A stretch of DNA of 48,441 bases from an uncultured Bacilli bacterium (lineage in GTDB: Bacteria; Bacillota_I; Bacilli_A; RFN20; CAG-826), in assembly GCA_944368975.1 (NCBI GenBank), contig CALVXI010000010.1, positions 1-48,441 on the forward strand, read 5' to 3'. The notes under the pieces were generated by a model that ran no database searches, was not told where the DNA came from, and saw only the letters and a list, made by a program, of their open reading frames with translations. Position 1 is the stretch's first letter; each line of letters starts with the position of its first letter. Both the position numbers and the translations under genes were made by a program. Of this stretch, positions 1-48,441 are shown piece after piece.

Positions 1-1458
1 TCAAGTTTGAATTCCCATGAATATTTCATAAAAAAGTACCCCTTTCCTAATGTCTAGGATTTGGGGTACCTCTCACTTTTTGCCTTGCCTATTTTTATTA
101 GTTCATTTCTTGGAAATGCTTTTAATATAATTAACTCTTTAGTATTAAAAGTTACAGTAGGAGGAAATGCTGTTACAGCAATTAATCTTACTAATAGTAT
201 TTCAAGTTTACTTTTTAATTTTGCTTTCGGAGCAACAAGTGGTTTTGCAGTTATTTTAGGTAATAAATTTGGTGAAAAAGATGGAAAAGGAATTAAAGAA
301 AGCTTTTCGCATTCTATTTCATTATCAATAATTATTGGTTTATTAATAACATTAATTGGAATAATTGCTTTACCAAGTTAACTTAATCTATTAAATGTAA
401 CCAAAAGTTTTTATGAAGATAGTTATAATTATTTTTTAGTTATTTTAATCGGTTTTATCTTTATGGTTTTTACCAATCTACAAGGAAATATTCTCCGTGC
501 TATTGGAGATAGTTCATTCCCTTTAATCATTAGTTTATTAACTACATTAATTAATATCGCTTTAGCTTTTTTATTTAGTGGAGTTATTAAATTAAGTGTA
601 ATTGGTGTTGCTTTAGCAACAACATTATCAAACACATTTAGTACACTCATTACTTTTATATATATTTATAAGAAACATCCATATTTAAAGCTTAAAATAA
701 GTGATTTTAAGCCTAAAAAGGATGTTATATTAAATTTATTAAAAATGGGATTACCATTAGGACTACAATGGTCAGTATTATTTATCGGTTCATTTATTCA
801 ATCTAGTGTAGTTAACAAGTTTGGAATAATTTCAATAAATGGTGTTTTAACCTCAATGGCAAGTAAAGCCCAAACTGTTTATACCAATATAGAAAGTTAT
901 TTAACTATGCCATTAAGTACTTTATCTAGTGCCATATTATCCTTTGTAGCACAAAATTATGGAGCAAAAAATTATAGAAGAATTAAAAGTGGTATCAAAG
1001 AAAGTTTAATTATGATAGTAATAATTTACTTAATTATATTAATAATAGGTTTAGGGATTATTAATATATCTCCTTATATTTTCTTAAGAGAAAATGAAGT
1101 AAATGATTTAGTTAAGTTTTACTCTTCAAACTATTTATTATGTGTTATTCCTAGTTTAATTCTTCAAGGAATTCTTTCATTATCGAGATCATTTCTTCAA
1201 GGAATCAAAAAACCACTTATTCCTTTTTTAAGTGGTATTGGTGAGTTAATAGCTAGAGCATTTATTTGCTTATTTATTCCTAATTTAATAAATCCAACTA
1301 ATCCGTTAAGTAACGAATCATATATTGGTTTATGTTTCTCAACTCCTTTAGCTTGGCTAGTTAGTGTTATTATTATGGGTGGATCTTTAATTTATTATGT
1401 GTATTTTAGTAAAACATTTAAAATGAATGACATAAATATAAAAAAGGATATTGATTAG
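1..1458 (+). pseudogene. MATE-family efflux transporter, broken by two in-frame stops and cut by the window edge
   Basis: One reading frame runs from the first base to the TAG at 1456-1458 and gives a MATE-type (Na+/H+ drug antiporter) membrane protein, but a TAG at 55-57 and a TAA at 379-381 interrupt it. Around the first stop the frame reads FPNV-stop-DLGYLSLFALPIF, where MATE proteins usually have a Trp (NVW...), so TGG to TAG is the likely change. After the second stop the frame continues as LNLLNVTKSFYEDSYNYF and then NLQGNILRAIGDSSFPL, the conserved MATE region. The last ~330 residues are an open stretch with many membrane segments, without frameshift. Other genes here use TAA and TAG as normal stops, so read-through is unlikely. 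It is a nonfunctional copy unless these are sequencing errors near a contig edge. The family is clear; the pseudogene status is inferred. Confidence 0.85.
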
Positions 1459-1483
1459 ATTTATAGAAAATTAATCAATATCC
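1446..1483 (-). terminator. Intrinsic terminator of the sugar operon, embedded in the MATE pseudogene tail
   Basis: A perfect 12-bp inverted repeat (GGATATTGATTA at 1446-1457, its complement at 1472-1483) encloses a 14-nt loop. Read on the minus strand the stem is followed at once by TTTTT (1445-1441), the form of a rho-independent terminator. It lies 34 bases past the stop of the last operon gene. Read on the plus strand the T-run comes only 14 bases after the stem, so it serves the minus strand better. The left arm codes for the last residues of the MATE frame. Confidence 0.75.
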
Positions 1484-1516
1484 CTGCAAAACTTAACTTT
1501 TTTTCTAATTTTAAAA

Positions 1517-2671
1517 CTATTTATTATTTATTTCATCCTCATTAATAGGTTTAATATAGTTTTTCATACTTATTTGTTTAGTTTTACTAAGTAAATCAAT
1601 AAGTGATAAATGATCACTTCTAAAAGCACTAAATGCTGTATTTATTATCATTAAAATAAATGATAATAAAAAGAAATGTAGTGACGTAATTCCTAAACTC
1701 CCGATATAAAATAACGGAAAAACCAAACTAGATAAACCAAAAGTGAAAAACGAGATAATTATAACAACGAATAAGATTTCAATTAAATATAATAAATTAA
1801 TAACTAAACCTTGTTTATAATTAATCCATTTATCATTAGAAGTAATTCTTCTAGTCTTAGTAATTATTTCACCTAAGGTAACATTATATCTAACAATTAA
1901 AGAAGGAATTAATGTATATAAAATATAAATAATAATGAAAGTAATAACTAATGATGCAACACCTAAATTAGATATAAATTTATAGCTATTTAAATAAGAA
2001 TTGTAATGAGTTTGATATACTTCGTAATTTGTAAAATCGTTTAAGGCAATTTGATGAATTTCTATAAAAGAATTATAAATTTCATTAAATATATCACTAT
2101 TTATATTATTATTTAAAGAATGAGATAATTCTTCAATATACTCGCTTTTAATTAAAGGTATATCAATATTATCTCTCGTTAAGAAATATTTTTGATTAAA
2201 ATAATCAAAAAATAAATCTTGATAGTATTCTAATGGTTCCAAATTATTATAGCTTTCTAAATTAATTTTATTTTCACTTTTAAAATAAACAAAATAATAA
2301 GCTAATTCATCTTCTTTTGCTAATTCAATAGTTTCAATATCTATACTATCGTTATACTTTTTTGAATTATCTAATGTTTTATTTAACCAAATAGAAAAAT
2401 AATCTAATTCTGAAATTATTTCCTTGGTACTTCCTTCTTTTAAATAATTCAATTTTGCATCTTCTTCTAATCGATACATGTTATAAACTTCATTAAAAGT
2501 ATTCTCATTATTTTCTTTATAAGAAGGAATATTTTTTAAGATAGGAAAACAAACAAAAAGAACTATTAGTAAGTTCAAAATAAATAGGAATACCCCATTT
2601 ATTAAACTACTAACAATTCTTGATGTAATTGTTTGTTCTTGTAAACCTTTTAAGTCTTCTTTCTCCATCAT
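1517..2671 (-). CDS. RDD-like multi-pass membrane protein with a large extracytoplasmic insert
   Basis: A membrane protein of 384 aa, last gene of the sugar operon. One hydrophobic segment near residues 20-47 is followed by a ~180-residue hydrophilic, acidic region rich in Asn, Glu and Tyr, then three or more membrane segments between about 230 and 355. Near the end SDHLSLIDLLSKTKQI resembles the 'LHDLLSGT' ending of RDD proteins, and TITSRIVSSLING near the start resembles their Arg-containing first helix, but the central Asp-Asp pair is not clear, so the family is tentative. The ATG at 2671 overlaps the TGA of the ATPase gene upstream (TGATG), implying translational coupling; a TTG one codon earlier is possible. 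Its role is unknown. Being co-transcribed with an ABC importer, it may act in the membrane with it. Confidence 0.6.
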   Translation of the reverse strand: MMEKEDLKGLQEQTITSRIVSSLINGVFLFILNLLIVLFVCFPILKNIPSYKENNENTFNEVYNMYRLEEDAKLNYLKEGSTKEIISELDYFSIWLNKTLDNSKKYNDSIDIETIELAKEDELAYYFVYFKSENKINLESYNNLEPLEYYQDLFFDYFNQKYFLTRDNIDIPLIKSEYIEELSHSLNNNINSDIFNEIYNSFIEIHQIALNDFTNYEVYQTHYNSYLNSYKFISNLGVASLVITFIIIYILYTLIPSLIVRYNVTLGEIITKTRRITSNDKWINYKQGLVINLLYLIEILFVVIIISFFTFGLSSLVFPLFYIGSLGITSLHFFLLSFILMIINTAFSAFRSDHLSLIDLLSKTKQISMKNYIKPINEDEINNK

Positions 2672-4149
2672 CAATTAATAGCTTTTTTAGATATTACATC
2701 AAATAAATGAACCTTATCAAGATTAAAGTAAATATTTAATTCACTACCTTGATTAATCTTTGTATTAGCATCAAATTTAGCGATCAAATCAATATTTTGG
2801 AAGTTCATATGAACAAAATATTCGCTTCCTAAAAGTTCACTAACATTAGCGACTAAATTAAGTGTCTCACTCTTATTCTTAATATTAGTCTCTTCGAAAT
2901 TAGCACAAATGTCTTCTGGTCTAATTGCAAAAATAATACGATGTGAATTACTTAAATGAGATTCATATTCTTTAATTGTATCTTCAATTTTCTTTAATTT
3001 TTCTTCTGGTTTTTCAATTTTTATATGTTCTTTTTTCCTTTTAAATAAATTCTTTAAACTAAACTTTTCTTTATGCATAGTTAATAGAATATTCATATCA
3101 GGCTTTTCATAATCTTTATCCTCAATTTGCTTCTTTAAAATAGCAATTTGATTATTAATAAATTCTTTATAAGTATTATCAAAAGAATCTGCTAACTTAA
3201 TCTTAAAACCATCATCAAAAATTATATAATTATCGCTATAAGTAGCTTCGATTAAATTCATCGCTGGTGCTCCAATAAATGTCGCAACAAATGTATTTAC
3301 AGGATGATTATAAATTTCTTCAGGTACACCAATTTGTTGAATATAACCGTCTTTCATTACAACGATTCTACTTGCCATAGTCATAGCTTCAGTTTGATCA
3401 TGAGTAACATAAATTGTTGTAGCATTAAGTTCTTGATGCAAACGAATAATTTCACTTCTCATACTAACGCGGAGTTTAGCGTCTAAATTACTTAAAGGTT
3501 CATCCATTAAAAATACTTTTGCATCACGCACAATTGCTCGTCCTAAAGCAACTCTTTGACGTTGACCTCCACTAAGTTCTTTTGGTCTTCTAGTTAAATA
3601 ATCTTCGATTTGAAGTATTTTAGCCGCTTTATGTACGGCTTCGTCAATCTTTTCTTTCTCATAATTTCTTATTCTTAGGCCGAAAGCCATATTATCATAA
3701 ACAGTCATATGAGGATAAAGAGCATAATTTTGGAAAACCATTGAAACGTCTCTTTCTTTAGCAGTTTTTTCATTAGAGTAAACTCCATCAATAAATAAAT
3801 CACCAGTAGTAATTTCTTCTAATCCAGCAATCATTCTTAATGTAGTCGACTTTCCACAACCACTAGGACCAACTAAAACAATTAATTCATGTTTTTTAAT
3901 GTCTAAATTAAAATCAAAAACAGCTTGAATATGGTTATCGTAAACCTTATTAATATTTTTCAAAATAATATAAGAATCATTAGGAGCAATATGTTCTTCT
4001 TTTCGATGCTCTTCTTCTTTTTTTAGCATCTCTTCGTGGAGTCTTTTAAGCTCTTTTCTTTGTCTTTCAAGCTCCATTTCTTCTTCTTTTCGCTCTTTCT
4101 TTAATAACTCTTTTTCATTAAGTGTATCTTCTTTAATCTCTTTTTTCAT
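2671..4149 (-). CDS. Sugar ABC transporter ATP-binding protein (MalK/UgpC/MsmK type) with N-terminal extension and C-terminal insertion
   Basis: Energises the sugar importer encoded upstream. Visible motifs: Walker A GPSGCGKST (~94-102), Q-loop VFQNYALYPHMTV (Q140), signature LSGGQRQRVALGRAI (~192), Walker B VFLMDEPLSNLDAKLR (~212), H-loop YVTHDQTEAM (H250), and a C-terminal MalK-like regulatory domain with FAIRPEDI (~407). At 492 aa it is far longer than the usual ~365-375. About 55 residues at the N terminus are an almost uninterrupted Lys/Glu/Arg helix, likely a coiled coil, ahead of the normal start of the domain (YIILKNINKVY). A second charged insertion of ~75 residues (about 325-400) splits the regulatory domain. 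The start is supported by continuous frame use with no better internal start at the domain edge. Function is certain at family level; the sugar is unknown. It lies 5 bases after the upstream gene. Confidence 0.95.
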   Translation of the reverse strand: MKKEIKEDTLNEKELLKKERKEEEMELERQRKELKRLHEEMLKKEEEHRKEEHIAPNDSYIILKNINKVYDNHIQAVFDFNLDIKKHELIVLVGPSGCGKSTTLRMIAGLEEITTGDLFIDGVYSNEKTAKERDVSMVFQNYALYPHMTVYDNMAFGLRIRNYEKEKIDEAVHKAAKILQIEDYLTRRPKELSGGQRQRVALGRAIVRDAKVFLMDEPLSNLDAKLRVSMRSEIIRLHQELNATTIYVTHDQTEAMTMASRIVVMKDGYIQQIGVPEEIYNHPVNTFVATFIGAPAMNLIEATYSDNYIIFDDGFKIKLADSFDNTYKEFINNQIAILKKQIEDKDYEKPDMNILLTMHKEKFSLKNLFKRKKEHIKIEKPEEKLKKIEDTIKEYESHLSNSHRIIFAIRPEDICANFEETNIKNKSETLNLVANVSELLGSEYFVHMNFQNIDLIAKFDANTKINQGSELNIYFNLDKVHLFDVISKKAIN

Positions 4150-4154
4150 ATAAT

Positions 4155-6242
4155 TTACCTAAACATAAATTGTGATTGATCCAAAATATCAATACTTCCG
4201 ATATAAATACGCTTACCTTCGAAATTAATATTTATAATATCACTATCTTTTTCAAAAACATAAGGAATATATGCGTAATCATAACCATCACTTGTGCTCT
4301 TTAATGATGTATTACTAAAAACAAATGAACCGAACAAATTTCCATTTCTATTAAGTGAAGCAATAGTCGTATCTGAATAATTTTTATATTGAATTTTGAT
4401 GATAATTTCTTCATTTAATTCGACTTCTGAAGGCTTTTTAATATTTTTAGTATAAGTATTTGATGAAATTTTTAAATCTTGGTCACTAATATTATTAATG
4501 AGTTTATAATCGATTTCTTCAAGCATGAAATCATCAAAATATAACTTATCTTCATTATTGCTATCATCAGTAAATTTAAAGCCAACTTCAACATCATTAC
4601 TATTTGCCTTAAAAATAAATGTTTTGTTTATTAAATCTTCTTGGCTAGCAAAAGTGATAATTTGAACATCATCCCCAGTTCTAGCGAATAATTCAATTTC
4701 AGCATCACTAGAAGTCTTTACATAGGTTGACAATCTATAGTAACTTCCTTCATGTAAGTCACTAAATTTATGATATGCTTCACTATTTCTTGAATTAGTA
4801 AGCTCAAATCCAGCATAACCAGTATGTGAATTTGTATTAGTTCCTTCTGTGAAAACTTTTAAATCATTATTTGAATAGCTAAAACCATCAGTATTACGTT
4901 CCTCAGCATTATAATTTTTAAATAAATGAGAATGATCTTTATAAACGGTAGTGGTTGGGATTATATAATTATCTCCTTCTATTTTGCCACCATTAGCAAC
5001 TAATATTTCTTCAAAATTCTTTTGATAAAGTTTTACAATGTCATCTATTTTAATTCTTGTGAAATATACATCACTTTTAATTGAAGGAGGAAAACCACTA
5101 TCTCTATCGTTAAAGTAAACACCTTCACCATTATAATAAATTAATGAATTGAGTTTATCGTACTCTTCATTTGTTTCTTTAAAACCATTAATTACACCCA
5201 TTAATCCAGTACAAATTGCACTTGTACAATCACCATCATATCCAAACATTGAAGAATACATACATGTATCCATATAATCATTATTTCCATAAAGCCATGA
5301 CATAATTGCATAAGCTCCATTAATTGAAGGATCGGTTTGAATATTATCAATGCGATAAATTGGTTCGCGCCATAAGGCAATTTCTTTAGCAACTAGTTCA
5401 TATTCATTAGGATGCTCATTATATAACTCGATACATTTATCATAAATTTCTCTAGGTCTAGAATTTAAAGGTAATACTTCTTTAGCTTCTTCCATAATAG
5501 TTTTAACATCATCTTCAAAGTAAGCTAAGCTATACATTGTCCCATAAAATTTAGCCCAAATAATACTATCGCCATAAGCAACATTACTAGCAAATTTATC
5601 AATTAATTCATTTGCAACATTTGGCATTCCAGGAGCATTCATTCCTAAAGTCTCATTTTCTATATAACCTTCTGTGCACCATCCATAACGATTGCCACCT
5701 TCAATAGTTCCAGTAAATGGTGCTAAAAGACCATAGCGATTAATTAAATTCATCGCGTCGCTCCCACCACCCCAGTCACTTACTAAATATTTTTTCCAAG
5801 CTTCTTTAATACCATAACTTGAAGAACCAAATTCATCTAAAATTGTTTGATTAAAAATATCAATATGATAATCATCGTCACTCCAGACTTCATACATATT
5901 TGTTTCTTCATTTAACTTATGACGGTCATAAATTCCTTGGGTAGCGTAATCTCCTGGAAAATAATGATCATAATTTCCAGCGTATGGTCCATTAAGAAAT
6001 TCGAACCATTCAAGTGGCATTCCTACATGTGGGTTTGGTCCATCCCATACGAATTCATAGCCACTTAAAAACCCAGCAAATTGACCTAATAACCCTCCTA
6101 AAGTTTTATTAAAATATTCTTCTTTAGAAAGTGTTTTATTAGTGATTTCAACATCGGTAAATTTCGAATATTCACTCGCTTGATTATTACAGCCAATTAA
6201 CAATATTGCTGATAAAGGAATTAAAAATAAAGTTTTCTTCAT
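4155..6242 (-). CDS. Surface lipoprotein with an ADP-ribosylglycohydrolase-like domain and a C-terminal carbohydrate-binding-like domain
   Basis: A 695-aa lipoprotein: signal peptide with lipobox LLIGC (Cys18). Residues ~40-380 look like the all-helical ADP-ribosylglycohydrolase (DraG/ARH) fold: TLGGLLGQFAGFLSGYEF near the start, an acidic WSDDDYHIDIF (~120), GDSIIWAKFYGTMYSLAYF, and FGYDGDCTSAICTGLMGVINGF (~340), at the place of the family's GGDTDT metal-binding motif. That motif is changed here (GYDGDCT), so metal use and substrate may differ. Residues ~460-590 look like a galactose-binding beta-sandwich (AGFELTNSRNSEAYHKF ... LYFDDFMLEEI). The start ATG overlaps the TAA of the solute-binding protein gene by one base. 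In this setting it more likely acts on a glycan or N-glycoside outside the cell than on ADP-ribosylated protein; that is inference. Confidence 0.7.
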   Translation of the reverse strand: MKKTLFLIPLSAILLIGCNNQASEYSKFTDVEITNKTLSKEEYFNKTLGGLLGQFAGFLSGYEFVWDGPNPHVGMPLEWFEFLNGPYAGNYDHYFPGDYATQGIYDRHKLNEETNMYEVWSDDDYHIDIFNQTILDEFGSSSYGIKEAWKKYLVSDWGGGSDAMNLINRYGLLAPFTGTIEGGNRYGWCTEGYIENETLGMNAPGMPNVANELIDKFASNVAYGDSIIWAKFYGTMYSLAYFEDDVKTIMEEAKEVLPLNSRPREIYDKCIELYNEHPNEYELVAKEIALWREPIYRIDNIQTDPSINGAYAIMSWLYGNNDYMDTCMYSSMFGYDGDCTSAICTGLMGVINGFKETNEEYDKLNSLIYYNGEGVYFNDRDSGFPPSIKSDVYFTRIKIDDIVKLYQKNFEEILVANGGKIEGDNYIIPTTTVYKDHSHLFKNYNAEERNTDGFSYSNNDLKVFTEGTNTNSHTGYAGFELTNSRNSEAYHKFSDLHEGSYYRLSTYVKTSSDAEIELFARTGDDVQIITFASQEDLINKTFIFKANSNDVEVGFKFTDDSNNEDKLYFDDFMLEEIDYKLINNISDQDLKISSNTYTKNIKKPSEVELNEEIIIKIQYKNYSDTTIASLNRNGNLFGSFVFSNTSLKSTSDGYDYAYIPYVFEKDSDIININFEGKRIYIGSIDILDQSQFMFR

Positions 6243-7591
6243 TATAATTCACCATTTATACCTTGTCTCATTACCTCATCCATATAATCAACAAATTCAC
6301 GAGCTGTCATTTCTCCAGTAATCCAACTAGACATTCTTTGATTAATTCTTTGATCTACTGAATTATAGTAAGTTGAATATGGAACTTGGACACCAGTCTC
6401 TCTTCCACCAATAATTGTGTCTAAATATTCATGAAGTTTTCCATTATCAAGAGTATTAACATAATTTTCGACACAATCATTTCTAATTGGGAATCCACCA
6501 ACAGATTTTTTTCCTAAAGCTGTTAGAGCTTCAGCACTTTGAAGAGCCTTTAAAACAACTTTGTCTTCTTCAGCAGTACGACTATTTCTTAAGCTTACCC
6601 ATTTATCAACAAAGGTTGTTGTGTAAGATGTAAGTCCTTCTGCACCAACAGGAATTGCTGCGACACCAACATCAAAATTTGTTAATGTTGTAAAATCATG
6701 AAGTTGCCAAACACCATCAACAATCATTGCTAAATTACCACTAAGGAATCTATCGACTGCACTACTTGTAGATGTATCACTAGTTGTTGGCATTGATTTA
6801 TCGGTTTTTAATAAAGCGTCAAACCATTCATATACATCATAAAAAGCTTCTGTTTTAATAGCAAGTTCTCCATTGTCATCAAAAATATTATATCCACCAT
6901 TATTTTTTGAATACATTCCAGCATAAGCTAAATAAGGTCCCATAGAGATTCCAAACTCTCTACTTGCTCCTTCTCCACTTGATAATTTACTAGCCATATC
7001 GCGAATCTCGCTAAATGTTGAAGCATTTTCCCAATCTCCACTAGGATAAGATATTTGATCACTTGGATGAGCTAAGTTATATTCATCGAATTTATCTTTA
7101 TTATAGAAAAGTAACATATGTTGTGTTCCGGTAGGAATACCATAATATTTGCTATCACTATATGCTACACCATCAAAAGAAGCATTATTATATTCTCCGC
7201 TTTCTTTTAATTCATTTACAACATCAGTTATATCTTGAAGTTGATTGTTTTCAATCATCATAGGAACATGACTTTCTGCTATACGAATAATAGTTCCTCC
7301 AACTTGTCCTATCATATTACTAGCAACTTTAGAGTAAAAAGTATCCCATGAGTCAGTCATAATAATTTCAGTTTCAATACGAATTTTCTCACCCCATGAT
7401 TCTAACACTTTATTAGCAGCATCAATTTGAGCAAGCCATCCTGGATTTTCATTCGTACTATTCATTAATGAGACAGTTACGATAGTATTTCCTTCTTCAT
7501 CTGTTTTAGTATTATTTTTACAACTACTTAAGCCACCTAATGAGACTAAGATAGCACCTAACATTGATAAAATTTTTAAACTCTTTTTCAT
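6242..7591 (-). CDS. Extracellular sugar-binding lipoprotein of an ABC importer (family 1 solute-binding protein)
   Basis: A 449-aa protein with a lipoprotein signal peptide ending LGGLSSC (Cys24), then the two-lobed family 1 solute-binding fold: VSLMNSTNENPGWLAQIDAANKVLE at the start, TGTQHMLLFYNKDKFDEYNL (~165), DRFLSGNLAMIVDGVWQL (~285), and a C-terminal helix pair. It captures the sugar outside the cell and delivers it to the two permeases encoded just upstream. A strong AGGAGG site sits 5 bases before the ATG, the best ribosome site in the operon, as expected for the binding protein, which must be made in excess. The substrate cannot be told from sequence. Confidence 0.93.
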   Translation of the reverse strand: MKKSLKILSMLGAILVSLGGLSSCKNNTKTDEEGNTIVTVSLMNSTNENPGWLAQIDAANKVLESWGEKIRIETEIIMTDSWDTFYSKVASNMIGQVGGTIIRIAESHVPMMIENNQLQDITDVVNELKESGEYNNASFDGVAYSDSKYYGIPTGTQHMLLFYNKDKFDEYNLAHPSDQISYPSGDWENASTFSEIRDMASKLSSGEGASREFGISMGPYLAYAGMYSKNNGGYNIFDDNGELAIKTEAFYDVYEWFDALLKTDKSMPTTSDTSTSSAVDRFLSGNLAMIVDGVWQLHDFTTLTNFDVGVAAIPVGAEGLTSYTTTFVDKWVSLRNSRTAEEDKVVLKALQSAEALTALGKKSVGGFPIRNDCVENYVNTLDNGKLHEYLDTIIGGRETGVQVPYSTYYNSVDQRINQRMSSWITGEMTAREFVDYMDEVMRQGINGEL

Positions 7592-7596
7592 AATAA

Positions 7597-7602
7597 CCTC
7601 CT
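7597..7602 (-). promoter_or_regulatory. Strong ribosome binding site of the solute-binding protein
   Basis: AGGAGG on the minus strand, five bases before the ATG at 7591. It is a full anti-16S match inside an operon whose other junctions mostly overlap, so it should raise binding-protein synthesis over the permeases. Confidence 0.85.
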
Positions 7603-7614
7603 CGAGCTAAATAA

Positions 7615-8469
7615 TTATTTGATTCCAGTTGTAGCAATGCCTTGAACGAAATATTTTTGGCATTTTAAATAAACAATAGCAATAGGAATAATTGATAATG
7701 TACTAGCAGCCATTATTCTTCCCCATTCAATTCCAGTCATATGTGTTTCTTTTAATCCAGCAATGAGTAAAGGAAGAGTAATTAATTCTTGATCGGTAAG
7801 ATAAATTAATTGACCAAAATAATTATTCCAACTACCAATGAATGTAAATAAACCTAAAGTGACAAGTGATGGTTTTAATAAAGGTAATATTATTTGGAAA
7901 TATTTTCTAAAATATCCACAGCCATCCACTTCAGCTGCTTCTAAAAGTTCATTTGGAATAGAAACAATGAAACTTCTAAGCATAAATACACCATAAGTAT
8001 TAATCATGACTCCTGGGATAATTAACGGCAAGAAAGTGTTAATCCAACCTATGTTAGCAAAGATAACAAATAAAGGCAAAATTGTTACTTGCCCAGGAAT
8101 CATTAAGCATGCAATAAATAATGAATAAATTGCATTTTTTCCTTTAAATTTTAATTTTGCAAAAGCAAACGCTGCTAAGCTACTTGTAAATAAAGTACCA
8201 AATGTAGAGGTTGTGGCGATAATAATTGAATTAAGATACGCTCTCCAAATCAAACCATCACCATAAGTAAATACAGCCATATAGCTATCAAATGTTAAAT
8301 CGAAAGTAAATATATCGACTGGTACCTTAAATATATCTAAAGGTTGTTTAAATGAATTTAAAATCATCCAATAGAATGGGAACAAACAGCCAATAGCAAA
8401 AACCATTAAAATAAGAGTTATAATCGTAATTTTGATTATATTTTTTTGTTTTCTTCTTAAGGATCTCAT
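7615..8469 (-). CDS. Carbohydrate ABC transporter permease (MalG/AraQ type)
   Basis: A 284-aa inner-membrane permease with six hydrophobic segments. The ATPase-contacting EAA loop reads ELLEAAEVDGCGYFRKYFQI followed by ILPLLKP (about residues 180-205), typical of the MalG side of CUT1 sugar importers. The protein ends with a short tail (QGIATTGIK), common in this family (QGLTAGAVK). Its ATG overlaps the TAA/TGA end of the preceding permease gene by 4 bases, so the two are made together and pair as a heterodimer. The short interval to the binding-protein gene holds that gene's ribosome site. Confidence 0.95.
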   Translation of the reverse strand: MRSLRRKQKNIIKITIITLILMVFAIGCLFPFYWMILNSFKQPLDIFKVPVDIFTFDLTFDSYMAVFTYGDGLIWRAYLNSIIIATTSTFGTLFTSSLAAFAFAKLKFKGKNAIYSLFIACLMIPGQVTILPLFVIFANIGWINTFLPLIIPGVMINTYGVFMLRSFIVSIPNELLEAAEVDGCGYFRKYFQIILPLLKPSLVTLGLFTFIGSWNNYFGQLIYLTDQELITLPLLIAGLKETHMTGIEWGRIMAASTLSIIPIAIVYLKCQKYFVQGIATTGIK

Positions 8470-9350
8470 TCGTAAACTAGCCTCTTTTTAACTTTAAATT
8501 GAATTAGTGTTACAACACCAACTAAAGCAAATAATACCCAACTAGCAACGGCAGCTCTGCCCATATCAAATTCAGTAAATGCATAGAAATAAATATACAT
8601 TGATAAGGTGTAAGTTGAATAATTTGGTCCACCAGCGGTCATAATATAAACTTCATTGAACATATTGAAGACATCAATAAATAACATGACGCTAACAAAG
8701 AACATAACGCTACTTAACATTGGTAAAGTAATATTTTTTATTTTTGTAAAAGCGTTTGCTCCATCAATTTCAGCTGCTTCATATAATTCGGTTGGAATAT
8801 TTTTTAATCCAGCATCGAAAATAATGTAATAATAACCAATTTTTAACCAAATCATTACTATTGAAACAGCAAATCTAGCCCAAAATTCATCCTGTAGCCA
8901 ATGTGGTGGATTACTAATCCCAATGCCTTCTAAAATTGTATTTAAAACTCCACCATATGGTTGATAAATAAATAGCCAAACCATTGAGATAGCTACAGTT
9001 GAAGTAACCATTGGTAAGAAGAAAGCTGCGCGGTAGAATTTCATAAATGGTAATTTACGATTCGTTAATAAGGCTAAAATTAAGCTAGTAAGTAATGTTA
9101 ATGGGACAACAATACATATATAAATTAATGTATTACCCATCGATTTCCAAAAGATTGGATCTCTAAAAACTGCTGCAAAATTTTCGCCACCTACATAAAC
9201 AGGTAAATCAATGAAATTCCAATAAGAGAAGCAAAGATAAATCGAGAAGAATAATGGGAATGCTACAAAACAAAGAAAACCAATAAGTTGTGGTCCTATA
9301 AATATGTAGGAAAAGATGTTTTCTTTTTTCTGTCGTCTTGACATTTTCAT
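8466..9350 (-). CDS. Carbohydrate ABC transporter permease (MalF/UgpA type)
   Basis: A 294-aa permease, partner of the next gene. Six membrane segments are visible, from FSYIFIGPQLIGFLCFVAFP (~13) to VASWVLFALVGVVTLIQF near the end. The EAA loop is ELYEAAEIDGANAFTKIKNI with TLPMLSS after it (about residues 188-212). The N-terminal KENIFSYIFIGPQLIGF is characteristic of UgpA/LacF-like CUT1 permeases. Both ends overlap the neighbours by 4 bases (ATGA), so the hydrolase-like enzyme and the two permeases form a translationally coupled block. Confidence 0.95.
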   Translation of the reverse strand: MKMSRRQKKENIFSYIFIGPQLIGFLCFVAFPLFFSIYLCFSYWNFIDLPVYVGGENFAAVFRDPIFWKSMGNTLIYICIVVPLTLLTSLILALLTNRKLPFMKFYRAAFFLPMVTSTVAISMVWLFIYQPYGGVLNTILEGIGISNPPHWLQDEFWARFAVSIVMIWLKIGYYYIIFDAGLKNIPTELYEAAEIDGANAFTKIKNITLPMLSSVMFFVSVMLFIDVFNMFNEVYIMTAGGPNYSTYTLSMYIYFYAFTEFDMGRAAVASWVLFALVGVVTLIQFKVKKRLVYE

Positions 9351-10960
9351 CTTAAGTACCTTCTATAATATTCCTTAGCCTGTTCAACAATTTCTAAAAC
9401 TTTATCAAGAGCATTATCAATCGAGCCATCCACTAGGCTTAAAGTAGGAATAATTCCTTCTCTTAATGGAGTCATTCGATCACTATTAATGCCTAATTCA
9501 TGAACGCCGCTAGACCCATAACTAGGATCCCCAATACATAAATGAGCAAATTCACGTACATACCTTGTAAAAAGTAAAGGACTTACACGATCATGATAAT
9601 GAAGTTTTCCATCTGTATGTCCTGATTGGAATAATGGCATACATTTAGCAAGTCCGTCATAAAATCCTTCCCCACTAATTAAGAAATCATCTTTAATTGT
9701 ATGAAGCCTATTTGCAAATTCGCACACACCTTCATAAATATCATGGTTTAAATCATTAACCCAATAAGCGGCGATATCTAAGAAACATCCATCAAAATCA
9801 TATTTTAACGTATTGTGTTTAATTTGATTAAATAAATAATCTTGCCATAACTTAGATCCTATATTTAAGTTTCCTAATTTTGCAAAATCATAGTGATGGG
9901 CTCCTTCCCAATCCACCGACCCATTATGAAATTTTGCGCCGCTTATAGATTGGCATTCTGATTTGCTATATAAAGCACTAATTTCTGGTTGATCAATATT
10001 TGCAATATTAATCCCATACATTGCTATACAATGGCATCCTAAATTATGAATACCATTTACAAGTTTAATAAGTTCTTCTTCGCCACCTAAACGACTATCA
10101 GCTGAATAATCACCATACTTATAATAGTATCTACCTTCCCAGCCAGCTAAATAAATTAATATATGTTTACCATCGATATATTCGCATAATTTTTTAACAT
10201 CTTCCAAGGCACTTTTATAAGTATGAAAGATTTTACCAGTAAAGTGTTCCATATGCATAGTGACAACTAATGATATATCTTTAAACCAATTAGGAACATC
10301 TTTTCGTTCTGAAAAGTCTTCTAAACTAAACTTTTTTTTCAAAAAATCAGAATATTTTTTATAAACATCTTCTAAGTTATTCTCTATAGTGACTTCTAAG
10401 TGTGCAGTTTCAATTTCTTTTGATAAATCAACTCCGCGGCTTTCAAAAACATAATCTAATCGAAGTAAACCACCTTCATTTCTAAGATAATATCTTTTTT
10501 CTCTTACTAAGTAATCATCATCTTTAATAACTAAATATTTACTATTTTCTAATTTAAATATAAGTAATGGTTGTGATAAACTTCTCCATCCTTCTGGATA
10601 ACGATACAACTCACCAAATTCAGTTATCTTTTTATCTTCACTTGATAAAGTAATTAAATCACCTAAGGGTAAATTATTAAAAGCAATTTTTAAGCATCTT
10701 ATATCTTTATCTAATGATGCTTTTGCTTTTATAGAATAACCATTTTGAATATCATGAACTTCTAAAGAAATATTTCCTTCAACATTTTCAGTTTCTCCAA
10801 AAACGATTTGATTAGACTCATATAAATTTCCATGTTTTATCAAACTTTTTTCTTTTGGATAATAAATATTTTCAAGCGAAAATAATTCTAGATGTACTTT
10901 ATAATCACCAAGATTAATATAATCAGTTTTTACCTTATAGCTTAAATCTTGGAGTTGCAT
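9347..10960 (-). CDS. Cytoplasmic glycoside-hydrolase-like enzyme (beta-sandwich plus TIM barrel, possibly GH101/GH129-like)
   Basis: A 537-aa protein without a signal peptide, so probably cytoplasmic. Residues 1-220 look like a beta-sandwich. From ~222 (VPNWFKDISLVVTMHMEHF) the pattern is a TIM barrel: HILIYLAGWEGRYY (~266), CIAMYGINIA (~311), FDGCFLDIAAYWVNDLNHD (~389) and FLISGEGFYDGL (~426). D395 at the end of a strand and E431 36 residues later resemble the nucleophile and acid/base spacing of alpha-N-acetylgalactosaminidases of families GH101/GH129; that is my comparison from memory, not a search. Cytoplasmic location next to an ABC importer suggests it cleaves the imported sugar. Its ATG begins just after the upstream stop, with no clear Shine-Dalgarno, and its end overlaps the permease start by 4 bases. 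The family assignment is tentative; enzyme of glycan breakdown is likely. Confidence 0.6.
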   Translation of the reverse strand: MQLQDLSYKVKTDYINLGDYKVHLELFSLENIYYPKEKSLIKHGNLYESNQIVFGETENVEGNISLEVHDIQNGYSIKAKASLDKDIRCLKIAFNNLPLGDLITLSSEDKKITEFGELYRYPEGWRSLSQPLLIFKLENSKYLVIKDDDYLVREKRYYLRNEGGLLRLDYVFESRGVDLSKEIETAHLEVTIENNLEDVYKKYSDFLKKKFSLEDFSERKDVPNWFKDISLVVTMHMEHFTGKIFHTYKSALEDVKKLCEYIDGKHILIYLAGWEGRYYYKYGDYSADSRLGGEEELIKLVNGIHNLGCHCIAMYGINIANIDQPEISALYSKSECQSISGAKFHNGSVDWEGAHHYDFAKLGNLNIGSKLWQDYLFNQIKHNTLKYDFDGCFLDIAAYWVNDLNHDIYEGVCEFANRLHTIKDDFLISGEGFYDGLAKCMPLFQSGHTDGKLHYHDRVSPLLFTRYVREFAHLCIGDPSYGSSGVHELGINSDRMTPLREGIIPTLSLVDGSIDNALDKVLEIVEQAKEYYRRYLR

Positions 10961-10962
10961 AA

Positions 10963-12267
10963 TTATTCAATATCCTCAATGTAAGTTAAATTTGCATAAT
11001 CTAATTGGAAGAAACCACTATCAACAGTTACTCCGTTTTCTTCTAAGCCAGTTAATAATATACAATAAATATAGTTATCTCCCTCTTCTAGAGTAATTTC
11101 TAATTGTTGATCAGTAAGTGTAAATACTCCCCAATTTGATGTATATTCAAGCCCTTCAAACGTTTGAATTTCATATCCATCAACAATTAATTGCATACTT
11201 CTAGCTGGTGAAATAGCTTCTTGAGTAACGATAATACTTGGTGCTGGTAATTTACTTCCATCAAATTGCCCAGAACTATATGCTACATCAATTGTATATT
11301 TAGCTTTAGTTTCAGAATTAAAATGCCATTCAACTCCATCAAAACACTTTTCAATTCCACCTAAACAGAATTTATTTGAATAAGAATCATTAACAATAGC
11401 TGGATTTTTTACAGTTCCATCTTTTCTTGGTGAACCCATTTCAGCTTCTAAAATATATGTTGTAGGATGATCGCCATATTTAATTAAATTATCAACATTA
11501 TAAGTTGATTTATCTCCATGTAAAACAAAATAGTCTAACTCAGCATAACTACCGTAATTGTTGCTGGCATCACCATTTTTGAAAATAGAAATAGTGTTCC
11601 ATCCTTCAACTAAAGTAATTTCAACTTCAGCCTTTGCAGGTTCATAAGTAGCTCCACCCCAACCAGTTTTTTCTGTAAAGTGAAATGTTGTTTGATACTC
11701 ACCATTAATCCAAACTTCATTTTGTGCTGGTTCTTGGTCAGTTGTATAATAACAATCAAATTTAAATGTTCCTGCTTTTGGTGATAAATAATTTATATAT
11801 ACACCTTGACCAGCATCATCAATGCCACCAACATATGCACCATTACTTGCCTGTGGATTATTTCTAAAATTCGATTGTTCTTTACCTGTTCCAAAATTAT
11901 ATAAGTAATTTTCTGCTTCAAAAGTAACATCGCCAAATTCTGTTAATACATCAAAACTATAAGTTGCTACTTCGCTTTCAATATCTTGATAATAAGCTGA
12001 AACTTCAAAAGTAATTGTTCCTTCTAATCCGATACTTGATACATCAATTGTTGTATCTTCAATTTGGTCTTCATAAATCACTACTTCTAAATGAGTAAAT
12101 GAGATATTATAACCTTCAGCATTTGCAACTTCATTAAAAGTTATTATTCCGTCACTATAAGTAATATTCGTGACCTTATCTAAACTAGTAATTTTAACAG
12201 TGTCGTCTTGACAAGCAGTAATAGACATAAGTCCTATTACACCTAAAATAAGTATACTTTTTTTCAT
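10963..12267 (-). CDS. Surface lipoprotein with a fibronectin-like domain and two CBM6/CBM35-like carbohydrate-binding modules
   Basis: A 434-aa lipoprotein: signal peptide with lipobox SITAC (Cys19). Residues ~25-108 form a short beta domain of fibronectin/Ig type (VTNITYSDGIITFNEVANA). Residues ~114-250 begin FEAENYLYN and end YAELDYFVLHG, the pattern of CBM6/CBM35 modules (an AE near the first strand, final LDY). Residues ~270-430 repeat it (YILEAEMGS ... FFQLDYANLTYI). No catalytic domain is seen. It should hold an extracellular glycan at the cell surface for the importer downstream. AGGAGG lies six bases before the ATG. A gap of two bases separates it from the hydrolase-like gene. Confidence 0.8.
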   Translation of the reverse strand: MKKSILILGVIGLMSITACQDDTVKITSLDKVTNITYSDGIITFNEVANAEGYNISFTHLEVVIYEDQIEDTTIDVSSIGLEGTITFEVSAYYQDIESEVATYSFDVLTEFGDVTFEAENYLYNFGTGKEQSNFRNNPQASNGAYVGGIDDAGQGVYINYLSPKAGTFKFDCYYTTDQEPAQNEVWINGEYQTTFHFTEKTGWGGATYEPAKAEVEITLVEGWNTISIFKNGDASNNYGSYAELDYFVLHGDKSTYNVDNLIKYGDHPTTYILEAEMGSPRKDGTVKNPAIVNDSYSNKFCLGGIEKCFDGVEWHFNSETKAKYTIDVAYSSGQFDGSKLPAPSIIVTQEAISPARSMQLIVDGYEIQTFEGLEYTSNWGVFTLTDQQLEITLEEGDNYIYCILLTGLEENGVTVDSGFFQLDYANLTYIEDIE

Positions 12268-12273
12268 AGATTA

Positions 12274-12279
12274 CCTCCT
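12274..12279 (-). promoter_or_regulatory. Strong ribosome binding site of the carbohydrate-binding lipoprotein
   Basis: AGGAGG on the minus strand, six bases before the ATG at 12267, filling most of the 16-base gap after the lacI-type gene. It fixes the start of the lipoprotein and should make its yield much greater than that of the regulator. Confidence 0.85.
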
Positions 12280-12283
12280 AAAA

Positions 12284-13228
12284 TTATGATTCCCCAAAGT
12301 ATATTCTTGTTGGAAATAATTTAATTTTTGTTTCCTTATTTCCATTAATTCCCTCAATTAATGTGTCAATTGCAAATTCAACCATTTCTTGATAATCGCT
12401 TTCTACGGATGTAATATCAAAAGCGGTTTCACTATATCTACTACTTCCATTAAAACCTACTACTGATATATTATTAACTCTTCCTTTTAAACAAACTTTC
12501 ACGGCTAATATATCATCAAAGCAAAAGAAAGCATCGTAATCATTGGTCAATAAATTTGGTAGGATATTTTCGATGTCTTCTCCTTCGATGTATGTTTTTT
12601 CTGCTGGTCCTAATTTCGATAGCATATCAAAAAATCCGTTTTTTCTTCTTTCACTACATTCAATATTCTTATTACCAATATAACAAAACTTCCCAGTATG
12701 ACTTGTTTTGTACAAATATTTAGCAGCTAAGGTTCCACCAGTATAATCGTCTGTACAAACTACATTTAAACCGTCTTCGTTTAAATATCTTCCAAATAAT
12801 AAAATAGGAATTTTATTAAGATTTGCAAATTCTAATGCCTCTTTCGTTGGAATTAAAAATGTTAAGATAGCATCTAACCTAAGCTTTAAACATTCTTTTA
12901 TATCATCTTTATAAGCTTCCATTTTGTTTGTAGGAATAATTAGCGTTGTGTAATTTCTTTCCTTACAATAATTAATAATATTTTCAATGATAAAAGAAAA
13001 ATATGGGCTACACAATGAATCAACAATTATGCCGATTACATTAGTTTTGCCAGTGCGCAAACTGCTTGCCATAAAATTAGGTTGATAACCTATTTCAATT
13101 GCTTTCTTCCTTACTTTTTGTTTAGTTTTCTCACTAATATCACTGCAGTCTCTTAAAGCGCGGCTAACCGCTGTAATAGATAAATTAAGCTCCAAAGCTA
13201 TTTGTTTTAAGCCAACTTCATTTTTCAT
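12284..13228 (-). CDS. LacI-family transcriptional regulator, first gene of the sugar operon
   Basis: A 314-aa repressor-type protein. The N-terminal helix-turn-helix reads VGLKQIALELNLSITAVSRALRD (residues ~5-27) and is followed by the hinge region IGYQPNFMASSLRTGKT (~47-63). The sugar-sensing domain of periplasmic-binding-protein type starts at NVIGIIVDSLCSPYF and contains DGLNVVCTDDYTGGTLAAKYL (~152). It should control the operon it heads, releasing the operator when a sugar ligand binds. No Shine-Dalgarno is clear before the ATG. The gap of 16 bases to the next gene argues for co-transcription and thus autoregulation. Confidence 0.93.
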   Translation of the reverse strand: MKNEVGLKQIALELNLSITAVSRALRDCSDISEKTKQKVRKKAIEIGYQPNFMASSLRTGKTNVIGIIVDSLCSPYFSFIIENIINYCKERNYTTLIIPTNKMEAYKDDIKECLKLRLDAILTFLIPTKEALEFANLNKIPILLFGRYLNEDGLNVVCTDDYTGGTLAAKYLYKTSHTGKFCYIGNKNIECSERRKNGFFDMLSKLGPAEKTYIEGEDIENILPNLLTNDYDAFFCFDDILAVKVCLKGRVNNISVVGFNGSSRYSETAFDITSVESDYQEMVEFAIDTLIEGINGNKETKIKLFPTRIYFGES

Positions 13229-13565
13229 ATCTTGATAAAATATTAAATAGAAAAATAAAGCTAGTAAATATTTAGTTTATCGTTAAAGTAAGATTTCAAA
13301 GTAAAAAAATTACGATAGAATCGAAACTTTTCAAATGCAATATTTTGCATAAATTTATTTTTAAAGTTAACGATTAATTAAAATTTTTAGATATATTTCA
13401 ATATTTTTGATGATTCTATTGAAATCTAACTTAATTAGAAAAAATTAAAAATAAATACTCGACTTAAAAACTACTTTAAAACTACTAAATATATACTTAT
13501 ATAGGTCTTAAATAATAAAATTTAAAAAAATAGTAAGGTTTTGAAGGCTTTTAAGTAAAAATTGT
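13229..13565 (-). promoter_or_regulatory. Promoter/operator region of the sugar operon (337 bases without a gene)
   Basis: No ORF. Two copies of one 8-base sequence stand in opposite orientation: ATCGTTAA at 13279-13286 and TTAACGAT at 13367-13374, each with a central CG as in LacI-family operators. Between them lies a dyad ATGCAA-tatt-TTGCAT at 13335-13350. Any of these could bind the regulator encoded at 12284-13228, and two spaced sites would suit looping. Promoter boxes are ambiguous in this A+T-rich DNA and I do not assign them. Near 13528-13556 the DNA also has a short direct repeat (AAGGTTTTGAAGGCTTTT). The end of the next lipoprotein gene enters at 13566. Confidence 0.35.
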
Positions 13566-14924
13566 TTAAACATGATAAACCCAAGTAGTAACAAAATCTT
13601 CTAATAATTTAAAACTTGAATTATTGAAATTAGTAAATTCAAAACTTAATTCATAAGTATATTGATTATTCACTTGTAAATATAAACAAAAAGTAACTTC
13701 GCATAATTCATCACTTGCTGCTAAGTTATAACTAAATGAATTGCCAAGTAAAGTAATAACATCTGTTTCTTCAAAATAATCACTTACATAAAATTTATCA
13801 TATAAGTCATAAGATAAATCAAAGTTAGTCGTAAAATAAACTTGATATTCCTCATCAAAATAATATTTTTGAAAATTACTAAAAGTCAATAAATTAGTTG
13901 GATATCTAGCTGCAGTTATAATATCGGTAGTTTCATCATTAATCGGTCTAGTATATAAAGGACTAAAAACATAATCACTTATCGAAGTATCATACATTAA
14001 AAATCCCATATAAATTCCATTTTGACTAATCGTTGCGCTTTGTCCACTTTCATCATCAATTAAGGTTAAAGTTTCATTATCAGCTTTATAAAAAGCATTA
14101 TTATAAGCGTTACCTTCAGGGTAAACATTATAATCGTAAACTGTTACATAATAATTAGGAGTAAATATTTCTTCTCCTATTTTTATCTCATTATTATTTT
14201 CATCATAACCATATATATTATGAGTATAATTTGAATTAGAGAATAATTCTCTAATTCTTATAAAATCATCGCTTGGAGTATAATAAGTTCCACCATTATT
14301 TAAATATTCATTAACATTACTTAAAGAAGTCGTTCCAACATTATTAAGTTCAGCAATAATTGTTGATTCATCTTCTCCATCAGTTAAAGTCATATCAAAA
14401 ACAAATGAATTTAAGTCATTTTCGCCATAAATTAATCTAAAAGATGTTACATCAAATATTTTATTAACATCTTCTCCTACCAATTCTAAAAATGCTCTTC
14501 GATCATTATTAGAATTTATATTAATAATTTTTGATGATGTATCAAGATTTTGAAAAGTAAAATCACTAAAAGTTGTAACTAATTCATTACCATATATATT
14601 AGTTACATTTTGAAGAACTTCTCCTGAAATAATTTCATTTTCTTCAAGACTAAAAGGATAAACTTGATTACTTGTATTTTTAATATATCCTAAATTATCA
14701 TAGCTTGAATAATAAGCAGTATCTGAATATTCTTTTATAAATTCTTCGCCATTAATGCGATAATTTAAAGTAAAGTTATTAATAGAACGTAACTTCATTA
14801 ATCCTTCTTGAATATTATTAAATGTTGAATTAATTGTTGTTTCTTCATTTTTATCTCTACAACTAGTAATTAGTCCTAAAGGCAATATTGTTAATAATAA
14901 AAATTTGTCTAAATGAGTTCTCAT
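13566..14924 (-). CDS. Large unrecognised surface lipoprotein
   Basis: A 452-aa protein starting at the ATG at 14924, chosen because AGAGGAT lies seven bases before it and because the product then begins with a clean lipoprotein signal (MRTHLDKFLLLTILPLGLITSC, Cys22). Starting 16 codons further upstream would put a charged stretch ahead of it. The mature protein is Asn, Ser, Thr and Tyr rich, acidic, without further membrane segments, and reads as beta-rich, probably extracellular. I recognise no family. It has its own upstream region and is separated by 337 bases from the sugar operon, so it may be an independent unit. No terminator with a good stem was found after it. Confidence 0.75.
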   Translation of the reverse strand: MRTHLDKFLLLTILPLGLITSCRDKNEETTINSTFNNIQEGLMKLRSINNFTLNYRINGEEFIKEYSDTAYYSSYDNLGYIKNTSNQVYPFSLEENEIISGEVLQNVTNIYGNELVTTFSDFTFQNLDTSSKIININSNNDRRAFLELVGEDVNKIFDVTSFRLIYGENDLNSFVFDMTLTDGEDESTIIAELNNVGTTSLSNVNEYLNNGGTYYTPSDDFIRIRELFSNSNYTHNIYGYDENNNEIKIGEEIFTPNYYVTVYDYNVYPEGNAYNNAFYKADNETLTLIDDESGQSATISQNGIYMGFLMYDTSISDYVFSPLYTRPINDETTDIITAARYPTNLLTFSNFQKYYFDEEYQVYFTTNFDLSYDLYDKFYVSDYFEETDVITLLGNSFSYNLAASDELCEVTFCLYLQVNNQYTYELSFEFTNFNNSSFKLLEDFVTTWVYHV

Positions 14925-14930
14925 AAATAA

Positions 14931-14937
14931 ATCCTCT
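14931..14937 (-). promoter_or_regulatory. Ribosome binding site that fixes the start of the large lipoprotein
   Basis: AGAGGAT on the minus strand, six to seven bases before the ATG at 14924. It supports that start over the in-frame ATG at 14972. Confidence 0.8.
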
Positions 14938-15189
14938 AGGTATAATTTTAAATGAGAGATAGTTTTTTGCAATTAAATATTATTTTTCATAATAAAATTT
15001 AAATTTATTCGATTGCATCGATAAAAAATTAATATTTTATATATTAATTTTAAGTAAATATAAATATACTAATTGAATTTAGATTTAATTTTAATAATTT
15101 ACTTCGAAAACCTCTTAAATCTCAATTATTTTTATAGATATAAATATAAAATCATTGAGAATTATTACTTAAATAATTAAAATTAATTT
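14938..15189. other. A+T-rich intergenic region between divergent genes
   Basis: About 250 bases separate the minus-strand lipoprotein from the plus-strand membrane gene, so promoters for both must lie here. A short dyad TCGAT-tgc-ATCGA occupies 15009-15021, and an A/T-only inverted repeat AATTAATAT/ATATTAATT lies near 15028-15050. No convincing promoter box pair is seen. Confidence 0.3.
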
Positions 15190-15567
15190 ATGATTGAATT
15201 TTTTAAAACTTTCGGTAAAGGTATCTTATATTTTATAGGCTTTCCTTTCTTATTAGTTTTTCTATGTTTATGTGGATTATATTTATTTGTAATCTTTATA
15301 ATTACAACATTTAAAAATATTATTTTGTTCTTTAAGGGAAAGAATATTTCCCTTAAAGATGATTTAGATATTAAGGCTATGGAAATACTTAAAAATAAAA
15401 GAAAAGAAAGATTAACTAATGTTATAAATCAAACAACTCAACAAGCTAATACTATTAATAATACATACAATAATATAAATGTTATCCCTAAAGAATTATT
15501 AGAAAAGAAGGAAGAACCTAAAGACTATATAGATATGTCTAATGGAGGGAATAATGATCTTAACTAA
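15190..15567 (+). CDS. Small unrecognised membrane protein with a cytoplasmic-looking polar tail
   Basis: A 125-aa protein. Residues ~8-40 are strongly hydrophobic (GILYFIGFPFLLVFLCLCGLYLF and following), enough for one long or two short membrane helices, followed by a basic stretch (KNKRKERL) and an Asn/Gln/Thr-rich tail. No family is recognised. There is no visible Shine-Dalgarno before the ATG. Its 3' end overlaps the next membrane gene, so the two are likely co-expressed. A perfect 13-bp hairpin lies within the coding sequence. Confidence 0.65.
   Translation: MIEFFKTFGKGILYFIGFPFLLVFLCLCGLYLFVIFIITTFKNIILFFKGKNISLKDDLDIKAMEILKNKRKERLTNVINQTTQQANTINNTYNNINVIPKELLEKKEEPKDYIDMSNGGNNDLN
15329..15359 (+). 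repeat. Perfect 13-bp hairpin inside a coding sequence
   Basis: TCTTTAAGGGAAA (15329-15341), loop GAATA, and its exact complement (15347-15359) make a stem of 13 bp within the small membrane gene. No T-run follows, so it is not a normal terminator. It could slow or shield the transcript or attenuate the downstream gene; function is unknown. Confidence 0.7.
15544..15549 (+). promoter_or_regulatory. Ribosome binding site that decides a start
   Basis: GGAGGG, four bases before the ATG at 15554, inside the end of the upstream gene. It supports that ATG over the one at 15542. Confidence 0.7.
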
Positions 15568-16243
15568 TATAAATATATTAAATAAATTCTTTGATTCTAC
15601 TTGGAAAGTAGTTTTAGTTTTATTAATCATTATTATTGCTTTCTTTGCTTTATTTGGCTTAATCGGAACTTTAATTGAAAAAGTAATGTATATTCAAGGT
15701 AAAAAGGTAGATAAATTTATGAGTCCTTTAATTCTTTCAGGACTTGTTAATGATGAGAAGGATTTTATAAAAATAAGTAAAAGAAAATCTACGTTATATT
15801 TTGTAAAAACATCAATTATTCCAATATTACTAATCTTAATTGGCTTACTAATTTTTATTATTTATCACTCTATTGACAATGAATGGAATGAATCAATATT
15901 TAATGATCAAACTGGTATCGGAACTTTATTTTTTACCTGGGATTTTTCAGAATTTAGTTATGTTCCACCACTAGGGTTTGCTAACATTAAATTACAAAAT
16001 ACTCCTCATTTTCTTACATCCATTGAATGCTTAAATTACTTTATTTTCTTATTTATATTTACTGGTTTAGTTTGGTATCTTATTAACGTTCAAGCTTATA
16101 TTTCTCGAGCTATAAGAATAAATAAACTTAAAAATAAAATATTCTCAAAAGATCTCGATAATGTTGATTTATCAACATTATTCGATTTAGATAAATTAAA
16201 TGATAATTCAAATAACCCTAATCTTCCTTCAAATACTAATTAG
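15554..16243 (+). CDS. Unrecognised three-helix membrane protein
   Basis: A 229-aa protein beginning at the ATG at 15554, selected because GGAGGG lies four bases upstream; an in-frame ATG at 15542 lies ahead of that site and is less likely. Three membrane segments: VVLVLLIIIIAFFALFGLIG near the start, SIIPILLILIGLLIFIIYHS (~85), and YFIFLFIFTGLVWYLIN (~165). A polar loop of ~55 residues with aromatic residues lies between helices two and three, and the end is polar, Asp/Asn rich. The start lies within the last codons of the previous gene (14-base overlap). Its end overlaps a minus-strand gene by 8 bases, a tail-to-tail arrangement. Function unknown. Confidence 0.7.
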   Translation: MILTNINILNKFFDSTWKVVLVLLIIIIAFFALFGLIGTLIEKVMYIQGKKVDKFMSPLILSGLVNDEKDFIKISKRKSTLYFVKTSIIPILLILIGLLIFIIYHSIDNEWNESIFNDQTGIGTLFFTWDFSEFSYVPPLGFANIKLQNTPHFLTSIECLNYFIFLFIFTGLVWYLINVQAYISRAIRINKLKNKIFSKDLDNVDLSTLFDLDKLNDNSNNPNLPSNTN

Positions 16244-16487
16244 AAAACGTTTCAATAAAAATATCGATAACTAGATAAATTATAAAAATAAATAAAATTA
16301 TATTAATAACAACCATTAACCGAAATAATCTAAAAGTAGACTTCTTTTTTTCGATCTCTTTATTATTGATATTCTCTTTATTTTCTTCGTTTTTCTTAAT
16401 ATTTAAAGAACTACTATTATTAATAGTGGTTAATTGATTATTAATTTCTTCATCTGTTAATAAATTTTTATTTTCTAATTCATCCAT
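16236..16487 (-). CDS. Small tail-anchored-like membrane protein
   Basis: An 83-aa protein: ~50 polar residues (Asn, Glu, Lys rich, KKNEENKENINNKEIEKKK) followed by a single C-terminal membrane segment (LMVVINIILFIFIIYLVIDIF, ~57-77). That places most of the protein in the cytoplasm, if it behaves like tail-anchored proteins. It begins one base after the stop of asnS and has no obvious Shine-Dalgarno of its own, so translation is probably coupled to asnS. Another ATG four bases downstream is in a different frame. No family recognised. Confidence 0.6.
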   Translation of the reverse strand: MDELENKNLLTDEEINNQLTTINNSSSLNIKKNEENKENINNKEIEKKKSTFRLFRLMVVINIILFIFIIYLVIDIFIETFSN

Positions 16488-16488
16488 A

Positions 16489-17853
16489 TTAATATTTTAA
16501 ACTACCAGGAGTACGTGGATAAGGTTGAACATCACGAATATTACTTAAACCTGTAATATACATTAAAAGTCTATCAAACCCTAAACCAAAACCACTATGG
16601 ATACAACCTCCATATTTTCTTAAGTCTAGATACCACTCTAATCCTTTATCATTACCAACTTCTTTCATTTTAGCAAGTAACTTATCATAATCTTCTTCTC
16701 TTTGACTTCCACCGATAAGTTCTCCGACATAAGGAACAAGTAAATCACAAGCTGCGACTGTCTTATTATCCTTATTAAGTTTCATATAGAAAGCTTTAAT
16801 TTCTTTAGGATAATCTATTAAAAATAATGGTCCTTTAACAATTTCTTCTGTTAAATATCTTTCGTGTTCACTTTGAAGATCCATTCCCCATTTAATATCG
16901 TTATATTCAAACTTTTTGCCATTCTCTTTAGCTTTCTTTAAAATTTCAATAGCTTCAGTATAAGTCATTTTCTTAAATTCACTATTAATAACATGATGTA
17001 ATTTATCAAGTAATCCTTTTTCAATCATTGAATCAAAGAATTTCATTTCTTCAGGACAATTATCAATAACATATTTAATAATGTATTTAAGAAAACTTTC
17101 CATACAATTCATATCATCTTCTAAATCACAAAAAGCCATCTCAGGTTCAATCATCCAAAATTCACTAGCATGGCGGCTAGTAAATGATTCTTCTGCTCTA
17201 AAAGCAGGTCCAAAAGTATAAACGTCTTGGAAAGCTAAAGCGAAAGCTTCAACATGAAGTTGTCCACTAACAGTTAAACTAGCATTAGCTTTAAAGAAAT
17301 CATCAGGATGTTTCATATCAGCAACTACTTTAAAAACTTGCCCGGCTCCTTCAGCGTCGTTAGCAGTAATTAAAGGTGTATGTACATATATAAAGTTTCT
17401 TTCTTGGAAAAATTTATGAATAGCATAAGCTAATGTATTTCTTACTCTAAAAGCAGCATAAAATGTATTAGCTCTAGGTCTAAGATGAGCAATTTCTCGA
17501 AGAAATTCAAATGAATGTCTTTTCTTTTGAAGAGGATAATCTTCAGCACAATCATTTAATAAAATAATTTCTTTAGCAGTAATTTCAAATGGTTGTTTAT
17601 TATTTGGAGTAAGTTTAATATTTCCTTTAACTTCAATAGTTGAACCATATCTAATCTTACTATAACTTTCATTTTGATATACTAATTGAATGTTCTTAAA
17701 GAAAGTTCCATCATTAAATTCAATAAATCCAACTTGGCCATTATTACGATTAGTCTTAACCCACCCTTGAATATCTACTTCTTGATTATCAATAAGTTTA
17801 TTTGCATTATATGCATCAAATATTTTTCTATTAGTTAATTCCTTTTTTACCAT
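16489..17853 (-). CDS. asnS: Asparagine--tRNA ligase
   Basis: Charges tRNA-Asn with asparagine in the cytoplasm. The 454-aa length fits AsnRS and lacks the ~130-residue insertion of bacterial AspRS. Residues ~20-105 form the OB-fold anticodon-binding domain (VDIQGWVKTNRNNGQVGFIEFNDGT). Class II motifs follow: motif 1 around LRPRANTFYAAFRVR (~130), motif 2 FGPAFRAEESFTSRHASEF (~215), motif 3 GFGLGFDRLLMYITGLSNIR (~420), with the typical ending DVQPYPRTPGSLKY. GAGGT lies seven to eight bases before the ATG, and a TATAAT box lies upstream (17873-17878), so it probably has its own promoter. Confidence 0.97.
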   Translation of the reverse strand: MVKKELTNRKIFDAYNANKLIDNQEVDIQGWVKTNRNNGQVGFIEFNDGTFFKNIQLVYQNESYSKIRYGSTIEVKGNIKLTPNNKQPFEITAKEIILLNDCAEDYPLQKKRHSFEFLREIAHLRPRANTFYAAFRVRNTLAYAIHKFFQERNFIYVHTPLITANDAEGAGQVFKVVADMKHPDDFFKANASLTVSGQLHVEAFALAFQDVYTFGPAFRAEESFTSRHASEFWMIEPEMAFCDLEDDMNCMESFLKYIIKYVIDNCPEEMKFFDSMIEKGLLDKLHHVINSEFKKMTYTEAIEILKKAKENGKKFEYNDIKWGMDLQSEHERYLTEEIVKGPLFLIDYPKEIKAFYMKLNKDNKTVAACDLLVPYVGELIGGSQREEDYDKLLAKMKEVGNDKGLEWYLDLRKYGGCIHSGFGLGFDRLLMYITGLSNIRDVQPYPRTPGSLKY

Positions 17854-17872
17854 AATAAAACCTCGCTCAAAA

Positions 17873-17878
17873 ATTATA
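17873..17878 (-). promoter_or_regulatory. Candidate -10 box for asnS
   Basis: TATAAT on the minus strand, 19 bases before the asnS ATG, leaving room for the ribosome site. No good -35 sequence stands at the usual distance. Confidence 0.4.
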
Positions 17879-17922
17879 ACATAACTAAATAAATTAATGA
17901 TAAAAATATTAAAAGTATTAAT

Positions 17923-18288
17923 TTAAATTTGTGAATGCTTCTTATCTTTAAATTCTTTAAGTTTCTTATAAGTTTTAATAGTTAAATAAATTGCTAATAT
18001 AGTTAGACAAATAAATAAAAACATAAAAAGTTTATATATCACAAAAATAGGATCTTCCCAATAATAAATTAAGCTATTGAAAAATGTAGGTAAATGACTA
18101 CTATGAGTCCATACAGGCAAAAATCCTAAACAAATTAAAAATATAAAAGTAATAACTATTAATAATAAATCCAATAAAATTAAAAATTTCAATTTATTGT
18201 TTAATGGAATAATCCTATTTTTATTTAATTCATCACATTCATCATAAATTAAATAATCAGGATCAGTATTATAAATTTCAATAATCAA
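17923..18288 (-). CDS. Unrecognised small membrane protein with two helices
   Basis: A 121-aa protein with two membrane segments (FLILLDLLLIVITFIFLICLGFLP, ~34-57; FVIYKLFMFLFICLTILAIYL, ~81-101), an aromatic loop between them and a basic tail. The frame opens only at a TTG at 18288, since an in-frame TAA lies five codons upstream; no Shine-Dalgarno is visible. The start sits at the edge of a 23-bp tandem repeat array, so the repeats may have displaced an older start and leader. Function unknown. Confidence 0.5.
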   Translation of the reverse strand: MIIEIYNTDPDYLIYDECDELNKNRIIPLNNKLKFLILLDLLLIVITFIFLICLGFLPVWTHSSHLPTFFNSLIYYWEDPIFVIYKLFMFLFICLTILAIYLTIKTYKKLKEFKDKKHSQI

Positions 18289-18402
18289 CTTTTTGGTATT
18301 TTACTGAGCATTTTTTTGGTATTTTATTGAGCATTTTTTTGATATTTCATTGAACATTTTTTTGATACTTTATTGAGCATTTTTTTGATTTTTTCTTTTA
18401 CT
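18288..18402. repeat. 23-bp tandem repeat array, about 4.5 copies
   Basis: Units at 18288-18310, 18311-18333, 18334-18356 and 18357-18379, with a fading fifth to ~18402. The consensus is seven T, then GGTATTTTATTGAGCA; copies differ at one to four positions (GG/GA, GAGCA/GAACA). The array fills the space between an SDR gene and a small membrane gene on the minus strand. The SDR stop codon and its last residues (NQKNAQ) are read from the first units. Confidence 0.9.
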
Positions 18403-19173
18403 TTGAATCTTCGAGATAACGAAAGTTACTAGTTTTCTAGGGGCAAATTTACTTAAAACAATTAATGTTTTATTCAAAGTTCCATGGATAATAACGCTTT
18501 TTCCTCTTTTAATCTTTTTATAAGCATATTTAGCTAAACTCTCTGGAGTTTTAGGTTTTAAAGTCTTAAATAATTTTGAATTATCTAAATTAGCTTTATT
18601 TTCAAAGTTAGTTTTAGTTGTACCTGGACATAAAGTTAAAACTCTAATTCCTTTCTTTTTAACTTCTTTATCTACTCCTTCACTAAAACTTAATACATAG
18701 TTTTTACTTGCATAATATGTTGCTAAATATGGTCCACTAAAAAAAGACGCAATAGATCCAACATTAACTATCTTTCCTTTCTTATTTTTATCTAAAAAAT
18801 AATTTATAAAATAGTAAGTTAAATTAGTTAAAGCAGTTATATTAACTTTAATCATTTCATTAATTTTATTTAAATCACTTTCATTAAATATGTTAAAATC
18901 CCCAAAGCCTGCATTATTTATAACTATCTTTAAGTTAATATTTAATTCTTTAACATATTCATATAAATTTTTATATGAATATTCATCACTTAAATCAGTT
19001 ACATATGAATAAATAACATTACCATAAGTTGATTCAAGTTCTTTACTAAGTTCATTTACTTTATTAGTATTAGTGCTTACTAAAACTAAGTTATATCCAT
19101 TTTTAGAATAAACATGTGCTAAAGCTTTCCCAATTCCACCAGTCGCACCAGTAATTAAAACAAATTTATTCAT
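18370..19173 (-). CDS. Short-chain dehydrogenase/reductase (SDR)
   Basis: A 267-aa NAD(P)-dependent oxidoreductase. Cofactor-binding TGATGGIG (residues 7-14), NNAGFG (~89) and the catalytic YYASK (~157) with Ser upstream (VGSIASFFSGPYLATYYASK region) are all present. It is the 'classical' SDR type similar to YqjQ/DltE-like proteins, with a C-terminal helix and basic tail. The substrate cannot be told. The last residues derive from a 23-bp tandem repeat and may not be native. The only -10 box lies ten bases before the ATG, so the mRNA may be nearly leaderless. It is divergent from methylglyoxal synthase. Confidence 0.92.
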   Translation of the reverse strand: MNKFVLITGATGGIGKALAHVYSKNGYNLVLVSTNTNKVNELSKELESTYGNVIYSYVTDLSDEYSYKNLYEYVKELNINLKIVINNAGFGDFNIFNESDLNKINEMIKVNITALTNLTYYFINYFLDKNKKGKIVNVGSIASFFSGPYLATYYASKNYVLSFSEGVDKEVKKKGIRVLTLCPGTTKTNFENKANLDNSKLFKTLKPKTPESLAKYAYKKIKRGKSVIIHGTLNKTLIVLSKFAPRKLVTFVISKIQSKRKNQKNAQ

Positions 19174-19183
19174 AACTATTTAT

Positions 19184-19189
19184 ATTATA
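19184..19189 (-). promoter_or_regulatory. -10 box very close to the SDR start codon
   Basis: TATAAT on the minus strand, ending ten bases before the ATG at 19173. A start of transcription six to eight bases on would leave only a few bases of leader and no room for a ribosome site, and none is seen. Confidence 0.5.
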
Positions 19190-19232
19190 GCAATAATCTA
19201 AATAATGACTAACTAAATAAGATAAATTAATT

Positions 19233-19238
19233 TATAAT
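19233..19238 (+). promoter_or_regulatory. -10 box of the methylglyoxal synthase operon
   Basis: TATAAT, followed by AGAGG at 19246-19250 and the ATG at 19260. The -35 region is weak. Confidence 0.5.
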
Positions 19239-19259
19239 CTTATATAGAGGTATTTACAT

Positions 19260-19658
19260 ATGGAAATTGCTTTAATTGCTCATGATAAGAAAAAAGTTGA
19301 AATGATTACTCTCACAATGAAATATTATGATTTTCTTAAAAATCATAATCTTATTGCTACAGGAACTACTGGTAAATTAATTAATGAAAATACTGGTTTA
19401 GAAGTTAAAAGAATGAAATCTGGTCCATTAGGGGGTGATCAACAAATTGGTTCATTAATCGCGGAAAATAAATTAGATTTAGTAATTTTCCTTCGTGATC
19501 CACTCACTGCTCAGCCTCATGAACCTGATGTTAATGCTTTACTTAGATTATGTGATGTCACTAAAACAATTGTTGCAACTAATGTTCATACAGCAACATT
19601 TATCTTTGAGCATTTATTAAAAGACTCTAAATTAGAAGAAGAATCTAAAACTAAATAA
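19260..19658 (+). CDS. mgsA: Methylglyoxal synthase
   Basis: Converts dihydroxyacetone phosphate to methylglyoxal and phosphate, a bypass of lower glycolysis used when sugar phosphate builds up. The 132-aa protein has the full set of family motifs: ALIAHDKKK (~4-12), ATGTTGKLI (33-41), [14 protein letters not shown] with the catalytic Asp60, and [22 protein letters not shown] with His87. AGAGG lies ten bases before the ATG with a TATAAT box further upstream. It is followed after two bases by a GNAT acetyltransferase, so the two are likely one transcript. Confidence 0.97.
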
Positions 19659-19660
19659 CT

Positions 19661-20080
19661 ATGTTAAAACTTTTAAATAATCAAGATTTTACATTTTGTA
19701 AATCTCTTTTGCCTCGCTTAGATAAAGATCACTTTTCAATATACTTAAATAGTTCTTTAGGCTATCTACTTTATGATGAATCTAATAATAAAATAGGCTT
19801 ATTATTTTATACAGTTTTATGGGAGAAATTTCCTTTTATTGAACATATTATTATTAAAGATAATTATCAACATAAAGGTTATGGAACAAAGGCTATTTTA
19901 GAATTTGAAAATTTAATGAAAGATAAAAATTATAAAGTCGTCTTATTAAGTACACAAGTTGATGAGAAAGCTCAATTTTTATATCGTAAATTAGGTTATA
20001 TTGATTGTGGTGGATTGTTTCTTGAAAATACTCCTTATGACCAACCTTTAGAACTTTTTATGAAGAAAAATTTAGCTTAA
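19661..20080 (+). CDS. GNAT-family N-acetyltransferase
   Basis: A 139-aa acetyl-CoA-dependent acetyltransferase. The acetyl-CoA-binding motif A reads IIIKDNYQHKGYGTKAILEFE (~65-85), with the Q-x-x-G-x-G core, and the C-terminal AQFLYRKLGYIDCG (~110) is the typical strand-helix ending. Substrate unknown. It starts two bases after the mgsA stop without its own ribosome site, so translation is probably coupled. A ~108-bp remnant of a related gene's 3' end lies at 22537-22644. Confidence 0.9.
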   Translation: MLKLLNNQDFTFCKSLLPRLDKDHFSIYLNSSLGYLLYDESNNKIGLLFYTVLWEKFPFIEHIIIKDNYQHKGYGTKAILEFENLMKDKNYKVVLLSTQVDEKAQFLYRKLGYIDCGGLFLENTPYDQPLELFMKKNLA

Positions 20081-20326
20081 AGTCTTTAAAAAACCTTTAA
20101 AACCTGAATTAAATTTTAATTTTCTATTATTTTTTTAAAGAATACAAAATTTAAAACCCTTACCTTTTTAATTAAGATAGTTCAAATTTAATCATAAAGT
20201 TTTATTCTTTTAAATCTAAAGAATTTTTTATAATTTATATGTAAATGTTAAAAGATAAAACATTATTTTAAATAATTTGGAACTTTTTCGGCCGAAAAAA
20301 TTCCACAATATGGAAAAAATGCAACT
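20081..20326 (+). other. A+T-rich spacer with a 26-bp palindrome at its end
   Basis: No gene. The dyad at 20279-20304 has a perfect core TTTTTCGGCCGAAAAA (20284-20299), flanked by GGAA and TTCC with one mismatch between. A smaller dyad TTCCA-caata-TGGAA follows at 20301-20315, and GAAAAAATTCCA then occurs again at 20327. The dyads stand just where recognisable DUF4143 ATPase sequence begins. A weak A/T hairpin at ~20108 followed by T-runs may end the mgsA transcript. Confidence 0.6.
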
Positions 20327-20890
20327 GAAAAAATTCCATTTTTATTTTTGAATAATATTTTTTTATTTATAATCAAAATAATAAAAGGTAAAAGAGATTA
20401 TCAATTAGCAATTGAATGTTAATTAATAGTGGAATTATATATAAAGTTAATTCGGTTATTAAGCCAAATATACCATTAATTGCATACGATGAAACTATAT
20501 TTATTTGATATAGGTTTACTTTCAGCTTTATCAAATTTAAGTGCTTCTTGCTTATTAGAAAAAAATACATTATTTACTGAATTTAATGGAGCATTAACTG
20601 AAAATTATGTTCTTAACGAATTAATTAAATTAGATAAATTTAATGTTACTACTTACATGCCATCAAGTAGTAAAATGGAAATCGACTTCTTAATAGATAA
20701 TGGTGAAAATGTTATTCCTATTAAAGTTAAAGATAATATAAATCTTAAAGCAAAAAGTTTAATTACATTTAAAGAAATATATAAACCTTCTGTTTTAATA
20801 AGAACGTCTCTTTCTAAATTTATGGATAAAAGTGATTTAAAAGATATACCTTTATATTTAATAGATGATATTGAAAAATTTTTTGATTAA
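20327..20890 (+). pseudogene. Frameshifted remnant of a AAA+/DUF4143 ATPase (C-terminal half)
   Basis: The 5' ATPase part is missing. From about 20327 one frame gives IIKGKRDYQLAIE; one base is lost in the next Trp codon (TG then TTA at 20418/20419); the second frame continues LINSGIIYKVNSVIKPNIPL and IAYDE to ~20493; a second shift leads into KLYLFDIGLLSALSNL and on to the TAA at 20890. Joined, this is the usual 'ALEWL-AGLIYKV-P-PL-AY-KLYLLDVGLL' region of DUF4143 proteins. In the C-terminal nuclease-like domain the residues are EIDFLI ... IPIKVK, so the Glu of the usual I-E-V-K has become Lys. A 136-aa ORF from 20480 is only a fragment. The exact left edge is uncertain. Confidence 0.85.
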
Positions 20891-21028
20891 TATGTAATTT
20901 GTCTAAAAACTTTGCAAAACTCAATCTAAATTATAATTTTTAATTAATTTTAATTTAATTTACTTAATACATAATGCAATTTTTCTTCATCTATTAGCAC
21001 GCAAAGCCTAATATTAAACAAAATAAAT

Positions 21029-22375
21029 TTATATATTAATATTTATAAAATAATCATAATCTTCATCATGTTTTATAAACTCAGCCATATAAATAGGTAG
21101 ATAAGTTATATTATCTTTAACTTCTAAATTATTAGTTGATAAAACATAAGGTGTATTAAGATATTTTTTATATTCAGAAGCTAATAATTTATTTAATGAA
21201 CTATGTTTTTTATAATCACTTCCACTTTTTACTTCAATAGGAATAATCTTATTATCTTTTTCAACGAGAAAATCTATCTCACCAATATTTTTATTTCGAT
21301 AATAATAAACATCAAAACCATTAGCTTTTAATGTTGAAGCAACAAAAGATTCAAATAATCCACCTAAATTTAATAAATGATCTGCATTTTTTTCAAATAA
21401 AGCTTGTTTAATCATTATTGAATAATAACTATTAAGTAATCCGACATCATTCATAAAAAATTTAAAACTATTTCTTTCTTTAGATATTAACAATGGAGGT
21501 CTAACTTCGGTTACATTAAATATAAGATAGGCAACACCTGCATCTTTTAACCATAAGAAAGAATTTTCATAACGATCAAACTTTAGTTCTTTATTTAAAT
21601 ATTTAAAAACAAATTTAAGATTTTGTTTATTTAATTGTGCAGGAATATTATCGAATATCTCAATAATTCTTAATTTTCTATCTTCATTTTCATATTTAGA
21701 AAAATCGCTTTTATATAGATTTACAATATTCTTTTGAGTTTCATGTATTGCGGTTAAATTACTAGAATTAAAAAATGTATTAATAACATCAGGTAATCCA
21801 CCAGTAACTAAATATGTATAAAATAAATCTATCATCTTATTATGAGTTAGTTCATCGACTTTTGTTTTATTATTAAAACATTCTCTTAAATAATTTTTAG
21901 TTTCATCATTAACTCCACATGCTTTAATAAATTCAAATAGACTCATTGGATACATTTTTAATTCTTTTAAATATCCAACAGGCATTGATCTAATATTTTT
22001 AATTTCAACTCCAAGCAATGAACCACTTAAGATATATTTAAAGCTTCCTTCATCCACTAAAAATTTAATCTTAGTGATAATATCTAGATATTCTTGAACT
22101 TCATCTAAGAAAATTACACTTTCTTTTTCTTTTAAAATTTCTTTTGAATTTCTTTTAAATATACCAATTATTTCTTTAACAGTATCTGCTTTATTTAATG
22201 CTTCTTTGATGTTTTGATTAAGAATAAAATTTACTTCAAAAAAAGGAACACCAAGATTTTTTAAACTTTCTCTTATAACGTAAGTTTTTCCAACTTGTCT
22301 AGCACCACTTATTAATAGAGCCTTATTATCATTTTTAAACCACTTTATAATTTTACTTTCAATTTCTCTTTTCAT
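21029..22375 (-). CDS. AAA+ ATPase with DUF4143 domain (AAA_14 family), intact
   Basis: A 448-aa protein of the family found in many copies in bacteria and archaea. N-terminal ATPase: Walker A SGARQVGKT (~23-31), Walker B VIFLDEVQEY (D91, E92), sensor region YILSGSLLGVEIKNI (~134). DUF4143 follows, with AYLIFNV (~280) and SFKFFMNDVGLLNSYYS. The end is a PD-(D/E)XK nuclease-like core: GEIDFLV (D368) and IIPIEVKSG (E381, K383), complete. The biological role of the family is not settled; proposals include toxin-antitoxin-like and defence functions. Members often show presence/absence variation, as the neighbouring remnants suggest. No clear Shine-Dalgarno before the ATG. Cytoplasmic. Confidence 0.93.
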   Translation of the reverse strand: MKREIESKIIKWFKNDNKALLISGARQVGKTYVIRESLKNLGVPFFEVNFILNQNIKEALNKADTVKEIIGIFKRNSKEILKEKESVIFLDEVQEYLDIITKIKFLVDEGSFKYILSGSLLGVEIKNIRSMPVGYLKELKMYPMSLFEFIKACGVNDETKNYLRECFNNKTKVDELTHNKMIDLFYTYLVTGGLPDVINTFFNSSNLTAIHETQKNIVNLYKSDFSKYENEDRKLRIIEIFDNIPAQLNKQNLKFVFKYLNKELKFDRYENSFLWLKDAGVAYLIFNVTEVRPPLLISKERNSFKFFMNDVGLLNSYYSIMIKQALFEKNADHLLNLGGLFESFVASTLKANGFDVYYYRNKNIGEIDFLVEKDNKIIPIEVKSGSDYKKHSSLNKLLASEYKKYLNTPYVLSTNNLEVKDNITYLPIYMAEFIKHDEDYDYFININI

Positions 22376-22438
22376 ATTAAGATTATAATAAATAGGAAAC
22401 TATAATTCAATACTTTGCCCCGTTATTTTAAGAAAAAG

Positions 22439-22453
22439 GGGGCAAAATGCCCC
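22439..22453. terminator. Bidirectional intrinsic terminator with an alternative upstream pairing
   Basis: GGGGCA-aaa-TGCCCC is followed on the plus strand by ACTTTTTT and on the minus strand by CTTTTTCTT. On the minus strand it stands 25 bases after the stop of a CAT-gene remnant, whose terminator it probably was, and it may now end transcription of the ATPase gene at 22688-23965. TTTGCCCC at 22414-22421 can pair with GGGGCAAA at 22439-22446 instead, excluding the terminator stem. Confidence 0.75.
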
Positions 22454-22477
22454 ACTTTTTTAATAAAAAGTATTAAA

Positions 22478-22536
22478 TCACTTTAAATAATTTTCAATAT
22501 CATTTAGTATTTCAATAATTTTATTAAATCCATCAG
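22478..22536 (-). pseudogene. 3'-end remnant of a CAT-family acetyltransferase gene
   Basis: On the minus strand this reads ADGFNKIIEILNDIENYLK and a TGA (22480-22478). The intact CAT-like protein at 24158-24829 ends AEGFNKVIDKLANINDYLIKFI, so about 19 codons are clearly homologous. Nothing of the rest of the gene is present; the similarity stops where a GNAT remnant on the other strand begins. A hairpin terminator follows the stop. Confidence 0.75.
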
Positions 22537-22644
22537 CAATTTCTATATCGAAAATTAGGATATATAGATTGTGGCAGATTAAGTTTAGAAAATACTCCTT
22601 ATTAACAACCTTTAGAACTTTTTATGAAGAAAAAAATCGATTAA
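22537..22644 (+). pseudogene. 3'-end remnant of a GNAT acetyltransferase gene
   Basis: The frame reads QFLYRKLGYIDCGRLSLENT then PY-stop-QPLELFMKKKID and TAA. The intact gene at 19661-20080 has QFLYRKLGYIDCGGLFLENT then PYDQPLELFMKKNLA, so ~35 codons align. An internal TAA (22603-22605) replaces a GAC. The copy is cut at its 5' side exactly beside the CAT remnant. It differs at many third positions, so it is an old paralogue, not a recent duplication. Confidence 0.85.
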
Positions 22645-22687
22645 ATAATTAAAAACATGCAAAACTTCACTTGATTTTGAGAGTTAT

Positions 22688-23965
22688 TTAAGCTCTTAAC
22701 ATTGTGATTGGAATAACATAAGTATTTCCATCCGCTGTATAAGCATCACCAGTTGCTGTTAATATCATTTTAAATTTAGGTGCTTTTAAACCAGCTTTTA
22801 AAATTTTACTTTCAAGTGAAATTAAAGATCTAATTCCTTCGTTAATTAATTCAGCGCCACCCAATTTAATTTCAATCAAAGCATATTCTCCATTTCTTAA
22901 ATGTAAAACAGCGTCACATTCTAAGCCATTGGAATCTCTATAATGTCTTAAATAACCACCTAAAGTTTCAGCATATATTCTTAAGTCTCTGATTACTAGA
23001 TCTTCGAAAAATAAACCAAAAGTTTTTAAATCATAAAGTAAGTCATTAGGACTTATTTGAAGAGCATAACAAGCAATGGAAGTATCGACAAAATGTCTAG
23101 TAGGTGTAGAAATAATACTTGTTTTACTCCTTAGATTTACATTCCAAGCATCAAGATCTTCTACAATAAATAAATCTTTTAAAGCTTGATGATATGAATC
23201 AAAAGTCACTTCATTAAGGGTTCTTTCACAGTTTTCTGTTATATCTCGTATTATTGTTGATTTTCTAGCCTCAGTAGAAATATTTCTAGCATAACTTTTA
23301 AGTATTATTTCAAACAATTCCTTTTTCTTATTTCTAAACTTCTCATTCTTGTTATTTTCGAATTCAAATAAAGTAGAACAATAATGAGATGTAATATCTA
23401 AAGAATCCTCTTTACTTTGTTGAATCGATAAAGGCCAACCTCCTCGACAAATTAAAAAAGCAATATCTTTAAGAGTTACTAATTTTTCATTTAAAATTTG
23501 GAAGCTTGATGTATCTTTAAATAACTCAGAAATGGAAATTTGACCTGTTGAATCTTTTGATTCATATAAAGACATTGGATACATTTTAATTTTTAATATT
23601 CTACCTGCGCCACTATGGTAAATGTCGTTTAAATCAATAGGTGTTGTACTTCCAGTAAATATAAATTGTCCAAATTTGTTATCACTATTATCTATTTCAG
23701 AACGTGCAATATTCCATAAGTCTGGAATTTGCTGCCACTCATCAATTAATCGTGGTCTCTCACCATTTATAAGTAGTGTTCTTGGATCGGCCATAGCATA
23801 TTTAATTTTCGTTTTACTATCTAGTGAATAAATACTTTTGGCAAATTGCTTACAGGTTGTTGTTTTTCCACAAAATTTTGGTCCTTCAACAACAATGACT
23901 CCAATAGTCCTAAGGCTTTTATCAATAGTTTTTTCGATATATCTATTCAAATATTTATTTTCCAT
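22688..23965 (-). CDS. AAA+ ATPase with DUF4143 domain, second intact copy of a different subtype
   Basis: A 425-aa protein. Walker A is EGPKFCGKTTT (28-37, GPKxCGKT rather than the GARQVGKT of its neighbour) and Walker B RLIDEWQQIPDLW (D75, E76), with FIFTGSTTPIDLNDIYHSGAGR (~105). The DUF4143 part has DLFIVEDLDAWN and RHFVDTSIACYALQ. The C terminus keeps a nuclease-like core (GLECDAVLHLRNGEYALIEIKLGG). It is not a recent duplicate of the ATPase at 21029-22375; the two are distant relatives placed side by side, both on the minus strand. The start ATG is followed by a normal family N terminus (YLNRYIEKTIDKSLRTIGVI). No Shine-Dalgarno. Upstream lies a 24-bp degenerate repeat array. Confidence 0.93.
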   Translation of the reverse strand: MENKYLNRYIEKTIDKSLRTIGVIVVEGPKFCGKTTTCKQFAKSIYSLDSKTKIKYAMADPRTLLINGERPRLIDEWQQIPDLWNIARSEIDNSDNKFGQFIFTGSTTPIDLNDIYHSGAGRILKIKMYPMSLYESKDSTGQISISELFKDTSSFQILNEKLVTLKDIAFLICRGGWPLSIQQSKEDSLDITSHYCSTLFEFENNKNEKFRNKKKELFEIILKSYARNISTEARKSTIIRDITENCERTLNEVTFDSYHQALKDLFIVEDLDAWNVNLRSKTSIISTPTRHFVDTSIACYALQISPNDLLYDLKTFGLFFEDLVIRDLRIYAETLGGYLRHYRDSNGLECDAVLHLRNGEYALIEIKLGGAELINEGIRSLISLESKILKAGLKAPKFKMILTATGDAYTADGNTYVIPITMLRA

Positions 23966-24010
23966 AAGTTAATTTTAAATGCAAAATAGAAATTTATCAA
24001 GAAAAATAGT

Positions 24011-24177
24011 GTTTTACAATAAACATTTTTAGCCACTTTCAAATATATAAAAATATATACTTTGCAATAAATATTAATATAGATTTTAAATATAAAAAAA
24101 TATATAGCTTTAAATACAAATTTTTATATACTTTCAAATAAATATTTTTACCTATTTTCAAATAAATTTTATTAAAT
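24011..24177. repeat. Degenerate ~24-bp tandem repeat array, about seven units
   Basis: Units begin near 24011, 24035, 24059, 24083, 24108, 24130 and 24154, with a loose consensus ACTTTCAAATAAATATTTTT plus a 4-base tail such as ACCT. Most are 24 bases, one about 22 and one 25. The last unit enters the 3' end of the CAT-like gene and supplies its last codons and TGA (24158-24160). The units are diverged, so the array is old. Confidence 0.75.
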
Positions 24178-24829
24178 AATCATTTATATTAGCTAGTTTA
24201 TCAATAACTTTATTAAATCCTTCAGCAAGAGGGAATCCGTCCATTAAAGCATGACTTACTGTTAAGTTAAGTGTCATATAATAATGATCATTTTCTAAAT
24301 AATATTTACCCCACAAGGCTCTAGGAACACTCATTGAACTTTTATCATTAATTGGAATAGGATGAGTCATTGAAATAAAATTTAAAGTTGGTAAACAACT
24401 AAAATAAAATTCATCATATAAATTTGAATCATTATAATTTTCTTTATGATTCAAATTTGTTTTTTGAAATTCAATTTCTTCATGAGCTCTTTTATAAAAT
24501 TCTTTATAGTCACTTGTATATAAATGCATTCCATTATTAAATGTTCCATCTATACATTTAATTGTATATGTTGGATTTATATATTCGTATAGTCTAACTT
24601 CATCGTTAACAATACGAAGTCTAAACTCTTTAACTTCGTTTAAACTAACAGTAAGTATATATAAGAAATTTATAAAGAAACTAGTATGAGTTTCTTTAGT
24701 AAATTTCACTAAATTAGTAACATCAAGTTTAACATCTAATCCATAAGTTGGATTACTAAAAGAATTAAACCACTCAAATTGAGATTTACGATTAGTTTTT
24801 GAAAAATCTATAACTTCATACTTATTCAT
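24158..24829 (-). CDS. CAT-family (type A chloramphenicol acetyltransferase-like) acetyltransferase
   Basis: A 223-aa protein of the trimeric chloramphenicol acetyltransferase family, which moves acetyl from acetyl-CoA to a hydroxyl. The catalytic motif reads SHALMDGF (His193, Asp197), equivalent to HHAVCDG, and the segment CLPTLNFISMTHPI (~145) matches the conserved S-x-P-W-x-x-F region. N-terminal EVIDFSKTNRKSQFEWF also fits. It may or may not act on chloramphenicol: many relatives of this kind do not. The final residues LIKFI come from a tandem repeat unit, whereas the related remnant at 22478 stops earlier. It is 23 bases beyond the last gene of the polysaccharide cluster but may belong to the accessory patch. 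Confidence 0.88.
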   Translation of the reverse strand: MNKYEVIDFSKTNRKSQFEWFNSFSNPTYGLDVKLDVTNLVKFTKETHTSFFINFLYILTVSLNEVKEFRLRIVNDEVRLYEYINPTYTIKCIDGTFNNGMHLYTSDYKEFYKRAHEEIEFQKTNLNHKENYNDSNLYDEFYFSCLPTLNFISMTHPIPINDKSSMSVPRALWGKYYLENDHYYMTLNLTVSHALMDGFPLAEGFNKVIDKLANINDYLIKFI

Positions 24830-24852
24830 ACCTTCAAAAGTATAACATAAGA

Positions 24853-25485
24853 TTAAATTGCTGCAATCTGATATTGGTCTTCAATGTAACCCTCTATTAA
24901 TAAACCATAATCATTATAAATTTGATAATTATTAGTTCCCAATTCATCTATTCCTAATAAATTATTTTCATTTAAATAATAGTGTTGATTTGTCCCGGTA
25001 TCAATGTTACGAGTAGCAAAAAATAAATCATTCGTTATTAAATTAAATTTATTAATTATAAATTCTTCTATAGTTAGATTGTTTAAGTCAAAACCATTAT
25101 TAACATAATTCTCATTTTCTTTATAAATAGATTTAATATTATCATCGATATTTAATGTATATGAATAATTACTATCATTAGAAACATCAATTTGTAACTC
25201 AATATTTTGATAATTTTTAGAACTATCAAAATTAATTATTTTATAATGCAATGATTTATTATTTTCTCTAACATCACTTAAGAAAAAATTTCCAATAACT
25301 TCGTTTGAGTCTTTTTTTACTCCAGAATTAAAAAATACTAAAGTTAAAATTAATCCTATAGAAATTAATAAAACAGAAATAACGCTTATAATTATATAAG
25401 AATATTTAATAATTTTTTCTTTGTTTTTAATTAAAAAATCTTCAATACTTAAATTTTTTTTAGATTTTTGTATTTCTCCATCCAT
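24853..25485 (-). CDS. Unrecognised single-pass membrane protein at the end of the polysaccharide operon
   Basis: A 210-aa protein. A basic cytoplasmic N terminus (~26 residues) is followed by one membrane segment (YSYIIISVISVLLISIGLIL, ~28-50), then a ~155-residue extracytoplasmic part rich in Asn, Tyr, Ile and Asp, probably beta-rich. Its ATG lies 37 bases inside the end of rfbB, in another frame, with GGAGA nine bases upstream; this site supports the overlapping start. It is the last gene of the cluster. A role in polysaccharide assembly or attachment is possible from position only. Confidence 0.65.
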   Translation of the reverse strand: MDGEIQKSKKNLSIEDFLIKNKEKIIKYSYIIISVISVLLISIGLILTLVFFNSGVKKDSNEVIGNFFLSDVRENNKSLHYKIINFDSSKNYQNIELQIDVSNDSNYSYTLNIDDNIKSIYKENENYVNNGFDLNNLTIEEFIINKFNLITNDLFFATRNIDTGTNQHYYLNENNLLGIDELGTNNYQIYNDYGLLIEGYIEDQYQIAAI

Positions 25486-26477
25486 TTTAAATATTCTCCA
25501 CTTTTAACATTTTCAAGCCATTCTTTATTTTCTAAATTCCATTTAATTACTTCTTTTATTCCTTTATTAAAAGTATATTTAGGTTTCCATCCAAGTTCTT
25601 TTTGAAGTTTAGTTGAATCAATAGCATACCTTAAATCATGTCCTAAACGATCACTTACATGTTTAATTAAACTTTCAGGTTTATTTAATTCATTTAGAAT
25701 AATTTTAACGATCTCGATATTACTTTTTTCATTATTTCCACCAACGTTATAAATTTCACCACTTCTTCCATTTCTAACTATTAAATCAATAGCTACACAA
25801 TGATCATAAACATGGAGCCAATCACGTACATTTTCTCCACTACCATAAACTGGTAAATATTCATTATGAAGAGCTCTATCAATCATTAAAGGAATTAATT
25901 TTTCTGGAAATTGGTATGGTCCATAGTTATTTGAGCATCTTGAAATTGTTACATCCAAATTATATGTTCTGTGGTAAGCTAAAGTTAATAAATCGGCACT
26001 AGCTTTACTTGCACTATATGGACTTGATGTTTTTAAGGGATTAGTTTCTTTAAAAAGTAAATCTTTACGATCGAGAGGTAAATCTCCATAAACCTCATCA
26101 GTTGAAACTTGATGAAATCTTTTAACTTTATATTTTTTCGAAGCTTCTAATAAATTATTAACACCAATAATATTACTTTCTAAGAAAATGTTAGGGTTTA
26201 TAATACTTCTATCAACATGAGTTTCGGCAGCAAAGTTAATAACATAATCAAACTTTTCTTTTTCAAATAAATTATCAATATTTTCTTTATCACATATATT
26301 CATATGTAAAAATTTAAAATTATTCAAGTTTAATATATTATCCAATGTTTTTAAATTGCCTGCATAAGTTAAAGCATCGATACAAACAAATTCATCATTA
26401 GGATATTTACTAACCATATAGTAACAAAAGTTACTTCCTATAAATCCTGCACCACCTGTAATCAAAAATTTTGCCAT
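25449..26477 (-). CDS. rfbB: dTDP-glucose 4,6-dehydratase
   Basis: Second step of dTDP-L-rhamnose synthesis: dTDP-glucose to dTDP-4-keto-6-deoxyglucose, NAD-dependent, cytoplasmic. A 342-aa extended SDR with TGGAGFIGSNF (~7-17), FAAETHVDRSI (~80), the active-site loop STDEVYGDLP (~124), and YSASKASADLL (~154). NNYGPYQFPEKLIPLMI (~184) and GSGENVRDWLHVYDH are diagnostic for this enzyme. It is separated from rfbA, rfbC and rfbD by two glycosyltransferase genes and a flippase gene. The 3' end is overlapped by the next gene. Confidence 0.97.
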   Translation of the reverse strand: MAKFLITGGAGFIGSNFCYYMVSKYPNDEFVCIDALTYAGNLKTLDNILNLNNFKFLHMNICDKENIDNLFEKEKFDYVINFAAETHVDRSIINPNIFLESNIIGVNNLLEASKKYKVKRFHQVSTDEVYGDLPLDRKDLLFKETNPLKTSSPYSASKASADLLTLAYHRTYNLDVTISRCSNNYGPYQFPEKLIPLMIDRALHNEYLPVYGSGENVRDWLHVYDHCVAIDLIVRNGRSGEIYNVGGNNEKSNIEIVKIILNELNKPESLIKHVSDRLGHDLRYAIDSTKLQKELGWKPKYTFNKGIKEVIKWNLENKEWLENVKSGEYLKWMEKYKNLKKI

Positions 26478-26481
26478 AAAA

Positions 26482-27954
26482 TTACCTCTTCAAAATTATA
26501 CTATCATAATCTTCTTTCTTTAAAATAAATTTATTAATTTCTTTTCCATAATAAATAAACAAAAGCGTACAAATTACAAGTAAATAAATAATAAAACCTA
26601 ACCACTCACTAAAAGCAAAGGAAATTAAGTAAAATATTGTCATTAATAAAAATATAAAAATATCATGTTTAAAATGCTTTATTTTAATATACCTTAATAA
26701 AATTACTTCAGTTAAAAAATACCAAATAATCATAATAATCGTAGAAGAAATTGATAAAGCAATTGGGTTATCGCTAAAATATGGTTCAATAACTAAATAG
26801 TAAATTAAGAAACTAATAATAACTTTTAAAATCAAACTTATAGCGTTTCCTAATAAATAGAAATTTTCTTTATTTAAGTATTTATAATAATTATGCATTA
26901 CAACAGTAACCATAATATTAGGCACTAAACCCGGTAAAATCACTCTAAAAATCGGTATAGATTCAGTATATTTTTCCAAAAAAGTATTAATAAACCATTC
27001 TAGGGGGAAATATAAACTTAATGCGAATGCTATAAAAATTAAAATTAAACAAGTGATATCTTGATATTGTAATGTAAGATTTTCCTTATTTTTATTTTTC
27101 ATATAAGGGTATAAAACTACCGATATACTATTAGTCATTACAGTTATTAGATTTAGCATACTATAGGCAAATGCATAGTAAGCAAAGGTATTACTTAAAT
27201 CAATCGGATAATAAATTGAAACAATCTGGCGATCAATTAATATAATTATCGTTGTTGAAAAATTAGCAAGCATTAATGGTAAACCGAGTTTAATATAGTC
27301 TTTTAAATCATTTAAAGTATCACTAACTTTTTCACCTTTTGTAAAAATATATCGATAAAATCGGCCAAAATAACATATATCACTTACTAAGAAAACAATA
27401 ATATGCAACAAAATAAATAAAGGATAATTTAAAATTAAACTACCAGTTACTTTATAAACAATATATAAAGATAATATCCATACACAATTTAATAATGCTT
27501 TAATTGAGCCAAAAAGACTCGAAACATTAAATAACTTAGTAGCTTGTGAAATTAAAATAAATAAGTTCTCAATATTAGCTATAAACATATAAATGAAAAC
27601 AAATATAAAAATTAATTTATAGTCAGCATTATCAATAGCAAATAATGAAATTATTAACCCTATAGCCATTATCAATGCTTCAAGCAAAATAAAAGAAACG
27701 ATCAATGAATGAATTTTTTTCTTACTTATCTCACTTATTTTTTTCCCACTAAAATACAAATAACACCCATCACAAATTCCAAAATGTAATATTCCAATAT
27801 AACTTACATATAATGTGAATGTTTTATAATAAGCATACTCATCAACACCAGTTATTTTAGGTAAAACAAATCCAATTAAAATACCGCTTAATAAAACTAA
27901 TAAATTAGAAATAAATACTTTAAATAGATCGATAAAAAGATTCTTTTTTTTCAT
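26482..27954 (-). CDS. Wzx-type polysaccharide flippase (MATE/MVF-like oligosaccharide exporter)
   Basis: A 490-aa protein with about twelve to fourteen hydrophobic segments, from FIDLFKVFISNLLVLLSGILI at the start to WLGFIIYLLVICTLLFIYYG near the end. The early LVLLSGILIGFVLPKITGVDEYAYYKTFTLY pattern (split here by family convention) is that of Wzx/RfbX flippases. It should move undecaprenyl-linked repeat units across the membrane for polymerisation. Four bases separate it from rfbB and two from the glycosyltransferase gene upstream. Confidence 0.9.
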   Translation of the reverse strand: MKKKNLFIDLFKVFISNLLVLLSGILIGFVLPKITGVDEYAYYKTFTLYVSYIGILHFGICDGCYLYFSGKKISEISKKKIHSLIVSFILLEALIMAIGLIISLFAIDNADYKLIFIFVFIYMFIANIENLFILISQATKLFNVSSLFGSIKALLNCVWILSLYIVYKVTGSLILNYPLFILLHIIVFLVSDICYFGRFYRYIFTKGEKVSDTLNDLKDYIKLGLPLMLANFSTTIIILIDRQIVSIYYPIDLSNTFAYYAFAYSMLNLITVMTNSISVVLYPYMKNKNKENLTLQYQDITCLILIFIAFALSLYFPLEWFINTFLEKYTESIPIFRVILPGLVPNIMVTVVMHNYYKYLNKENFYLLGNAISLILKVIISFLIYYLVIEPYFSDNPIALSISSTIIMIIWYFLTEVILLRYIKIKHFKHDIFIFLLMTIFYLISFAFSEWLGFIIYLLVICTLLFIYYGKEINKFILKKEDYDSIILKR

Positions 27955-27956
27955 AG

Positions 27957-28787
27957 TTAAAAATTATACACGCATTTTCCTAATTTTGCTTTTTTTCCAT
28001 CCTGAATTCCAAGTTTAATTGCTTTTAAGTTTTTCTTTTTGTTTTTTTCAAAAATTAAAATTTCAAAAAACCACAATATCCTTGTCTTATAAAATAACTT
28101 AGAATAAACTCGATTTTTATCAATTCTAAATAAATATGTAATGTTTCTAAAAATATAATAATATCTTAAAGGATTGTAATTAAATTTTTTTATTTTGCAA
28201 AATAATAAATTAATATAGGAAGGATTACCTATAGTATGTTTAATAAAATAATTAGAAAAATATCCAACTTTTAAAGACTTTTTGGCTAAATTTACACAAA
28301 ATTCAGTATCTACACAATCTATGAATAATTTTTCATTAAATTTAATATCACCTATTTTATTTAAGTATATAAAGTTACCACTAGTTATTACCCATTCTTT
28401 ATTTATAATTTCATTCCCTTCAAAAGTATGATTTAAATTCATACCTAAAATAGCATAATTAGAATGAAAATACTTATTTAAAATATCTTTGATTTCGTTT
28501 AGTTTATCAAATGGAAAGAAAGAATCCTGATCCATAGTTAATAAAATATCAATACCATCCATTTTCGCCATACTTAAAGCTTTATTAAGGGCGCTACCTA
28601 TTCCTAAGTTATCGTTATTAGATATAAATTTTACGTTCTTTTTAGAAACAAGAGTTTTAAGATAATCATTACTTTTTATTGAATTATCGATAAAATAAAC
28701 CATATCAAAATACTTTGAATATTCATTATAATATTCAAAGTTTACGTCTTTTGGATTAAATAAAGTAATACTAACAGCGATTTTCAT
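27957..28787 (-). CDS. Glycosyltransferase family 2, possibly rhamnosyltransferase
   Basis: A 276-aa cytoplasmic-face GT-A enzyme. AVSITLFNPKDVNFEYYNEY begins the nucleotide-sugar-binding fold. DNSIKSNDYL, SNNDNLGIGSALNKALSMA (~57) and the metal-binding TMDQDSFFP (~90) fit RfbF-like rhamnosyltransferases, which show the N-L-G-I-A-x-A-x-N pattern. The second half has LFIDCVDTEFCVNLAKK, a usual acceptor-side motif. Neighbouring dTDP-rhamnose genes support rhamnose as donor, but this is inference. Two-base spacing on both sides fits one operon. Confidence 0.88.
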   Translation of the reverse strand: MKIAVSITLFNPKDVNFEYYNEYSKYFDMVYFIDNSIKSNDYLKTLVSKKNVKFISNNDNLGIGSALNKALSMAKMDGIDILLTMDQDSFFPFDKLNEIKDILNKYFHSNYAILGMNLNHTFEGNEIINKEWVITSGNFIYLNKIGDIKFNEKLFIDCVDTEFCVNLAKKSLKVGYFSNYFIKHTIGNPSYINLLFCKIKKFNYNPLRYYYIFRNITYLFRIDKNRVYSKLFYKTRILWFFEILIFEKNKKKNLKAIKLGIQDGKKAKLGKCVYNF

Positions 28788-28789
28788 AG

Positions 28790-29617
28790 TTAAACAAATA
28801 AATAATTAAAAAAATACTTGTAACTTGTGTTTTTTGAACATTCAATACTTTTCGTGATTTTAAAATAAAAATAATGAATATTTTTTAAAATAAAATTTAA
28901 AAGAAAATTTCTTTTTCTATATAAATACGAATAATAATTTTTAGCGTCCTTTTTTAAAAATTTTAATCTTCTTATTAATAGATTTTTATCATTACATGTA
29001 AAAGAAAAATCACATTTATTTATATAATTAATCACTTTAGTTTTTACTTTAAACTCATAAAATCTTCTGAATAAATATAAATCAGTGAAATAAACAAAAA
29101 GGTGGCTATCATCAAAATAATTTATTTCTTTAAATAATTTATTCAAGATAACTAAGCCATTATTAATCCCGCTGAAATAATCATAAGTACTAACTTTATC
29201 CCGCTTTTTCCACATCTTAAACTTATGCTTATCATTTTTTATCATAGGAGAGTGTATTATCGATGTTTTTTCATCAATAGAAATAGGAATATATGTTAAA
29301 TAATGGTTATTAATTATATCTTCATAAACCTTATTAATGTATTCTAAAGTAATATTCGTATCACTATCTAAAAGTAGTAGGTAATCATCATCCTTTAGAT
29401 AATTTTTAGAAACATATTCATAAGCAAAACTTAAACCTAAATTCTTATTAAAAGCAATATAAGTTATATCGTGATATAAACAAAATAAAGCATTGTTTTT
29501 TATATTAAACTCATTTGTAGAGTTATCAAAGATAATCAATTTTGATATTTTTGATTCTAAATTAATTAATCTTTCATTTATATTAGAATTATAAATAATG
29601 CATAAAGCATAAATCAT
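28790..29617 (-). CDS. Glycosyltransferase family 2-like
   Basis: A 275-aa protein with IYALCIIYNSNINERLINLE at the N terminus, FDNSTNEFNI (~30), FNKNLGLSFAYEYVSKNYL (~56) and the D-x-D type LLLLDSDTNITLEYI (~80). It resembles rhamnosyl/galactosyl transferases of RfbF/GlfT type. The N-L-G pattern is shared with the gene after it, but the rest is divergent and rich in Tyr, Phe and Lys at the C terminus, with no membrane segment. Its ATG overlaps the rfbD stop by 4 bases. Confidence 0.82.
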   Translation of the reverse strand: MIYALCIIYNSNINERLINLESKISKLIIFDNSTNEFNIKNNALFCLYHDITYIAFNKNLGLSFAYEYVSKNYLKDDDYLLLLDSDTNITLEYINKVYEDIINNHYLTYIPISIDEKTSIIHSPMIKNDKHKFKMWKKRDKVSTYDYFSGINNGLVILNKLFKEINYFDDSHLFVYFTDLYLFRRFYEFKVKTKVINYINKCDFSFTCNDKNLLIRRLKFLKKDAKNYYSYLYRKRNFLLNFILKNIHYFYFKITKSIECSKNTSYKYFFNYLFV

Positions 29618-30492
29618 AATTCTTTAATCTCCCTTAAATATCTTAATGTTGCATCCTCCCAAGTAGGCAATAAATTAAAGCCGTTATCTGTTAAAGATTT
29701 TTTTGATAATCTAGAATTTAATGGTCTTTTTGCGGCGTTTTTGTTAATTTCAAGATACTTTTCAGTCGAGACTTTATTAACCTTAATTTTAATATTTTCA
29801 CTTTTAAAAACAAATTCAGCCAATTCAGCCCACGAGCAAACTCCTTCATTAGTTACATGATACGTGCCATATTTTTGAGTTTTTAAAAAATTGTAAACTT
29901 CAAAAGCAACATCTTTTGCATAAGTTGGTGAACCGATTTGATCATTAACGATATTTAATTCATCATGCGTTTTACTTAATCGCAACATTGTTTTAATAAA
30001 ATTATTTCCATTAATACCAAATAACCAAGAGACTCTACAAATAAAATATTTTGAAATTAAAGATTTAACAATATTCTCTCCTTCTAATTTTGTTTTGCCA
30101 TAAACCGATAATGGATTTTTAATATCATCAATTTCAAAAAAATTGTTACCGTTTCCATCAAAAACATAATCAGTAGAAAAATAGACCATTGTCCCATTAA
30201 GTTCTTTCATTTTAAGTGCAAGATTTCTAGTACCTTCAACATTGACTTTAAAACATTTATCAGCTTCAACTTCTGCTTTATCGACATTGGTATAAGCTGC
30301 GCAATGGATCAATATTTCAGGTTTAATTTTATCAAAATATGAATCGACATCTTCTTTCTTCGTAATATCGAGTTCATCTTCAGGAATTGAAAAGACATTA
30401 TTGAAGCCTTTATCTTTAAAAAGCTTAAAAAATTCATATCCTAATTGTCCTGTAATTCCCGTTATAAAAATTTTAGTATCTTTATTTATCAT
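29614..30492 (-). CDS. rfbD: dTDP-4-dehydrorhamnose reductase
   Basis: Last step of dTDP-L-rhamnose synthesis: NAD(P)H reduction of dTDP-4-keto-rhamnose. A 292-aa extended SDR: ITGITGQLGYEFFKLF (~10-25), HCAAYTNVDKAEVEADKCF (~62), YFSTDYVFDGNG (~105), YGKTKLEGENIV (~131), and RVSWLFGINGNNFIKTML. The C terminus has the typical RPLNSRLSKK. It overlaps both neighbours by 4 bases. Confidence 0.97.
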   Translation of the reverse strand: MINKDTKIFITGITGQLGYEFFKLFKDKGFNNVFSIPEDELDITKKEDVDSYFDKIKPEILIHCAAYTNVDKAEVEADKCFKVNVEGTRNLALKMKELNGTMVYFSTDYVFDGNGNNFFEIDDIKNPLSVYGKTKLEGENIVKSLISKYFICRVSWLFGINGNNFIKTMLRLSKTHDELNIVNDQIGSPTYAKDVAFEVYNFLKTQKYGTYHVTNEGVCSWAELAEFVFKSENIKIKVNKVSTEKYLEINKNAAKRPLNSRLSKKSLTDNGFNLLPTWEDATLRYLREIKEL

Positions 30493-31034
30493 AATTTTAT
30501 ATTTAATTCCTTAAAAGTAGGATGTATTAAGTCTTTTTTAGATAAAGTAATTTTACAATCAACTTTAGGCCACTTAATATTTATTGTTTCATCATTAAAG
30601 ATAATACCTCCCTCATCTTCAGGATGGTAGAATTCATCACATTTATAATCAAAGATTGCTTCATCGCTTAAAACTAAAAAACCATGAGCAAAACCCTTAG
30701 GAATCATAAACATAAGATGGTTTGTTTCTGATAAAATAACTCCAAAATATTTACCATAAGTTTCAGAGTTCTTTCTTAAGTCAACTGCTATATCATAAAC
30801 TTCACCCTTAATTACACGAACGCATTTAGCTTGTTGATATGTTTTTTGAAAATGTAGACCTCTTAAAACGCCTTTTTTTGATTTGGATTCATTATCTTGA
30901 ACAAAATTATAATCTAAACCTAATCTAGAAAATTCTTTTTGATTATAACTTTCATAAAAATATCCACGTTCGTCCCCGAATAATTGAGGTTCTATAATAT
31001 ATAAATCTTTAATATTTGTATTTATCAATTTCAT
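30489..31034 (-). CDS. rfbC: dTDP-4-dehydrorhamnose 3,5-epimerase
   Basis: Third step of dTDP-L-rhamnose synthesis. A 181-aa cupin: FGDERGYFYESYNQKEF (~20), the active-site RGLHFQKTYQQAKCVRVIKG (~59), VYDIAVDLRKNSETYGKYFG, and PKGFAHGFLVLSDEAIFDYKC (~113). The catalytic His in RGLHFQ and the Asp/Tyr that serve the epimerase are present, so activity is expected. The ATG follows a 4-base gap after rfbA. Confidence 0.97.
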   Translation of the reverse strand: MKLINTNIKDLYIIEPQLFGDERGYFYESYNQKEFSRLGLDYNFVQDNESKSKKGVLRGLHFQKTYQQAKCVRVIKGEVYDIAVDLRKNSETYGKYFGVILSETNHLMFMIPKGFAHGFLVLSDEAIFDYKCDEFYHPEDEGGIIFNDETINIKWPKVDCKITLSKKDLIHPTFKELNIKL

Positions 31035-31038
31035 AATT

Positions 31039-31920
31039 TTACCTAATTTTGTTATTAGCTACATTTATTAAATGTTGTCCATATGAATTCTTTTTCATCG
31101 TCATACCAATATCAAGTAAACGATCAATGGAAATCCAACCTTTCTTATATGCAATTTCTTCTAAACAAGACATAATTATTCCTTGTTTAGATTGCATAAT
31201 TTTAACAAATTCACTTGCTTCTAGCAACGAATCAAATGTACCAGTGTCTAACCAAGTAAATCCTCTCCCCATGAGTAGCGTCTCAAGTTTACCTCTTCTT
31301 AAATATTCTTCATTAATACTAGTAATTTCGAGTTCTCCTCTTGAACTTGGTTTTATACTTTTAGCAATCTCAATAACGCTATTATCATAAAAATATAAAC
31401 CAGTAACTGCATAATTTGAGCGAGGTTTTAGAGGCTTTTCTTCAATTGAATTTACTTTTCCGTTATTATCAAACCCTACTACACCAAATCTTTCAGGATC
31501 ATTAACATAATAACCAAATATTGTCGCCAAATGTTTTTTTGCATTATTTTTTGCTTCAAATAATAAATTTGTAATACCATGTCCGTAAAATATATTATCT
31601 CCTAATATCATCGCAACATTATCGCCTTTTATAAAGTCTTCACCAATTATAAAAGCTTCTGCAAGACCGTTAGGTTTTTCTTGAACTTTGTATTCCAAAT
31701 GAATACCTAATTGGCTCCCGTCACCAAGTAACTCCTTAAATCTAGGTAAATCTAAAGGAGTAGAAATAATTAAAATTTCCCTAATTTCCGCAAGCATTAA
31801 AATACTTAATGGATAATAAATCATTGGTTTATCATAAACCGGTAAAAGTTGCTTACTAGTTACTGTTGTTAATGGATAAAGCCTTGTCCCACTTCCACCT
31901 GCCAATATAATACCTTTCAT
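31039..31920 (-). CDS. rfbA: Glucose-1-phosphate thymidylyltransferase
   Basis: First step of dTDP-L-rhamnose synthesis: dTTP plus glucose-1-phosphate to dTDP-glucose. The 293-aa protein has the nucleotide-binding [20 protein letters not shown] (~3-22), [26 protein letters not shown] (~109), [20 protein letters not shown] (~172), [12 protein letters not shown], and [18 protein letters not shown] (~219). All are standard. It overlaps the upstream glycosyltransferase by 4 bases and heads the rfbA-C-D block. Confidence 0.97.
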
Positions 31921-32771
31921 TCTTTTTCTCCTTTTCTTTTTCCAAGCAATCTAACTAACATATTTGGAAATAACATAAATAGTGCTTTTATATTAAAGTC
32001 TTTTAAAGCAAGTTTAAAAACATTAATAGCCAATTTAAATCCACTATCTGTTGCATGATAATTTTTAAACTCATTTTCAACTTTAAAAAACTCTCCATAT
32101 AAATAATATCTCTTATATAGTTCTTTAAGTTTATAGTTATGTGAATGATTAACAAAAGCTTTGTGATTATAATATTTTTTATAACCATTTAATAAAACTT
32201 TTCTAGCATAATACATATCTTCATTAGTTGGTAAGTTTTTATTATCATATCCGTTAAGTTCTTTAAAAATCTTAACGTCATAAGCACTAAAAGCATCACT
32301 AAAAAAGAAAGCTTTAATTTGTTCTTTTTCAATATCTTCAAAAGTTGTTATTTTAGATTCCAAAGGATAATTTAATATCCTTGTGTATTTTTCTATTGAA
32401 TTATTCGTGCATATTTGCCTTCCAAAGGCAATAGCTATTTTATTATCAATATCAAAAGATGAAACTAATTTACTAAAAGCATATTCATCAATAATCTTAA
32501 CATCATCTGTAATTAATATTGCTATATCAGCATTAGACCCAAAAATTGCTTTTTCTCTAACAAGCGAATGTGAGAAATCCTCTTTCTTAATCTTCGAAAA
32601 AGTAATTCTATCATCGCCAATTAAATGATCTTCAACATGATCATTAGTATCAGTAATAATAAAATTAATTTTGATTATATCGATTTCTTTTTGCTCCAAA
32701 ATAGACTTAACTAGATTATCAATATAACTTAACGAATTATATAAAGGACAAATAACTTCTACTTTTTTCAT
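31917..32771 (-). CDS. Glycosyltransferase family 2
   Basis: A 284-aa protein starting at the ATG at 32771 ([13 protein letters not shown]), four bases after the stop of the EpsG-like gene. An upstream in-frame ATG at 32858 would add 29 residues translated from the end of that gene and is unlikely. Motifs: [20 protein letters not shown] (~4-23), [35 protein letters not shown] (split: [10 protein letters not shown] ~66; [10 protein letters not shown] ~82), and [12 protein letters not shown] (~178), the acceptor-side ED motif. The F-x-H-x-x-x-R pattern is common in rhamnosyl transferases of the RfbN/WbbL group. Donor not certain. Confidence 0.87.
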
Positions 32772-32775
32772 AATA

Positions 32776-33933
32776 TTAATATATATAAAATGATGGATTA
32801 AGTATAGACCTATATGGGTATGTTCCATTAGAAACTTGGCTGCTAAAACAAATAACAACTAAAATAAAACTTATTGAGCCTAGGTAAATAAAACGCTGAT
32901 TATCTTTTGGTAATTTTTTAAACATATAAGGGATTATGAATAATTCAAAAACATACAATGTTGATTTTAATCTATCACAAAGAAGTAAAGAATTAGTAAG
33001 TAGCCCAATAACCATAAACAAAATATTTAAAAATAAAACAAATCCAATAAATTTAAGGAAATAATCTTTAGTTTCACTAAAATTCATTAAGTAAAAAACT
33101 AATGAAATCATCGGTATAATAAAACTAAAGAAACCACCTAAAAATTTGATTAAAGGGGTGCCACTAAAATCAAAATTATATGAGAAAAAATAAGCAAAAT
33201 TATTTAAGATTGGGATTTTATCTATCGTAAAATACAAAATTATAAATAAAACTGGTGATAAAGCGATAACTATTGCATATATTGTTAAAAGTATTTTGTT
33301 ACTTAAATTATTATTTAAAAAATAGAAGATAATATAGACTGTTAAAATTGCTAAATTAATCAAACCAGAATTATGAAATAAAACACTCCCACATCCAATT
33401 ATATAGGAAATTAAAATTACATACCATTTTTTATTAAAATTATAAAGTATCGAAAAAGCTAATAATCCTAATGCAATGGCAGTACCATTTCTAGATTGGT
33501 TTAGGGAATTAAAAAAGATACAATAAAAAATTAATATAAAGAATTGTAATAGATAATTTTTGTCTTTAGAAAATAAAATAGAAAGCACATACGATCCAAC
33601 TGTAATAATACCTAAAGTTAAAAAGAAAAATTGATTAGATAAATTTAAGCGAATCATAACGTTTACAAATATGTTTATAAAAGGTTCATCAAATTTAACA
33701 TCTAATCCCTCTCGCATAAAATTAATGGTTCGGTTATCGCTATAAAAATAATCAACACCAATACCATATCTCAAAGTTGAAACAACAGCGAGTAAAAGAA
33801 ATACAACAATTCCTAAACTAATAAAAATTAATAAATTGCTTTTCTTTTTATCAACTATATAGCGATTCTTAAAAATTTTTGCGTAAAACAAAGAAATAAA
33901 GCTTAATAGAAATGTCGGAACATAAATTAGCAT
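32776..33933 (-). CDS. EpsG-family membrane protein (candidate polysaccharide polymerase), copy 1
   Basis: A 385-aa protein with about nine or ten membrane segments. Landmarks are VSTLRYGIGVDYF (~50, with the Arg-Tyr-x-x-G-x-D-Y typical of EpsG), FFNSLNQSRNGTAIALGLLAFSI (~140), SVLFHNSGLINLAILTVY (~185) and a C-terminal helix set. EpsG proteins serve as Wzy-like polymerases or as partners in repeat-unit assembly. A paralogue at 35348 shares the R-Y-N/G-x-G-D-Y, FLNSLNQDRSG and H-x-S-x-x-I-N-L motifs, and a glycosyltransferase gene sits between the two. Confidence 0.88.
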   Translation of the reverse strand: MLIYVPTFLLSFISLFYAKIFKNRYIVDKKKSNLLIFISLGIVVFLLLAVVSTLRYGIGVDYFYSDNRTINFMREGLDVKFDEPFINIFVNVMIRLNLSNQFFFLTLGIITVGSYVLSILFSKDKNYLLQFFILIFYCIFFNSLNQSRNGTAIALGLLAFSILYNFNKKWYVILISYIIGCGSVLFHNSGLINLAILTVYIIFYFLNNNLSNKILLTIYAIVIALSPVLFIILYFTIDKIPILNNFAYFFSYNFDFSGTPLIKFLGGFFSFIIPMISLVFYLMNFSETKDYFLKFIGFVLFLNILFMVIGLLTNSLLLCDRLKSTLYVFELFIIPYMFKKLPKDNQRFIYLGSISFILVVICFSSQVSNGTYPYRSILNPSFYIY

Positions 33934-33935
33934 TT

Positions 33936-35255
33936 TTAGTTATTATCCCCATTAAAATTAACCTTATTTCGGTTTACTTTAGTCCATTTTGGTTTTGAGA
34001 ATATGCCTAAACATAAAGTCATAATATAAATAACTGAAAATAAAGGATAAATAAAAATTCCACTAATAAGTTCTTTTCTACTTTTTGCTCCAAGTTTCTT
34101 ATAATCGACCATTACTAAAATAAAAGCCTGCAAAAGTCCAACAAAAACAAATAAAAATGTAATGCAACAAACAATTATTATGATTGTTGTTATTAATAAA
34201 TCGTAGTAATAACTAGCACCTAATGAGGTAGCTATTACTCCTGTTCCACATAAAGCTAAATAAATTACATCATATATATAAAATAGAGGAATCCAAGTAC
34301 AAAGTAAGACACAAATCATACAGAAGAAATATTGAAGAACCATTTCTAAATAAGAAAATCTAAAAGTAGTAAAGAATTTACCAAGCATCTTCATACCACC
34401 TGTAAAGAAAAGCCTACTTACTCCAGCTCCCATTCTTTTATTTTTAGCATATGTATCTTTAAATGTTGAAGGAACATCTTCATAAACAACTGCATCTTCA
34501 ACATAATGTAAACGATAACCATTAAGCATTCTATTATTAGTAAATTCAGCATCGTCACAAATTCCTTTAGCATCATATCCATATTTACTAATAATATCCA
34601 TGCTAATCATTGAGCCTGGTCCATTAACGTGAGCATCAATTCCAAGCCTTTCTCTTACTCTACTAGCAAATCTTGAATCAAAAGCGTAATATAATCCACT
34701 AGCTTTTGTATATTTATTTTGTGTAATATTTAAACTAGATTCATAAGGTCTAGCCATTTCTACTCCGCTATTATAGCAATCATTCATTAAGCTAAAGAAA
34801 TCATCATTTATATAATTATCAGCATCAAGTCTTATACTAAAATCATATTTCTTTTCTTCTTTTAAAATCATCTCATAACCATATTTAATAGCATATAAGG
34901 CTACATGGTGTTTTGGATCTGGATCATTATGAATATAAACTTTTGCTCCTGCTTTTCTAGCAAGTTCTGCTGTATTATCAGTGCAGTTATCAGCAACTAC
35001 ATAAACATCAAATAAATCTTTAGGATAATTTTGTCTATCAAATATTCTTTTTACAGTATCATAAATAACATCACTTTCATTATGGGCAGGAATTAATACA
35101 CAGATTTTGCTTTTCTTTTCAGTTTTTTTCCAGGTTTTCTTTTTTAACCATCCAAGTAATGTATAAATCATTTGAATAGAAAAAGGAACACCAATTAAAG
35201 TTAATATAAGATTATTAATAATATTCAATACATTATATAGTTCTTCATGCCACAT
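33936..35255 (-). CDS. Membrane-bound glycosyltransferase family 2
   Basis: A 439-aa protein with a membrane segment at the N terminus (~10-33) and several after residue 300. The GT-A part is CVLIPAHNESDVIYDTVKRI (~52), YVVADNCTDNTAELARKAGA (~82), IRLDADNYINDDFF (~138, D-x-D) and CDDAEFTNNRML (~225, acceptor ED). The last part lacks a clear Q-x-x-R-W; instead KNKRMGAGVSRLFF follows. It is like NodC/HAS/cellulose-synthase-type processive or dolichol-mannose-like enzymes. GAGGT lies nine bases before the ATG, and a TATAAT box upstream suggests an internal promoter. Confidence 0.88.
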   Translation of the reverse strand: MWHEELYNVLNIINNLILTLIGVPFSIQMIYTLLGWLKKKTWKKTEKKSKICVLIPAHNESDVIYDTVKRIFDRQNYPKDLFDVYVVADNCTDNTAELARKAGAKVYIHNDPDPKHHVALYAIKYGYEMILKEEKKYDFSIRLDADNYINDDFFSLMNDCYNSGVEMARPYESSLNITQNKYTKASGLYYAFDSRFASRVRERLGIDAHVNGPGSMISMDIISKYGYDAKGICDDAEFTNNRMLNGYRLHYVEDAVVYEDVPSTFKDTYAKNKRMGAGVSRLFFTGGMKMLGKFFTTFRFSYLEMVLQYFFCMICVLLCTWIPLFYIYDVIYLALCGTGVIATSLGASYYYDLLITTIIIIVCCITFLFVFVGLLQAFILVMVDYKKLGAKSRKELISGIFIYPLFSVIYIMTLCLGIFSKPKWTKVNRNKVNFNGDNN

Positions 35256-35300
35256 AATTTAACCTCATCTTTTTAAATACAAATTCCTTAAGTCTTTAAT

Positions 35301-35306
35301 ATTATA
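35301..35306 (-). promoter_or_regulatory. Candidate internal -10 box in the polysaccharide cluster
   Basis: TATAAT on the minus strand in the 92-base gap between an EpsG-like gene and the glycosyltransferase, 45 bases before the ATG. The -35 side is weak (TTTTAT at 17 bases). This is one of the few gaps in the cluster. Confidence 0.35.
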
Positions 35307-35347
35307 ATTTTTTCATTCCCTTAATAAAATAACAACTTAGTCAATTT

Positions 35348-36496
35348 CTAATAAATCCATAAATCTTTGCTAAAATTAAATCGATATGGATATAAACCAC
35401 TTGTAAAGAATGTTGATAATAATATACCTATCATCGATAAACCAACTAATGTAAAATATGTGATTTTTTCTTTCTTCGTTTTTAAATTTCTAATAATATA
35501 AGGAACAAAGAATATTTCTAACATGTAAAATATCGATTTAGTACGATCTGCTAGTTCAACTGAATTAGTTAATACTCCCATTACCATAAAACACATATTA
35601 ATAAAAACAATGAATATGATAAACCTCATAAATCCATCATCGGTTTTATTAAAATAAAGTAAAACAAATATTAAATTTATAATTGGAACTAAATAAATTA
35701 AAAAAGTAGCAAAAAACTTTAAAACTGGTGTCGCTGTTATATCTCTTCCAGGAACAAAATAATAAGCATAATTTTTTAAAATAGGAATATACTCAATTAC
35801 ATTTATAAATCCGTAATATAATAAAGGTGAAAAAGCTACTAAAGTAACTAATGAAGTTAATAAAATTTTTGTATTAACCTTCTTATTAAATTTTGTGATT
35901 AATAAATACGCTGTAATGATAAATAAATTAATAAATTCACTATAATGAAAAAATCCACTAAGTAATGCTATTAAATAAGATAATATAATTACCCATTTAT
36001 TACGATAATTATAAATTAAACTAAAACTAATTAATCCTAAACTAATACCTACTCCACTTCGATCTTGATTTAATGAATTAAGGAATATTGCATAAAACAT
36101 TATTATCATCATTGGTAAAATAAATTTATTATCTTTATTTATAAAAACACCAACACAATATCCAAAAATAGTTAAAAAACTAATAACATAAAAATGTGTT
36201 TCAATTGGTAAACCAAGTTCAAAATATAATTTAGCTAAAGAGGTCGTAAAAATTTCTTTAAACCCCTCTCCACCATTTTGAATGTTCTCTAATATTTTAA
36301 TAACAATAGAGTAATCGTCACCAAGATTATATCTAAAAGCACTAACAAAAAATAAACTTAAAAATACAAGCAAAACAAATAAAAGAAAATAAATAAAGTA
36401 ACTTACTTTCTTTGTATTAACATAAAAATTCTTAAATCGTTCAGCAAAAAAAGTTCCAACAAATGTTAATAAATAACAAGGAATATATACTAACAT
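35348..36496 (-). CDS. EpsG-family membrane protein (candidate polysaccharide polymerase), copy 2
   Basis: A 382-aa paralogue of the protein at 32776, with nine to ten membrane segments. MLVYIPCYLLTFVGTFFAER parallels MLIYVPTFLLSFISLFYAK of the other copy. Others: VSAFRYNLGDDYSIV (~52), FLNSLNQDRSGVGISLGLIS (~139), GFFHYSEFINLFIITAYL (~185), and LTNSVELADRTKSIFYMLEIFF near the end. The two copies are aligned along their length without large gaps, but are quite diverged. It may be the polymerase, with the other EpsG protein acting on a branch or a second chain. Confidence 0.88.
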   Translation of the reverse strand: MLVYIPCYLLTFVGTFFAERFKNFYVNTKKVSYFIYFLLFVLLVFLSLFFVSAFRYNLGDDYSIVIKILENIQNGGEGFKEIFTTSLAKLYFELGLPIETHFYVISFLTIFGYCVGVFINKDNKFILPMMIIMFYAIFLNSLNQDRSGVGISLGLISFSLIYNYRNKWVIILSYLIALLSGFFHYSEFINLFIITAYLLITKFNKKVNTKILLTSLVTLVAFSPLLYYGFINVIEYIPILKNYAYYFVPGRDITATPVLKFFATFLIYLVPIINLIFVLLYFNKTDDGFMRFIIFIVFINMCFMVMGVLTNSVELADRTKSIFYMLEIFFVPYIIRNLKTKKEKITYFTLVGLSMIGILLSTFFTSGLYPYRFNFSKDLWIY

Positions 36497-36565
36497 CTAT
36501 TTTCTCCTAAGTTATTAAAACTATAATTTGCCATAAAAACCTTCTAAAACCTCAATATTTTTTAA

Positions 36566-38023
36566 TTATTTCTTTTTAATTTCTTTTTTTACATTAAAAT
36601 GAACATGATGATCATCTATTTTATATTCAAGATTAAGTTTATTTAAAAATTCTTCAAAAGGTAAATTAATATCTTCGCTTACTCCTTCTGCCATTGCTTT
36701 AGATAAAACAGTTTTAATAGTTAAAAATAAGATATATAAATCAAAAACTATATCATAATTTGAAATATAATATAAATCATAACGAAGCTTATCATCATAT
36801 GTCGTATGATATGTAGTACTAACTTGTTGATAACCAGTAACACCAGCTTTAACATTGAATCGATATACATAAAGTGGATTTTCTTTTAAAAATTGATTAA
36901 TAAATTCAGGTCTTTCAGGGCGAGGTCCAACTAAAGACATATCTCCTTTTAAAACATTAATAACTTGAGGAATTTCATCAATTCTGGTAGCTCTTATAAT
37001 TTTCCCAAACTTTGTAACACGATTATCATTACTAGTAGAAAGTTGAGCACCATTTTTTTCAGCATCAACTCTCATACTTCTAAATTTTAATATATAAAAT
37101 TCTTTTTGATCTTTAGTTAGTCTAACTTGTTTATAAAAAACTGGTCCTCCATCTTGAAGCTTAATTATTAATGGAACAATCAACCAAATTGGAGTGGATA
37201 AAATTAAAATAATTAAACTAACAATTATATCCATTGTTCTTTTAACAAAAGCTTCAACTATGTCAATTCTAAGAGGCTTTTGTTCATAAGATAATAAGTC
37301 ATTAATCGATGTAACATCATTACCAATTAAAACAATATCAAAATAAGTCGTACACAAATAAACATCCTTATTTAAATTACTATTAAAATAAAGTAAGAAT
37401 TTTTGTTTATTTTTAAAACTTAAAGAGTTTAATAGTATAATTGAATTACATTCTTTAAATTTTAAAAATACCTTATCATCAATATGTTCATCTATTTCAT
37501 AAAAGATATATTTAACTTTAATTTTCTTATAATTTTCTTTAATTAATTTCTTAGCAAGTAAATTAGCATCTTCTTTTGGGCCAATAATTAAAGCAATTTT
37601 GGTATTCCTGGAATTTAAATAGATTAATAAAATTCTTATGATAGTTAATAAAACGATATATGTTAAACCAATAAAACTAGCAAATATGACATAATTTAAT
37701 GGATAAGTTCCTATTGCAATATAAACACATAAAATTGAGAAAGTAATTGTAAAACAAAGTAAAGCGCTTACTACAGTAGACTTAAATATTCCTTTATATA
37801 AAGAAACATTTTTAAAATAAAATTCCAAGAAAATAAGTAATAAGAAAGTAATTACCCATCCAATACTTAAAGTTGAAAAATTTATTATACTAAATGGATT
37901 AATTTCTCTAACAAAGAAATTAGATATAGCAAGTCCTACTGGATAACTAATAAAAGCAAAGAAAATAATAAATACTTTCTCAACAATTGATAAACTTCTT
38001 TTAATACTATTTATTTCATTCAT
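36566..38023 (-). CDS. Undecaprenyl-phosphate sugar phosphotransferase initiating the polysaccharide (WbaP/EpsL type)
   Basis: A 485-aa enzyme that moves a sugar phosphate onto undecaprenyl phosphate, the first step of repeat-unit synthesis. Start at 38023, where GAAGGAT lies seven bases upstream; the ATG at 38050 would add nine residues. Four or five membrane helices (residues 15-145) are followed by a soluble region with a nucleotide-fold appearance (IALIIGPKEDANLLAKKLI, ~150), another helix (~275-300) and the catalytic core: GGPVFYKQVRLTKDQKEFYI, LKFRSMRVDAE (~325), RVTKFGKIIRATRIDEIPQV, INVLKGDMSLVGPRPERPEF (~365). All key residues seem present. The sugar (glucose or galactose in most homologues) is not known. 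Confidence 0.95.
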   Translation of the reverse strand: MNEINSIKRSLSIVEKVFIIFFAFISYPVGLAISNFFVREINPFSIINFSTLSIGWVITFLLLIFLEFYFKNVSLYKGIFKSTVVSALLCFTITFSILCVYIAIGTYPLNYVIFASFIGLTYIVLLTIIRILLIYLNSRNTKIALIIGPKEDANLLAKKLIKENYKKIKVKYIFYEIDEHIDDKVFLKFKECNSIILLNSLSFKNKQKFLLYFNSNLNKDVYLCTTYFDIVLIGNDVTSINDLLSYEQKPLRIDIVEAFVKRTMDIIVSLIILILSTPIWLIVPLIIKLQDGGPVFYKQVRLTKDQKEFYILKFRSMRVDAEKNGAQLSTSNDNRVTKFGKIIRATRIDEIPQVINVLKGDMSLVGPRPERPEFINQFLKENPLYVYRFNVKAGVTGYQQVSTTYHTTYDDKLRYDLYYISNYDIVFDLYILFLTIKTVLSKAMAEGVSEDINLPFEEFLNKLNLEYKIDDHHVHFNVKKEIKKK

Positions 38024-39743
38024 CGCTATTATCCTTCTTTTTATAAACAAAATATAAAGAAGTAACTAAAACAATAATGATTAATGTAAAAGCTACGACA
38101 ATAATTGATATTGGAACTATATATCGACTAACTCCAAAATTAACATTAATTCCTTCAAAAAAGGATGTTTCAAATTCATTTTGAAGAATAAATCTAATAT
38201 ATTCCCTAACAAATTCTGGATCATTAATCAAACTTCTTTTAATTTCGTCATTTAATGAATATAAATATTCATATTCTAAGTCACTATAAGCTTCATTAAC
38301 TGTATAATAACTTGGTAAATTATTATTAATATAATTTAAGAAATATTTATAATTTTGAATAATTAAATCATTACTTAAATTTGAGGTGTTATTATCTTCA
38401 TTATCTAAACGTGGATTTAAAGATAAGGCTATATCAAGTTTAGAATATTTATCAATACCACTACCATTTATATTCCTAATTTTAATATATAATCTTTGTT
38501 TTCCTAAGCGATAGTTAACTTGTTCACCACCATTAAAATTAATTAGTTCGATGTCATTATTAGTTAAAGAAGGATAATTACTAACACTTATTAAGCTTTT
38601 AAGTTCTTTAATCGTTGGAGGATTAATGAATGAAAATTTATTAGGATAAATTGGTAAAGTTTCGCTATCAATTTCAATATTATATTCGCTAGGAATTACT
38701 TTTAAATTTATTGTTTGAACATTATTAATATTTGATGAAGTTGAAATATTTATATCAACAATTCTTTCATCAAGATAATTTGATGGAACCATAGTTAATT
38801 TTAAATAAGTATGATTATCAATAGTGACACTACTAGTATCTAATATTTCTAAAGTTTCTTTATTATTATTACTTACATTAATAATAATATCATCAGGATT
38901 AAAGTAATCTAAATTATTACCAATATAAAAGTCTTTTTTACTAAAAGCCTCTAATTCTAAGGTATTTTCTAAATTATAAGGTTCTAAAACTCCGCTATTT
39001 TCATTTAATTCATAGATATAAAAATATTCATCAAGATCAATAATTCTAATTGATATATCAAAGTATTTAATTAAAGATTCATTATGAATGTAACTACATC
39101 TAATTGTTGCTTCACCAGTATTTTTTAATGTATTAATTGTTATTCCATAAGGAATATCTGTCACTAAAGGACTTTCATCTATTTCAATGACATTATTTGG
39201 ATCATTAATTTCTTCATAAACGATATCAGTTTGTGAAACATTAACAATATCGACTCCATCAATTAATTTAAAAGTAAATGTTGTTTCACTAGGTTTAGTT
39301 ATCTCTTTAGAAGTTGTATCAAAATAACTTTCAAATACATAAACACTAATTTTTTCACTGGTATAATCTAAATAATTAATAGTGAATATTAAAGGAGAAT
39401 TTTCTTTTTTCTTTATTCCCGTAATATCAAATGAATATGAATTTAAATTAGAATCATAATTAATACTAGAAACATTTATATAATCTAAATAATCTTCATT
39501 ATTAAAATTAATTATTAACTCATTACTTACATCATTAGTTATGTTACTTAAAGAAAAATTAAATGTATAAGTTTCATAATTTACTTCATTAACATTATCC
39601 TCAGTAAAATAACTATCTTTTAAGATATATATCTCATTATTTTCAATATTAAAAATGTTAGTTGTATCACTTATATTGTTACTAGAAAAGTTAACGATAT
39701 TAAAACTAAATAATATTAAAGATAATGAGTTAATAAAATTCAT
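38016..39743 (-). CDS. Unrecognised large surface protein with signal peptide and C-terminal membrane anchor
   Basis: A 575-aa protein: a hydrophobic N terminus (MNFINSLSLILFSFNIVNF), ~510 extracytoplasmic residues rich in Asn, Ile, Ser, Thr and Tyr with a beta-strand pattern, and a final membrane segment (IVPISIIVVAFTLIIIVLVT, ~543-563) followed by YFVYKKKDNSDE. This is a type I arrangement: outside body, short charged inside tail. It has no LPXTG. Repeated blocks of about 90-100 residues (Ig-like?) are suspected but not clear. Its end overlaps the sugar phosphotransferase start by 8 bases, so it is tied to the polysaccharide cluster. Function unknown. Confidence 0.7.
   Translation of the reverse strand: MNFINSLSLILFSFNIVNFSSNNISDTTNIFNIENNEIYILKDSYFTEDNVNEVNYETYTFNFSLSNITNDVSNELIINFNNEDYLDYINVSSINYDSNLNSYSFDITGIKKKENSPLIFTINYLDYTSEKISVYVFESYFDTTSKEITKPSETTFTFKLIDGVDIVNVSQTDIVYEEINDPNNVIEIDESPLVTDIPYGITINTLKNTGEATIRCSYIHNESLIKYFDISIRIIDLDEYFYIYELNENSGVLEPYNLENTLELEAFSKKDFYIGNNLDYFNPDDIIINVSNNNKETLEILDTSSVTIDNHTYLKLTMVPSNYLDERIVDINISTSSNINNVQTINLKVIPSEYNIEIDSETLPIYPNKFSFINPPTIKELKSLISVSNYPSLTNNDIELINFNGGEQVNYRLGKQRLYIKIRNINGSGIDKYSKLDIALSLNPRLDNEDNNTSNLSNDLIIQNYKYFLNYINNNLPSYYTVNEAYSDLEYEYLYSLNDEIKRSLINDPEFVREYIRFILQNEFETSFFEGINVNFGVSRYIVPISIIVVAFTLIIIVLVTSLYFVYKKKDNSDE
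38031..38037 (-). promoter_or_regulatory. Ribosome binding site that fixes the sugar phosphotransferase start
   Basis: GAAGGAT on the minus strand, seven bases before the ATG at 38023. It lies within the end of the upstream gene and supports the shorter protein. Confidence 0.75.
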
Positions 39744-39746
39744 AGT

Positions 39747-40505
39747 TTAAATATCCTGATGTACATTAATTGAAGTATAAGGAATTTTATATACTTTAAT
39801 ATATTTCTTATTTTTAAAATGAAGTAAAAGCATTCCTCCTAAAAATAAAATAAGAATATAGAAGAATATTGTATAACTTAAATCACTTAATGAATTTAAG
39901 TTATAATCTAAATTAAAATAAGGCATTGATATTTCACTATTATCAATATAATTAAGCCAAGTTAAATTTAATGTTTTTGATAAACTAAATATGGTAAGTA
40001 AATAAATAATAAAAATTATAAAACTAAAATAAACATAACTTCTTTTAGTTTTATAATTATAATCAAATTCAATAAAATCAATAAAAGATAATATCGGTAG
40101 AATTATACTAGAAAATAATGCTCCAAATTTAATAAATGGATTAATTTCATTATTTAAAATACTATAAGGGGTAATAAAAATTAGATTAATAAAGAAAGCA
40201 AGAAATAAGCTCGATGTAATCATATATTTTAAGGTATATAACACCTTATTTCGATAGTCTTTTTTTGTGAATAATCTAATTAAATCTAATATAATAAAAA
40301 TAATATTTATAATTAAAGATAAACATAATGTAAAAACTCCAAAATAGGTTAAAAGCATTAAACTACCTTTAAAAATAGAAATACCTAAAGCAAAAATTCC
40401 AATAAGAAAACTTATACTTTTAAGAATCAAACTATAAATAATTTCTTGTTTAACGTAATTAGTTTCTTTAACTTTATAATCGCTATAGTAAATTATACGT
40501 TCCAT
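39747..40505 (-). CDS. Unrecognised six-helix membrane protein
   Basis: A 252-aa protein with six membrane segments: near 27-48, 50-80, 90-112, 125-148, 158-180 and 208-232 (YTIFFYILILFLGGMLLLHF). Loops are short, with one polar stretch of ~30 residues before the last helix. The N terminus (MERIIYYSDYKVKETNYVKQ) is cytoplasmic by charge. Three bases separate it from the surface protein, so they may work together. No family recognised. Confidence 0.7.
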   Translation of the reverse strand: MERIIYYSDYKVKETNYVKQEIIYSLILKSISFLIGIFALGISIFKGSLMLLTYFGVFTLCLSLIINIIFIILDLIRLFTKKDYRNKVLYTLKYMITSSLFLAFFINLIFITPYSILNNEINPFIKFGALFSSIILPILSFIDFIEFDYNYKTKRSYVYFSFIIFIIYLLTIFSLSKTLNLTWLNYIDNSEISMPYFNLDYNLNSLSDLSYTIFFYILILFLGGMLLLHFKNKKYIKVYKIPYTSINVHQDI

Positions 40506-40514
40506 AATTTAAAA

Positions 40515-41354
40515 TTAGAAAGAGACAATTAGTCCCCCTTCAAGAGAATAGAAAGCGCATAATCCTCTATTATCCATAATTCTAACTTCTTTAAACTCAT
40601 AAGCGTTTTCAATTTCTTCTTTTAAAAACTTTGCACTTTCTAAATTTTCAGTATGTGCAATAACACAAATTCTATCTTTAGTATTTTCACACATCTTACC
40701 AATGTTATATACAATTCTTTTTAAGACACCTTTGAAAGTTCTGATCTTTTCTTTAATTCTGATATCGCCATCATCAGCATAACATAAAGCTTTAATGCTT
40801 GCTAAATTAGCAATAAAAGCAACAACCTTATTCATACGTCCATTTTTGACTAAACTATCAAATTTATCTAAAGCAAATAATAAATTCATTGAGTCTCTAT
40901 AAGCCTTAATTTCTTTTGAAATCTCTGCAAAACTCAAACCTTTTTTAATTAATTCAACTAATTTATCTACTAAAATAACCATTGAACCAGCTGTAGCTTT
41001 AGAATCTAAAACATAAATGCGATCCTTATTTTCGCTCATTTCTTTAGCTACAATTGCACTATTAAAAGATCCGCTTAATTTTTTAGTAATTGTAATAACA
41101 AATGTATAGCCGTCTTTATCACTATTAAAAGTTTTTAAAAAATCATTTGGACTAGGGCAACTACTTTTAGCGCCAACTTCACTTGCGTTAATCTTTTTAA
41201 GCATATCTTTAACGTCAAGATTATCATTATCAATAAATTCTTCATCTAATAATCTGATAGTAAGTGGTGCAACTTCAAAGTCAATATTTTCTTCGTTTTT
41301 AAGGTAATCGTTTAATAAATTTGCACTACTATCGACAACAATTTTATACTTCAT
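40515..41354 (-). CDS. DegV-family fatty-acid-binding protein
   Basis: A 279-aa protein of the DegV/FakB type, which carries a fatty acid, in known cases for phosphorylation by the kinase FakA. Start at the ATG at 41354 (MKYKIVVDSSANLL) because GTGAGG lies six bases upstream; the GTG at 41366 that would add MRLR overlaps that site. Motifs: IVVDSSANL (~5-13), EVGAKSSCPSPNDF (~62-75, with the lipid-contact Ser/Thr), TITKKLSGSFNSA (~90), and LFALDKFDSLVKNGRMNKVVAF (~162). It lies at the upstream end of the cluster, nine bases before the membrane gene. No FakA kinase is in the window. Confidence 0.93.
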   Translation of the reverse strand: MKYKIVVDSSANLLNDYLKNEENIDFEVAPLTIRLLDEEFIDNDNLDVKDMLKKINASEVGAKSSCPSPNDFLKTFNSDKDGYTFVITITKKLSGSFNSAIVAKEMSENKDRIYVLDSKATAGSMVILVDKLVELIKKGLSFAEISKEIKAYRDSMNLLFALDKFDSLVKNGRMNKVVAFIANLASIKALCYADDGDIRIKEKIRTFKGVLKRIVYNIGKMCENTKDRICVIAHTENLESAKFLKEEIENAYEFKEVRIMDNRGLCAFYSLEGGLIVSF

Positions 41355-41360
41355 TCTTAA

Positions 41361-41366
41361 CCTCAC
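41361..41366 (-). promoter_or_regulatory. Ribosome binding site that fixes the DegV start
   Basis: GTGAGG on the minus strand, six bases before the ATG at 41354. TATAAT boxes on the same strand lie at 41375-41380 and 41385-41390, either of which could serve this gene. Confidence 0.65.
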
Positions 41367-41401
41367 CCTTTAAAATTATACTATATTATACATTTTTATT
41401 C

Positions 41402-41407
41402 TATAAT
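41402..41407 (+). promoter_or_regulatory. -10 box of the uridine kinase gene
   Basis: TATAAT, 25 bases before the ATG at 41433. It stands in a short imperfect dyad (CTATAA ... TTATAG, 41401-41421). GAGGTG at 41421-41426 is the ribosome site. The gene is divergent from degV. Confidence 0.45.
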
Positions 41408-41432
41408 TACCATAGTTATAGAGGTGAAGGGT

Positions 41433-42041
41433 ATGGCAAAGATAATTTTAGTAGGTGGTGGTAGTGCAAGTGGCAAAACTTATGTTTTAGAAAAAGTAAT
41501 AAAACAACTTGGCAAAGATAATGTAACGCATATTTCAATCGATGATTATTATAAAAAGATGGATATGCCACTAGAAGAAAGAAGGAAAGTAAATTTTGAT
41601 CATCCTAAAGCCTTTGACTGGATACTTCTAGAAGAACAGTTAATTAAACTAAAAAATGACGAAGAAATTGAAAAACCTCTTTATGACTATACTATTTCAA
41701 ATAGAAAAATTGAAACAGAACATATTGTCCCTCAAAAATTAATTCTTGTTGAAGGAATTATGGCTCTAGTCAATAAGAAGATTCGTAGCCTTAGCGATTT
41801 AAATATTTTTATCGATGCTAGTAGAGAAAATCGTTTAGTTAGACGTTTAAAAAGGGATCAACTTGAAAGAGCACGTACATTTGATTCGATTGTTACTCAA
41901 TATTTCGCTACTGTTCTTCCAATGTATGAAGAAATAATTGGTCCTAGTAAATATTATGCCGATATTATTATTAATAACGACAATCAAAAGAATCACTCTA
42001 TTGAGGTTCTTGTTTCTATCTTACAAAATTACTTAAAATAA
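41433..42041 (+). CDS. udk: Uridine kinase family protein
   Basis: Phosphorylates uridine (and often cytidine) for nucleotide salvage. The 202-aa protein starts at the ATG at 41433, six bases after GAGGTG; a GTG at 41424 lies within that site. P-loop VGGGSASGKTYVLEKV, SIDDYYKKMDMPLEERRKVNFDHP, PLYDYTISNRK, and LVEGIMALVNKKIRSLSDLNIFID are all family motifs, and RLKRDQLERARTFDSIVTQY follows in the lid. Its TAA directly touches the stop of cysE on the other strand, leaving no intergenic base. Confidence 0.93.
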   Translation: MAKIILVGGGSASGKTYVLEKVIKQLGKDNVTHISIDDYYKKMDMPLEERRKVNFDHPKAFDWILLEEQLIKLKNDEEIEKPLYDYTISNRKIETEHIVPQKLILVEGIMALVNKKIRSLSDLNIFIDASRENRLVRRLKRDQLERARTFDSIVTQYFATVLPMYEEIIGPSKYYADIIINNDNQKNHSIEVLVSILQNYLK

Positions 42042-42842
42042 TTACTTTTTTTGAATAATTTCAATATCGTAAGGTTTTACTTTAACTAAAGAATTATTTG
42101 GAACACTACTTGTAATATAAGCGTTACTTCCAATAATTGAGTTTTCACCTATTATCGTATTTCCACCAAAGATACTTGCTCCACTATAAATAGTTACATT
42201 ATCTTTTATTGTTGGATGTCTTTTTTGCCCTTGTAAAGCATGGCCTTCTTTAAGAGATAAAGCTCCTAAAGTAACTCCTTGATAAATTTTAACGTGACTT
42301 CCAATTTCACAAGTTTCGCCAATAACAATTCCTGTTCCATGATCAATAAAAAAATATTCACCAATCTTAGCTCCAGGATTTATATCAACACCTGTTCTTG
42401 AATGAGCGTATTCACTTATTACCCTAGCAACAAATTTTAATCCCATATTATAAAGAATATGAGCAATACGATAAGCACTTATTGCGATAAATCCAGGATA
42501 AGCTAAAACTACTTCAATATAAGAATTACAAGCTGGATCACCATCATAAATTGCAACTACATCTTTATATAATAACTCTCTAAGAGTCTCATAATTTTCA
42601 AAAAAGTCTTCAAAACTTAACTTTTTTTCAAAATATTTCGAAAATTTTGAGAAATTATTGCGTGCACTTTCAATTAAATTATTTATCTTTTCTTCATTAA
42701 TTGAAGAATGATAATAATCATAAAAAAGTAATTCTCTTATTTCTTTATAAAACTCTATTATTCCTCGACGAGAAATATTAACAAGATTACTTGAATCGCA
42801 TTTACTTATAGTTTTAATAACAACATCTTTTAAATCAGTCAT
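42042..42842 (-). CDS. cysE: Serine O-acetyltransferase
   Basis: Makes O-acetylserine from serine and acetyl-CoA, the entry to cysteine. A 266-aa protein: helical N-terminal domain, then left-handed beta-helix hexapeptides from AYAHSRTGVDINPGAKIGE (~145): FFIDHGTGIVIGETCEIG, HVKIYQGVTLGALSLKEGHA, RHPTIKDNVTIYSGASIFGG. These include His in DHGTG and the H-P-T-I region that shape the active site. It overlaps the cysK stop by 8 bases, so the pair is co-translated. The two proteins form the cysteine synthase complex in many bacteria. Confidence 0.95.
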   Translation of the reverse strand: MTDLKDVVIKTISKCDSSNLVNISRRGIIEFYKEIRELLFYDYYHSSINEEKINNLIESARNNFSKFSKYFEKKLSFEDFFENYETLRELLYKDVVAIYDGDPACNSYIEVVLAYPGFIAISAYRIAHILYNMGLKFVARVISEYAHSRTGVDINPGAKIGEYFFIDHGTGIVIGETCEIGSHVKIYQGVTLGALSLKEGHALQGQKRHPTIKDNVTIYSGASIFGGNTIIGENSIIGSNAYITSSVPNNSLVKVKPYDIEIIQKK

Positions 42843-43761
42843 ATAAATGTTCCACGCTTAAATATCTTTCACCATTATCTGGTAATATTATAACAATATT
42901 TTTACCTTTATATATTTTATTATTTAAATTAACTGCAGCAGCTAAACTTGCTCCACTAGTAATTCCAGCAAATATTCCTTCAACTAAAGCTAGTTCATTA
43001 GTAAAGAAATAAGCATCATCATCACTAATATCAATAACTTCATCAATTAGTGATCTATTTAAAAGCTTTGGAATAAAATTAGCTCCAATTCCTTGAAGTT
43101 TATGAGGTCCAGCCTTTCCTTTAGTTAATAACGGGGAACTTAAAGGTTCTACACCAATAATATGAATTTTATTATTAACTTCTTTAAAACGTTTAGCACA
43201 TCCGCTAATTGTTCCACCTGTTCCAAATCCAGCTATAAAAACATCAATTTTATTATCAAGAGCATCTAAGATTTCGCGGCTTGTCGTTTCATAATGGCTT
43301 AAAGCGTTATAATCATTTTCAAATTGAGAAGGAATAAAAGAATTAGGAATTTCTTTGCTTAATTTAATTGCTTCATCTATGCTTCCTTTCATTCCAAATT
43401 CTTTTTTTGTCAACATTACTTTTGCTCCAAGAGCTTTCATCATCTTAACTCTTTCGATACTACTACTTTCAGGCATAAATATATATAATTTAAGTCCAAA
43501 ATAAGCACAAACCATTGCTAAACCAATCCCAGTATTACCACTTGTTGGTTCGATAATTACAGTCTCTTTATTAATAACTTTATTTTTTAGAGCTTTATCA
43601 ATCATATAAAAACTAGCACGATCTTTAACTGAACCAGTTGGGTTAAAACGTTCAACTTTTGCAAAGATTTTATAATTTAAATCATATTTTTTCTCTATTT
43701 TATTTAATCTAACTAATGGCGTATTACCAATACATTCTAAAATACTATTTTTATAATTCAT
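42835..43761 (-). CDS. cysK: Cysteine synthase (O-acetylserine sulfhydrylase)
   Basis: PLP enzyme that joins sulfide to O-acetylserine. The 308-aa protein shows the PLP-lysine motif RFNPTGSVKDRASFYM (K near 47), PTSGNTGIGLAMVCAYFGLK (~73), the glycine loop VFIAGFGTGGTISGCAKRF (~175), and FAGITSGASLAAAVN (~265). GAGGT stands eight to nine bases before the ATG, and a perfect 16-bp inverted repeat lies 31-75 bases upstream, possibly regulatory. First gene of the cysK-cysE pair. Confidence 0.96.
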   Translation of the reverse strand: MNYKNSILECIGNTPLVRLNKIEKKYDLNYKIFAKVERFNPTGSVKDRASFYMIDKALKNKVINKETVIIEPTSGNTGIGLAMVCAYFGLKLYIFMPESSSIERVKMMKALGAKVMLTKKEFGMKGSIDEAIKLSKEIPNSFIPSQFENDYNALSHYETTSREILDALDNKIDVFIAGFGTGGTISGCAKRFKEVNNKIHIIGVEPLSSPLLTKGKAGPHKLQGIGANFIPKLLNRSLIDEVIDISDDDAYFFTNELALVEGIFAGITSGASLAAAVNLNNKIYKGKNIVIILPDNGERYLSVEHLYD

Positions 43762-43791
43762 TGCTTTTACCTCATAAATATATTAACACTA

Positions 43792-43836
43792 AAACTCTAT
43801 AAATTTTATCGATATACTCAAAAATTTATAGAGTTT
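43792..43836. repeat. Perfect 16-bp inverted repeat upstream of cysK
   Basis: AAACTCTATAAATTTT (43792-43807) and its exact complement (43821-43836) enclose a 13-base loop. It lies in the 95-base gap between the end of the GDPD gene and cysK. No T-run follows on either strand, so a standard terminator is doubtful. On the minus strand TTGAGT within the loop and TATAGA within the arm could be promoter boxes, which would make the dyad an operator for cysK. Either role is inference. Confidence 0.6.
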
Positions 43837-43856
43837 ATAAAAAATTAAAGTAAATA

Positions 43857-44582
43857 TTATTTTCTTTTAATAATTTTAGGATCAATATATTGATAAGTAA
43901 CTGTATCACTATATTTAGAAGCAAATTCGTATTTCTCTAAATTATCAATGGTCCAAGAAATAGTAAGTCTTTTCTTAATAGATTTTTGATATTTCTTTTT
44001 ATTAAATAAAGTATAATCTAAATCTACTCCTTCGAAGAAGTTTCTAAAAATATAAGTATAAGAATCACTACTATTTACAAGTAATAAACGAGCGTATCCT
44101 TCTTTTTTAATAGGAAATAAACATTGAGGATAAAAAGAAATAATCATAATATTCGCTTTGTCTTTAATAACTTTAAGTTCTTCAATAACTTTATATGCTA
44201 ATTCTTTATAGTTTTTCTTTTTTGTATCAGGTTTAAGTTCAATGACTAAAGGAACTTCTTCGTTTACTAAATCTAATACTTCTTTTAATGTAGGTACTGT
44301 TTCTTTATTTAATAAAAGATAATTATCTTTTATTTCTTTTAAAGTTAAATCTTCAATAATTCCTTCTTTACCTGTAGTTCTTTTTAAATTAGCATCATGA
44401 CATACAATAAGTTCTTTATCTTTTGATAAATGAACATCAAGTTCAATCGCTACATCTTGTAATAAAGCATTTTTAAATGCTTCGATACTATTTTCTGTAA
44501 TTGTTTCAGTATGTAATCCTCTATGAGCGATTCCATCTAAAAACTTATAATTTAATTTCTTTATCAAATCGTCTTTTTTCAT
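43857..44582 (-). CDS. Glycerophosphodiester phosphodiesterase
   Basis: Hydrolyses glycerophosphodiesters to glycerol-3-phosphate and an alcohol. A 241-aa TIM-barrel GDPD: IAHRGLHTETITENSIEAF (~18, HRG and E-N-S), IELDVHLSKDKELIVCHDAN (E and D for Ca2+, His general acid), LVIELKPDTKK (~110). There is no signal peptide, so it is cytoplasmic. The end ITWTIDN-like segment is SWTIDNLEKYEF, as in many GDPDs. It follows an MFS transporter by two bases, so the pair may handle imported phosphodiesters, though the transporter looks like a sugar carrier. Confidence 0.94.
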   Translation of the reverse strand: MKKDDLIKKLNYKFLDGIAHRGLHTETITENSIEAFKNALLQDVAIELDVHLSKDKELIVCHDANLKRTTGKEGIIEDLTLKEIKDNYLLLNKETVPTLKEVLDLVNEEVPLVIELKPDTKKKNYKELAYKVIEELKVIKDKANIMIISFYPQCLFPIKKEGYARLLLVNSSDSYTYIFRNFFEGVDLDYTLFNKKKYQKSIKKRLTISWTIDNLEKYEFASKYSDTVTYQYIDPKIIKRK

Positions 44583-44584
44583 AA

Positions 44585-46012
44585 TTAATCATCAATATCT
44601 AAACTTTCTAAACCTTTTTTAAAACTTGTTTTATTATTTTTAACATTCTTAATAAATAAGAATATAACTAATGAAATTAATGCACAAACTAAAGCATAAA
44701 TTGGTAATATACCAAAATCAAATTCAGGAACAAGTAAAATTGATCCTAATAAGATAGGAGTAATTGTTTGAGCAGCCATTGATGAAGCATAGTAATATCC
44801 TGTAAATTTACCTATCTTTTTAGTTGTACAAAGTTCAACGACCATTGGATAAGAATTAACATGGACTAAGCTCATTCCAAATCCTTTAATAAACCAAATA
44901 AAGTATAAGAAAATAGGAAATTCGCCACTTCCTCCGCCAAATTCAACTACTGTATAAGTTAAAATTCCCCAAACTAAATATGAAATAAAAGCTAAACTTA
45001 AACCACTAACTATTGACCATTTTCTAGTTATTTTACTAGCTATATATCCACCAAGAGCAAATCCAATAACTGAACCGACTCCACCAACAATAGTATTAAT
45101 CATATTGGCACTACTACTAGCTTCAAAGAAATAAATTGTATAATTCCCCATAAAAGTAGAAATACCATTATCAGCCATAAACCAGAAAAATTCCGCAGTT
45201 AAAATTAAAATTAACATGATTTTATTAGCTTTAGTTAAAGGTTTATCATCATTAGCTTTCTCTTTTAATTCGCTAAGTTCTTCGCCTCTAGCCATATCTT
45301 GTTCAACTTCTTTTTCAATTTTATTTTCTTTAATTTTGAAAAATAAAACTAAGCAAGAAATAACCATTAATACTGAAGCCATTAAAAATGGAATTTCAAT
45401 AACCCAAATATTGTGACTTGCCCATCCTCCAACTCCGTCTTTATCTAAATAATCAGTTAAAACAAAGAATATACCAACTACAGTTGCAAAAGCTCCACCA
45501 ATATAACCCATAATATTAATGATTCCATTAGCTTTACTTCTAAGTGGTTTAGGCGTCATATCAGGCATTAAACTAACAGCTGGATTACGATACATCATCA
45601 TGAAAAAGACAACAATTGCCATCATCGCAATAACACCAGCTATATTGTTATAATGGAAAAATACAGGAATAAATGGGAAAGCCACTGCACAAACAAAAGT
45701 CCCAACTAATATATAAGGCATTCTTTTTCCTATAGGTGATTTTGTTTTATCACTTAATGCACCAAATATAGGTAACATAATTAAAGCTGCCAAATTATCA
45801 AAAGCCATAATAATTCCAACTAAATATTGAACTTCTTCTGCACTTGTAATATTAGGGAAAGTATTAGCAAAAAGTTCCGTTAAAAAAGTTGGACACCATG
45901 AATCATAAACTTGCCATAAAAGTAAAATACCAAAGAAAGCAAAACCAATAATGATTGTTCTTTTGTAATTTAATTTTAGACCTCCTTCTTCATTTTTCTT
46001 GACGTTTTCCAT
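44585..46012 (-). CDS. MFS transporter, SLC45/sucrose-carrier-like
   Basis: A 475-aa carrier with about twelve membrane helices and a charged central loop (KENKIEKEVEQDMARGEELS). Start at the ATG at 46012 (MENVKKNEEGGLKLNYKR), five to six bases after AAGAGGT; the upstream start at 46033 lacks a site and overlaps the HAD gene. The loop GALSDKTKSPIGKRMPYILV (~82) is typical of the SLC45/sucrose and GPH-like carriers, including the early WQVYDSWCPTFL. It probably moves a sugar or sugar conjugate with a cation; substrate unknown. It lies between a HAD phosphatase and the GDPD. Confidence 0.9.
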   Translation of the reverse strand: MENVKKNEEGGLKLNYKRTIIIGFAFFGILLLWQVYDSWCPTFLTELFANTFPNITSAEEVQYLVGIIMAFDNLAALIMLPIFGALSDKTKSPIGKRMPYILVGTFVCAVAFPFIPVFFHYNNIAGVIAMMAIVVFFMMMYRNPAVSLMPDMTPKPLRSKANGIINIMGYIGGAFATVVGIFFVLTDYLDKDGVGGWASHNIWVIEIPFLMASVLMVISCLVLFFKIKENKIEKEVEQDMARGEELSELKEKANDDKPLTKANKIMLILILTAEFFWFMADNGISTFMGNYTIYFFEASSSANMINTIVGGVGSVIGFALGGYIASKITRKWSIVSGLSLAFISYLVWGILTYTVVEFGGGSGEFPIFLYFIWFIKGFGMSLVHVNSYPMVVELCTTKKIGKFTGYYYASSMAAQTITPILLGSILLVPEFDFGILPIYALVCALISLVIFLFIKNVKNNKTSFKKGLESLDIDD

Positions 46013-46017
46013 AAATA

Positions 46018-46024
46018 ACCTCTT
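46018..46024 (-). promoter_or_regulatory. Ribosome binding site that fixes the MFS start
   Basis: AAGAGGT on the minus strand, five bases before the ATG at 46012. It favours that start over the one 21 bases upstream. Confidence 0.75.
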
Positions 46025-46029
46025 AAATC

Positions 46030-46704
46030 TCAATTATTTTTAAAAATTTTATCAACCAAAGGAACAAGTTCCTTTAATGAATTAATCTTATAAACATCTT
46101 CATTAATTTTACCAAAACCATAACTTGCATGAATAAAATTAACTTTGGCTTTACTTGATTCAAGATAATCTTTTAAAGTATCTCCAACGTATATAATATT
46201 ATCTATCTGATACTTATTTTTAATATATAAGATATTTTTCCATTTCTCTAAAGATGTATCTCCAGCACAAATGTGATCTATAAAATATTCATGCATCTTT
46301 AAAGAATTTAAGTAACTTTCAATATAGCCTTTATCACTATTACTAACAATAAATAACGGATATTTACTTTTTAATAAATTTAAAACTTCAATCTCATCTT
46401 GATACATCTTTCCTGGCTTATTATTTAAATCAATAATTTCTTGATTAACACACATTTTAAAATAATTTAAACCAGTATCTATATCAACATCATTAAAAGC
46501 TATTTTAACAGTTTCAATAGGGGTTAATCCCATATGTGATTTAATATCATTTAAAGTAAAACGATACTTTAAATGATTATTTATCGTTACTTTATTCCAA
46601 CTTTCACAAATATTACTTGTCGCGTCCCATAAAGTTCCATCAAGATCAAATAATATCGCGTCTTTAAAATTCGGTTCCATAAACAAAGAAATTTTATCAC
46701 TCAT
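46030..46704 (-). CDS. HAD-superfamily phosphatase (phosphoglycolate-phosphatase-like)
   Basis: A 224-aa HAD hydrolase: motif I ILFDLDGTLWDAT (Asp nucleophile ~20), motif II FIVSNSDKGYIESYL (~118), motif III Lys in LEKWKNILYIKNKY, motif IV IIYVGDTLKDYLESSKAKV (~175). The cap inserted after motif I is helical (subfamily IA). Substrate unknown; it may be a phospho-sugar or phosphoglycolate. The first ATG at 46704 is used here; a second at 46680 nearer to motif I is possible, and neither has a clear ribosome site. Its TGA is 17 bases before the MFS start. Confidence 0.9.
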   Translation of the reverse strand: MSDKISLFMEPNFKDAILFDLDGTLWDATSNICESWNKVTINNHLKYRFTLNDIKSHMGLTPIETVKIAFNDVDIDTGLNYFKMCVNQEIIDLNNKPGKMYQDEIEVLNLLKSKYPLFIVSNSDKGYIESYLNSLKMHEYFIDHICAGDTSLEKWKNILYIKNKYQIDNIIYVGDTLKDYLESSKAKVNFIHASYGFGKINEDVYKINSLKELVPLVDKIFKNN

Positions 46705-46758
46705 TAGTGTTTATTATCAATATCTAACCTAATTATTTACTAAATATTTACTTATAAT

Positions 46759-47067
46759 TTACTCTTCTATCACTTCTAATAAAAAGCTTACTGGTCTAAA
46801 TCCATCATTACAGCTAACAATTGCTTGGTTTTTATTTTTCATCCATCCATTATAAATATCATTTCCGTTATATAGTAAATTCATTATAAATGGATATAAA
46901 CTCATATAAGCACTTACACACATTCCTTGAGGAAAATCATCAATATTTTTAATTATAAAACTATCACCAATATTTAATTTACAAGGTTCTTCTATATAAT
47001 TTTCATATTGAGTGATTAAATCTTTATGTTCTACTTTCTTTATAACAGTAATCTTAACACTTTTCAT
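46759..47067 (-). CDS. TIGR04076-family protein
   Basis: A 102-aa small protein of the family known as TIGR04076. Its pattern is KITVIKKVEHKDL, EEPCKLNIGDSFIIKN, DDFPQGMCVSAYMSLYPFIM and a C-terminal AIVSCNDGFRPVSFLLEVIE (the usual V-x-C-x-D-G-x-R-P-V-x-F). Function not known. Cysteines at C28, C53 and C90 could bind metal or take part in redox. It overlaps the stop of the HAD gene upstream by 4 bases and is probably co-translated. Confidence 0.85.
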   Translation of the reverse strand: MKSVKITVIKKVEHKDLITQYENYIEEPCKLNIGDSFIIKNIDDFPQGMCVSAYMSLYPFIMNLLYNGNDIYNGWMKNKNQAIVSCNDGFRPVSFLLEVIEE

Positions 47068-47774
47068 TTATTTAATCCTTTTAAGAAATTAATTAAATCA
47101 TCCATATTACCTTGATTATAGCAGCTATAATCAAGGTTTTTAGAATTAATTAAACAGTCTGTTAATAAGAAAGTTGATACTCCAATATCTTTAATAACCA
47201 TATCTTCACTAACATCATTACCAACCATTAAGGTTTCATCGGCTTTATAATTAAGTTTATTCATTATATCCTTAAAATAATTTAAATTAGGTTTAGAATA
47301 TCTTGAATTTTCATATGTTGTAATTAAATTAAAATTATCTTTATCAATACCTGTCCAACTTAATCTTTCATAAGTAGCGACTTTAGGAAATATCGGATTG
47401 GTTGCTAATGTAATATTAAATCCTAATTCTTTACAAGTTTTAATTACTTCAACGGCTTTTGGATTTATATTACATATTTTCTTTCCTTCTTTAAAAGTTG
47501 TTTCGTAATATCTATCAAAATATTTTTCATTCTCATAAACTTTCTTTCCGTAGACACTTTCAAAGAAATTCCAAAACACTTCTTTATTAGTCTTACTTCC
47601 ATCATTTTTAATCATTAAGTAAGTACCTTTTAATATGTTATTGATAAGTTCTTTAGGTTCATATCCTAAATTCATAACATCTTTACTTAAGCTACCTAAA
47701 TAAAACTTCATAAAAGTTTCTAAATCAAATGGAAGTAAGGTTCCATCTAAATCAAACATTACATTCTTAATCAT
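47064..47774 (-). CDS. HAD-superfamily hydrolase (YjjG-like)
   Basis: A 236-aa phosphatase: motif I VMFDLDGTLLPFDLETFMKF (Asp ~8), motif II ITLATNPIFPKVATYERLSW (~125), motif III Lys in YSKPNLNYFKDIM, motif IV ETLMVGNDVSEDMVIKDIGV (~182). The helical cap and the 'N-P-I-F-P' after motif II are like those of a Bacillota group of HAD proteins with unknown substrates. AAGGTG is five to six bases before the ATG. Followed by a 4-base overlap with the TIGR04076 gene. Confidence 0.92.
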   Translation of the reverse strand: MIKNVMFDLDGTLLPFDLETFMKFYLGSLSKDVMNLGYEPKELINNILKGTYLMIKNDGSKTNKEVFWNFFESVYGKKVYENEKYFDRYYETTFKEGKKICNINPKAVEVIKTCKELGFNITLATNPIFPKVATYERLSWTGIDKDNFNLITTYENSRYSKPNLNYFKDIMNKLNYKADETLMVGNDVSEDMVIKDIGVSTFLLTDCLINSKNLDYSCYNQGNMDDLINFLKGLNK

Positions 47775-47790
47775 AATTCACCTTCATAAC

Positions 47791-47840
47791 GCTATAAGTA
47801 TAGCAAAATCTAAGATTAATTATTCAGTCAATAATTAATT
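47791..47840. promoter_or_regulatory. Candidate promoter with two dyads upstream of the HAD gene
   Basis: A dyad GCTATAAGTATAGC spans 47791-47804 and holds TATACT on the minus strand, a possible -10 box. An inverted repeat ATTAATTATT/AATAATTAAT (47815-47839) lies just upstream, with TTGACT on the minus strand in it, but at 23 bases the spacing is too long for a normal promoter. Assignment is weak. Confidence 0.3.
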
Positions 47841-47875
47841 TTATTATTATTGTTAATTTGAAATACTTAAATACA

Positions 47876-47955
47876 TTGCGCTTTTTCGAGATTTTTACTA
47901 TTTCGTACTTTGCGCTTTTTATGGTTTTTCGCTATATTTTACTTTGCGCTTTTTT
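47876..47955. repeat. 34-bp tandem repeat, two full copies and a part
   Basis: Copies at 47876-47909 and 47910-47943 share TTGCGCTTTTT at the start and end ACT; a third start (TTGCGCTTTTTT) occupies 47944-47955 before the match fades. GCGC occurs exactly at 47878, 47912 and 47946. The array ends ~12 bases before recognisable DUF4143 sequence. Confidence 0.85.
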
Positions 47956-47966
47956 AAATTGATATA

Positions 47967-48351
47967 AAAATTCATAAATATAGACCTATTTAACATTGAT
48001 TATGAAAAAACTTTTTATCTTGTAAACTCTAAAATGTCCTTTGAAAATTTAGTAGCACAAATGCTAGTAGCAAATAAACATAAGTTATATTTTTATACTC
48101 GATATAATAAGGAATTACACCGTAACGATATTGAAATTGACTTTTTATTAACTACAGGCAATAAAATATCTCAAAAGCTTATTCCTATTGAAGTTAAGTC
48201 ATCTAAAAATTATAAAACGACTTCTTTAGATAAGTTTAATGAGATATTTAAATCTCGAGTAGATTCTTCTTATATAATTCATCCTAAGAATCTCGTAATT
48301 AAAGAAAATAATATTATAGCCATTCCTATTTATATGACATTTTGTCTATAA
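47967..48351 (+). pseudogene. C-terminal remnant of a AAA+/DUF4143 ATPase
   Basis: The open frame gives IDLFNIDYEKTFYLVNSK then MSFENLVAQMLVANKHKLYF and the nuclease-like core DIEIDFLLTTGNKI ... LIPIEVKSSKNYKTTSLDKF, ending IAIPIYMTFCL. This is the last quarter of a DUF4143 protein, with an intact I-E-V-K motif. There is no ATG until 48034, and in-frame homology runs upstream of it to ~47982, so the ORF from 48034 is a fragment. All of the AAA+ part is missing; only a tandem repeat precedes it. A split by window choice is excluded because the 5' side is inside the window. Confidence 0.85.
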
Positions 48352-48441
48352 ATTATTATTTAATATAACAAAATTAGATAACAAAAATCAAGCAAAAAAT
48401 TAAAAAAGTTAATTTATTTTTAAATCAATATTTCTATAACG

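Follow-up and report, generated by a model that had tools for sequence, protein, structure and literature searches.

An exported ADP-ribosylglycohydrolase-fold lipoprotein in a sugar ABC operon, probably an unrecognised kind of sugar-cleaving enzyme

Many bacterial genes are named 'ADP-ribosylglycohydrolase' from the Pfam model PF03747. A gene matching this model lies in a stretch of 48,441 nucleotides from an uncultured, gut-type Bacilli bacterium (contig CALVXI010000010.1; the whole stretch is referred to as the window), where it encodes an exported lipoprotein and is surrounded by sugar-transport genes. This raises the question of what a protein with the fold of the ADP-ribosylhydrolases (ARH) does outside the cell and next to a sugar importer. 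The analysis suggests that it probably cleaves sugars, as an enzyme of a kind not yet recognised. We consider it fairly likely to be a metal-dependent glycosidase of the cell surface, perhaps a furanosidase, which feeds oligosaccharide to an ABC importer.

The reading frame occupies positions 4155..6242 of the minus strand, begins with ATG and encodes 695 amino acids. Its N-terminus, read by eye, is short, basic and hydrophobic, and the signal peptide (6189..6242, minus strand) ends in the lipobox L-I-G-C at residues 15-18, in line with the export claimed in an earlier note on this DNA. Hydrophobic N-terminal segments are likewise seen in the relatives: by eye, seven of thirteen aligned members, the window's included, have a lipobox-type Cys, and the remainder have other export-type N-termini. 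Pfam places PF03747 (ADP_ribosyl_GH) on residues 171-356 (E = 6e-10; 39.7 bits, the cut-off being 26.2), which is the sole PF03747 match in the protein's own genome, and CBM_4_9 on residues 439-557 (E = 8e-5, slightly below the cut-off in this protein). Over the thirteen aligned members, PF03747 is matched in all thirteen (E <= 0.001) and CBM_4_9 in eleven. PHROGs and NCBIfam yielded no useful family for the protein, and searching PDB sequences with the single protein yielded a chance match only.

An AlphaFold model built from 13 sequences (mean pLDDT 88.0, pTM 0.91) presents a helical domain at about residues 38-416 followed by two beta-sandwiches, at about 436-578 and 580-688. The model, with its all-helical ARH domain (4995..6131, minus strand), was structurally aligned (VIA) with ARH3 6hh3, giving Z = 27.7 and an rmsd of 3.0 A over 297 residues. 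The structural aligner also matched DraG 2woc (Z = 25.2, rmsd 3.1, 279 aligned) and ARH1 6g2a (Z = 23.5, rmsd 3.7, 303 aligned), and every chain in the first 30 rows is an ARH-fold member of the ADP-ribosylglycohydrolase family; these lists re-score Foldseek's ranking, and the absence of a family from them carries no meaning. With the full model, Foldseek itself places beta-sandwich proteins at the top, because the two small domains fill the list. The protein belongs to the ARH fold superfamily, as the earlier note had proposed, and the match to ARH3 excludes a structure that is not ARH-like.

The first beta-sandwich (residues 436-578; 4509..4937, minus strand) is CBM4/9-like according to Pfam, a PDB profile search and structural alignment, with matches to 8hhv (Z = 17.4, rmsd 2.2, 148 aligned), the porphyran-binding 8xmz (Z = 16.9, rmsd 1.7, 132 aligned) and 2xom, a CBM61 (Z = 16.2, rmsd 2.6, 137 aligned). 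The second (residues about 580-688; 4179..4505, minus strand) is delimited by profile and model and is CBM35/CBM6-like by profile: the family profile run against PDB sequences matched CBM35-type chains, e.g., 2w3j (E = 1.6e-5). By this similarity, both are labelled carbohydrate-binding-like. The earlier note had described one added domain of this kind; its sugar-binding-like character stands, and the model raises the count to two.

The active site was studied in an alignment that combined the 14 family members with three exported sisters (from Flammeovirga, Parabacteroides and genome G040), 14 further proteins of Asp-x-Asp-Cys type and 15 canonical ARH sequences, with unnamed rows sampled from the profile-search matches. 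The 14-member count excludes L026 and L027, whose contigs were taken, from their equal lengths, to be those of L022 and L017, and L003, which equals L015. Loci L036, L040, L041, L060, L062, L064-L066, L068, L069, L073, L075-L080 and L082 were left unaligned owing to a reassigned code, a wrong reading frame or no motif found, fragmentation, or repetition of an included locus. Row L074 lacks its N-terminal part, which accounts for the one gap in several canonical counts. ARH3 numbers were assigned to columns by motif position, as the alignment has no human ARH3 row.

The columns of ARH3 E41, D77, D78, D314 and D316 correspond to E63, D123, D124, D336 and D338 in all 14 members. Two of the motifs involved are S-D-D-D (residues 121-124; 5871..5882, minus strand) and GYDGDCT (residues 334-340; 5223..5243, minus strand). 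The Ser/Thr column before the Asp pair, which we take to be that of ARH3 T76, holds D122 in 14/14 members and S or T in the 14/14 canonical rows reaching it. At the T317 column, C339 is present in 14/14 members, T or S in 15/15 canonical rows, C in 14/14 of the other, non-sister Asp-x-Asp-Cys group, and N, C and S in the three exported sisters. Given the other Cys-type group has it too, Asp-x-Asp-Cys is a division-wide trait. Hence, of the changed metal motif claimed previously, the difference in the Thr/Ser ligands holds, whereas both Asp are kept and the motif is not peculiar to this protein. Thirteen ARH domains from at least two phyla share 79 invariant columns, with all five acids among them, and these five ligands, placed by alignment column, would allow the ARH domain to bind a dinuclear metal. 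According to PMC5727137, D314, T317 and E41 of ARH3 hold Mg, and the D314 and T317 mutants (T317A for the latter) are inactive. Since T317 mutants are inactive, Cys in this column is a real question mark over catalysis: the reaction may be weak, may depend on a different metal, or may not occur.

The ADP-ribose pocket differs further. For ARH3, PMC5727137 describes S148, Y149 and H182 as essential residues that bind adenine or phosphate. The H182 column is His in 15/15 canonical and 14/14 other Cys-type proteins, N or D in the three exported sisters, and G, T or A in 14/14 members of the window's family, with His in none of the 14. At the MR of the GNGxMR loop, 14/15 canonical rows have R or K, and all 14 members have E; E191 and E195 occupy the ADP-ribose-recognition columns in 14/14 members. 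The replacement of these residues in every member speaks, at the level of sequence, against a pocket built for ADP-ribose, which would have counted against the proposal of the earlier note. By alignment, the protein lacks two defining features of ADP-ribosylhydrolases proper, the Ser/Thr ligands and the GNGxMR loop with His182.

Searching genome contigs with the family profile yielded twelve loci (L013-L024), hosted by Clostridia, Bacilli, Paenibacillus and actinobacteria (Leifsonia, Catellatospora). A further locus, L008, is on a plasmid of Cnuibacter physcomitrellae, and there are 14 distinct family members including the window's. Both C. physcomitrellae and Paenibacillus sp. 598K, which has the operon as well, are in culture. 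Single-protein searches of genome contigs and viral contigs found no match, nor did an alignment-based search of viral contigs find an ARH-family locus. Near the home genome the distribution is patchy: among 59 relatives, full-length matches are present in the window's genome (G000) and G040 only, and the 25 genomes of the same genus (G001-G025) have none. In the larger phylum sample described below, the same-family genomes G077 and G266 each have one. A match in G049 was read as a helicase-type reading frame and judged a chance hit. The ARH-family genes of L064-L066, L068, L069, G092 and G274, which all belong to a single family within the phylum sample, contain in-frame TGA codons, as would be the case if TGA encodes Trp in that family.

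A tree of 45 ARH domains, with L074 left out, separates the canonical proteins from all others with support of 100/100, and the window's family forms a single group (100/100). The closest row outside it is Flammeovirga (97/95), followed by Parabacteroides and the second protein of G040 (90/93). From the other Asp-x-Asp-Cys group, thirteen rows form a separate, weakly supported group (83/74) and, by eye and where the start was read, have no export signal. Given these rows group apart from the window's branch, export seems, from few rows, to be concentrated in one branch of the Cys-type division. PF03747 is hence composed of a canonical half and a large, well supported Asp-x-Asp-Cys half.

The surrounding genes, all on the minus strand, bear out the sugar operon context described previously. 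They encode a LacI-family regulator (12284..13228, by profiles); a CBM35-like lipoprotein (10963..12267, by profiles and tblastn), with a homologous domain that four relatives carry as part of the ARH protein; a DUF6259 protein (9347..10960, by profiles and model); ABC permeases of UgpA/MalF type (8466..9350) and UgpE/MalG type (7615..8469), both by profiles; a sugar ABC solute-binding lipoprotein (6242..7591, by Pfam); and, beyond the ARH gene, an ABC ATPase of UgpC/MalK type (2671..4149, by profiles), which is the probable importer motor. The gene of an RDD-family membrane protein (1517..2674, by Pfam) overlaps the ATPase gene, and its link to the system is unproven. Elsewhere in the window are two adjacent AAA_14/DUF4143 ATPase genes of the same family (21029-23965), a gene matching the chloramphenicol acetyltransferase family (24158-24829), and glycosyltransferase and EpsG-family genes that are part of a likely surface-polysaccharide cluster (33936-36496).

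When the window's operon proteins were compared by tblastn with the 13 other loci (L008, L013-L024), the ARH gene was found in 13/13, and the DUF6259 gene and both permeases in the same 12/13. In the exception, L015, the contig starts 17 bases before the ARH gene, such that the upstream side is missing. The solute-binding protein is matched in 11/13 loci (absent from L015 and L024), LacI in 6/13, a full-length ATPase adjoining the operon in 4/13, and a separate upstream CBM35-like lipoprotein gene in 5/13, while four loci (L008, L018, L023, L024) have the homologous CBM35-like domain within the ARH reading frame. Among 392 genomes sampled from the phylum, strong matches to the ARH profile (E below 1e-180) and to the DUF6259 profile (E below 1e-250) are confined to one and the same trio, G000, G077 and G266; the latter two seem to share their contigs with L022 and L017 and are thus not independent of the twelve-locus search. 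The remaining matches are far weaker (ARH E >= 5.5e-29, DUF6259 E >= 6.6e-8). In L022, a large reading frame that is Cas9-like by eye (11118-15152) lies past the ARH operon, which there adjoins a CRISPR-type locus.

No signal peptide is apparent by eye in the partner, the DUF6259 protein. Modelled with a pLDDT of 86.7, the protein aligns with GH129 8rzk (Z = 24.9, rmsd 4.2, 466 of 537 residues), 5wzp (Z = 24.7, rmsd 3.7, 461 aligned) and the galactosaminidase 8x1b (Z = 21.1, rmsd 4.5, 471 aligned), of which we take 5wzp to be GH129-type and 8x1b to be GH36-type; GH13 enzymes are matched as well. The model contains the catalytic barrel with N-terminal beta-sandwich of GH129/GH101/GH36. Pfam returns DUF6259 together with weak GHL6 and GH66, and the profile search matched a neopullulanase around its barrel Asp and Glu. 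D395 and E431, invariant in 12/12 proteins, fit these residues and by analogy would suit a nucleophile and an acid. The protein is read, from its model, as a putative cytoplasmic retaining alpha-glycosidase.

Clues to the bond come from sisters and neighbours. In Flammeovirga, Parabacteroides and Spirosoma (in the last, the ARH gene is an unannotated match outside the tree), the exported sister adjoins a ribokinase and a GRP sugar transporter, with a nucleoside hydrolase also adjacent in Parabacteroides, and in G055 a cytoplasmic Cys-type relative adjoins a ribokinase homologue and a BPD_transp_2 permease. In L004 (445-3610), a cytoplasmic Asp-x-Asp-Cys ARH protein is flanked by a ribokinase homologue and a BPD_transp_2 permease, which may form a pathway for nucleoside or riboside use. 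Within the window's family, 0/12 loci (L015 left out) match these ribokinases, transporters or nucleoside hydrolase. Ten chosen neighbours were scanned, and these include GH127, a beta-L-arabinofuranosidase family, in L019 and L021, GH36 in L019, GH38 in L018, GH2 and UxuA in L014, and a sulfatase in L017. On a Deinococcus aetherius plasmid (L091, 5575-13697), LacI, a solute-binding protein, two permeases, DUF6259 and GH127 form one run with no ARH match; GH127 occupies the place that the ARH gene has in Cnuibacter. A neighbour of the Hymenobacter DUF6259 gene is weakly similar and GH127-like. Together, the ribokinase-adjacent sisters and the GH127 neighbours make a furanoside plausible, with the sugar not fixed.

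The genome itself has no match to ribokinase (control positive in 14/14 genomes), AraA or GH127, and in it an aldose epimerase gene adjoins a galactokinase-like gene (E = 3.8e-34, below the curated cut-off). Without ribokinase or AraA matches, ribose or arabinose is an unlikely end product in this genome, and this makes the parallel with the Bacteroidota sisters weaker. Given these absences, that of GH127, and the epimerase and galactokinase-like genes, galactose (perhaps released from galactofuranose) is put forward as a candidate for the end product, the weakest step of the proposal.

The proposed pathway would then run as follows. Within a glycan-uptake operon, the ARH protein would serve as a lipoprotein enzyme at the cell surface, its fold being inherited from ARH. 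Its two C-terminal carbohydrate-binding-like domains would keep it on the glycan, and it would cleave a glycosidic bond with a dinuclear metal site (E63, D123, D124, D336 and D338, with D122 and C339 in place of Ser/Thr). ARH1, ARH3 and DraG cleave at ribofuranosyl C1, and since characterised ARH enzymes do so, the bond would most likely be a furanoside; as a counterpoint, the partner DUF6259 resembles pyranoside-acting families. The freed oligosaccharide would be caught by the solute-binding lipoprotein and imported by the MalFGK-type transporter, and the GH129/GH101/GH36-like alpha-glycosidase DUF6259 would complete its breakdown in the cell, with galactose as a possible final sugar. We tentatively entertain a more specific possibility, in which the family founds a novel type of secreted glycoside hydrolase, a furanosidase of ARH fold with a dinuclear metal site that acts on extracellular polysaccharide (e.g., galactofuranose- or arabinofuranose-containing) and is exchanged for or joined by GH127 in related operons.

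Three other explanations were weighed. PF03747 membership, the ARH fold and the retained acidic metal ligands would also fit an exported ADP-ribosylhydrolase, or an ADP-ribose or NAD scavenger, that strips ADP-ribose from extracellular targets. This is very unlikely, however: the GNGxMR loop and the His182 column, which ARH3 needs for ADP-ribose according to PMC5727137, are replaced in 14/14 members; the protein has carbohydrate-binding-like domains, lies in a sugar ABC operon and is accompanied by a glycosidase-like partner; and its genome is without a ribokinase match. The last point, together with the two carbohydrate-binding-like domains, the GH129-like partner and the lack of ribose-type gene matches in all 12 loci considered, also argues against a lipoprotein with ribosidase or nucleosidase activity, which would release ribose from nucleosides or from ribosylated compounds. 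Such a role is suggested by the ribokinase and GRP transporter genes of the three Bacteroidota sisters, by the nucleoside hydrolase in Parabacteroides, and by the cytoplasmic Cys-type relative next to ribokinase and BPD_transp_2; for the window's protein, we consider it improbable.

The remaining explanation is a lipoprotein that binds glycan without catalysis, its ARH domain being an inactive scaffold. Neither of the Ser/Thr metal ligands is retained, T317A of ARH3 is inactive according to PMC5727137, and the other lipoproteins of the operon are binding proteins. Nevertheless, invariance of 79 columns, all five acids included, across 13 domains of at least two phyla is unexpected in a dead domain, and the Cys replacement is common to the wider Cys-type division; we doubt this explanation. 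Hence, a surface glycosidase is the preferred reading. By its sequences and gene neighbourhoods, an exported branch of the Asp-x-Asp-Cys half has dropped ADP-ribose recognition and is found in glycan-uptake operons. If the proposed activity is borne out, a large set of misannotated genes would become a source of carbohydrate enzymes with a metal mechanism unlike that of classical two-carboxylate glycosidases. If it is a furanosidase, the Asp/Cys site would add an independent, metal-based chemistry to glycoside cleavage, and the entire Asp-x-Asp-Cys half of the 'ADP-ribosylglycohydrolase' family would have to be re-annotated.

In a literature search with most subscription journals outside its scope, nothing was found on an exported carbohydrate-active ARH, an ARH furanosidase or DUF6259. 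To our knowledge, no CAZy family has the ARH fold. In comparison with the alpha-(N-acetyl)galactosaminidases and alpha-galactosidases of GH129/GH101/GH36, DUF6259 matches the fold over its whole length (Z about 20-25, with 461-473 of 537 residues aligned in the GH129-type entries), yet it differs in having a sequence identity of 9-13%, in being cytoplasmic, and in being DUF6259 in Pfam. GH127, a furanosidase family, takes the ARH gene's place beside DUF6259 in Deinococcus, although it is a protein family unrelated to ARH and has no match in the window's genome. The lipoprotein ARH proteins of Bacteroidota (Flammeovirga, Parabacteroides) are the nearest branches of the tree and, as in the window's family, are exported, have the Asp-x-Asp motif and have lost H182; their operon, however, differs, with no DUF6259 seen, and Pfam detects no CBM in these two. 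A gene of this Bacteroidota type is reportedly part of the ribose-utilisation locus of Bacteroides thetaiotaomicron, in the work of Glowacki et al. of 2020. Finally, the window's protein shares with ARH3, ARH1 and DraG (PF03747) the all-alpha fold and the E41, D77, D78, D314 and D316 columns. Unlike them, it is an exported lipoprotein with two beta-sandwiches in a sugar operon, has D122 and C339 for the Ser/Thr ligands, and has lost GNGxMR and H182.
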